Source: a virus
DNA: 30,268 nt
IMG/VR virus record: IMGVR_UViG_3300032088_001405
Location: 1-30,268 of that record
Direction: 5' to 3' (one strand)
In this document: piece by piece, positions 1 to 30,268 of the stretch
Position numbering within the stretch: position 1 is the first letter of the stretch
Layout: every line of letters begins with the position of its first letter
The notes under the pieces: generated by a model
Told to the model about the DNA's origin: nothing
Database searches by the model: none
What the model saw: only the letters and a program-made list of their open reading frames with translations
Program-made: the position numbers and the translations under genes

Positions 1-141
1 AATTAACTATAGCTAATGCTTAATGGTGCAAAATCACCACCTCACTTCTGTAAGTACTTCACCATAAAAAACTGCGCAGCAATTTTTTTATCTCACAGGA
101 CCCATTTCGGCCATTTACGCTACACAGTAAAAAGAAGCAAC

Positions 142-157
142 TTACGCTAGAGCGTAA
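142..157. repeat. Short inverted repeat TTACGC-TAGA-GCGTAA
   Basis: Six base pairs around a four-base loop (seven pairs if the loop is counted as AG). No T run follows on the plus strand, so it is a poor terminator. It could be a protein-binding site or a small RNA stem. The role is unknown. Confidence 0.45.
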
Positions 158-419
158 AGCGATAGCGTGTATGAGCTTGCTCGTACTATAGTGTGTAAAC
201 TAGAACCTCTTAACTGTAGCACCACAGTAGCGCAACGTATAAGTAACAGTATGCGTACAGTGTGTTACTCACTGGTTGGACAATCATATCGTAGCTACAT
301 AGTTGACTACACACAGCAATCTAAGCTGAAAGCACTGTACGCAAACACACACTATTATGCAAACACTCAAACTCATATATCCACAGTCAAAGTCACAACA
401 GTACAAAGAGTCAATTACT

Positions 420-584
420 ATGGCTGCGTCAATTGAACTGTACACACAACATCACATAGACAGTTATCAATCGTCAGCAACAGAACTCATGTTTGATACA
501 TCACAGGCGTGTGTGTTTGCAAGCATAGCACTGTCAGCAAATCCGTTGTACACTGTTGAGATTGTTCAACAAAAGACTCTTTAA
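420..584 (+). CDS. Possible 54-aa small protein, unknown
   Basis: The frame starts at ATG 420 with AAAGAG about 9 nt upstream as a weak ribosome site, and ends at TAA 582-584. The product is 54 residues with no membrane segment or recognisable motif (begins MAASIELYTQHHID, ends VEIVQQKTL). The frame stays open upstream to 357, but that part encodes a lysine/glutamine-rich run typical of chance translation. Against it: it stands alone in a gene-poor stretch with no clear promoter. It may be a real accessory peptide or just an open frame. Confidence 0.3.
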   Translation: MAASIELYTQHHIDSYQSSATELMFDTSQACVFASIALSANPLYTVEIVQQKTL

Positions 585-709
585 ATTGTCAATCACTGTT
601 TACGGCATAATGCAACACTATGCACGACTGTTGTCGCTGCGATTGTTCAAAAACTTTTGTTAGTGTGGTGTTCTGTAGTGTGATACTGTCTAGGCATAAT
701 ATGCGCACT

Positions 710-738
710 TAAACGCTAATTTTGCGCAAAAGCGTTTA
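710..738 (+). repeat. Hairpin TAAACGCT / AGCGTTTA with palindromic loop
   Basis: TAAACGCT (710-717) is the exact reverse complement of AGCGTTTA (731-738). The loop region itself contains the 12-base palindrome TTTTGCGCAAAA (720-731). It is the first of three consecutive hairpins before the late-type promoter of the SGNH gene. Confidence 0.55.
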
Positions 739-780
739 CCGCTTCGCGGCTTGTTGCGGCGCTGGGCGCTTCGCGCTTTT
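739..780 (+). terminator. Two GC-rich hairpins ending in TTTT
   Basis: CCGC-TTC-GCGG lies at about 739-749 and GCGC-TTC-GCGC at 766-776. The second is followed directly by TTTT (777-780), as in a plus-strand intrinsic terminator. Both share the octamer GCTTCGCG. The local GC content is far above the surroundings. The pair could end a short untranslated transcript from the gene-poor stretch and insulate the SGNH gene's own promoter. Confidence 0.45.
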
Positions 781-811
781 CAGGAATCTCCCAACACCTT
801 GACTTGCACAG

Positions 812-817
812 TAAATA
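812..817 (+). promoter_or_regulatory. Late-type promoter core TAAATA, 4 nt before start codon
   Basis: GTAAATAC spans 811-818, with TAAATA at 812-817. It resembles the T4 late promoter -10 box (TATAAATA). Only CTAT separates it from ATG 822, so a transcript starting at the usual distance would begin at or next to the start codon. Confidence 0.45.
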
Positions 818-821
818 CTAT

Positions 822-1505
822 ATGAACAAATACTTACAGCGTGGTCCTTATCATTGGCATGCTTCAACTACAGTTGAACGACTTGAATCATCAGAAACAG
901 TTGAAGGTTGGCCTCGTGAACCGCGCATGTACACTATTAACTCGCAGGGCTTTCGTGGTCAAGAGTTTGTCAAGCAGGGCGTGTGTGCAATTGGTTGCTC
1001 ACACACATTTGGTTACGGACAACTTGAACAAGACACATGGCCTAGTTTGCTCGGTCGTGCTGTTGATCTTCCTGTGTCAAACATGGGATGGCCAGGTGCA
1101 GGTTCAGACACATTCAGTCGTGTGGCTATGACATGGTTCGAACAGTTGCGTCCTCGAGTGGTATGTGTGCTTGATGTATATCCCAATCGAAGAGAGTTTA
1201 TGTTGAGTGAGTGGCAGAATCAAATCTACAACGGCACTGGCAAAGACGACAACATGAATAAGATATGTGCAAGTCCTGTGGAACAGCAGTTCAACACAGA
1301 ACGCAATCGACGCTGTATACAAAACCTAGCAGCCGAGTATGGCAGTCAGTGTGTGTGGATTGATAGGCACACCTACAAGCAGAAGTTTTCAAGGATCTCA
1401 ACAGGACGTCCTTCACGTGATGCTGCACAACATCCGTCAACTGATTGTCATCGTGCTATTAGTGAGTACTTGGTAGAGGCGTTGGCCGAGCTTGATCAAA
1501 CTTGA
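822..1505 (+). CDS. SGNH/GDSL-family hydrolase
   Basis: The 227-residue product looks like an SGNH-fold esterase or acetylhydrolase. Visible signs are the nucleophile block GCSHTFGYG (58-66, Ser60), a block II/III-like NMGWPGAGSDTF (87-98), and a C-terminal Asp/His pair (Asp200 and His204 in RDAAQHPS, or the nearby DCH). There is no signal peptide, so it probably acts in the host cytoplasm or is packaged in virions. Family members de-esterify or deacetylate sugars and lipids, which would suit the glycan genes further along. I chose ATG 822 over an in-frame TTG at 804, because 804 lies upstream of the TAAATA promoter core. The 3' end overlaps the convergent gene at 1459-1737 by 47 nt. The substrate is unknown. 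Confidence 0.7.
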   Translation: MNKYLQRGPYHWHASTTVERLESSETVEGWPREPRMYTINSQGFRGQEFVKQGVCAIGCSHTFGYGQLEQDTWPSLLGRAVDLPVSNMGWPGAGSDTFSRVAMTWFEQLRPRVVCVLDVYPNRREFMLSEWQNQIYNGTGKDDNMNKICASPVEQQFNTERNRRCIQNLAAEYGSQCVWIDRHTYKQKFSRISTGRPSRDAAQHPSTDCHRAISEYLVEALAELDQT

Positions 1506-1737
1506 GTGCAAACAACGTGCTTTGTTTTGAGTCGTCTACATCTACATAAACATCACAACGGCAGTATGTGTCGCCGGGCAAGCTAGTTGAACTTGACCTT
1601 AGATATATCAAGTCCCAGTTTTGTTGATTACAATACTTAAACAGCTCATCGCCTAGTTCACGTCTTACCCATATGTGTTCCATGTCTTTGTGTGCGTGAC
1701 TCCATTTGTATTCACACGATCCTAGATAGTAACGCAT
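1459..1737 (-). CDS. Hypothetical protein, 92 aa
   Basis: I do not recognise this family. The product is a soluble 92-residue protein with several aromatic and Cys residues, no membrane segment, and an Asp/Val-rich stretch (CDVYVDVDDSK) in the second half. Its ATG lies inside the last codons of the upstream 159-aa gene (16-nt overlap). That spacing is typical of translationally coupled T4-like genes and is the main reason to accept it. Its 3' end overlaps the convergent SGNH gene. It would be the last gene of the primase-helicase transcript. Confidence 0.55.
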   Translation of the reverse strand: MRYYLGSCEYKWSHAHKDMEHIWVRRELGDELFKYCNQQNWDLIYLRSSSTSLPGDTYCRCDVYVDVDDSKQSTLFALKFDQARPTPLPSTH

Positions 1738-2201
1738 ATTTCGTATTCAAAGTTTTGGTATTGATCATATCGATCCAGTAGGACAGCACCGTTGCGTATG
1801 TGGAACTTCTCAGCCATTTCAGTCAAAGGACTTAGTGTAACAAATCGACTGATGTCTGATCTTTGTTCGTCAATTGAACGAGCTGTTCTAAGTACTATTT
1901 CTCTTCCTGCTCCGCGATCATAACTCCACACAGTATAGAACATTGCACAGTTGGCATCTTTCCAGTGTGTGTCCATATACTGTTCATCAATCGCAACTCC
2001 GTTGGTATATGCTACACAGATAATAGCACGTACTTTGTCTGAAGGGAAATGCTCAACTGCATACTTGTCTTCATACAATGCATAGACTTCACGTCCGTGC
2101 TGTGTTCTCCACTCCGCGGTAATGTGCGGGCGTACTGGATCATCCTTTATGTATTTTTCAACGTCTTGTTGTGATAGTTTTACTAGCATATGTTTATTCA
2201 T
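1722..2201 (-). CDS. Hypothetical protein, 159 aa, downstream of helicase
   Basis: Unknown soluble protein. The C-terminal part contains RFVTLSPLTEMAEKFHIRNGA, a TLSP-centred stretch loosely reminiscent of GNAT-like folds (for example the catalytic region of malonyl-CoA decarboxylase). That likeness is weak and is not a functional call. The start overlaps the helicase stop by 8 nt (ATGAATAA), and AGGAG sits immediately upstream. A second ATG four codons in (position 2189) would give a 12-nt spacing instead, so the exact start is uncertain. It is probably cotranscribed with gp41. A role alongside the helicase is possible but not shown by the sequence. Confidence 0.65.
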   Translation of the reverse strand: MNKHMLVKLSQQDVEKYIKDDPVRPHITAEWRTQHGREVYALYEDKYAVEHFPSDKVRAIICVAYTNGVAIDEQYMDTHWKDANCAMFYTVWSYDRGAGREIVLRTARSIDEQRSDISRFVTLSPLTEMAEKFHIRNGAVLLDRYDQYQNFEYEICVTI

Positions 2202-3642
2202 CTCCTGGTAAGTTATTTAAGAACTGTCGAAGTTTTGTGCTGTCTGTTTCGGCTCTTACTTTGCCAATACCTGAACCTGTGCTTGGATCACTAATAGTAT
2301 CTTCTGGTGTTGTAGTACCTGTGCCACGCTTTAGATTGCTTAGTATTGTTGAACCGCTTGTAGCTGATGCTGTTGCTTGTTCTTCACCATCTTCACCTAA
2401 GTCTTCAATGCGTAGTGTGTCCAAGTTAAATCCTAGATCAATCTTTTGTCCTACGCCACTACTGTTACGTGTCTTCATTAGCTGTAGCTGATAACGTCCA
2501 CGTTCACGCATTGCTCTACTAGTAAAGATACCAAACACGTTGTCTGCTGTTTGAATCTTTGAAAGTCCACCACTGATGTGCGAGTGATCAAATTCAATCT
2601 CTTCCACAGCACCACGATTCAACTGTGCCGCTGTAACAAACACTGTGTTCAATTCCATTGCTAGGTTACGTAGTTCTTCACTTACGTACTTGTCTTTGAT
2701 AAACAAGTTCTCTGCACTAACCTTTGTGCTGGCTGGCATCAACAAGTCCAAGTAGTCAATCAGTAGTACGTCTACCTTCTTGCCTGTTTTAATCTCATAC
2801 TCTTTAATGTAACTACGTACATCATTTGCTGTCTTGCCACTAGGCATATATTTGACTTGGAACGCACCTGACTTCTTGCCGATCATCTTAACTTTCATCT
2901 CAACATCGTCAATGCTCTTAAACACATCACGACTTGGAATGCCTGTGGTCATACTATCAAGTCTCATACTAACTAGACTCTCTGCAAGCTCTAGTGTTAA
3001 GTAAATCACGTTCAAGCCTTTCTCAGCCATGTTAACACCAATGTTAGCAAGGAACAAACTCTTACCTGCACCTGAGCCACCTGCAAAGATATTCAACTCG
3101 CCTCTGTTAAAGCCACCAAACAGTTTCTTGTCCATAGCTGGCCAGCCTGTGCTTACCTGTCCGTTTGTACTCTTAATGCCTTCTAGTCTTGCTCTTGGAT
3201 CAGCATAGTAGTTTGTACCTAAGTCTTTTTGCAAACCAATCTGTACAGCCTTCTTTACTAGATCCTCACATGCACCATACTCACCGTTCTCTAACAAGTC
3301 AGCACTCTTTAGGATTGCTGCTTCTAGTGCTTTGTGTTTACAAAACGTTTCAAACTCTGCTAGTAACCAATCATAGTGACTTTCGTTTAAGTCTCCTGGG
3401 TCACGCATTTGATTGTCGCCATGTAGCTCTGCGGCTGCATTGACCATATCACGTGTGGGCAAAGTGTTGTGTTCAGTTACATAGTTGCCTAAAAACTCTG
3501 CGGCTGTTTTTAATCTTCTGTCAAAACTATTTGGATCGAATACAGCTTGACAGCGTACAAAGCTCTCAGCGTCCGATAGCATCATCTCTAGATATACTTT
3601 CTGTATATCATAACCATAGTCTGTGTTTTGTCTAGTGCTCAT
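2194..3642 (-). CDS. 41: Replicative DNA helicase, gp41/DnaB family
   Basis: This is a RecA-fold hexameric helicase that would unwind DNA ahead of the phage fork together with the primase encoded upstream. Its 482 residues show an N-terminal all-helical domain (1-160), Walker A GGSGAGKS (188-195), Walker B VLLIDYLDL (292-300), the H3-like TAAQLNR (338-344) and an H4 region ending QLMKTRNSSG (387-396). The length matches T4 gp41 (about 475). The last 60 residues form a Ser/Thr/Gly-rich linker followed by a short charged tail, probably a docking tail. The start overlaps the carbamoyltransferase stop by 11 nt, and a consensus promoter lies 33 nt upstream inside that gene. So it can be expressed both from its own promoter and by read-through from the primase transcript. 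Confidence 0.95.
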   Translation of the reverse strand: MSTRQNTDYGYDIQKVYLEMMLSDAESFVRCQAVFDPNSFDRRLKTAAEFLGNYVTEHNTLPTRDMVNAAAELHGDNQMRDPGDLNESHYDWLLAEFETFCKHKALEAAILKSADLLENGEYGACEDLVKKAVQIGLQKDLGTNYYADPRARLEGIKSTNGQVSTGWPAMDKKLFGGFNRGELNIFAGGSGAGKSLFLANIGVNMAEKGLNVIYLTLELAESLVSMRLDSMTTGIPSRDVFKSIDDVEMKVKMIGKKSGAFQVKYMPSGKTANDVRSYIKEYEIKTGKKVDVLLIDYLDLLMPASTKVSAENLFIKDKYVSEELRNLAMELNTVFVTAAQLNRGAVEEIEFDHSHISGGLSKIQTADNVFGIFTSRAMRERGRYQLQLMKTRNSSGVGQKIDLGFNLDTLRIEDLGEDGEEQATASATSGSTILSNLKRGTGTTTPEDTISDPSTGSGIGKVRAETDSTKLRQFLNNLPGDE

Positions 3643-5107
3643 TCTCTGCCTTCGTGAATACTTTTATATTATACATTATAGCAAACTCTTGAGCATCTGT
3701 CAAGTTGTTTACCATAGGTTTGCCTTTGATATTGAGTGAAGTATTTAACAGCATTGGGCAACCTGTTTCTTCATACCAGCGTTCTAACAATCGTCGTATG
3801 CCGCTGTCATCTGGTCCAACCGTTTGGACTCTACTTGTTCCGTCCATGTGAGTGATGGCAGGATACAAGTCTGAATTTTTGCATCGGGAGGTAAACTGCA
3901 TAAAGTTATTGTAGCATCCTTCGAAGTTATCACCCGCATGTTCGTAGAGCACCACTGGTGCGAAAGGTCTGAACTGCTGTCTTCGCTTGATGTCATTGAC
4001 TCTAGACTTGATATCGCTACCACGGGGATCAGCAAGTAAGCTACGATTGCCAAAAGCCCTAGGGCCAAACTCCGCCCTACCATTCGCAACGCCCACGATT
4101 CCCGTAGCCTTGAGTTCGCTGATTGCCTCTTCAACTGGATAATCTCCTTCAATATTATAGCCTGTATAAGCATGTGGCATTTCCATATGCTGCTTCTTAT
4201 GTGCTAGTACTGCTCCAATAGCCGACCCTGCATCACCCGGGTTTGGCATAATCCATACGTCATCAAAATACTTGTAGGTTAAATGGTTAGCACTACAGTT
4301 TAATGCACACCCTCCCATAAGAACTAAGTTCCTGCTCTTTGTATTCTTCCTAGCCCAGTCCAGTACCCATTCAAAGATCTCTTCATATACCTTTTGGGTG
4401 GCAGCAGCAATGTCAAACATATCTTGTTCTGTAGTGAGATCTGGCCTCCACCACTTGCACCCTCTATGTAGATTGTGCTTTAACTTAACTAGGGTTCGAT
4501 CACCCAGAGCAATAAACTCCTGTTTAATATCATTGTACAACCTGTCAGGGTCACCGTATGCAGCCATACCCATTAGTATATATTCATCTTCGTTAGGCTT
4601 TAGCCCAACACGTTGCGTCATCGCCGAGTACCATAGTCCCACGGAGTGTGGATATCGTTGTGAGTATTGCCTTTTAAGTCCTTTGTTGTTTCCTGACCAG
4701 ATGGTAAGAGATTCATACTCTCCAATACTGTCAATACAAACAACACTAGCTTCGTTAAAATTGGAAGTATAATAACCGGCAGCAGCATGGGAATGGTGAT
4801 GAGAGATATAACGAATAGGAGAGTGTATCCCATAAGATCGAAGATAGTGATTAATATTGTTTTCTTTAAACCGAAGTCCTTGGCCTGCTTGTATCTGTCT
4901 ACAAGTTTTGACCAAAGGCTTTTCATACCAAATGATTTCATCTGGCTTCCCCCATTGTTGTGCATATTTAATTATCTCTTTATTTAGGTTAGGGTCATTC
5001 TTAATTCCACTAAAGCGTTCACTATGACTAGCAAACTCCAGTCCGTCATCTGTGAATACTGCTAGTGCCGCATCGTGACTATTTGCGCTTATACCCCAAG
5101 TTATCAT
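3632..5107 (-). CDS. NodU/TobZ-family O-carbamoyltransferase
   Basis: The enzyme would transfer a carbamoyl group from carbamoyl phosphate, via carbamoyl-AMP, to a sugar or related hydroxyl. The 491-residue product has the two-domain family layout. The N-terminal Kae1-like part shows the His cluster HHHSH (103-107), CIDSIGE (124-130) and GGCALNCSANH (265-275). The C-terminal YrdC-like part shows AEFGPRAFGNRSLLADPR (345-362), QQFRPFAP (377-384) and LLNTSLNIKG. The length is close to bacterial members (about 500-570). NodU, CmcH and TobZ modify Nod factors and antibiotics. Here the likely substrate is a glycan made by genes in this phage, but it cannot be identified. It lies in the replication operon between a small ORF (ATGA overlap) and gp41 (11-nt overlap), and its 3' end contains the gp41 promoter. 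Confidence 0.9.
   Translation of the reverse strand: MITWGISANSHDAALAVFTDDGLEFASHSERFSGIKNDPNLNKEIIKYAQQWGKPDEIIWYEKPLVKTCRQIQAGQGLRFKENNINHYLRSYGIHSPIRYISHHHSHAAAGYYTSNFNEASVVCIDSIGEYESLTIWSGNNKGLKRQYSQRYPHSVGLWYSAMTQRVGLKPNEDEYILMGMAAYGDPDRLYNDIKQEFIALGDRTLVKLKHNLHRGCKWWRPDLTTEQDMFDIAAATQKVYEEIFEWVLDWARKNTKSRNLVLMGGCALNCSANHLTYKYFDDVWIMPNPGDAGSAIGAVLAHKKQHMEMPHAYTGYNIEGDYPVEEAISELKATGIVGVANGRAEFGPRAFGNRSLLADPRGSDIKSRVNDIKRRQQFRPFAPVVLYEHAGDNFEGCYNNFMQFTSRCKNSDLYPAITHMDGTSRVQTVGPDDSGIRRLLERWYEETGCPMLLNTSLNIKGKPMVNNLTDAQEFAIMYNIKVFTKAENEH
3675..3703 (-). promoter_or_regulatory. Consensus sigma70-type promoter for gp41
   Basis: On the minus strand, TTGACA (3703-3698), 17 nt, then TATAAT (3680-3675). 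Both boxes are perfect and the spacing is optimal. It lies inside the last codons of the carbamoyltransferase gene and 33 nt before the helicase ATG. AAGG sits in the short leader as a ribosome site. Confidence 0.85.
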
Positions 5108-5313
5108 ACAGTAATGTCTACCCTTGCACCTTGTTGTACTGGCGTAACTTCTTTGCCAAATTGGTTGTATGTTGAAAACGATTTTGCCTCTATCTTAATC
5201 GAACCATTCTCTTCAACATGTTTATATTGCGTTGTAACGTCATGATTACCTTGTATACTAGTTCTAGTATACATGCTAACTACATGACTTGCTCCTATTG
5301 CATCAATACTCAT
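5104..5313 (-). CDS. Hypothetical small protein, 69 aa
   Basis: Unknown. The product is a soluble 69-residue protein with an alternating polar/hydrophobic pattern suggesting beta strands (SIKIEAKSFSTYNQFGKEV). There are no cysteines or membrane segments. The gene couples to both neighbours: its ATG overlaps the stop of the 23-codon gene upstream (ATGA), and its TGA overlaps the carbamoyltransferase ATG (ATGA). This perfect packing is the main evidence that it is real. Confidence 0.65.
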   Translation of the reverse strand: MSIDAIGASHVVSMYTRTSIQGNHDVTTQYKHVEENGSIKIEAKSFSTYNQFGKEVTPVQQGARVDITV

Positions 5314-5381
5314 TTGTAAATAAACGGATCCTCTTTTTTTAATTCTTTAATTCTTTTTTTGTACTTTCGATTTTCTTTCAT
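5310..5381 (-). CDS. Microprotein, 23 aa, highly basic
   Basis: A 23-codon frame fills most of the gap between primase and the 69-aa gene. It runs from ATG 5381 to TGA 5310, and its stop overlaps the next ATG as ATGA. The peptide begins MKENRKYKKRIKELKKED and ends PFIYK: a lysine/arginine-rich amphipathic helix with a short hydrophobic tail. Tiny basic ORFs of this kind occur in T4-like genomes. There is no strong ribosome site, so it may rely on coupling or act mainly as a translational bridge. Function is unknown. Confidence 0.5.
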   Translation of the reverse strand: MKENRKYKKRIKELKKEDPFIYK

Positions 5382-5410
5382 ATTCAAATACCAAAAGTGT
5401 AATTTACTTT

Positions 5411-6403
5411 TTAGTTTTTTAAACCAAACCATTTCTTTGCTCTCAATCTAATTTTAAGTGGACTACTTTCAGCAGCGTTAGCAATACTATACAATGTATA
5501 TAATCTGCCGTACTTGTCTACAGCATCACCGATATCATTTATATCATCATCCCATTGAGGCATACTAACATGCCAACCTTTATCAATTGCCTGCTCTACT
5601 AATTTACTACCAGCAGTATCTCTATCAGGTACAACATATATATCTTTGGCAAGCCTATTGAGTAACAACGACTGAGCATCATTTATTTCGCTACCACCTA
5701 ATGCTGTGCCATCAACATGAATAGCATCTAATTGTCCTTCACATACTATGCAAAATGCTTTACCATGACTTTGTTCGTCAAGACCATATACAAAGCCAGG
5801 CTGTACTTCTGTAAGATACTTAGGCTTTTTATCTGCTGTTACAGTTCTAGCAGTCCATCCTACAATACGCTTTTCATAATAGAAAGGAATAATAAGTCTG
5901 TCACGATATCCTAAACTAGGGCTCCAATAGTAAGTAGTATCATCTGTATTTAAATTACGTGCAGCCATGTATTCAAGTACTGCCATGCTGTACTTGTTAA
6001 AGTCTGTTATGTCTGTTATCTTAACAGCATCGTCTGGCAACGGAACAGTATTGAATGTAGGCAGTTCAGCTATACGTGTTTTTGCTTCAACACCTTCATT
6101 CTCTCTCATAACCTCAAGTGCCACCTTGTTGATTATATCGTCAGGTGCTCCCATCCATTGGAGAAGTTTACGCAACTTGTGACTAAAGTTCCTGCCCGGT
6201 TGCCAGCTTGCTTTGAAGCCGCAGTTAAAGCAATGATAACTTACGCCTCCATCTGGGTTGCTTATCAAGCCTCCCCTTCCGCGAGTATCTGCATTGTTAC
6301 CATTGTGATGGCAACAAGGTGCATTAAAGGATAGCCAGCCACTAGGCGTTTGTTTCCGCTTAGACGGCAAGTATGTCAGAACTGTATTAGCTACTATACT
6401 CAT
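5411..6403 (-). CDS. 61: DNA primase, gp61/DnaG-type
   Basis: The primase would make RNA primers for lagging-strand synthesis in complex with the gp41-type helicase. The 330-residue product shows an N-terminal zinc-binding module, with ligand candidates Cys30, Cys31, His32 and His33 in APCCHHNG and Cys58/Cys61 in YHCFNCGF. It also has a Toprim catalytic domain with the Glu motif CEGQLDAI (221-228, Glu222) and the Asp motif VVPDRDTAG (257-265, Asp260/Asp262). The length matches T4 gp61 (342). The first zinc half-site (CCHH) differs from T4's CPVC. The gene heads the replication block. Its start codon lies 6 nt after the -10 box of a consensus promoter, so its own mRNA may have no leader. Confidence 0.93.
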   Translation of the reverse strand: MSIVANTVLTYLPSKRKQTPSGWLSFNAPCCHHNGNNADTRGRGGLISNPDGGVSYHCFNCGFKASWQPGRNFSHKLRKLLQWMGAPDDIINKVALEVMRENEGVEAKTRIAELPTFNTVPLPDDAVKITDITDFNKYSMAVLEYMAARNLNTDDTTYYWSPSLGYRDRLIIPFYYEKRIVGWTARTVTADKKPKYLTEVQPGFVYGLDEQSHGKAFCIVCEGQLDAIHVDGTALGGSEINDAQSLLLNRLAKDIYVVPDRDTAGSKLVEQAIDKGWHVSMPQWDDDINDIGDAVDKYGRLYTLYSIANAAESSPLKIRLRAKKWFGLKN

Positions 6404-6409
6404 AATAAT

Positions 6410-6438
6410 AGTATAGCATCTCTAGTTTAGTTTGTCAA
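6410..6438 (-). promoter_or_regulatory. Consensus sigma70-type promoter for primase, leaderless geometry
   Basis: On the minus strand, TTGACA (6438-6433), 17 nt, then TATACT (6415-6410). Only ATTATT separates the -10 box from the primase ATG (6403), so transcription starting 6-7 nt downstream would begin at the start codon. The -35 box overlaps the TGA stop of the upstream structural gene. Confidence 0.85.
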
Positions 6439-6776
6439 TGATTTAATGTAATTGAATTTACTGTTCCGTCAGTCCAGCTACTTACTACAGCTCTTACCCA
6501 TACATAATTGCCAGTAAAGTTAGATGCAACTACTTTAGTTACTATTGAATGTCCATCGGATATGATTGTGAACCAGTCTGCATCAACTGGATCAACTGCA
6601 AGTGTGCCTTGTATGGCTACTATACCTGTAAATCCTGTTATGCTGTATTGGACTGTATGGAAACCATCACTACGACCGTAGTAACCGTCACCCTTAAATT
6701 TCTCACCTGTGATAGTCTCTGTAGTACTGTCTCCTGGATGAGTATTTGCTGTTAAAATTGTTTCGCTATTGGCCAT
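6435..6776 (-). CDS. Probable virion structural protein, single-domain paralogue
   Basis: The 113-residue Ser/Thr/Gly-rich protein is predicted to be mostly beta. Its core (GIVAIQGTL, DADWFTI, NFTGNYVWVRAVV) matches, in order and spacing, the C-terminal domain of the preceding 262-aa protein (GTVEIQGTL, NNWTTV, NFNGVFTFLRFKL). The two therefore share a repeated beta-rich module like those in decoration or fibre proteins of marine T4-like phages. Its ATG follows the upstream TAA with no gap (TAAATG), so the two are cotranscribed from the late promoter at 7589-7596. The exact virion location is unknown. Confidence 0.65.
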   Translation of the reverse strand: MANSETILTANTHPGDSTTETITGEKFKGDGYYGRSDGFHTVQYSITGFTGIVAIQGTLAVDPVDADWFTIISDGHSIVTKVVASNFTGNYVWVRAVVSSWTDGTVNSITLNH

Positions 6777-7565
6777 TTAATTTCTCACTAAAATCTTTGT
6801 TACTTTATTTGCTGGGTCAGCACTTAATTTAAATCTTAAGAATGTAAACACACCATTAAAGTTAGCAGGTGTAGGTTCTGTTTCGTTACCATTAAACTCT
6901 AGTGTGCTTACTGTAGTCCAGTTATTCATTCCACCAATTTGATTATCTAGTGTACCTTGTATTTCTACAGTGCCTACATACGAGTCAGTATATACAGCCG
7001 CAGTGTGTAATGCACTATTTCCGTTGAGTCCAGGTTGTGCATCTATTTGATCTACTGAGTCACTTCCTGCTACCCAATAATCATCTTTGCCATGAAAAGT
7101 TGTAATCTCTGTACTTGACTTTGGTCCTGGATATGCTAATCCGTCAACAAGCATAGTTGCTGCACTTCCAAAATGACTATCAGCATATGTTAATGAATTA
7201 GTAGATTGTCCTTTTAAATAAACATTGTAGTGTAAGTATTGCTGTTTAACATTTAACAAATCATTTTCAGTAAGTGTAACTGTGAACTTACCTTTTAATG
7301 TTACTGTACTACCGTCGTCTTGCACTGTGCAATCACGTTCTATAATTTTTGTATTCGATTCATCAAACACAACAATTACAGGTGTTGAAGTGATGGATAC
7401 AGGCTTTTGATCAGCATTAAGTAATCTAAATTGAAATGCGTTATCAATACCTCTATATACTTTAAGTTGTCTACTGTACACTGGTCTATACTCCACGGCG
7501 AATCCAATATCGTTTGATACAACGTCAATTTGATTTTTGTATAAATATCTTGGTATAAGTTGCAA
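6777..7565 (-). CDS. Probable virion structural protein (baseplate/fibre type)
   Basis: The 262-residue protein lacks Cys-rich or enzymatic motifs. The N-terminal 110 residues (FRLLNADQKPVSITSTPVIV and following) resemble the immunoglobulin-like start of BppU-type baseplate or fibre proteins. The C-terminal 70 residues form the beta module shared with the 113-aa protein that follows. Start: TTG 7565 with AGGA 7 nt upstream. No ATG is available near the N-terminus. A late-type promoter (GATAAATA, 7596-7589) stands 23 nt upstream, which fits a structural gene. The call is by composition, module sharing and promoter class, not by a specific homologue. Confidence 0.65.
   Translation of the reverse strand: MQLIPRYLYKNQIDVVSNDIGFAVEYRPVYSRQLKVYRGIDNAFQFRLLNADQKPVSITSTPVIVVFDESNTKIIERDCTVQDDGSTVTLKGKFTVTLTENDLLNVKQQYLHYNVYLKGQSTNSLTYADSHFGSAATMLVDGLAYPGPKSSTEITTFHGKDDYWVAGSDSVDQIDAQPGLNGNSALHTAAVYTDSYVGTVEIQGTLDNQIGGMNNWTTVSTLEFNGNETEPTPANFNGVFTFLRFKLSADPANKVTKILVRN
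7540..7547 (+). promoter_or_regulatory. Perfect T4-type late promoter core TATAAATA
   Basis: TATAAATA at 7540-7547 on the plus strand matches the T4 late consensus exactly. It lies inside the start of the oppositely oriented structural gene and 56 nt before the plus-strand gene at 7604, giving that gene a leader of about 50 nt. Confidence 0.6.
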
Positions 7566-7588
7566 AACTGAATCCTATTAATTTAAAG

Positions 7589-7596
7589 TATTTATC
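7589..7596 (-). promoter_or_regulatory. Late-type promoter for structural genes
   Basis: GATAAATA on the minus strand (7596-7589), followed by a short leader with AGGA and the TTG start at 7565. Its position before two virion-type genes supports late expression. Confidence 0.65.
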
Positions 7597-7603
7597 GGAA
7601 ATT

Positions 7604-7975
7604 ATGTTATTAAAAGATATTGAAGAAAATTTTCCATTTATTAGTGTAGTTACTTATGGAGGAAACGAGTATGTTGGAATCATTTCCAACCAAGATGCCT
7701 ACGTAACTACAATGTATGTGTTTACAAGAATACAAGATCAACAACAGCAAAAGAATTTTTTAGATCTAGGAAATGTATGGTGGTGGGAATCAAATAGAAT
7801 GATTCCAATTAATATCTTTCTCAAAAATGAATTAGAAACTTTTAAATACTGTATGGTTACAATGAATTCTAAAGATGTAAGGGTAACTATTGGACCTACA
7901 GTTAATCTTAATAATTTAACTGTAAAGCGTATTAAACGTAAAAGTGTCCAACTAGTACGTCGACCTAAGAACTAA
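7604..7975 (+). CDS. Conserved-looking hypothetical protein, 123 aa
   Basis: I cannot assign a function. The 123-residue protein is beta-rich in its first half (FISVVTYGGNEYVGIISNQD) with an unusual GNVWWWESNRMIPINIF segment, and has a basic C-terminus (VKRIKRKSVQLVRRPKN) that could bind nucleic acid. The start has GGA 5 nt upstream. It is divergent from the structural operon and has a perfect late promoter core 56 nt upstream. Its last 11 nt overlap the convergent DnaE-like gene, so late expression would produce RNA antisense to the end of that early gene. Confidence 0.7.
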   Translation: MLLKDIEENFPFISVVTYGGNEYVGIISNQDAYVTTMYVFTRIQDQQQQKNFLDLGNVWWWESNRMIPINIFLKNELETFKYCMVTMNSKDVRVTIGPTVNLNNLTVKRIKRKSVQLVRRPKN

Positions 7976-8525
7976 GTTGTTCACATAATAAATTCATGTG
8001 TACTATAACACTCATTGCATAAGCAAAAGCATGTGCTTTCTTAAAAAAGTATTCGTTACTTTTCGGTTTTGTCCATACTTCTTTTGATATCGTATCCCAA
8101 TCGCTGTTCAGCAAATATCTCTTCGCAGGTCTTATGATCGCTAATACTGCTGCCAGTTGTTCGACTGTGGCCGGCTGCAACTTTCGCAATATTTCCCCAT
8201 GACCGTTGACGTGAAAGAGCAAGTTGGTGAAATCGTCGTGTTCCAGTAGTTGCCATTGTGGTTCCTTTTCCATTAATTGTGTTAAGTGTGCTTCGTCCTT
8301 AACATCTTTATATATGCTTACATTAAGAAAATCTAGCTTAAAGTAGCCGCGTTCTTCTGCCGTCTTGTGTTCGATAGTACTTATGTTATCTACAGGGTTG
8401 TGTGGAACCTCAGTTGCATATACACCTGTGTTATGTTTCTTGCCGCTATCTAGCTTTGCTACACGATGCTTTATGTGCGAAAGCACAATATCTCTGTCTG
8501 CAAAATCTATATCAATATCAGGCAT
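7965..8525 (-). CDS. Miniature DnaE-like (DNA Pol III alpha palm) protein
   Basis: The 186-residue protein aligns by eye with the C-family polymerase core in the right order. MPDIDIDF (1-8) matches the DnaE PDxDxDF motif that holds two catalytic Asp. HNTGVYATEVP (31-41) lies where DnaE has its HAGGVVIAP segment. YFKLDFLNVSI (61-71, Asp65) matches VKFDFLGLRT with the third catalytic Asp. Next come LEHDDFTNLLFHVNGHGEI, LAAVLAIIRP (124-133, cf. ALVALFRP) and FKKAHAFAYAMS (161-172, cf. FNKSHSAAYALV). DnaE is about 1,160 residues. PHP, most fingers insertions, beta-binding and tau-binding regions are absent. It is the last gene of the long minus train (8-nt overlap upstream). Whether it polymerises, or acts as a regulator or decoy of a replisome, is unknown. 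Confidence 0.75.
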   Translation of the reverse strand: MPDIDIDFADRDIVLSHIKHRVAKLDSGKKHNTGVYATEVPHNPVDNISTIEHKTAEERGYFKLDFLNVSIYKDVKDEAHLTQLMEKEPQWQLLEHDDFTNLLFHVNGHGEILRKLQPATVEQLAAVLAIIRPAKRYLLNSDWDTISKEVWTKPKSNEYFFKKAHAFAYAMSVIVHMNLLCEQLSS

Positions 8526-8685
8526 TTTTTAATTGCTCCACTCGTGCAGTTAAGAAATTTATAGTAGTATGTATATGTCCAGTAGCACTAGGTTTCAGAA
8601 GAGATTTACAATATTCAATTTCTTCTTCAAGCACACTTATGCGCACAAGATCATTCCTCAGTTTTGTATTCTTGCTTATAGTCAT
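8518..8685 (-). CDS. Small coiled-coil protein, 55 aa
   Basis: Starting at ATG 8685 the product is 55 residues, almost all helical. A heptad-like stretch (LRNDLVRISVLEEEIEYCKS) is followed by GHIHTTINFL and a second helix (ARVEQLKNA). The frame stays open further upstream to 8760, but that extension would overlap the preceding gene much more, so I prefer the internal ATG. It overlaps the preceding gene by 35 nt and the DnaE-like gene by 8 nt (ATGCCTGA), which suggests coupled translation. Function is unknown. It could be a partner of the DnaE-like protein. Confidence 0.6.
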   Translation of the reverse strand: MTISKNTKLRNDLVRISVLEEEIEYCKSLLKPSATGHIHTTINFLTARVEQLKNA

Positions 8686-8857
8686 CTGGTATTTTACTCC
8701 AATGGTTTTCACCAGTTCTAGGTGTTTGACCAACATACTGTTCCCCAGTTTCTCTATCAATCAACAACCATTTCATTGGTGCTTTAGTTTTAATTTTAAG
8801 TTCGACTGGTTCGTCTAATTCATAAACAGAAACGCCGTTTTGTAATTTCCTACTCAA
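8651..8857 (-). CDS. Hypothetical small protein, 68 aa
   Basis: Unknown. The 68-residue soluble protein contains WLLIDRETGEQYVGQTPRTGENHW, a pattern resembling a small beta-hairpin or SH3-like fold, and ends in an acidic tail (YKTEE). The start is TTG 8857 with AGGA 7 nt upstream, overlapping the stop of the nucleotidyltransferase gene as TTGA. A TTG start with a good ribosome site and tight coupling on both sides supports a real gene. Confidence 0.6.
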   Translation of the reverse strand: MSRKLQNGVSVYELDEPVELKIKTKAPMKWLLIDRETGEQYVGQTPRTGENHWSKIPDDYKQEYKTEE

Positions 8858-9267
8858 AGTTTTCCTTCTTCCCTTAGTTGCTTACGTATCTTAGTAGCAC
8901 TAATGTCATGTATATCCTTACCTAAGTCATGTTCTGTAAACGTGTAACCTACACCTCTACCATAACTAATATCTACAATGTTTGGTACTTTCATAATAGT
9001 ATATTCTTTATTGTAAGTATAGCCTACTTTGTTTAAACCTTGAATAATATTGTCTGCTACATCTGTATGCTTAAACGGGTTATCTGTTTGTGCTACAGTT
9101 CGTCCGGCACCGGCATCTTCGCCGACTATACCAAATACATCACGTATTTGAATACACACTTGGCCTGTTTCTGCTAATGCACGTTTAAATAATTCTGTAT
9201 GTCCATCATGCCAAGGTTGCCATCTTCCTAGCATTTGTGTTGTAGGTTTTTGCCAATCAAAGTCCAT
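8854..9267 (-). CDS. Small cytidylyltransferase-fold nucleotidyltransferase
   Basis: The 137-residue protein has the HxGH-type nucleotide-binding motif within GRWQPWHDGHTELF (14-27, His20/His23) and the C-terminal ISATKIR (about 123-129), equivalent to the ISSTxIR motif of this superfamily (nicotinate-nucleotide adenylyltransferase, PPAT, CTP transferases). It would transfer AMP or CMP from an NTP to a phosphate or acid acceptor. The acceptor cannot be read from the motifs. Its neighbour is an APS-kinase-like protein with an 11-nt overlap, so an ATP-sulfurylase-like role feeding APS is one hypothesis. NMN adenylyltransferase is another. Confidence 0.75.
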   Translation of the reverse strand: MDFDWQKPTTQMLGRWQPWHDGHTELFKRALAETGQVCIQIRDVFGIVGEDAGAGRTVAQTDNPFKHTDVADNIIQGLNKVGYTYNKEYTIMKVPNIVDISYGRGVGYTFTEHDLGKDIHDISATKIRKQLREEGKL

Positions 9268-9688
9268 TATAATCTCTTCCCATATAACGATTAATTACAG
9301 GCAATAATGCCTCGTGTGAGTTATCAAACCATTTACTAATATGGTAGTCGCATGTTGGAGGCGCTTGGAACATCTTATTAGTATCTTCAAAACGCCCCTC
9401 TTGGATTGTATCCATCCATACTGTAAAGTCGGGTGCAAATGCTTTACGTGCTTCTTCAGTAGGACAAACAAAGTCAGTAACAGCAACTTTGCCTGCCATT
9501 ACTACACCGTCTGCTAGATGACGCATACGTTGTGCTTGTCGCATACGTCCTTCGGGTGTAAAGTCCCAATCATCATACTTAGTACGCACTTCGTCTGCGT
9601 TTATGTGTACGCCGCCTATTAAGTCTGCAAATGGTTTTGCAAGTGTTGTCTTGCCCGATCCAGGCAAGCCAAATATTAGTATTTTCAT
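9257..9688 (-). CDS. APS-kinase-like P-loop kinase
   Basis: The 143-residue P-loop kinase shows Walker A GLPGSGKTT (7-15), NADEVR (30-35, cf. DGDNVR of CysC), a GRMRQAQRMRHLAD helix, VTDFVCP (70-76, cf. the FISP motif), and WMDTIQEGRFEDTNKMF (91-107, cf. the substrate loop of adenylylsulfate kinases). APS kinase phosphorylates adenylylsulfate to PAPS, the sulfate donor for sulfotransferases such as the one at 25186-25818. It is shorter than bacterial CysC (about 200), so another small-molecule kinase activity is possible. It starts at ATG with a strong AGGAGA site and overlaps the preceding gene by 4 nt. Confidence 0.75.
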   Translation of the reverse strand: MKILIFGLPGSGKTTLAKPFADLIGGVHINADEVRTKYDDWDFTPEGRMRQAQRMRHLADGVVMAGKVAVTDFVCPTEEARKAFAPDFTVWMDTIQEGRFEDTNKMFQAPPTCDYHISKWFDNSHEALLPVINRYMGRDYNGL

Positions 9689-10380
9689 AAATTACTCTCC
9701 TTAACAACTTGTTTCACTAATTCAACATCTCGAACTTGGCGCCGAAATCTCAAAGCCCAATGTTCAGGATTGATTACATGATAAACCATATCGAGCTGTT
9801 CATCATTAAACTTACTTAGCATATCCTTGCCTGTCTTAGAATTCAATAGTAACCACGGACTAATCTTTCCGTCCTTTATTTGCCACACTGCTCTATTAGG
9901 ACTTACATAATTAAAGTAATGATTCCATACTGAATTATTTTCAGTAGCCCATTCTACCATTGTAGTTATGCTACGTTCTAATGCAGTTTCTACATTTTCT
10001 TTTAGTATTAATTCAATTGCATACTTTTCATACATTTCATCTCTACACCAGTGATCTAATTTAACACCACTAGTAACAACATAGTCAATATACTTTTCAG
10101 GATACAACGGACGAACATTACTAATAAAGCTACCAAATTTTACAAATGCATTATAGTATTGACTTTTACAAAACTCTTCATATGTCTTTTCTTTTTTTGA
10201 ACCTGCACTAAGTTTGTAAAATCTTTGAAATGCATAGAAGCCATGACGTACACGCTTCTCATCTTTTTGTAAAGCTCTACGTTTCTTTTCACACATGTGA
10301 GCTATAAGAGTTTTTTCTCTTACGTAACTACTCCCACAGTATTCGCATTTATAAGCCTTAGTCATTAGTTGCATATTCAA
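9685..10380 (-). CDS. Zinc-finger protein of unknown function
   Basis: The 231-residue protein opens with a finger-like module YKCEYCGSSYVREKTLIAH: Cys12, Cys15, then His28 and Cys30, i.e. a C2HC variant of the C2H2 finger. A basic stretch (KKRRALQKDEKRVR) follows. The remaining 180 residues are helical and aromatic-rich with no motif I know, including two conspicuous WALRFRRQVRD and PNRAVWQIKDG segments. It looks like a nucleic-acid-binding protein. The longest frame starts at TTG 10380. ATG 10374 or ATG 10365 are alternatives, the last overlapping the upstream stop by 8 nt. It lies between the 2OG oxygenase and the APS-kinase-like gene. Confidence 0.7.
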   Translation of the reverse strand: MNMQLMTKAYKCEYCGSSYVREKTLIAHMCEKKRRALQKDEKRVRHGFYAFQRFYKLSAGSKKEKTYEEFCKSQYYNAFVKFGSFISNVRPLYPEKYIDYVVTSGVKLDHWCRDEMYEKYAIELILKENVETALERSITTMVEWATENNSVWNHYFNYVSPNRAVWQIKDGKISPWLLLNSKTGKDMLSKFNDEQLDMVYHVINPEHWALRFRRQVRDVELVKQVVKESNL

Positions 10381-11017
10381 AAGCTAAGTTTCCTGATATT
10401 GTTATTCTGTAATCTGTACTGCTATAGAAAGGTGTTACACTATGCTTTAGTTTTGCTGGAAACAGTATGCATGTCTTTGACCATTTCTTATCTGCTGGTA
10501 TTGACATTGTTGCTAGATCGCCTTTGTAATCAGCATAATGGAACTCTAATAATCCATTCATTCTCTCTACAGCATTATTGCCTGGGCCGCTTGCTTGTTC
10601 TGTTTCTATGTCATAGGGTATTTCATAAAAAATAATAAAGCTAAACACACCGGCATGATCGTGTATAGGCTGAAACTCATACCTCTCTTGAAAATTAACC
10701 CAAAGACTATCTAAACTTACTTTAAGGTTATCTCTTTGTTTCTTAGGAAATGAAGCCCGCCATACTTCTAAATGATTATATTCTGAGTCATGCTTATCAG
10801 CTAAGGCAAGCATCTTCTTTTCAATTACATTTCTACTATCAGATAATGAGTATGATTTCTTTAATTGGCCAATTAAATTATCACCATAGTTTACTGCACT
10901 ATTAAAGTCTTTCTTTATTTCTTCGACTTCTTTCTTAATAGTCATAAAGTCAAAGTCGTTAAATTTATCTACTACAATGCCGCCATTACCAAAGCCATAA
11001 AATCCGTTTTCAATCAT
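10358..11017 (-). CDS. 2-oxoglutarate/Fe(II)-dependent oxygenase
   Basis: The 219-residue protein has a C-terminal double-stranded beta-helix. The first iron-ligand motif is in PIHDHAGVFSFIIFY (117-131, His119 and Asp120/His121), a core strand GLLEFHYADY follows at 155-164, the distal ligand is His192 in FPAKLKHSVTPF, and Arg204 lies 12 residues later (DYRITISGN) to bind 2-oxoglutarate. The N-terminal 100 residues are helical. Such phage enzymes hydroxylate proteins, nucleobases or small molecules. The substrate here is unknown. The start ATG overlaps the upstream stop as ATGA. Confidence 0.75.
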   Translation of the reverse strand: MIENGFYGFGNGGIVVDKFNDFDFMTIKKEVEEIKKDFNSAVNYGDNLIGQLKKSYSLSDSRNVIEKKMLALADKHDSEYNHLEVWRASFPKKQRDNLKVSLDSLWVNFQERYEFQPIHDHAGVFSFIIFYEIPYDIETEQASGPGNNAVERMNGLLEFHYADYKGDLATMSIPADKKWSKTCILFPAKLKHSVTPFYSSTDYRITISGNLAFEYATND

Positions 11018-11478
11018 ACCTTAATACCTTTCAGCTCATGGTCTTCAATTAATTGTTTAAGTTCTTTCTTAGTGTACATACTTGCTAACATTTCAACTTC
11101 GTCTTGTTTCATGTTAGGATTTAATTGTTCAATTATTTTTACAGCAGAATTATTACTTGTCTTTTTCTTAAAGCCCTGCCAAGGATGAAATTCTTTCTTA
11201 CCTGTATTGCCGCACTGACATAGTAAGTACCACTGTAGTTTAGGATGCTTGTCTCCTAGTACTGCCCAGTTCTTGTTATAGTATTCGTTTGTCTTAAACA
11301 CAGCAAGTTCTGCTTTGTCTCTATTACCTTTAACGTTACTCATGTATCTATTAAGATTCCATAAGTCGCCTTTGATATCTTTGCGTCCTACATCTGTACA
11401 TGCATCGTATAGTTGCTTCATGCCACCATCAAGTGCTGGAATAAGTTCTTTAAATAAATCTAGTTCTTTATTTGGCAT
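11014..11478 (-). CDS. Hypothetical protein, 154 aa
   Basis: I do not recognise a function. The 154-residue helical, lysine-rich protein has WNLNRYMSNVKGNRDKAELAVF, a central HPKLQWYLLCQCGNTGKKEFHPW (two Cys, two His, Trp-rich) and a C-terminal helical pair (DEVEMLASMYTKKELKQLIE). The central block could hold a metal or bind a partner. Size and helix content would allow a replication accessory factor, but I have no motif to support that. It overlaps kdsB by 11 nt and the oxygenase by 4 nt. Confidence 0.65.
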   Translation of the reverse strand: MPNKELDLFKELIPALDGGMKQLYDACTDVGRKDIKGDLWNLNRYMSNVKGNRDKAELAVFKTNEYYNKNWAVLGDKHPKLQWYLLCQCGNTGKKEFHPWQGFKKKTSNNSAVKIIEQLNPNMKQDEVEMLASMYTKKELKQLIEDHELKGIKV

Positions 11479-12142
11479 GCCATTCCTCTATATCACTTGG
11501 TGAATTAATCTCTACTCCATTATAGTATACACTCAAACAGCCAACTTGCCAACCGTTTTTTAACCAGCGTAACTGTTCTAATTTTTCAACTTCTTCTTCA
11601 CGTTCTACGGGTAAGTTAGTATACATTTCTAATGCGTTGCGTCTGTATCCGTATACACCTAAGTGCCAATCACCATAGCCCGTCATGCCTCTACCAAACC
11701 ATAGTGCTTGGTCCCTACCACGTACCATCTTAACTGAGTTAGGATCGTTTTGTTTGTCTTCGGGCATGTGTGTAAACACTGTTGTTACAGGATAATGCTG
11801 TAAGTGCTGTAGTGCCTTTTCAATCATATCAAGTGTAACATCAGGCATGTCGCCTTGTACATTAATAAACTGATCGTACTTCTGCATGTAGTCTAGTTTG
11901 ATTGCGCCTGCACATCTTTCAGTGCCATTTGCGTAGTCTGTGTTATCTATAATAACACTTGTGTTTTGAAACACACTAGCAATACGTACATCATCAGTAA
12001 GCACGTATGTTGGTATCTTAGACGCAATACAAGCGTCATACACACGTTTTATCATGGGAACACCATCTAACATAGCTAGAGGCTTTCCGGGCAAGCGTGT
12101 GCTGTTATATCTTGCGGGTATAAGAATGGCTGACGATGTCAC
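11468..12142 (-). CDS. kdsB: CMP-Kdo synthetase (3-deoxy-manno-octulosonate cytidylyltransferase)
   Basis: KdsB activates Kdo with CTP to give CMP-Kdo, the donor for Kdo transferases. The 224-residue product shows the nucleotide-binding IPARYNSTRLPGKPL (8-22), NGTERCAG (72-79), NVQGDMP (94-100), HLGVYGYRR and EKLEQLRWLKNGW, all hallmark KdsB motifs. It is slightly shorter than E. coli KdsB (248). I place the start at GTG 12142 because a perfect AGGAGG lies 6 nt upstream. The longer in-frame TTG (12157) is itself part of that ribosome site. It overlaps kdsA by 38 nt and follows it directly, forming a two-gene CMP-Kdo unit inside the early uvsW train. Confidence 0.93.
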   Translation of the reverse strand: MTSSAILIPARYNSTRLPGKPLAMLDGVPMIKRVYDACIASKIPTYVLTDDVRIASVFQNTSVIIDNTDYANGTERCAGAIKLDYMQKYDQFINVQGDMPDVTLDMIEKALQHLQHYPVTTVFTHMPEDKQNDPNSVKMVRGRDQALWFGRGMTGYGDWHLGVYGYRRNALEMYTNLPVEREEEVEKLEQLRWLKNGWQVGCLSVYYNGVEINSPSDIEEWHAK

Positions 12143-12884
12143 GTACCACCTCCTCAAAGTTATCTAAGCGGAGCATGTTAGGACCATCGCTTGGTGCTAG
12201 ATCAGGTTCAGGATGGACTTCCAAGAAAAAAGATTGGATCCCAAGAGCAGACCCGCTACGAGCCAGCCCAGGCACGTAATCACGATTGCCACCTGAGCTA
12301 TCGCCTTGTCCTCCGGGTTTTTGGGCAGAGTGCGTACAATCGAAAACAATATCATGTTCAAAATTGTCGAGCATATACATAAGACCAGTATAGTCAACGA
12401 CAAGAGTGTTATAGCCAAAACTAGTTCCCCTTTCAGTTATCCAGACGTCTTTAGCGCCTTCACATTTACTTAGCACACCTTTCATGTCCCAGGGTGCCAT
12501 AAACTGACCTTTTTTAATATTAACAATTTTATCTGTAGCACAAGCAGCTTTGATTAAATCGGTTTGTCTACACAAGAACGCAGGAATCTGATAGACATCA
12601 ACTGCATCTTTAAATTCTCTTTCAATACGTGCAACCTGCACATAGTCATGTACATCAGTAAGTGTCTTTACACCTAGTGTTACTTTGAGTGCAAGGAAGT
12701 CTGTTAGTGTTGCTTCCATACCCATGCCACGTTTGCCCTGCATACTTGAACGGTTAGCTTTGTCGTAACTTGCTTTGAAGTAGTATTCAATGCCATACTT
12801 GTCACATACACGTTTGCACTCTTTAGCAATCTCTGCCGACTGTGCTAGTCCTTCGTGTTGACACGGTCCTGCTATAATTCTCAT
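12105..12884 (-). CDS. kdsA: Kdo-8-phosphate synthase
   Basis: KdsA condenses phosphoenolpyruvate with arabinose 5-phosphate to Kdo 8-phosphate. The 259-residue TIM-barrel enzyme shows AGPCQHE (5-11), FKASYDKANRSS (36-47), GKRGMG, TDVH (76-79), IPAFLCRQTDL (100-110), NIKKGQFMAPWDM (122-134), FDCTHSAQKPGG (181-192) and FLEVHPEPD. Cys8, His185, Glu222 and Asp233 correspond to the metal ligands of metal-dependent KdsA enzymes (Aquifex type). E. coli KdsA has Asn at the Cys position. The length is normal (259-284). It couples upstream by ATGA and downstream to kdsB. Arabinose-5-P isomerase (kdsD) and Kdo-8-P phosphatase (kdsC) are not in this window and would have to come from elsewhere in the phage or from the host. 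Confidence 0.95.
   Translation of the reverse strand: MRIIAGPCQHEGLAQSAEIAKECKRVCDKYGIEYYFKASYDKANRSSMQGKRGMGMEATLTDFLALKVTLGVKTLTDVHDYVQVARIEREFKDAVDVYQIPAFLCRQTDLIKAACATDKIVNIKKGQFMAPWDMKGVLSKCEGAKDVWITERGTSFGYNTLVVDYTGLMYMLDNFEHDIVFDCTHSAQKPGGQGDSSGGNRDYVPGLARSGSALGIQSFFLEVHPEPDLAPSDGPNMLRLDNFEEVVRDIVSHSYTRKI
12149..12154 (-). promoter_or_regulatory. Ribosome binding site that sets the kdsB start
   Basis: AGGAGG on the minus strand, 6 nt before GTG 12142, inside the kdsA coding region. It fixes the kdsB start at GTG and rules out the upstream TTG that overlaps it. Confidence 0.8.
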
Positions 12885-13138
12885 TTTGAATCCTTTACCA
12901 TATAATAGAGATTTACTAGTTTATCCATTTGTTTTGCTAACGTAGGATTAGTTGCTGCCACTTCGCACAAGTTATTCCACTCGCCGTAGTCAAGTAATTT
13001 GCCTTGCTCTCTTGCAACAGCACCCGGATCACCGCCTACAATCCAACGTGGTATCTCAGGCTTGTCAGCATAACGAGCGAACACAACACCGTTGGCCCGC
13101 TCGTATATTAAAGTTTCATTTGGGATTAATTTTCCCAA
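12881..13138 (-). CDS. Conserved T4-like hypothetical protein, 85 aa
   Basis: A protein of this type (LIPNETLIYERANGVVFAR, then IPRWIVGGD, ending in a helical segment with LVNLYYMVKD) is, as far as I recall, widespread in marine T4-like phages without an assigned function. The first half looks like a small beta sheet and the second is helical. The start is TTG 13138, immediately after the yhhQ stop. Its own stop overlaps the kdsA ATG as ATGA. Confidence 0.7.
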   Translation of the reverse strand: MGKLIPNETLIYERANGVVFARYADKPEIPRWIVGGDPGAVAREQGKLLDYGEWNNLCEVAATNPTLAKQMDKLVNLYYMVKDSK

Positions 13139-13819
13139 CTACTCAGCTTTCTTCTTCTTAGCTGGTGCTTTCTTCTTAGCTGGTGCTTTCTTCTTTGCTG
13201 CCGGCTTTGGTGCTTCTACTGGAGCATCAATTAATCTACCATTTAGGTAACGTAGTAATACACCGTATGCTGGTAGGAAGATAATAAGTCCTACTGCAAT
13301 CTTAATCACAACTTGTGATCCTGCAATCTCCATCCAGTTAGCAGCCATATACTCATCTGCTGAGTTGTTAAACGCTACTGCAAAGAATGTGTATGTGTCA
13401 ATGATGTTTGCAACAACTGTTGACAATGCCGGTGCTAACCACCACATACTCATGCGCTCTCTAATGTATTGGAACACATACACGTCAAGCATTGTGCCTA
13501 CGGCGTATGCAGTTGCTGATGCAAAACCAATACGCATTGCTACTGACTGTGGAGCACCTTCAGCAAGTACTACTGCAATTGATCCAATAATAGCAAGTGG
13601 ATATGCCGCCGCAATAGTTGCTCTAGCAATGTTCTTGCCTAGCATTCTAACAGTTAAGTCAGTTGCTAATACCACAAGCGGGAATGTAAACGCCGCCCAT
13701 GTTAATTTAATGCCTGCAATTTCTACCGGAATAGAAACTAAAGCATTTGAAATAGTAATCACTACAACGTGCAGAAGTGCAAGTTTAAGCATCATACCTT
13801 TATCAATGTTACTAAACAT
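13139..13819 (-). CDS. yhhQ: YhhQ-family queuosine precursor transporter with lysine-rich tail
   Basis: The 226-residue membrane protein has about six hydrophobic segments. It closely follows E. coli YhhQ, which imports the queuosine precursors preQ0/preQ1: FPLVVLATDLTVRMLGKNIAR (46-66), ILDV-like TMLDVYVF (109-116), WWLAPALSTVVANIIDTY (126-143), NWMEIAG, and FLPAYGVLLRYL near the end of the membrane part. A phage copy could raise preQ supply for tRNA queuosine or 7-deazaguanine DNA modification, but no other que/dpd gene is in the window. The last 22 residues are an added Lys/Ala/Pro tail (PAAKKKAPAKKKAPAKKKK) not found in E. coli YhhQ. ATG 13819 has AAGGA upstream. Confidence 0.9.
   Translation of the reverse strand: MFSNIDKGMMLKLALLHVVVITISNALVSIPVEIAGIKLTWAAFTFPLVVLATDLTVRMLGKNIARATIAAAYPLAIIGSIAVVLAEGAPQSVAMRIGFASATAYAVGTMLDVYVFQYIRERMSMWWLAPALSTVVANIIDTYTFFAVAFNNSADEYMAANWMEIAGSQVVIKIAVGLIIFLPAYGVLLRYLNGRLIDAPVEAPKPAAKKKAPAKKKAPAKKKKAE
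13160..13195. repeat. Perfect 18-bp tandem duplication in the yhhQ tail
   Basis: Two identical copies of AGCTGGTGCTTTCTTCTT lie at 13160-13177 and 13178-13195, with a partial third nearby. They encode the repeated KKKAPA units of the YhhQ tail on the minus strand. Slippage could easily change the copy number. Confidence 0.9.
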
Positions 13820-13823
13820 AATA

Positions 13824-14186
13824 TTATTTTCCTTTATTTACTTCGGTGCCTGATGTTCGACGAACAATGTCGTCGTGATTAAATTCAGCCCAGTATAGTT
13901 CAAAAGCGACACCGTCTTCTAAACCTTCAAACTGGTGAATTTTTCCGGGCTTTACTTGTGTAAAGTCACCTGCTTCAAGAATAGTCTCATCAACTAGTCC
14001 TTGATCATCTTGCCAAACTCGAACAAGCATCTTGCCCGATTCAACAAAGAATCCGTTCCATTTAAATTCGTGTGCGTGTTCGCTACACTTATAACCTGCG
14101 TTAAAATTAATACGGTGAAACTCTAGTACACCGTTGGCGTGAATTAGTTCTGTATCACCCCAAATTTTTCCTGCTTTAATTCCCAT
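13824..14186 (-). CDS. Single-domain cupin protein
   Basis: The 120-residue cupin carries a metal-site motif SEHAHEFKWNGFFVESG (35-51, His37/His39 and Glu40) and the second motif PGKIHQFEG (80-88, His84). Such small cupins include sugar-phosphate isomerases and epimerases, dioxygenases and binding proteins. A role in sugar metabolism would fit the kdsA/kdsB neighbours but is inference. It sits between the YhhQ transporter (4-nt gap) and a 169-aa unknown, with an AGGAAAGGA leader before ATG 14186. A second, fused cupin occurs at 24370-25146. Confidence 0.75.
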   Translation of the reverse strand: MGIKAGKIWGDTELIHANGVLEFHRINFNAGYKCSEHAHEFKWNGFFVESGKMLVRVWQDDQGLVDETILEAGDFTQVKPGKIHQFEGLEDGVAFELYWAEFNHDDIVRRTSGTEVNKGK

Positions 14187-14200
14187 AATTTTTCCTTTCC

Positions 14201-14707
14201 TTAGAGTAATAGTGCGTATTCAATAATTTCACACTGTCTACTAATGTCTTTAACAAAAAATGCACACAGCGGATTTTCTCCATCTGTAATCGGTACACTT
14301 AACAGTTGTCCATTCTTCATCTTTGGAAAGTACCATTTTACATCTGTGTAAAAATTTGTTATCTTTATTTCTGCAAAATCTGTTTTGTAGCTTGATAATG
14401 GATTAAACAAAAACGCTTCAAATCCTCTATCATTCAAACTTGTAAGCGGAAGTATTTCTAAATCATTTCCGCTTTCACTGCAACCAACAGCTATATTCCA
14501 ATCTACAGGCATAGTAATTTCTTTACCGCCTATTTCTAATACCATTGCCGGAGCACTAAATGATTCTAAGAATATTAAAGGAACAAAGAAAAAATCAGGA
14601 TTCTTTGGATCGCTATTATCTAATACACTAAATCTTACATCGTCATCTATCTGCTCTGGCAAATCATTTAATAAAAAACACTCGTTTTCTAATGTTAATA
14701 TTCTCAT
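14201..14707 (-). CDS. Hypothetical protein downstream of uvsW
   Basis: Unknown soluble protein of about 168 residues, acidic and rich in Phe/Pro/Leu, probably beta-sheet (DFFFVPLIFLESFSAPAM; WYFPKMKNGQLLSVPI). No catalytic motif is visible. I prefer ATG 14707, which overlaps the uvsW stop as ATGA, over the in-frame TTG two codons earlier. It is likely translationally coupled to uvsW. It may be an accessory of recombination or an unrelated conserved phage gene. Confidence 0.65.
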   Translation of the reverse strand: MRILTLENECFLLNDLPEQIDDDVRFSVLDNSDPKNPDFFFVPLIFLESFSAPAMVLEIGGKEITMPVDWNIAVGCSESGNDLEILPLTSLNDRGFEAFLFNPLSSYKTDFAEIKITNFYTDVKWYFPKMKNGQLLSVPITDGENPLCAFFVKDISRQCEIIEYALLL

Positions 14708-16167
14708 TGCCAATCTACCTTTTCTATTGTGAACGGGTATTCTGCTTCCTTATAAAACTTTTTACGTTGGGTAAGGTGCCGCTTCGCATACTTACACGTT
14801 GATGTAAGATCCCATATTTGCACGAAGTCTTTGTCCTTTGCCTTTCTTACGCCTCTACCGATAGATTGGATAACTCTTACAAAACTCTTTCCAGGCTCAA
14901 TAAGAACCAAGTTAAAGATACGAGGAATGTTAAGACCCACAGCAGCAACTCCATAGGTTGCGATAATAACCTCATTAGTTCCTTCACGTATAGTGTCATA
15001 TGTTTCTTTCCTGTCTTTTACTTTTACACTTCCGCTAACAAAAGTGCTATTAGGTATTAGTTCTGCTAACATTTCTCCTGCGGAGATTCTGTCTACAAGT
15101 ATTAGTGTGTTGCCTGAGTCTTTTATTGTGTTTAATAATTTGCCTATATATTCTACTCGATTCTTGTTTGTTACAAGATATTTTAATTCTTCTTGGTAGC
15201 CGCTGTGTGCCACTGTATCAATTAGTTGTACTACATTAACATGACATGATGATAGCACGCCTTTGTCTTGTAATTCTTTTGCTGAGATGTTACCAATCAC
15301 AGGACCAAGACTAGCATGAATACTTTCAAACTCAAACTTCTCTTTAGGTACTGTACCAGTTAGTCCCCAGCGTATTGGAGCGTTACGTAGGTTGCGAGTG
15401 AGCAGGTTCTTAAGAACTTCTGCTTTGGCTTGGTGTACTTCGTCAACGATAATAGTGCTTACACCCTCTAGGAACTCTGCCAGACTTAATACTGCGCTGC
15501 CGTCCTTGTGCTTCTTGTCGAGTATATTCAAACTCTGCCAAGTGCAAATAGTGTGAGTCTTACCTAATTGTTTTCGATCTCCAAAGTATACCCCTACGTC
15601 GAGCCCACAGTTAATATAGTCTTCTTCTGTTTGTTCTACTAACGACTTGTTAGGAACAATCACAAGTGACCTACCGTAGGGCTCAGCTATATGTGACAGG
15701 GTTGCTGTCGTAATTGTTTTACCTGCACCAGTAGCAATCTGTTGCAAGCTCTGTGGATGAGCAATAAAGTTATTAATTGCATCAACTTGATAGTCACGCA
15801 GAATTATTTCTTCACCTTCTGCAGGATGTCCTTGTGGCCATACAACGCCTTGGTCTGCCCAATAGCGTTCTGTAACTGGCATAAACTTTAAGTCAATAGG
15901 ATGACGTCTATCTTCAATGTCTACTATTTCAACATTATTCTTTTGTAACACTTGACTAACAGTGTCAAGATGATTGACATAGCCAGTACCACCAATACCA
16001 AAGAAAGCAACCTTTCCATCCCACCGACCAAGTTTATATTGTGGCATGTATCTTGCGTAAGGCACTTCAAACTTGAGAGCGTTCGCGAGCTTCCTTCGTA
16101 CGTCAACCTCTAGTCCTTCTAGTTTAATGTTTACTTCGTCTTCAATTATTAATTTACATGTAGCCAT
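14704..16167 (-). CDS. uvsW: UvsW-type RNA-DNA/DNA helicase
   Basis: This SF2 helicase resolves branched recombination intermediates and unwinds R-loops, switching T4-like phages from origin-dependent to recombination-dependent replication. The 487-residue product has an N-terminal DNA-binding region (1-110), the Q-motif-like LRDYQVDAI (123-131), Walker A ATGAGKT (145-151), DEVH (242-245), motif III LTGT (269-272), a C-terminal RecA domain with GSVKVKDR, ATYGVAAVGLNIP (403-415) and motif VI QSIGRGVRK (434-442). T4 UvsW has about 503 residues. It overlaps the upstream 401-aa gene by 14 nt and so shares its early promoter. Confidence 0.95.
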   Translation of the reverse strand: MATCKLIIEDEVNIKLEGLEVDVRRKLANALKFEVPYARYMPQYKLGRWDGKVAFFGIGGTGYVNHLDTVSQVLQKNNVEIVDIEDRRHPIDLKFMPVTERYWADQGVVWPQGHPAEGEEIILRDYQVDAINNFIAHPQSLQQIATGAGKTITTATLSHIAEPYGRSLVIVPNKSLVEQTEEDYINCGLDVGVYFGDRKQLGKTHTICTWQSLNILDKKHKDGSAVLSLAEFLEGVSTIIVDEVHQAKAEVLKNLLTRNLRNAPIRWGLTGTVPKEKFEFESIHASLGPVIGNISAKELQDKGVLSSCHVNVVQLIDTVAHSGYQEELKYLVTNKNRVEYIGKLLNTIKDSGNTLILVDRISAGEMLAELIPNSTFVSGSVKVKDRKETYDTIREGTNEVIIATYGVAAVGLNIPRIFNLVLIEPGKSFVRVIQSIGRGVRKAKDKDFVQIWDLTSTCKYAKRHLTQRKKFYKEAEYPFTIEKVDWQ

Positions 16168-17359
16168 GGTAGCTTGAGTATTTCCTTAAATAACTTTCTT
16201 GTCCGCGTATTACAATTAGATCACTATGTGCTTTAAACCACTGTGCTACTTGGCCTCTAGAACTTTGACTAAACATCAAAGTAGTAATAGGCTTCCAGTT
16301 GCTTTTTAGTAATACTTTTGATAACTTATTATTAATATACACTATCTTTGTATATTTGTCAACCCAATTGTTAAGATTTTTTTCCTTAACAAATTTATTA
16401 AAGTCTCTATTAGTTTCGTTATCTAATCTAAATAGTACCGACTGTTGTTCTATAGGCACTAATGCTCGAAAGAAATCGTATATTTCATATACCTGTTCCA
16501 TTTCATGTCCAGGCGAAATATTTACTAATAACGGAAACCTATCTAAGTTGTATAATGATAATAATACTTCTTTAAAGTTTACTTCTTCAGTTGGACAATA
16601 ATATTCTAAATCAGATCTAGTTGCAATATCATTTTGCACAGACGGGTTATCAAATATTATTTTTGATTCTGAAATTCCGTATCTACGATATTTGTCTGCA
16701 TAATTTATTACTGTACTAGGATCAAAGTTTCCTAAATCTTTAGCCATCTGAGTTCTAATGCTGTCACTAATATTATGAACACCAGTGTTATCAACATAAG
16801 AAACTAAGTTTGACTTATTTTGTACAATGTCTTTACACTTATTGTAATACGTAATTAATTCGTTATCTATTTCAAAATCTTTGTTAATAAACTTTTTTAG
16901 CACTGCATAGATATTTGATTCTGTAGCAAGAAAGAAATGTTCGTGACTTCCTTTATTATGATGGTATTGATCAGTGTGTTTTGGAATTTCGTTAATGCAT
17001 GTTATTAGCGTTTTCGAAAAAGGAAATCTTACTGCTACCCATTTTTCTTTTGGATAGTTTAAAGGAGCTTCAACAATTTTAATATATTTGCTCCTATCAA
17101 TTTTCCTTAAAGGCTTACGTAATCTATCAATAGCATAATCAAAATCATAGCCTTGTACTTCAAACTGCGGCTTATAAGTTTGCAGTTTAGTTTGCATTAA
17201 TGCAAACTGCCTATCTGTTAAGGCTGTACCTTTAAACACTTGCCTAGCAATACTATATACAATAGTACCGTCATTAGGTAGTATTTCAAATTTTTCAGGC
17301 GACTTTACAAATCCGGACAGGACTTCTAATAAGTCTTCAATACTTTTTGTTTCTAACAT
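16154..17359 (-). CDS. Large hypothetical protein, 401 aa, first gene of the uvsW train
   Basis: I do not recognise a function. The 401-residue soluble protein is rich in Lys, Asn, Tyr and Ile. Its N-terminal segment (VYSIARQVFKGTALTDRQF) is helical. Asp/Asn-rich middle parts include TDQYHHNKGSHEHFF (a His-rich run). The C-terminal part reads like an alpha/beta Rossmann or helicase-type domain (FPLLVNISPGHEMEQVYEIY; VLFRLDNE; KPITTLMFSQSSRG; SDLIVIRG), without a P-loop. It has its own perfect sigma70-type promoter, with ATG only 6 nt after the -10 box, and directly precedes uvsW. Together these suggest an early replication or recombination role. Confidence 0.65.
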   Translation of the reverse strand: MLETKSIEDLLEVLSGFVKSPEKFEILPNDGTIVYSIARQVFKGTALTDRQFALMQTKLQTYKPQFEVQGYDFDYAIDRLRKPLRKIDRSKYIKIVEAPLNYPKEKWVAVRFPFSKTLITCINEIPKHTDQYHHNKGSHEHFFLATESNIYAVLKKFINKDFEIDNELITYYNKCKDIVQNKSNLVSYVDNTGVHNISDSIRTQMAKDLGNFDPSTVINYADKYRRYGISESKIIFDNPSVQNDIATRSDLEYYCPTEEVNFKEVLLSLYNLDRFPLLVNISPGHEMEQVYEIYDFFRALVPIEQQSVLFRLDNETNRDFNKFVKEKNLNNWVDKYTKIVYINNKLSKVLLKSNWKPITTLMFSQSSRGQVAQWFKAHSDLIVIRGQESYLRKYSSYHGYM

Positions 17360-17361
17360 GT

Positions 17362-18216
17362 TTATATTATAGCATTAGATAGAGCAGTTGTCAATCGTTT
17401 TAATGGTATACCTTGTGATATTTCATCTACTGTATATTCTGTCCAGGCGTAGTCGTTCAGCCATTGTTGTCTATCTGGCATCAAAGGTGATTCAATGTCG
17501 TGCCAAAAGTCAATGTCATTGCCTACATCATAAGCAATTGAGCTTGGACTTACAAATGCTGGTATGCCAGACATGATACTTTGTGGTCCAGGGTTGCTGC
17601 TATGACATACTACTGCCCAAGCATTTTTGAATGACATGTCAAAGTCATCATAACTTCCTAATATATGTTGTGGTGCTTGCCTATACACATTTTTATACTG
17701 CCTCTCAATTTCAGGCAATGGACAACGAGGATGTGGCCTAAAGTATATAGGTCTATCAGTATGTTTTTGTATATTCTCTATTGTTTGCATTACCCACTTA
17801 CTCATTGAAGGCATGCCTCTCCATTGCTCACTTTTTTGGTGTTGGCCGCATAATAGTATATGATTGCCTTCAGTGCGCCAGGGCTTTACTTCAAGTCCCA
17901 ATAAACGCTTACGCCTATCATCGTTATTACTATCCCCAAAATAAGCATCTCTATTAATTCCATTTAGTCCTACTCTCCATGTCTTGCCGCGCTTGATACC
18001 ACCTATCTCAAGTACTATTGTAGGCTTATCATTATTCCAAATAGATTGATTTGCTGCCATTCTTCCATTCCATAATACGCTCCATATTACATTTACATCA
18101 GCATTGTTATTATTATGCACAACAGAATGACCTGCGTCTTTGAGACTTTTCTCAAACGCATTAAATACTGGCTTGCTATTCATAGCGCCATATTGAGTCC
18201 ACAAACTAAATTTCAT
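17362..18216 (-). CDS. KpsC/KpsS-like (Capsule_synth) glycosyltransferase, paralogue A
   Basis: The 284-residue protein resembles the GT-B-type capsule polysaccharide proteins that include beta-Kdo transferases KpsC/KpsS. Signs are TWRVGLNG (79-86), HILLCGQHQKSEQW (119-132), a TDRPIYFRPHP block (153-163) with the HP motif that in related CMP-sugar transferases contacts CMP, and HSSNPGPQSIMSGIPAFV (205-222), the serine/glycine block of the family. It shares this layout with the genes at 21043, 21960 and 22948. A late-type TAAATA promoter and AGGA site precede ATG 18216. It is monocistronic, since the early uvsW promoter starts at its 3' end. Donor and acceptor are not proven. CMP-Kdo is the natural suspect. 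Confidence 0.75.
   Translation of the reverse strand: MKFSLWTQYGAMNSKPVFNAFEKSLKDAGHSVVHNNNNADVNVIWSVLWNGRMAANQSIWNNDKPTIVLEIGGIKRGKTWRVGLNGINRDAYFGDSNNDDRRKRLLGLEVKPWRTEGNHILLCGQHQKSEQWRGMPSMSKWVMQTIENIQKHTDRPIYFRPHPRCPLPEIERQYKNVYRQAPQHILGSYDDFDMSFKNAWAVVCHSSNPGPQSIMSGIPAFVSPSSIAYDVGNDIDFWHDIESPLMPDRQQWLNDYAWTEYTVDEISQGIPLKRLTTALSNAII
17366..17394 (-). promoter_or_regulatory. Consensus sigma70-type promoter of the uvsW/kds train, leaderless geometry
   Basis: On the minus strand, TTGACA (17394-17389), 17 nt, then TATAAT (17371-17366), both perfect. ATAAAC follows and then ATG 17359, so the expected start of transcription falls at about the first base of the start codon. The promoter is embedded in the last codons of the upstream KpsC-like gene. 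Confidence 0.87.
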
Positions 18217-18219
18217 TGG

Positions 18220-18227
18220 TTAAATAT
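18220..18227 (+). promoter_or_regulatory. Late-type promoter TTAAATAT for the plus-strand GT operon
   Basis: The TAAATA core lies at 18221-18226, 30 nt before ATG 18257, with AAGGA (18245-18249) correctly spaced for translation. This is an ordinary late promoter plus leader, in contrast to the TAAATA sites that abut start codons elsewhere. Confidence 0.55.
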
Positions 18228-18236
18228 TCCTATAAC

Positions 18237-18244
18237 GTATTTAC
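18237..18244 (-). promoter_or_regulatory. Late-type promoter GTAAATAC, divergent
   Basis: Minus-strand GTAAATAC (18244-18237), followed by a 20-nt leader with AGGA and the ATG at 18216. It is back to back with the plus-strand TTAAATAT site, so both directions of the glycan island fire from one 40-bp intergenic region. Confidence 0.55.
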
Positions 18245-18256
18245 AAAGGATTTCAA

Positions 18257-19099
18257 ATGACAAACATAACTGTGGTTACAACATTTCATAAGCCTGGATT
18301 AGATTTATATGGACAAAGATTTTTAGATAGTTTTGCGCAAAGAGTTGATCCTAGAATTAAATTGCTTGTATACGCAGAAAGTTGTAATCCAAAAAACCCT
18401 AACCCTGAACAAATAACAATACTTGATGCTAAAGAAGTTTTGCCAAAACTAAATGCATTTAAAGAAAAGTATAAAGATGTTCCACATGCAAATGGAAATA
18501 TTGCAAATCATCCTGCACGTAACGGACGTAAGGATTGGAACAAAGAATTTAAATGGGACGCTGTACGCTTTGCTAACAAGACATATGCTGTGTATGACGC
18601 TTGTACACGCTCTAAGGACTGGTGTGTATGGATGGATGCAGATACCTTTGTACACAGTGATTGGAGTTATCAACAGTTTAAAGAATTACTTCCAGAAGAT
18701 AAATGGATAACATATGTAGGCAGAGGAAAAGGATCACAGACATGGCCCGAGTGCGGCTTCTATGGTATGAATCTAGGTCATCCTGTATGCGGACAATTTC
18801 TTAAAGAGTTTGAACGTATGTATGAGGATGCAGACAATGGTATGTTTAGACTTGTTGAGTGGCATGATAGTTTTGTGTTTGGTCATATACTAAAAAATCT
18901 AATTCCAGTAAATAACAATGTACTAGATTATAGTGCAGAGATGTATTTGAAGGAAGCCAAGTCAGGCGGCGGCGGACATCCGCTAATTAACACTGTACTC
19001 GGAAAATGGATAGACCATATGAAGGGTGCTAGAAAGAACACTGGCAAAAGCAAGTCATCAGATATAATGGTAAACCGAAAAGAGTCTTATTGGAAATGA
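18257..19099 (+). CDS. GT-A-type glycosyltransferase
   Basis: The 280-residue enzyme has a Rossmann-like start (ITVVTTFHKPGLDLYGQRF) and a DxD motif WMDADTFVH (125-133) for metal and nucleotide-sugar binding. Also visible are a GRGKGSQTWPECGFYGMNL acceptor-side segment and a GGGGHPLIN loop. It would transfer a sugar from an NDP-sugar. Specificity is unknown. It opens a three-gene plus-strand operon (ATGA overlap with the GT25 gene) behind a late-type promoter with an AAGGA site. No signal peptide is present, so it acts in the cytoplasm. Confidence 0.75.
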   Translation: MTNITVVTTFHKPGLDLYGQRFLDSFAQRVDPRIKLLVYAESCNPKNPNPEQITILDAKEVLPKLNAFKEKYKDVPHANGNIANHPARNGRKDWNKEFKWDAVRFANKTYAVYDACTRSKDWCVWMDADTFVHSDWSYQQFKELLPEDKWITYVGRGKGSQTWPECGFYGMNLGHPVCGQFLKEFERMYEDADNGMFRLVEWHDSFVFGHILKNLIPVNNNVLDYSAEMYLKEAKSGGGGHPLINTVLGKWIDHMKGARKNTGKSKSSDIMVNRKESYWK

Positions 19100-19782
19100 A
19101 GTCGTATATCATAGCTCTAAGTAAAATTAAAGGTAGCTGGGAAAGCGGCTGTCGATTAAAAGAAGAGCTTGAAAACTTTAACATGGAAGCTGAATTGTTT
19201 GAAGGAACATACGGCAACGATGCTGTTGGAATGATGGAAGAAGAAGGACGTCAATTACACTCTTGGGGTGTAAAGGGACCTGCTAAAGAAGTTAAACACA
19301 AAGACAAATATGATAAGAAAGCAAGTATGCCTGGAGTAAAAGGTTGCTTCTATTCTCACTATAGGCTTTGGGAAAAGTGTGTTGAAGTAGGTGAACCTAT
19401 AATTGTGTTCGAAGATGATGCACATGTTGTACGTCCGTATAAACCTGTTGAATGGGTAGATGTTTTGAGTCTAGTATCCAGTCACAGAAAGAAGATGCAA
19501 CGTTACGTAAAGTATCTTGAAAATCCTGAGGGCGAACCTGCTGCAATGAATTACAAACAAGGTAGTATGCCTGGCAATGCAGGCTATGCAATCAAACCAC
19601 ATGCTGCTGCAAAATTAGTACATGCTTACAAAAATAGTTACTTGCCTGCAGATAACGCAATAAACCAATACGTTGTTAAAATTCAAATACATAATTATAT
19701 GATGGGTAAAGCTATGTCTAGAGAAAGAACTAGGGGAAAACCTAGTCTTATAAGAACAAAATATTGGGATGACGTTAAATGA
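19096..19782 (+). CDS. GT25-family (LPS-type) glycosyltransferase
   Basis: The 228-residue protein shows the GT25 pattern: an N-terminal YIIALSKIKGSWESG strand-loop, GCFYSHYRLW (83-92), the metal-binding FEDDA (105-109) and GNAGYAIKPHAAAKLV near the C-terminus. GT25 enzymes add galactose, glucose or related sugars to lipooligosaccharide or to collagen-type hydroxylysine. I chose ATG 19096, which overlaps the upstream stop (ATGA), over the in-frame TTG at 19090. It overlaps the downstream fusion gene as ATGA, so all three genes are coupled. Confidence 0.8.
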   Translation: MKSYIIALSKIKGSWESGCRLKEELENFNMEAELFEGTYGNDAVGMMEEEGRQLHSWGVKGPAKEVKHKDKYDKKASMPGVKGCFYSHYRLWEKCVEVGEPIIVFEDDAHVVRPYKPVEWVDVLSLVSSHRKKMQRYVKYLENPEGEPAAMNYKQGSMPGNAGYAIKPHAAAKLVHAYKNSYLPADNAINQYVVKIQIHNYMMGKAMSRERTRGKPSLIRTKYWDDVK

Positions 19783-21050
19783 TTGATATTGTGTGCGTAT
19801 ATAAAACTAATCCAGAAGGGATTTATACTGCTGATTGGGTAAACATATTACATGCTGGTATTAAGAAGCATTGCAATTTGCCTTATAAATTTTCTTGCCT
19901 TACAGATAGTGATGAGGATATACCTGGCAAGATTGCTTTACAAAAAGATTTACGTGGCTGGTGGTCAAAGTTAGAATTATTTACAAAAGGATTATTTACT
20001 GGACCTACACTATACTTAGATTTAGATACAGTTATTAGCGGCAGCATAGATTCTATTATTAATAAATTAATTTCTGAAAACAAATTTACAATGATTAAGG
20101 GCAAATCTAAAAGATCGTCTAGTTGTATTATGTACTGGAACGGTGACTACTCTTACATATACAAAAAGTTTAATAAGAACAAAGATAAGATAATGTCAAC
20201 TTATATAACTAGAGAACAGTATGGTGACCAGGCATTTATTGCTGAACAAACTAAACATGTATACTTGCAAGATGTAGTTGGCAGCTCAGAAGTTGATTAC
20301 GAAAGTAATATTAGACGCCTTGGTAATAGAAATGCAAAAATAATATTATTTGCAAAACCTAATAATAAACCTCACACAAGTTTCAATCATATGGTTGTTA
20401 AAAATTGGACTATGCTAGGTGAAGACTTTAGTAACGATGTTGAGGATAGGCGTGGCTGGACTTGGCCAAAGCATGATAAGTTTTGTTGGAAAGTTATGCG
20501 TAAGCATCCTGACCTGCCTAAGAAGATGTCAAGGTATGTAACTAGGACCGGCGCAGTACTTCAAGCAGGCGGTAACTGCGGCTATTATGCTGAAGCATAT
20601 TCTAAAATATTTAATAAAGTAATTACATTAGAACCTGACTTATTAAACTTCTATTGTTTATTAGAGAATACAAAAAAATGTAAAAATGTTGTACCGTTTA
20701 GAGCTGCACTTGGTGACAAGAGCGATATGATACAAATGACATCTCCAAAAACAAATAATGTAGGTATGCATTATATTGACGGAGCAGGTGATATACCACA
20801 AATAACAATTGATAGTTTAAATATTAAACATTTAGATCTTATACATTTAGATATTGAAGGTTACGAACTATTTGCTTTAAAGGGTGCAGAAGAAACCATT
20901 CGACGTTGTAAACCTACAGTGGCACTAGAATATAATAAACTTGCAGACAAATACGGTTATACTATGTATGATTTAAACAAATGGTTTGCAGATCGAAACT
21001 ATGTTAATCATAGTCGACACGAAAGTGACTTTGTATTCATACCTAAGTAA
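19779..21050 (+). CDS. Bifunctional glycosyltransferase-FkbM methyltransferase fusion
   Basis: Two domains are visible in 423 residues. Residues 1-230 are a GT-A transferase with DxD motif LYLDLDT (78-84) and a QYGDQAFIAEQ segment typical of glycogenin/GT8-like folds. Residues 255-423 are an FkbM-type SAM methyltransferase: SAM loop LQAGGNCGYYAE (261-272), acidic TLEPD (283-287), FRAALGD, and LIHLDIEGYELFALKGA (354-370). FkbM enzymes O-methylate sugar hydroxyls. The fusion suggests that a sugar is added and then methyl-capped by one protein. It ends by overlapping the convergent KpsC-like gene by 8 nt. Confidence 0.85.
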   Translation: MIDIVCVYKTNPEGIYTADWVNILHAGIKKHCNLPYKFSCLTDSDEDIPGKIALQKDLRGWWSKLELFTKGLFTGPTLYLDLDTVISGSIDSIINKLISENKFTMIKGKSKRSSSCIMYWNGDYSYIYKKFNKNKDKIMSTYITREQYGDQAFIAEQTKHVYLQDVVGSSEVDYESNIRRLGNRNAKIILFAKPNNKPHTSFNHMVVKNWTMLGEDFSNDVEDRRGWTWPKHDKFCWKVMRKHPDLPKKMSRYVTRTGAVLQAGGNCGYYAEAYSKIFNKVITLEPDLLNFYCLLENTKKCKNVVPFRAALGDKSDMIQMTSPKTNNVGMHYIDGAGDIPQITIDSLNIKHLDLIHLDIEGYELFALKGAEETIRRCKPTVALEYNKLADKYGYTMYDLNKWFADRNYVNHSRHESDFVFIPK

Positions 21051-21960
21051 TATAGTCCCGCATATGTTTCCATGCTTGGCCTGTTTTAAGTTCTTCAAAA
21101 TTCCAATGGCTCATTGATATTTTCTTAATCCAAGTGTCTCTATCAAAGTGTTGAGGATTTTCAATTTTAGTAATATCAGTATTAGCAATATCAAATGCTT
21201 GACTAATTTTTGGATTAGGATCTAACACAAACACTGGTAATCCTTCGATTGCTGCTGCTACGCCTGGGCTACTATTATATGTTATTACAGCATGTGCATT
21301 AATAAAGTCTTGCCTAATATCAGGCTTGTGAGATATTACTACACCCGGCTTATTGATTTGCAAATATTGCTTTGCTCTTTTGTCTCCCGGGTGCGCACGT
21401 ACTACAATTGGTCTATCTGTAAACATACGCAATGTTTTAATTGTTTGCATAACCCATTGCATTACATCCAAACCTTGCATACTCCAACCGCCGTTACGCT
21501 GTAAACATATTACAATATGATGACCTTTTGTACGTTCAGGTTGTAATCGAATGCCTAAGTTACGGCTAATACTTTCCCAACGCTTAGGATCAGGATTGTC
21601 CCAAAAATAGTTACCAGTTGTAGGAAATACTCCGTTCAAACTGTAACGTAAGTAATGCTTTGCATTAGTCTTATCTACATACAAAAACAAATTACTGTCA
21701 ATTATAACTGTGTGTTTCTTATGTTTTCTTTGATTATCAATTACTGCTTTACGTAATTTAAGGTGGGGACTATTAGGACTAGATTCGTGTACATATCCTT
21801 GTATAACACCAACATCACTAAGTTGCCATCTATCACTTTGAGATTGCATTCCATTATCGCCACATGCACTTGCTCCCTGTGCAAACAGTCTCAACACCTG
21901 TTCTTTTTCAGGGTTTTTGTTTTTGCTTGGTATGCCTCTCATATAGCTTACTACTTCCAT
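21043..21960 (-). CDS. KpsC/KpsS-like (Capsule_synth) glycosyltransferase, paralogue B
   Basis: The 305-residue protein has the same architecture as its three relatives in the window: LRYSLNG (104-110, cf. WRVGLNG), HHIVICLQRNGGWSMQG, FTDRPIVVRAHP (180-191) with an intact HP motif, and VITYNSSPGVAAAIEGLPVFV (225-245). Its N-terminal VLRLFAQGA is shared with paralogue D (NMFAQGA). It is last in the late minus operon 25146-21043 and overlaps paralogue C by one base (TAATG). Similarity between paralogues is limited to the motifs, so they probably make different linkages or use different acceptors. Confidence 0.75.
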   Translation of the reverse strand: MEVVSYMRGIPSKNKNPEKEQVLRLFAQGASACGDNGMQSQSDRWQLSDVGVIQGYVHESSPNSPHLKLRKAVIDNQRKHKKHTVIIDSNLFLYVDKTNAKHYLRYSLNGVFPTTGNYFWDNPDPKRWESISRNLGIRLQPERTKGHHIVICLQRNGGWSMQGLDVMQWVMQTIKTLRMFTDRPIVVRAHPGDKRAKQYLQINKPGVVISHKPDIRQDFINAHAVITYNSSPGVAAAIEGLPVFVLDPNPKISQAFDIANTDITKIENPQHFDRDTWIKKISMSHWNFEELKTGQAWKHMRDYIT

Positions 21961-22958
21961 TATTCGTCGCCTTTGTTTCTTGCACTATGACTAATGTAAG
22001 GAAGTAATCGATTAATGCAAGTACCGTCTTGCATCTCTGCTGGTGTCCATTGGCACCATGCTAGATTATAGAACAACTGTCTTACTTCATCTTCATGTGG
22101 AATATGCATATTTTCAATATTGATTAACTTATGTTCAGTTATGTCGTATGCAAATCCGCCTTCGTCTATTGTCATAACAGGCACTCCGTATAGTAATGCA
22201 TCAATTGCTATTCCGCTAGAGTAAGTAATTACTGAGTGTGCATCTTGCATCTGGTATTCAAATGCAATTTTAGATCCGTCTACTACTTTAACATCTTTTA
22301 ATCCTGCAAATGCTAGGCGCTTAAACAAGTCATTATGATTAGTCATTCCTTTGTCACTTATTGCAGGATGTACACGAATCTCAATTGGACGTTCACTAAA
22401 GCGTCTTAATTCTACAGCAGTATCAAATACCCAATCATTAATATCGTTGTGTCTTAGACTTGCATCGCCTGCAAGTTGTAAGGCAATAACAATCTTTTGT
22501 CCACGTCTACGGAAGCCGTTGTACTCTAAATTTAGTTCTTCAAAACGCTGTGCTGTTTGGTTATCTTCAAATCCCCAATGTGCATCTTTATTCATAAATC
22601 CATTTAGTCCAACTCTATAGTGTGAATGATGGTGTGTAATTTTTCTACCTAGCAACGGAGTTTCAATACAGATAAATGTATGGGCTTTTTCAGCAACACT
22701 TGCTCTAACAGTATGATGTATGTTTGTTCTATCTGGCTTCCAACTACCTGTCATTACAGCAACATCACACTTACTGTATTTTTCGTCATATGCAAAATCT
22801 ACACCTAGGCCTAAACCTATTTCTTTATTAAAGTTTCGCAGTTTTTTATATTCTGATTTTTCTGCTGGTATTGTTGTCATTATGCCTTCATGAAATGCAC
22901 GTAGAATATCTCTTTCTCTATTATTTCCTGCGCTGTTCATATACACTTTATACTTCAT
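21960..22958 (-). CDS. KpsC/KpsS-like (Capsule_synth) glycosyltransferase, paralogue C
   Basis: The 332-residue protein is the longest of the four paralogues. It shows CDVAVMTGSWKPDR (a first-domain loop), HYRVGLNGFMNKDAHWG (113-129), KIVIALQLAGDASLR, SERPIEIRVHP with an intact HP motif (197-198), and HSVITYSSGIAIDALLYGVPVM (242-263). YRVGLNG and the aromatic loop after it match paralogue A, suggesting these two are closest. No signal peptide or membrane segment. It overlaps paralogue D by 11 nt. Confidence 0.75.
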   Translation of the reverse strand: MKYKVYMNSAGNNRERDILRAFHEGIMTTIPAEKSEYKKLRNFNKEIGLGLGVDFAYDEKYSKCDVAVMTGSWKPDRTNIHHTVRASVAEKAHTFICIETPLLGRKITHHHSHYRVGLNGFMNKDAHWGFEDNQTAQRFEELNLEYNGFRRRGQKIVIALQLAGDASLRHNDINDWVFDTAVELRRFSERPIEIRVHPAISDKGMTNHNDLFKRLAFAGLKDVKVVDGSKIAFEYQMQDAHSVITYSSGIAIDALLYGVPVMTIDEGGFAYDITEHKLINIENMHIPHEDEVRQLFYNLAWCQWTPAEMQDGTCINRLLPYISHSARNKGDE

Positions 22959-23718
22959 TTAATAGTCTCCATGCTGTTCCATTTTTAAATTCATCTATGT
23001 GGAATTGTCCGTATGCTAAATGACAAGCCCATTTATATATTTTATCTTTATCTAACTTTGTTGGTGTCTCAATAAGACTTAAATCTTTGTCGCACACCGG
23101 ATCTGCTGCTGTTGGCGCTGTTGTAAACGCAGGTACACCTTCTAACACACTTTCTAATGCTGCTATACTTTGATAAGTTACAAGTGCATGTGCATCTACT
23201 AGGTCATCAAATATTGTAGAAGTTATTCGCTGTTGTCTTGGTGCTTTATCTCTGATCTTAATAGGACGATCTGTATACTTCTTAATTTCAGCAATAGTGT
23301 TGTTTAACCATTCTTGTCTATCTATACCATAGAACTTACAAGGTTTTTCACTTGGTGTTACCAACAGAATATATCGTCCGCTATTTTGAGACTTTATTGT
23401 GTAGTTAAGTCTACGCCATCTATCATCTGGTCTATCAATAATTTTATTATGCTGTACATCATCTTTAACTACACGATGATATAATTTCCAGCCATGCGGA
23501 TTAGATGTAGATTTATAATTTCCTATATATCCGCTATCCATATAATAGAAAGGATGATTATTTTCCCAGCACCAATGTATTAACTTACGTTTACCCATAC
23601 TTCTAATCATTATAGGATTGTTACCAAAATTATAATCGTAATCTTGCATAGGTAAGTTTGCACCTTGTGCAAACATATTTACATATTCATCAGTTTTGTT
23701 TTTACTTAAACATATCAT
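22948..23718 (-). CDS. KpsC/KpsS-like (Capsule_synth) protein, paralogue D, HP motif lost
   Basis: The 256-residue protein belongs with paralogues A-C by order of segments: MFAQGANL near the start, GRYILLVTPSEKPCKF, YTDRPIKIRDKAPRQQ, and ALVTYQSIAALESVLEGVPAF. Where A-C have R-x-HP, this one reads RDKAPRQQ, so the HP dipeptide that contacts the nucleotide in related CMP-sugar enzymes is gone. It may be inactive, structural, or use another donor. I start it at ATG 23718 (17-nt overlap with the GT gene). The frame is open to 23781 but that would give an 80-nt overlap. The chosen N-terminus aligns with paralogue B. Confidence 0.7.
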   Translation of the reverse strand: MICLSKNKTDEYVNMFAQGANLPMQDYDYNFGNNPIMIRSMGKRKLIHWCWENNHPFYYMDSGYIGNYKSTSNPHGWKLYHRVVKDDVQHNKIIDRPDDRWRRLNYTIKSQNSGRYILLVTPSEKPCKFYGIDRQEWLNNTIAEIKKYTDRPIKIRDKAPRQQRITSTIFDDLVDAHALVTYQSIAALESVLEGVPAFTTAPTAADPVCDKDLSLIETPTKLDKDKIYKWACHLAYGQFHIDEFKNGTAWRLLNEV

Positions 23719-24373
23719 ATAGTTCTTGTTTCCACAAGTTATTAAATTCACAGTCTCTGTAATTTTCAAACCAAGGACCACCTTCTGTGTAGTGGATTAG
23801 ATTTGGTTTTTCAATATCGTCATACACTCCTACTAAGTAATTCCACGTATGATCTAGTTCACCTATTTCGTCATCTTTAAGCCAACTTAATCTATGTAAG
23901 TATGCTCCTGTTTTTTCTACATCGTTTACAAACTCAGCTGTAACTACTTTATTAGATGGGTGTTCACAATTAAATAGCATAACACTTGACCAGTTCTTAC
24001 GTGGATAGATAGTTTGCTTTTGTCCATCCATTTTAAATTGTTCTTTAACTTTGTAATCATGTTGTACACACATTACAGCATACTTGTCATCTGCTTGTGC
24101 AAATAGTTCTGCAATATCAGTTGTAAGGATCATATCACAATCCATAAACAATGCCCATCCTTTGAAGTCAGCAAGTTCGGGTATAAGAAATCTAGTAAAG
24201 GTAAATTCAGTCGAAGCTAGTTTATCTACAGGACGACTATACCAACCTGCATCTCTTAGTTCCTGTTGCTTTAATGGAATTACTTCTGCATCTGGTTGTT
24301 TAGATAGGATACTATGTTTACACACTTGGTATGCAATATCTTCTCGCGGATCATATCCTACAAATACTTTCAT
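23702..24373 (-). CDS. GT8-like glycosyltransferase
   Basis: The 223-residue GT-A enzyme starts MKVFVGYDPREDIAYQVCKHS. It has the DxD motif FMDCDMILTTDI (76-87), NWSSVMLFNCEH, and the C-terminal NLIHYTEGGPWFENY, matching phage and bacterial GT8-type transferases in which the HxTxGGPW loop binds the donor. It couples to the upstream cytidylyltransferase-cupin gene by ATGA and to paralogue D by a 17-nt overlap. The sugar is unknown. Confidence 0.8.
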   Translation of the reverse strand: MKVFVGYDPREDIAYQVCKHSILSKQPDAEVIPLKQQELRDAGWYSRPVDKLASTEFTFTRFLIPELADFKGWALFMDCDMILTTDIAELFAQADDKYAVMCVQHDYKVKEQFKMDGQKQTIYPRKNWSSVMLFNCEHPSNKVVTAEFVNDVEKTGAYLHRLSWLKDDEIGELDHTWNYLVGVYDDIEKPNLIHYTEGGPWFENYRDCEFNNLWKQELYDMFK

Positions 24374-25146
24374 TTATCTACTCTTTCTATGTCTTCTTCA
24401 ATACAGTTAGTACCATATTGTATTTCTACTAATTTTAAATTTGTGTTGTGTTCGTTAGCAAGTTGGTGCCAAGTTCCTACAGGTATATGCAACGACTCGT
24501 GTTGCTTATATACTCCTAGTGTTTCTACATCGGTACTACTTGTGTTAATAGTATATACTGTTGCTGTGCCTTCTGCAATAAACCAATGCTCTGAACGTTC
24601 TTGATGTCTTTGCATTGACAACTTATTGCCCGGCGGCACTGCTAATTCCTTAACTTTTGTGTGGTTATCGTATTCATGTATCACTCTGTAGTACCCCCAT
24701 ATACGCTCTGTCTTTGGTGCTTTCCACTCGTCTAGTATCCAGCTACTTGAATTCTTTTTATCTTCGCCGCCTACACCAAACGCAAATTCTACATTAGGCA
24801 TATCACCATATGTAGCATACTCTGGTGTTGTTGTGTTAGTCCTATCTCCACCGTTAGCAAAGATTACTTTGATGTCTCCATGTGTACTTAGCGTATGAAA
24901 AATTGCATGACATGCACTGTCGTCACTATCGTCAAAACCAATTACTTTGTCAACAATTTCCATTTCTTGTATTAGTGCAATACGTTCTTTGAAAGGCATA
25001 AATGGTCTGCCTTTCTTACGTGTAAGCCAATCATCACTATTCACGCCAACAATAAGTTTGTCGCCGAGTTTCTTTGCTTCGTTGAAATAGGCTAGATGCC
25101 CTGAGTGTAGTGGATCAAAGCCACCTGTTACTAATACTACGTTCAT
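24370..25146 (-). CDS. Cytidylyltransferase-cupin fusion
   Basis: Residues 1-125 are a cytidylyltransferase domain of the glycerol-3-P/heptose type (TagD, RfaE/HldE C-terminal): GGFDPLHSGHLAYF (8-21, HxGH His14/His17), GVNSDDWLTRKKGRP (34-48) and a FANGGDR loop. Residues 145-258 are a cupin like the C-terminal domain of type II mannose-6-P isomerase/GDP-mannose pyrophosphorylase: ERIWGYYRVI, QRHQERSEHWFIAEG (179-193), HIPVGTWHQLAN (220-231). A single chain would activate a sugar or polyol phosphate and perhaps isomerise it. It heads the late minus operon. The TAAATA core ends only 5 nt before its ATG. Confidence 0.82.
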   Translation of the reverse strand: MNVVLVTGGFDPLHSGHLAYFNEAKKLGDKLIVGVNSDDWLTRKKGRPFMPFKERIALIQEMEIVDKVIGFDDSDDSACHAIFHTLSTHGDIKVIFANGGDRTNTTTPEYATYGDMPNVEFAFGVGGEDKKNSSSWILDEWKAPKTERIWGYYRVIHEYDNHTKVKELAVPPGNKLSMQRHQERSEHWFIAEGTATVYTINTSSTDVETLGVYKQHESLHIPVGTWHQLANEHNTNLKLVEIQYGTNCIEEDIERVDK

Positions 25147-25151
25147 GTAGA

Positions 25152-25158
25152 TATTTAT
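25152..25158 (-). promoter_or_regulatory. Late-type promoter ATAAATA, 5 nt before start codon
   Basis: Minus-strand ATAAATA (25158-25152), then TCTAC and ATG 25146. It is divergent from the plus-strand TAAATA at 25175-25180. The spacing predicts a transcript that begins at the start codon. Confidence 0.5.
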
Positions 25159-25174
25159 GTGCGCACATAACTAC

Positions 25175-25180
25175 TAAATA
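25175..25180 (+). promoter_or_regulatory. Late-type promoter TAAATA, 5 nt before start codon
   Basis: CTAAATAC with core 25175-25180, then CTTTC and ATG 25186. There is no ribosome site between. It mirrors the minus-strand site at 25152-25158. Confidence 0.5.
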
Positions 25181-25185
25181 CTTTC

Positions 25186-25818
25186 ATGGCAATACATTTT
25201 CCAAAACATAAAGCAACATTTATACACATACCTAAAACTGCAGGTAGCAGTTTTGAATTATGGATCAGCGAAAATATTACACATTTTGATAGACAACAAA
25301 AGCATTGTACACTAACTGATGCTAGAAATATTTGGAAAAAGTTAGGATATACATTTTGCTTTGTACGAAATCCATATGCTAGAATGGTTAGTATGTTTCA
25401 CTTTATTGGACAACGTGCAGTAGAACGTATTGAAATGCGTAGCAATGGCCAGCGTACAAAGAAAAGTACTAATCAACAAGATGATATTTTAATTTCTGCA
25501 TATTATAATAAAGGATTTGAAAACTGGTTAGAAGAACATAGCCAAGATATACACAACCCATTTGACTTGGGTATTTGGTTATATGAAAGAAAAACTCCAC
25601 AAGTACATTGGATAGACGATTCTGTTGAATGGTTTAAGGCTGAAGAATTATCGTTAAAATTCAAGAGGTTACAAGACGTCTTTAATGTAGATATAGCACT
25701 GCCACATGTTAACAAAACATCACATAAACATTATAGAGATTATTATAATAAAAATACTAAGACAATAATTGAAAATTTATTTAAAGATGATCTAGATAGA
25801 TTTAACTACGACTACTAA
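25186..25818 (+). CDS. Sulfotransferase (Sulfotransfer_2 type)
   Basis: The 210-residue enzyme carries both PAPS-binding signatures: the 5'-phosphosulfate loop FIHIPKTAGSSFELW (12-26) and the 3'-phosphate site FCFVRNPYARMVSMF (57-71). A C-terminal VNKTSHKHYRDYY resembles the end of carbohydrate sulfotransferases. It would move sulfate from PAPS to a sugar hydroxyl or amine. The APS-kinase-like gene at 9257-9688 could supply PAPS. It is a lone plus-strand gene between two minus operons and overlaps the pyruvyltransferase gene convergently by 4 nt. There is no signal or membrane anchor, unlike Golgi relatives, so it is cytoplasmic. Confidence 0.85.
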   Translation: MAIHFPKHKATFIHIPKTAGSSFELWISENITHFDRQQKHCTLTDARNIWKKLGYTFCFVRNPYARMVSMFHFIGQRAVERIEMRSNGQRTKKSTNQQDDILISAYYNKGFENWLEEHSQDIHNPFDLGIWLYERKTPQVHWIDDSVEWFKAEELSLKFKRLQDVFNVDIALPHVNKTSHKHYRDYYNKNTKTIIENLFKDDLDRFNYDY

Positions 25819-26516
25819 AGGTCTTTAAAGAAGTCTGCAAGTTGTGCCATATCAAAAGTACCAGTAGTAAATAAAGGCTCTTCTACTGTACTAAGTTCTG
25901 CATGTAATCCAATAGACTCATAATGATCTTGAAACTTTGTGCCATCGCCTTTAATACCATTTTCAAATTCAACATATGCAGCCGGAATATTATATGCATG
26001 AGCAGCAATTATTCCGTGTAACGAACTACTAATTATAGTTCTACATTCAGTAATCTCTTTTGCTTTTGATAATGCGTTTTTTGTTTTAAGATTAATTACA
26101 TGGTAATTTGGATATTTTTCTTTTGCCCATTTGTATTGACTTACATGCGGAATAATTCCTACATCGTATTTCTTTTTACTTTCGTCACAAAACATTGGTA
26201 ATAGTAATGCAGGATCTCCTACTACGTCAGATGTTGTTCCGCCAGCTTGTAATAGTTTTGCTTTTGATCTTGGTCCTCTAACAAAGCGCCAGTCAGCATC
26301 AATGTCAATAGGATTTTTCATTGACATAAATCCACTACCTAGTACTAGAGTACCTTTTTTTGCATGCCTTGCAATAGAACCAATGCACATAGCATTGTAA
26401 TTACTGCCTCTAGTCCAGTCGTAATCAACACCGAAGTAGTCTAATAACTTTGGTGTTAATACATCTCCAAAATTTCCTGTTGTTGAATTACCTACCCAAT
26501 AAAAAGTGTACTTCAT
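25815..26516 (-). CDS. Polysaccharide pyruvyl transferase family protein
   Basis: The 233-residue protein shows the family's order of motifs: TGNFGDVLTPKLLDYF (13-28), RFVRGPRSKAKL (77-88), VVGDPALLLP (98-107), YDVGIIPHVSQ and ISSSLHGIIAAHAYNIPA (162-179). CsaB/WcaK-type enzymes transfer a pyruvyl ketal from PEP to a glycan sugar, adding negative charge. It directly follows the methyltransferase gene (TAG then ATG) and is last in the uvsX transcript. It is shorter than bacterial members (often 300-400), with a compact N-terminal domain. Confidence 0.83.
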   Translation of the reverse strand: MKYTFYWVGNSTTGNFGDVLTPKLLDYFGVDYDWTRGSNYNAMCIGSIARHAKKGTLVLGSGFMSMKNPIDIDADWRFVRGPRSKAKLLQAGGTTSDVVGDPALLLPMFCDESKKKYDVGIIPHVSQYKWAKEKYPNYHVINLKTKNALSKAKEITECRTIISSSLHGIIAAHAYNIPAAYVEFENGIKGDGTKFQDHYESIGLHAELSTVEEPLFTTGTFDMAQLADFFKDL

Positions 26517-27101
26517 CTATTTTTCCAATCTATGCTGTATTCTATTGTGATTTTCTTCTGACTTACTTATTAAGTACGAAGGAAATTGTTCAGTAGTTAC
26601 AGCAGTTAGATAATAATTATTTTCTTCTACAAACTCATTTACAGCATTAACTACTCCCCAAGAGGAATATTTATTATGATCTACGTAGTCGTGTCCTAGT
26701 ATAAATCCATCTTGCTTTACACAATCGTTTACTGCTTGTAGATCTTTTTGGCATCCTTCATACGAATGATCTCCGTCAACATATACCCAATCTAATGTAT
26801 TGGGCTTAACATGATTACATATGTTGTATGTTAATGTGCGTAAGAATTCTACATTATATCTTGATAATCTATCCTGCACATCTTTAAATCGTTTGTCCCA
26901 TTCTGTTTGATTTGCAAAGTACTTTCCTTGTATAGTTTTGTCAAGTACTGCAAAAACATCAACACAATAATGTTTTTTTGGTTTTGTTAGTTTACATATA
27001 AGTTCACTAAAGTTACCTTTACCTACACCCATTTCGGCAGTCGTTGCACCTCTAGGCATAAGCTCTAAAAAATATTCTCTCTTTACTTTATAAACTTGCA
27101 T
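26517..27101 (-). CDS. SAM-dependent methyltransferase (TylF/CmcI-like)
   Basis: The 194-residue class I methyltransferase has the SAM-binding AEMGVGKGNFSE (22-33), YCVDVF (45-50), and LDWVYVDGDHSYEGCQKDL (103-121) with the acidic metal-ligand run, followed by GFILGHDY (132-139). The DGDHSYEG and GHDY pair is typical of the Methyltransf_24/TylF group that O-methylates sugars or small hydroxylated substrates. It overlaps the upstream 151-aa gene by 14 nt, so it is cotranscribed with uvsX. That separates it in timing from the FkbM domain in the late operon. Confidence 0.8.
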   Translation of the reverse strand: MQVYKVKREYFLELMPRGATTAEMGVGKGNFSELICKLTKPKKHYCVDVFAVLDKTIQGKYFANQTEWDKRFKDVQDRLSRYNVEFLRTLTYNICNHVKPNTLDWVYVDGDHSYEGCQKDLQAVNDCVKQDGFILGHDYVDHNKYSSWGVVNAVNEFVEENNYYLTAVTTEQFPSYLISKSEENHNRIQHRLEK

Positions 27102-27543
27102 CTTCCATCCCTGCTACTCGTAACTTAACAACATTTGTTATTTGCCATTGCTTCTGGTCAAGTCCTTTAAGTAGACCTAACCATTTGTTACGCATAAGAG
27201 CAAACTCGTTAATAATCTTTTCATAGTCAACAACGTCTGCCTCACCGTCTACGTATTTTTCAACGTCACGGCTTGACAGAGCTCGTTGATAGTTTTCAAG
27301 ATATTTCTTAAAATACGAGCTACGCAACCTACGTAGCTCGATATTTAAGTAATTTAGGATTGCTTCAATTTCTTGAAGCTGATTAAAGCGATGTTCAACT
27401 AAGCCAGGCATTTCTGCGGCAGCACGTTCAACATTGCCTTTGAGCTTTACTTCGACACGGGCTTGTATTAGCTCGTCTTCAAAGAACTGCACAGCACTAG
27501 GTATCTTAGATATGTCTCTTGATACTTCACTATACCAACCCAT
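27088..27543 (-). CDS. Helical hypothetical protein next to uvsX (possible UvsY-like)
   Basis: The 151-residue protein is almost all alpha-helical: a long amphipathic central part (HRFNQLQEIEAILNYLNIELRR), then SSYFKKYLENYQRALSSRDVEKYVDGE and a C-terminal NKWLGLLKGLDQKQWQITN segment. T4 UvsY, the UvsX-loading recombination mediator, is a helical 137-residue protein with a similar pattern of a middle helix and a YxGR-like segment followed by a Trp-containing C-terminal helix. Position (two genes after uvsX), size and helix content fit. Sequence similarity is not clear enough to name it. It shares one base with the upstream stop (TAATG). Confidence 0.6.
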   Translation of the reverse strand: MGWYSEVSRDISKIPSAVQFFEDELIQARVEVKLKGNVERAAAEMPGLVEHRFNQLQEIEAILNYLNIELRRLRSSYFKKYLENYQRALSSRDVEKYVDGEADVVDYEKIINEFALMRNKWLGLLKGLDQKQWQITNVVKLRVAGMEDASL

Positions 27544-27773
27544 TATTCATCCCATTCATCATCTTCGTCATCAGGATCATCATCCAATTCTAAATAATAC
27601 AGTATTGCATTATCTAATTCGGCAGACGCACCTAGACATTCTTTTAATATATCATCACCTATGCCGTAATCGGCTAGTAAATCTACATAACGTTCTGCAG
27701 ATGCTTCTACTTGTTTCTTGTCAAGATATTCCTTAAACAACGTCCAAATTTCAACTATTCTTTCTTCATCCAT
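27543..27773 (-). CDS. Small acidic protein next to uvsX, 76 aa
   Basis: The 76-residue protein has a helical N-terminus (MDEERIVEIWTLFKEYLDKK) and ends in a strongly acidic run (ELDDDPDDEDDEWDE). I recall such proteins downstream of uvsX in marine T4-like phages, with no assigned role. The acidic tail resembles DNA mimics or SSB-type tails that contact basic partners. It overlaps uvsX by 8 nt (ATGGATGA) and the next gene by 1 nt. Confidence 0.7.
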   Translation of the reverse strand: MDEERIVEIWTLFKEYLDKKQVEASAERYVDLLADYGIGDDILKECLGASAELDNAILYYLELDDDPDDEDDEWDE

Positions 27774-28857
27774 TTATAGTAGCTTCCTCAATTTGATCAA
27801 CAGTTGCTTCTTCGTCAACTTCATCGGTATTTACCACAGGAGCCATTTTCTCGTTGTATTCCGACATAATCAAATCAAGTTTTCCACCAATCATCCAAGC
27901 CTTGCGATATTCAAGAACTTCTTCGCCTGCTAGATTAATGTACTTGAGTCGATTACCTTGCTTAGTTAACAAGCCTTTCTTTTCAAATAATTCAACAAGT
28001 CCGCTATAAGGATTCATGCCAGTTTCATAAGGAATCTTAACCTGCACACCTTCGAAAGGTTTTGCATAGCGTGTTTTCATTACTTTACAACCAGCTCTAA
28101 TACCCATAACTTCTGAGATCTTATTACCGTCTTCGTCTTCTTTTAGTTTCAACTTCTTCATTGCAACAACAATACTTGATGCATAGATAAAGCCTGAACC
28201 ACCACTAATCTTATCATCTGGATCAAACATATCCTGCGATGCATAAGTGTGGTTAGTACATACTAAGCCTACGTTAAGCGATCCAATCATATTAACAGTA
28301 TTACGGACTAATGAAGTTAGTGCTTTAGGCTTACGACCCATATCACCTTTCATATCACCCTTGTTAAACTGATCAACATCAGTAGGTGTTAGCAACATAC
28401 CCAACGAGTCGATTACAAACAGTACCTTAGGACGGTCTTCTTCGTCCATTGCTTTAAAGTCTGTAATAAATGTTGAGATAGTTTTTGCTACATCATCAAT
28501 CATTGACATGTTTAGTTTAAGAAGTTTTTCTTCACTAGTGTCAACGTCAAGGGCTTGTAGCCAGCTTTCATCAAGTGCGTTCTCTGAGTCAATTAGTACT
28601 ACAAAGATGCCTTGATCTTGTGCGTGTTTTACAACATTACCTGAACAGAAATAACTCTTACCTGCTCCTGATTCGCCTGCAAACACAGTTACCTTACCTA
28701 GCGGAACACCTTTGTGAAAGTCGCCACTAATAAGATAGTTAAGTGCATATGAGCCTGTACTGATCCAATCTGTTGGATCATTAAAGCCACTACTCATGCC
28801 TGAGATACTTTTAGTTAAGTCCTTACGGAACTTACTTACATCAAATGATTTAGCCAT
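27766..28857 (-). CDS. uvsX: UvsX, RecA-like recombinase
   Basis: This strand-exchange protein forms filaments on ssDNA coated by gp32 and drives recombination-dependent replication and repair. The 363-residue product shows Walker A GESGAGKS (61-68), the catalytic-Glu region DSENALDESW (90-99), Walker B VLFVIDSLG (145-153), a loop around DMKGDMGRKPKALTS and VCTNHTYASQDMFDPD (199-214). T4 UvsX has about 391 residues, so the C-terminus is a little shorter. The leader has a good AGGAGA site. A hairpin terminator separates it from gp32, so expression depends on read-through or an unseen promoter. Confidence 0.96.
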   Translation of the reverse strand: MAKSFDVSKFRKDLTKSISGMSSGFNDPTDWISTGSYALNYLISGDFHKGVPLGKVTVFAGESGAGKSYFCSGNVVKHAQDQGIFVVLIDSENALDESWLQALDVDTSEEKLLKLNMSMIDDVAKTISTFITDFKAMDEEDRPKVLFVIDSLGMLLTPTDVDQFNKGDMKGDMGRKPKALTSLVRNTVNMIGSLNVGLVCTNHTYASQDMFDPDDKISGGSGFIYASSIVVAMKKLKLKEDEDGNKISEVMGIRAGCKVMKTRYAKPFEGVQVKIPYETGMNPYSGLVELFEKKGLLTKQGNRLKYINLAGEEVLEYRKAWMIGGKLDLIMSEYNEKMAPVVNTDEVDEEATVDQIEEATING

Positions 28858-28888
28858 GTTTTCTCCTATCTAAAAAGCTGAACAATTA

Positions 28889-28921
28889 AAAAGGGTTGCA
28901 ATTCAATAATGCAACCCTTTT
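28889..28921 (-). terminator. Rho-independent terminator between gp32 and uvsX
   Basis: AAAAGGGTTGCA (28889-28900) pairs perfectly with TGCAACCCTTTT (28910-28921) around a 9-nt loop. On the minus strand the stem is followed by a T run (TTTTTAATT). It lies 15 nt after the gp32 stop and should reduce transcription into uvsX relative to gp32, giving much more gp32 than UvsX. Confidence 0.85.
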
Positions 28922-28936
28922 AGCTTGCTGTTATTA

Positions 28937-29929
28937 TTAACCTTGACGTGCTCTAATCATTGCTAGAATGTCTTGTGCGCCGCCTTCTGCAGGTGCTTCG
29001 GCTGTTGGTGCTGCCGCTGGTGTTGCTTCTGCTACTACCGGAGCCGCTACTGGTGCTGGCGCTGGTGTTGGTGCAGGTGCACTTTGACTTACAGCAGTTG
29101 CCTGTGGTGATGCTGCCTTTTGCGGATCACCTGTACGTGCTTGCATGCCTGCAGGACGGAAGTAATTACTCCAACGTTCTGCATCATATGCTTCACCATC
29201 TACTGATGCTTCAAACATTTCTTGCATTGCTTTTTGCGCTACTTCGTCTGGCTTTTTAGGAAGGAAGTCATTTAAGTTAAACAGTCCGTGTGTATTAACT
29301 GCTGCCATTTCATTATCAGCTAACGGACGCTCTCTACGTGCCCAATTACTTGTGCCATAGTCTGCGTAGCCACCTTTCGATGTTTTGTTAAGACGGAAGT
29401 CCACACCAGCAGTATAATCTGTTGGTAATTCTTCCATATCAGGATCCATAAGTGCTTGCTTAATAATTTGGAAAATCTGTGGTCCAATAATAAATCTACG
29501 AATTGGATTCTCGGGTGTATTATCGTCTGCCAATGGATTATCTGTTACAAAGCCTTGGAATACGTATGAACGCTTTTTCCAATACTTACGACCCATATCT
29601 TCTAATGACGGATCTTTAAACCAACCACGTACTTCGTTTAGAATGTTACATGTTTCGCCGTACATTTCCATACATGGAATTTGTACTTGTACTGGACGCG
29701 AGTCAGTTTCGCCTTTAACACCTGCGAACGGAAGTTTGATCATCAAACGTTCTGCCCAGAAAAAAGTGTTATCTGCATTACCGTCTGGAAGGAAACGTAG
29801 AGTACCACTCTCGCCTTCTTTCATATTCCAAAATGGGTAAATTGCGTTGTCGCCGCCGCCTTGTGAACCACCTGATGAACGTGTTTCTTGTTCTTTGAGC
29901 TTTGCTCGGATTTCTGCTAATGATGCCAT
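28937..29929 (-). CDS. 32: Single-stranded DNA-binding protein, gp32-like
   Basis: gp32 coats ssDNA at forks and in recombination. The 330-residue product has a basic N-terminal arm (MASLAEIRAKLKEQE), an OB-type core with GTLRFLPDGN (42-51), ERLMIKLPFAGV (60-71), RKYWKKRSYVFQGFV, RFIIGPQIFQII and DFRLNKTSKGGYADYGTS. A Pro/Ala-rich linker (about 275-315) leads to the end QDILAMIRARQG. T4 gp32 holds zinc with one His and three Cys. Here only Cys86 and Cys94 are in the equivalent region, so the zinc site looks lost or altered. The acidic tail of T4 gp32 is also replaced. AGGAGG lies 8 nt before the ATG, and a strong promoter lies 89 nt upstream. Confidence 0.93.
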   Translation of the reverse strand: MASLAEIRAKLKEQETRSSGGSQGGGDNAIYPFWNMKEGESGTLRFLPDGNADNTFFWAERLMIKLPFAGVKGETDSRPVQVQIPCMEMYGETCNILNEVRGWFKDPSLEDMGRKYWKKRSYVFQGFVTDNPLADDNTPENPIRRFIIGPQIFQIIKQALMDPDMEELPTDYTAGVDFRLNKTSKGGYADYGTSNWARRERPLADNEMAAVNTHGLFNLNDFLPKKPDEVAQKAMQEMFEASVDGEAYDAERWSNYFRPAGMQARTGDPQKAASPQATAVSQSAPAPTPAPAPVAAPVVAEATPAAAPTAEAPAEGGAQDILAMIRARQG

Positions 29930-29968
29930 AGTTAATGCCTCCTATATGTTGTGCCTATGTCGTGTTGT

Positions 29969-29984
29969 GTAGCTACATTGCTAC
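29969..29984 (-). promoter_or_regulatory. Leader hairpin of gp32 mRNA, possible autoregulatory site
   Basis: In the about 85-nt leader, GTAGC pairs with GCTAC around a 6-nt loop. The heptamer GGCACAA occurs on both sides (29955-29949 and 29993-29987, minus strand). T4 gp32 represses its own translation by binding a leader pseudoknot. This structure may be the analogue, but it is small and unproven. Confidence 0.35.
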
Positions 29985-30017
29985 GTTTGTGCCTTTTATG
30001 TTTGTAGCACAGTTATT

Positions 30018-30045
30018 AGTATAACATCTCTACAAACTTTGTCAA
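30018..30045 (-). promoter_or_regulatory. Sigma70-type promoter of gp32
   Basis: On the minus strand, TTGACA (30045-30040), 16 nt, then TATACT (30023-30018). It gives gp32 a leader of about 80 nt and lies just after the terminator of the upstream gene. Confidence 0.8.
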
Positions 30046-30082
30046 GTCTTTTTTTAAAGAAAAAACATAAAAACTTAAAGGG

Positions 30083-30110
30083 GTTAGCTGATTATCTTAA
30101 ACCAGCTAAC
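30083..30110 (-). terminator. Terminator overlapping the end of the upstream gene
   Basis: GTTAGCTG (30083-30090) and CAGCTAAC (30103-30110) form a perfect 8-bp stem with a 12-nt loop that contains the stop codon of the partial gene. On the minus strand it is followed by CCCCTTTAAGTTTTT. The T run is offset, so strength is uncertain. Confidence 0.6.
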
Positions 30111-30268
30111 TCTCTCATTCTGTCGTAATCGCCTGTGTCTGGTGCTTCCATTTGCTGTGGTTGTGTACGCATTTGGAATTCGTCAAACTTTGCTGTTATT
30201 TGTTCGATGAAAGCCTTAGCAGGATCTATGAACTGCTCTCCGTAGTCTTTTTCGATCATTGTTAATAC
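30092..30268 (-). CDS. Partial gene, C-terminal 58 aa, unknown
   Basis: The frame is open from the right edge to TAA 30092-30094 and encodes at least 58 residues. An amphipathic helix region (MIEKDYGEQFIDPAKAFIE, then ITAKFDEF) is followed by a Gln/Pro linker (RTQPQQMEAPDTG) and a short final helix (YDRMRELAGLR). The start lies outside the window, although an in-frame ATG occurs four codons in. No function can be assigned from the tail. It lies upstream of gp32, separated by a terminator and the gp32 promoter. Confidence 0.7.
   Translation of the reverse strand, partial: VLTMIEKDYGEQFIDPAKAFIEQITAKFDEFQMRTQPQQMEAPDTGDYDRMRELAGLR

Follow-up and report, generated by a model that had tools for sequence, protein, structure and literature searches.

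Retaining beta-Kdo transferases carry an absolutely conserved Asp within a QXXXD motif, an HP motif that binds CMP and a Glu that serves as the general base (PMC10148158, PMC12887879). On the viral side, kdsA and kdsB are known as auxiliary metabolic genes from marine (surface-ocean) viromes (PMC10653327), an environmental viral genome is reported to encode KdsA (PMC5332604), and a Kdo pathway is predicted for the giant viruses CroV and Fadolivirus (PMC9614988). The literature searched, the coverage of which was incomplete, yielded no account of KpsC-fold transferases encoded by phages, and this is weak evidence that the enzymes presented here are undescribed so far.

The window (the whole stretch of DNA that was analysed) is a 30.3-kb fragment, with 38% GC, of a large T4-superfamily phage that is probably marine. 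A previous sequence-only reading had called this phage T4-like, which stands at the level of the superfamily, but the nearest cultured relatives of its UvsX are the jumbo myophages Vibrio phage 2.275.O, Atu_ph07 and CBB (62-67% identity). The positions given in that reading for kdsA, kdsB and four transferase paralogues were confirmed, and the features of the locus are as follows:

11468..12157, minus strand: kdsB-like CMP-Kdo synthetase (KdsB); CTP_transf_3 1.6e-26, NCBIfam KdsB models, PDB relatives
12105..12884, minus strand: kdsA, 3-deoxy-8-phosphooctulonate synthase (KdsA); TIGR01362, NF003543, PDB relatives
17362..18216, minus strand: GTa, predicted KpsC-fold glycosyltransferase of the QXXXS type (QHQKS), with RPHP, HSS and base column E; AF2, Foldseek, homologue alignment
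18257..19099, plus strand: GT2-like protein between GTa and GTb (accessory); weak PF00535, E 0.021
19090..19782, plus strand: GT25-family glycosyltransferase (accessory); PF01755 4e-17
19779..21050, plus strand: protein with a C-terminal FkbM methyltransferase domain (accessory); PF05050 4.1e-12, TIGR01444 8.5e-17
21043..21960, minus strand: GTb, paralogue of the QXXXG type (QRNGGWSM), with RAHP, NSS and base column D; alignment, fold inferred by homology
21960..22958, minus strand: GTc, canonical-type paralogue, QXXXD (QLAGD), with RVHP, YSS and base column E; AF2, Foldseek, hhalign
22948..23718, minus strand: GTd, most divergent paralogue, with P for Q, RDKAPR in place of the HP motif and base column D; alignment
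23702..24373, minus strand: GT8-family glycosyltransferase, conserved partner of GTd; PF01501 7.8e-08
24370..25146, minus strand: RfaE-like nucleotidyltransferase fused to a ManC-type cupin (accessory)

The glycan island lies about 5 kb upstream of kdsA/kdsB; it comprises GTa (17362-18216), the three plus-strand genes (GT2-like, GT25 and FkbM-containing) and then GTb, GTc, GTd, GT8 and the nucleotidyltransferase-cupin gene. The start codon of kdsB is uncertain, a TTG inside the end of kdsA, and kdsB overlaps the 3' end of kdsA; for GTd, the ATG at 23718 was preferred over the GTG at 23781. Homologues of the GT2-like protein stand between GTb and GTa in related phages as well, and 43 of the 131 GTd relatives are GT8-GTd fusions (~560 aa), suggesting that these two enzymes act consecutively on one acceptor. 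Pyruvyl transferase and sulfotransferase genes are also present, and a queuosine-precursor transporter gene is close by.

The adjacent kdsA and kdsB genes recognized in the sequence-only reading were upheld by our searches. KdsA clears the equivalog cut-offs of TIGR01362 (314.8 bits, cut-off 314) and NF003543 (327.7, cut-off 242), and its best PDB relatives are all KDO8P synthases; judged by its sequence, kdsA is a clear KDO8P synthase gene. The phage KdsA shares ~49-52% identity with the best cellular relatives found and 73-93% among phage copies, which implies an established phage lineage and not a gene recently taken from a host. KdsB scored 109-171 bits, below every curated cut-off (155-281; TIGR00466/PRK05450 family test); its best NCBIfam matches were by far KdsB models (E 2.5e-50) and its best solved relatives in the PDB are all KdsB, so that by sequence it clearly belongs to the KdsB family, as a divergent CMP-Kdo synthetase. 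All 103 phage homologues keep the catalytic residues R, K, QGD, H and LEQLR; in 102 of them QGDE is changed to QGDM and the D of VDTPxD, which we take to be a Mg ligand, is changed to N; a shift in sugar specificity may therefore have occurred. The donor set had been described as complete, a claim that was not supported: neither KdsD (TIGR00393) nor KdsC (TIGR01670) had a match in the window, and searches of 14 related but incomplete records, the longest of 237 kb, found neither of them. The supply of the donor thus appears host-dependent at two steps.

The four transferase ORFs are divergent paralogues of one family, as had been proposed. Their alignment has R..PI..R, S and G.P as invariant columns, and in BLASTP searches (E<1e-5) each paralogue retrieved relatives of the others, giving 129 loci. 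The shared TDRPI-x-R-x-HP block was retained in part, since R..PI..R is common to the four proteins but HP is absent from GTd (RDKAPR). Searches of the four proteins against Pfam, PHROGs and NCBIfam gave no accepted family, and sequence searches of the PDB with one protein and two profiles found nothing. No window protein matched PF05159 (Capsule_synth, the KpsC/KpsS family model), and one relative matched it at E 0.039. A profile search of genome contigs with the QXXXD alignment found no cellular relative. When 10 bacterial genomes were searched for the family, strong matches came only from MED657, with six on three short contigs; we rejected these as cellular copies, as relatives of helicase, primase and uvsW give the 60-kb contig a phage-like character and it is read as co-binned phage, and the two near-identical short MED657 contigs are probably co-binned phage likewise. 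The sole other match in these genomes was a weak one on a Rhodobacteraceae contig (L248).

The structure comparison with KpsC/KpsS supported a KpsC/KpsS-type fold for GTa and GTc. In AlphaFold (AF2) models built from phage alignments (pLDDT 94.2 for GTa and 93.8 for GTc), the predicted fold of both proteins resembles that of the retaining beta-Kdo transferases KpsC, WbbB and KrkA. The best PDB match of GTa in Foldseek was KpsC (6mgd, TM 0.56), and chains of KpsC, WbbB or KrkA made up 26 of its 30 PDB matches at E<=1e-3. For GTc the highest TM-scores shown were those of KpsC (0.45-0.54), and the lowest E-value was that of a UDP-GlcNAc 2-epimerase, at a TM of 0.29. The profile of the QXXXD phage group was aligned by hhalign with KpsS (93.1%, P 3e-7) and with KpsC-N (91.7%), the controls with an epimerase and with KdsA giving 0.2% each; the Q..D, HP and SS motifs were in register, QLAGD of GTc being placed over QTRAD of KpsC and QMQGD of KpsS. 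The profiles of the other three subfamilies were not significant alone (0.3-15%). Membership in the UDP-GlcNAc 2-epimerase family was rejected, with a Foldseek TM of ~0.3 and a profile alignment at control level. In a library of viral structures, the strongest named matches of GTc include several capsule-biosynthesis proteins of Tetraselmis virus 1 (TM 0.70/0.77). The TM-scores of 0.45-0.56 to KpsC are modest.

The state of the active-site motifs was counted over 406 aligned homologue domains (GTa, GTb-type, GTc and GTd). Among the four paralogues of the window, GTc alone keeps the nucleophile Asp, and the Q...D pair was present in 9/9 GTc-type homologues. It is Q...S in all 127 GTa homologues and Q...G in 112 of the 139 of the GTb type, with Q...D in a separate 27; in GTd, P replaces Q in 130/131 sequences and the nucleophile position is occupied by P, V, A or I. 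The R, H and P of the (K/R)XHP motif occur in 100% of the homologues of the GTa, GTb and GTc subfamilies, whereas the H of HP is K or R in 131/131 GTd sequences. A putative base column is acidic in nearly every homologue, apart from two gaps: GTa and the QXXXD types have E there, and D is found in GTb (QXXXG) and in GTd. It was matched to the Glu of the KpsC motif EDAFLRS by residue spacing and by a low-confidence global profile alignment. Pairwise dN/dS values of 0.13-0.33, with synonymous sites near saturation, indicate purifying selection that keeps all four genes.

On the level of predicted fold and motif, GTc is the one of the four most likely to be a genuine retaining beta-Kdo transferase. 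The description of the four proteins as KpsC/KpsS-like beta-Kdo transferases agrees with the predicted fold of GTa and GTc and with the QXXXD motif of GTc, but it is unsupported as it was stated, because GTa, GTb and GTd lack the defining Asp and GTd also lacks HP. GTa and GTb, in which the CMP-binding HP and a putative acidic base are preserved, probably still use a CMP-ulosonic donor; the loss of HP points to another donor or another role for GTd.

The genomic association of these genes was analysed in phage loci retrieved by GTa alone and clustered at 90% identity. GTd-GTb-GTa formed a conserved, ordered trio, with all three present in 47/47 clusters, and kdsA or kdsB was near the trio in 20 of the 24 clusters with enough flank; conversely, of 48 kdsA loci that had 8 kb or more of upstream sequence, 42 contained GTa, although the co-occurring phages are related, so that all of these counts overstate independence. 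The records behind two of the six GTa-less kdsA loci (L106 and L107) hold distant family members ~20 kb away, and in the distant phage contig binned into the MAG MED657, kdsB directly overlaps a transferase gene. The linkage that the sequence-only reading had led us to look for is thus supported, with exceptions in both directions: trio-bearing records of 71-92 kb, which are fragments, lack kdsA; the cultured Pelagibacter phage Mosig carries two enzymes of the GTd type and no kdsA; kdsA-bearing records of up to 69 kb lack the transferase family; and the complete genome of the cyanophage S-SCSM2R has kdsA/kdsB and no member of this family.

These exceptions bear on a somewhat unlikely account, in which phages would employ the KpsC-fold enzymes as general glycan transferases with other nucleotide-sugar donors (CMP-nonulosonates, CDP- or UDP-sugars) and kdsA/kdsB would serve separately, for example by keeping up the LPS synthesis of the host during a long infection. 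The occurrence of the trio without kdsA, the presence of kdsA/B without the trio in S-SCSM2R and the loss of the nucleophile in three of the four enzymes fit such an account, as does a pseudaminic acid transferase that is also a KpsC homologue (PMC12887879). However, it has to be weighed against the linkage of kdsA/B in 20/24 clusters, the overlap of kdsB with a transferase gene in the distant relative, the conservation of HP in GTa, GTb and GTc, and the full KpsC motif set of GTc.

The idea that QXXXD enzymes in particular go with kdsA/B was not supported (9/20 kds+ clusters vs 1/4; p=0.61). In about half of the kds+ clusters the scanned region held Asp-less enzymes only, and in each of five kdsA+ records of ~98-120 kb the family had just three members. 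This implies that, if the set uses CMP-Kdo, the Asp-less enzymes may use it. The same observation makes it improbable that GTa, GTb and GTd merely serve GTc and GT8 as scaffolds or lectin-like partners with no catalysis of their own, since in those clusters the trio would usually have no active partner of the QXXXD type to scaffold; the invariance of the putative acidic base column, and of Q and HP in GTa and GTb, also argues against dead proteins, even though the lost nucleophile, the fusion of GTd to GT8 and its lack of HP would suit them. More tentatively, and with less than even confidence, we propose that the trio comprises Kdo or ulosonic acid transferases devoid of the Asp nucleophile of the KpsC/WbbB double displacement. 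With the fold kept, and the CMP site kept in GTa and GTb, they would represent new glycosyltransferase families, possibly inverting, evolved in phages for a dedicated Kdo-containing oligosaccharide made from phage-boosted CMP-Kdo.

A supply of CMP-Kdo coupled to KpsC-like transferases is the best single explanation of the locus, based for GTc on predicted fold and motif. We therein consider moderately likely a phage glycan-building module that boosts CMP-Kdo and uses the KpsC/KpsS-fold set to build one short acidic oligosaccharide; the modest TM-scores, the failure of PF05159 to match the window, the nucleophile missing from three of the four enzymes, the trio-bearing records without kdsA, the kdsA/kdsB-bearing cyanophage genome that lacks the family and the lack of association between QXXXD enzymes and kds genes count against it. 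In such a module, KdsA and KdsB of the phage would raise the CMP-Kdo supply of the host at two steps, the host providing arabinose-5-phosphate and the Kdo8P phosphatase, and the KpsC/KpsS-fold set would assemble the oligosaccharide stepwise together with the GT8, GT2-like and GT25 enzymes. GTc would most likely transfer beta-Kdo by the double displacement of KpsC, with the QXXXD nucleophile, HP and SS for CMP, and the Glu base. GTa, GTb and GTd would share the fold with altered active sites: GTa and GTb would probably take a CMP-ulosonic donor with no covalent Asp adduct, possibly inverting, and GTd would probably have another donor or another role. We infer that the product would be placed on a host surface glycan or on the virion, where it might block superinfection or decorate the particle, for example.

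As acceptors, LPS or capsule of the host and proteins of the virion would fit equally, and DNA is less likely. The replication genes around the set (uvsX at 27766, uvsW-like at 14704) and the nearby queuosine-precursor transporter could speak for a modification of phage DNA in place of a surface or virion glycan, but genes for Kdo, a pyruvyl transferase, a sulfotransferase and a nucleotidyltransferase-cupin protein are those typically seen for polysaccharides, and besides the transporter no DNA-modification pathway gene was recognized, making this reading very improbable.

The proposed module ties phage kdsA/kdsB, so far known only from lists of auxiliary genes, to transferases dedicated to the purpose and so to a testable product. 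Should this product be a Kdo glycan of the host or of the virion, ocean phages would have a new way to alter surface recognition. The locus shares phage-encoded KdsA and KdsB with the marine viromes and with the Synechococcus phage S-SCSM2R, to whose KdsA that of the window is ~41% identical, but S-SCSM2R has no member of the transferase family. CroV and Fadolivirus likewise encode Kdo/CMP-Kdo synthesis beside glycosyltransferases, although they are viruses of eukaryotes and their predicted pathway is full, including isomerase and phosphatase. Tetraselmis virus 1, a giant algal virus, has several copies of a 'Capsule polysaccharide biosynthesis' protein that are like GTc in structure. The QXXXD group is like the KpsS/PF05159 Capsule_synth family by profile (93.1%), whereas the window proteins have no PF05159 match. 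KpsC (GT107), the GT99 domain of WbbB and KrkA (GT140) share their fold with the predicted models of GTa and GTc, and the QXXXD, (K/R)XHP and Ser motifs with GTc, the base Glu being equated by a low-confidence alignment; GTa, GTb and GTd differ from them in having no Asp nucleophile. Such a natural series of KpsC-fold enzymes (QXXXD, QXXXS, QXXXG and PXXX) may help to reveal how the mechanism of a glycosyltransferase that works by covalent double displacement is altered. With ~10-16% identity to KpsC, WbbB and KrkA in structural alignments, the phage enzymes further differ from these proteins in being single small modules of 256-332 aa, arranged in tandem arrays and borne by phages.

The window's glycan island is adjoined by two genes, both of which would contribute negative charge to a glycan:

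Within 25186-26516, plus strand: sulfotransferase
Within 25186-26516, minus strand: polysaccharide pyruvyl transferase

Two other genes of the window lie on the minus strand:

3632-5107, minus strand: NodU/CmcH-type carbamoyltransferase (matches to both Pfam domains)
13139-13819, minus strand: queuosine/7-cyano-7-deazaguanine precursor transporter (TIGR00697 above the cut-off; phrog_4899)

Transporter genes of this kind would fit with 7-deazaguanine chemistry.

In relatives lacking kdsA (L077, 16032-17683; L256, 3912-5572), two genes, putatively assigned as NAD-dependent epimerase-like and UDP-sugar-dehydrogenase-like, were found downstream of the GTd-GTb-GTa trio of transferase paralogues; this pair possibly represents another route of donor supply. 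Contigs L254-L257 belong to the MAG 'Rickettsiales bacterium MED657', and they look like co-binned phage because phage replication genes and glycan genes of the window's type are present on them.

Members of the transferase family also occur in cultured phages. Pelagibacter phage Mosig (L162), a cultured pelagiphage without kdsA, encodes two GTd-type proteins with a sulfotransferase between them:

10233-11063: GTd-type protein 1
11677-12495: GTd-type protein 2

In CcrSC, CcrColossus and other cultured Caulobacter jumbo phages, one hypothetical protein is a distant member of the family, and these phages might represent a system for its genetic testing.

Follow-up and report, generated by a model that had tools for sequence, protein, structure and literature searches.

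The YhhQ transporter encoded in a 30,268-base IMG/VR virus record of an uncultured marine phage, hereafter the window, ends in a positively charged tail that resembles those of histone H1-like proteins. Cationic tails of this kind are present and conserved in viral relatives, are under selection and have been exchanged between lineages; within the loci read they are restricted to YhhQ and to the gene slot beside it, where a separate-gene form is also found. From these sequences we infer, with a probability of about one half, that the tail is an exchangeable nucleic-acid-binding module at the inner membrane, for which YhhQ would serve as the anchor and tether. The features of the window that bear on this proposal are the following:

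13139..13819, minus strand: YhhQ/QPTR-family queuosine-precursor transporter gene (226 aa; stop codon 13139-13141 included)
13226..13819, minus strand: membrane domain, residues 1-198 (AlphaFold)
13142..13225, minus strand: predicted cytoplasmic Lys/Ala/Pro-rich tail, residues 199-226 (coil in the model, loop charges, 120 relatives)
13152..13200, minus strand: 18-bp tandem repeat coding for KKKAPA units (Tandem Repeats Finder, 2.7 copies, 96% match)
12881..13138, minus strand: next gene, a conserved phage protein of 85 aa (TTG start abutting the YhhQ stop)

An earlier note on this DNA had placed a YhhQ-type transporter at exactly these coordinates, leaving the strand unstated, and this assignment is borne out by matches to the Pfam profile PF02592 Vut_1 (E 1.3e-24, 87.7 bits; cut-off 27.2) and to NCBIfam TIGR00697 (114.6 bits, above the cut-off of 50.95). 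The NF008406 profile, 'preQ0/preQ1 transporter', was matched at E 4e-57 and 193.3 bits, below its equivalog cut-off of 252, and by these scores the protein is a divergent family member that is not classed as an equivalog. It is thus a phage-borne transporter of the preQ0/preQ1 type, with transport as its predicted activity; a sequence search for a solved structure found none. Phage copies of YhhQ are already known (PMC6884629), and cultured phages that carry one include Pantoea phage Vid5, Providencia phage PSTCR7 and Vibrio phage 2.275.O. The window itself carries T4-type genes (UvsX-, UvsW- and gp32-like proteins), and its UvsW is nearest to those of the jumbo phages Phosso and Atu_ph07.

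In the AlphaFold model of the transporter (mean pLDDT 87.6, from a 40-sequence alignment), six helices are predicted at residues 7-28, 47-60, 62-86, 91-122, 128-150 and 156-198, and the roughly 28 residues that remain past the end of helix 6 are coil. The membrane domain displays weak Foldseek similarity to ECF S-components. The protein ends in a Lys/Ala/Pro stretch of 23 residues, PKPAAKKKAPAKKKAPAKKKKAE, for which the earlier note had given about 22 residues of KKKAPA repeats; the 18-bp tandem duplication described there was independently recovered by Tandem Repeats Finder. When the tail was compared to Pfam, no family was matched, the only hit being DUF7302 at E 0.37. Positive charges are found in loops 2 and 4 and at the C-terminus of the window protein, with none in loops 3 and 5, and the C-terminus of E. 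coli YhhQ is experimentally cytoplasmic (PMC5372724). The tail of the six-helix protein is therefore predicted to lie on the cytoplasmic side, and not in the periplasm, the placement that the earlier note had named as speaking against its reading.

To the window protein were added relatives from five viral scans, yielding 120 distinct viral YhhQ sequences (window included), and from one bacterial scan, yielding 80 loci. The full-length viral query was dominated by the common KKKAPAKK pattern, and the viral scan was redone without the tail. Cationic tails of three types, the short basic motifs being named by resemblance, are found in 26 of the 120 viral sequences: H1-like Lys/Ala/Pro tails in 19, counting the window; AT-hook-like RGRK tails in five, for example LVLKDEVKPKRGRKPKASK or KRGRKPK; and a Rho_N/SAP-like domain in two (L022 and L070). 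Lys-rich and AT-hook-like tails average a net charge of +7 to +8, compared to +1.6 for tail-less ends. A tail is absent from 87 of the 120, indicating that it is optional. The remaining seven carry another short, less charged tail of the SFKNAGSDLKK type (..VQ.SFKNAG.DLKK in L007, L021, L023, L024, L042, L044 and L046), which occupies separate places in the tree. A phage-type YhhQ that is 82% identical lies on a contig (L137) which was binned into a Pelagibacter MAG but is probably from a phage.

All five nearest relatives, L076-L080, possess a Lys-rich tail, and their tail sequences differ from one another. The scan gave them protein identities of 96-98%, and over the membrane domain their DNA identity is 90-98%. 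The comparison of homologues that the earlier note proposed thus rules out recent slippage in one genome as the source of the tail. No cationic nucleic-acid-binding-type tail was found in the 80 bacterial YhhQ (mostly from Pelagibacter, Psychrobacter and Pasteurellaceae) or in the YhhQ of phages Vid5, PSTCR7 and 2.275.O. In 25 other gene families at the same loci, none of the 868 sequences has a cationic C-terminal extension, a significant difference from YhhQ (p ~1e-25, Fisher's exact test). Likewise, in 200 kb of a relative's record (G001) the KKKAPA tail is exclusive to YhhQ among 183 ORFs. A phage-wide habit of placing Lys tails on many proteins is ruled out within the loci read, where the exceptions are a few separate small Lys-rich proteins. 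The open-licence literature yielded no report of such YhhQ tails.

Selection on the tails was estimated from pN/pS with Nei-Gojobori sites, pooling seven tail pairs. The pooled ratio is 0.22 for the tails and 0.09 for the membrane domain (p 1e-26), and tails of equal length give 0.15; the tails evolve faster than the membrane domain, yet are under clear purifying selection. In one pair (L078 and L064), the membrane domains are only ~50% identical while the tails share LVLKDEV..KPKAKKKAPAKKT.KKKA, such that the tail protein is more conserved than the membrane domain (p 0.0002), with synonymous sites saturated. The tails have also been exchanged between lineages. Between the window and L068, DNA identity is 78% in the body and 93% in the tail, and synonymous differences number 4 of 25 in the tail versus 75 of 137 in the body (p 0.0004), a sign of recent tail exchange; the bodies of L068 and L111 are 97.6% identical at the DNA level, with a tail in one and none in the other. 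On a tree that was built quickly and has many weak branches, parsimony requires at least 16 gains or losses, a count that depends on that tree; for the Lys-rich class at least four changes are forced by well-supported branches.

The slot that follows YhhQ is occupied in many of these phages by a conserved protein of 85-92 aa (GKLIPNE.LIYER..GVV.AR), often TTG-started, as in the window. In some tail-less relatives, a separate Lys-rich gene is found there instead of the 85-aa gene: eight tail-less sequences, representing five lineages by our reading, carry a small Lys-rich gene 11-67 nt past the YhhQ stop. One of these lies beside L400:

G031:86687-87046: small protein adjacent to L400

This protein of 119 aa combines an N-terminal hydrophobic helix (KD 2.0) with a KKAPAKK-type tail (...KKAPAKKTTAAKKTAAKK; ...KKAPAKKTTAAKKTAAKKTAAKK) and matches HC2 below threshold (E 0.026). 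The genes adjacent to L002/L003/L094/L095, L018 and L047 are H1-like. A membrane anchor is supported for the L400 protein and suggestive for those of L002 and L018; the N-termini of the other adjacent small proteins are no more amphipathic than other phage ORFs, and an amphipathic anchor was rejected as a general trait of the small genes, being clear for L002 and L018 only. Adjacent small genes were observed at none of the 26 tail-bearing loci and at eight of the 94 others, an exclusion that is not significant (p 0.2). No obvious separate substitute was found in six long tail-less records (G003, G004, G005, G010, G012 and G032); as the records are fragments, such absences carry little weight.

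The Rho_N/SAP-like domain occurs in both a fused and a separate form. The L022 tail scores 27.4 bits against Pfam Rho_N, above the curated gathering cut-off of 24.9, and the L070 tail falls slightly below it at 23.9 bits. The modelled tail domain adopts a helix-extension-helix fold (pLDDT ~90); its superposition with Rho, T4 endonuclease VII and SAP domains gives 0.9-1.9 A, with Foldseek E above 0.5. In the protein encoded next to L045, a Lys-rich linker is joined to a SAP-like domain, and this domain and the fused L022 tail are homologues (E 2e-9, 47% identity). The homologues of the L045 protein, L514-L529, which are proteins of 80-100 aa with a W/L-rich N-terminus, a Lys/Thr/Ser-rich linker and a SAP/Rho_N-like domain ('KANASLTKAE'), occur away from YhhQ in other phages, and the module therefore need not depend on transport.

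The records of relatives often contain genes for GTP cyclohydrolase I and a QueE-like radical SAM protein, in many cases near YhhQ; examples are as follows:

L253:5823-6536 and 10004-10903: GTP cyclohydrolase I/QueE-like genes
L254:13934-14617 and 14617-15510: GTP cyclohydrolase I/QueE-like genes

FolE was found in 13 of 22 phage records, counting the Vid5 control, and QueE in 10 of 27. Nine records have both (G001, G003-G005, G009, G012, G015, G016 and G018), and G032 has QueE. Neither TGT nor DpdA was found in up to 30 phage records, QueD was not found in phage records, and a search for QueC gave one marginal PP-loop match. FolE and QueE with no QueD, TGT or DpdA detected make up what is, as judged from these searches, an incomplete 7-deazaguanine pathway, and a connection with modification of the phage DNA by way of TGT or DpdA was set aside. 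In tail-less relatives a gene with a phosphoribosyltransferase domain adjoins YhhQ or FolE (L253:8234-8698, L254:12919-13437), and its product might act on a deazaguanine base. In the window, YhhQ is followed by Kdo pathway genes (11468-12157 and 12105-12884; a KdsB-like cytidylyltransferase and a KdsA-like synthase), with many glycosyltransferase-like genes nearby; a neighbour in L068 (6701-7228) encodes a methyltransferase-domain protein.

We considered whether the tail could serve the transporter itself. It might bring tRNA, or host TGT together with tRNA, to the importer, and preQ0 or preQ1 would then be inserted into nucleic acid close to where it enters. The substrate of the transporter does end up in tRNA or DNA, fusions of bTGT to QPTR have been reported in bacteria (PMC11130926), and many of the phage records hold FolE and QueE. 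However, neither TGT nor DpdA turned up in them, two tailed records of 110-115 kb (G007 and G008) and the 230-kb record G002 are without FolE and QueE, and a related module exists in other phages as separate genes unlinked to YhhQ, all of which makes such coupling quite unlikely. A general electrostatic role, in which the tail binds acidic phospholipids or proteins, provides a positive-inside signal for the C-terminus or protects against proteolysis, fits the way Lys-rich and AT-hook-like tails exceed tail-less ends in charge and the start of the tail directly after a membrane helix. The earlier note had offered acidic partners and a topology signal as options, and we consider them unlikely: charge alone needs neither a folded Rho_N/SAP-like domain nor a conserved RGRK motif, the tail-less relatives share the membrane domain and so do not require a tail for their topology, and the Lys-rich module is also found on proteins other than YhhQ.

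A neutral, low-complexity extension, arising at the end of the gene through recombination and repeat slippage and retained without function, would account for the 18-bp repeat varying in copy number among relatives (one to four KKKAPA-type units), for the frequent absence of tails and for the many Lys codons expected of AT-rich coding. Against it stand the purifying selection on amino acids, with pN/pS well below one in both the pooled (0.22) and equal-length (0.15) comparisons, the lack of such tails in all 868 members of neighbouring families, and the retention of a Lys-rich tail in every close relative despite sequence turnover; this explanation is largely refuted and very improbable. A ribosome-binding signal for the abutting gene, formed by the purine-rich 3' end, was likewise judged unlikely, since selection acts on the amino acids, synonymous sites vary, and the next genes of tail-less relatives are also close.

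We therefore return to a nucleic-acid tether, which the earlier note had suggested for DNA or RNA and which has since gained support from the AT-hook-like and Rho_N tails and from the separate Lys-rich genes, one of them with a predicted membrane helix. The six-helix transporter would be the membrane anchor, and the disordered H1-like tail would bind DNA or RNA electrostatically, without sequence specificity. As one version of an exchangeable module found in marine tailed phages, the tail would keep nucleic acid at the inner membrane; in other phages an AT-hook-like or Rho_N/SAP-like YhhQ tail would perform the same job, and elsewhere it would fall to a small separate protein encoded directly downstream, for which a membrane anchor is well supported in one case. 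We lean slightly towards phage or host DNA over tRNA as the target, since segments of the AT-hook-like and SAP types usually bind DNA and since the module also occurs without the transporter; tRNA is a possible target given that it is where the transporter's substrate is used and that TGT-QPTR fusions exist (PMC11130926).

More broadly, and only tentatively, these proteins might represent a putative class of modular membrane-tethered nucleic-acid binders in marine tailed phages, in which an H1-, AT-hook- or SAP/Rho_N-like binder is freely exchanged. The anchor in such a class could possibly be a metabolic transporter, as with YhhQ, or else a small peptide with a helix, and the task of the class would be to organise phage or host DNA, or tRNA, at the inner membrane during infection. 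Phage YhhQ proteins have hitherto been known only as precursor importers. The recurrence of different selected, binding-type segments at the same cytoplasmic end, with a similar module encoded beside YhhQ in some cases, predicts a second activity, the holding of nucleic acid at the membrane, and suggests that a transporter has been reused as an anchor. The positioning of DNA or tRNA in the cell by phages could be approached experimentally from here.

H1-like Lys/Ala/Pro tails are borne by soluble nucleoid proteins such as Chlamydia HC2 and actinobacterial HU. The window tail is like these in composition and in the style of its repeats, but it hangs from a six-helix transporter and matches no H1 or HC2 profile. 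The likeness to Rho_N, SAP and HeH domains (PF07498, PF02037, PF12949) belongs to the L022 and L070 tails and to the separate L045 and L514-L529 proteins, the domain being absent from the window's own tail. With YhhQ/QPTR (COG1738, PF02592), the window protein shares the sequence family, the six helices and a predicted cytoplasmic C-terminus; the bacterial and cultured-phage members inspected end ~5-30 residues past their final helix and have no tail of a Lys-rich or nucleic-acid-binding type. The TGT-QPTR fusions of bacteria (PMC11130926) likewise join a transporter to a partner that acts on nucleic acid, but in the phages no enzyme is involved: the partner is a short segment, disordered or SAP-like, that differs from one close relative to the next. 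Finally, p16.7 of phage phi29 is described as an ssDNA-binding integral membrane protein by which replication of the phage DNA is organised at the membrane (PMC4974454, citing Serna-Rico 2003). Its membrane anchor and cytoplasmic nucleic-acid-binding part recur as a layout, and by analogy of layout only, in the gene adjacent to L400, whereas in the window the anchor would be a transporter.
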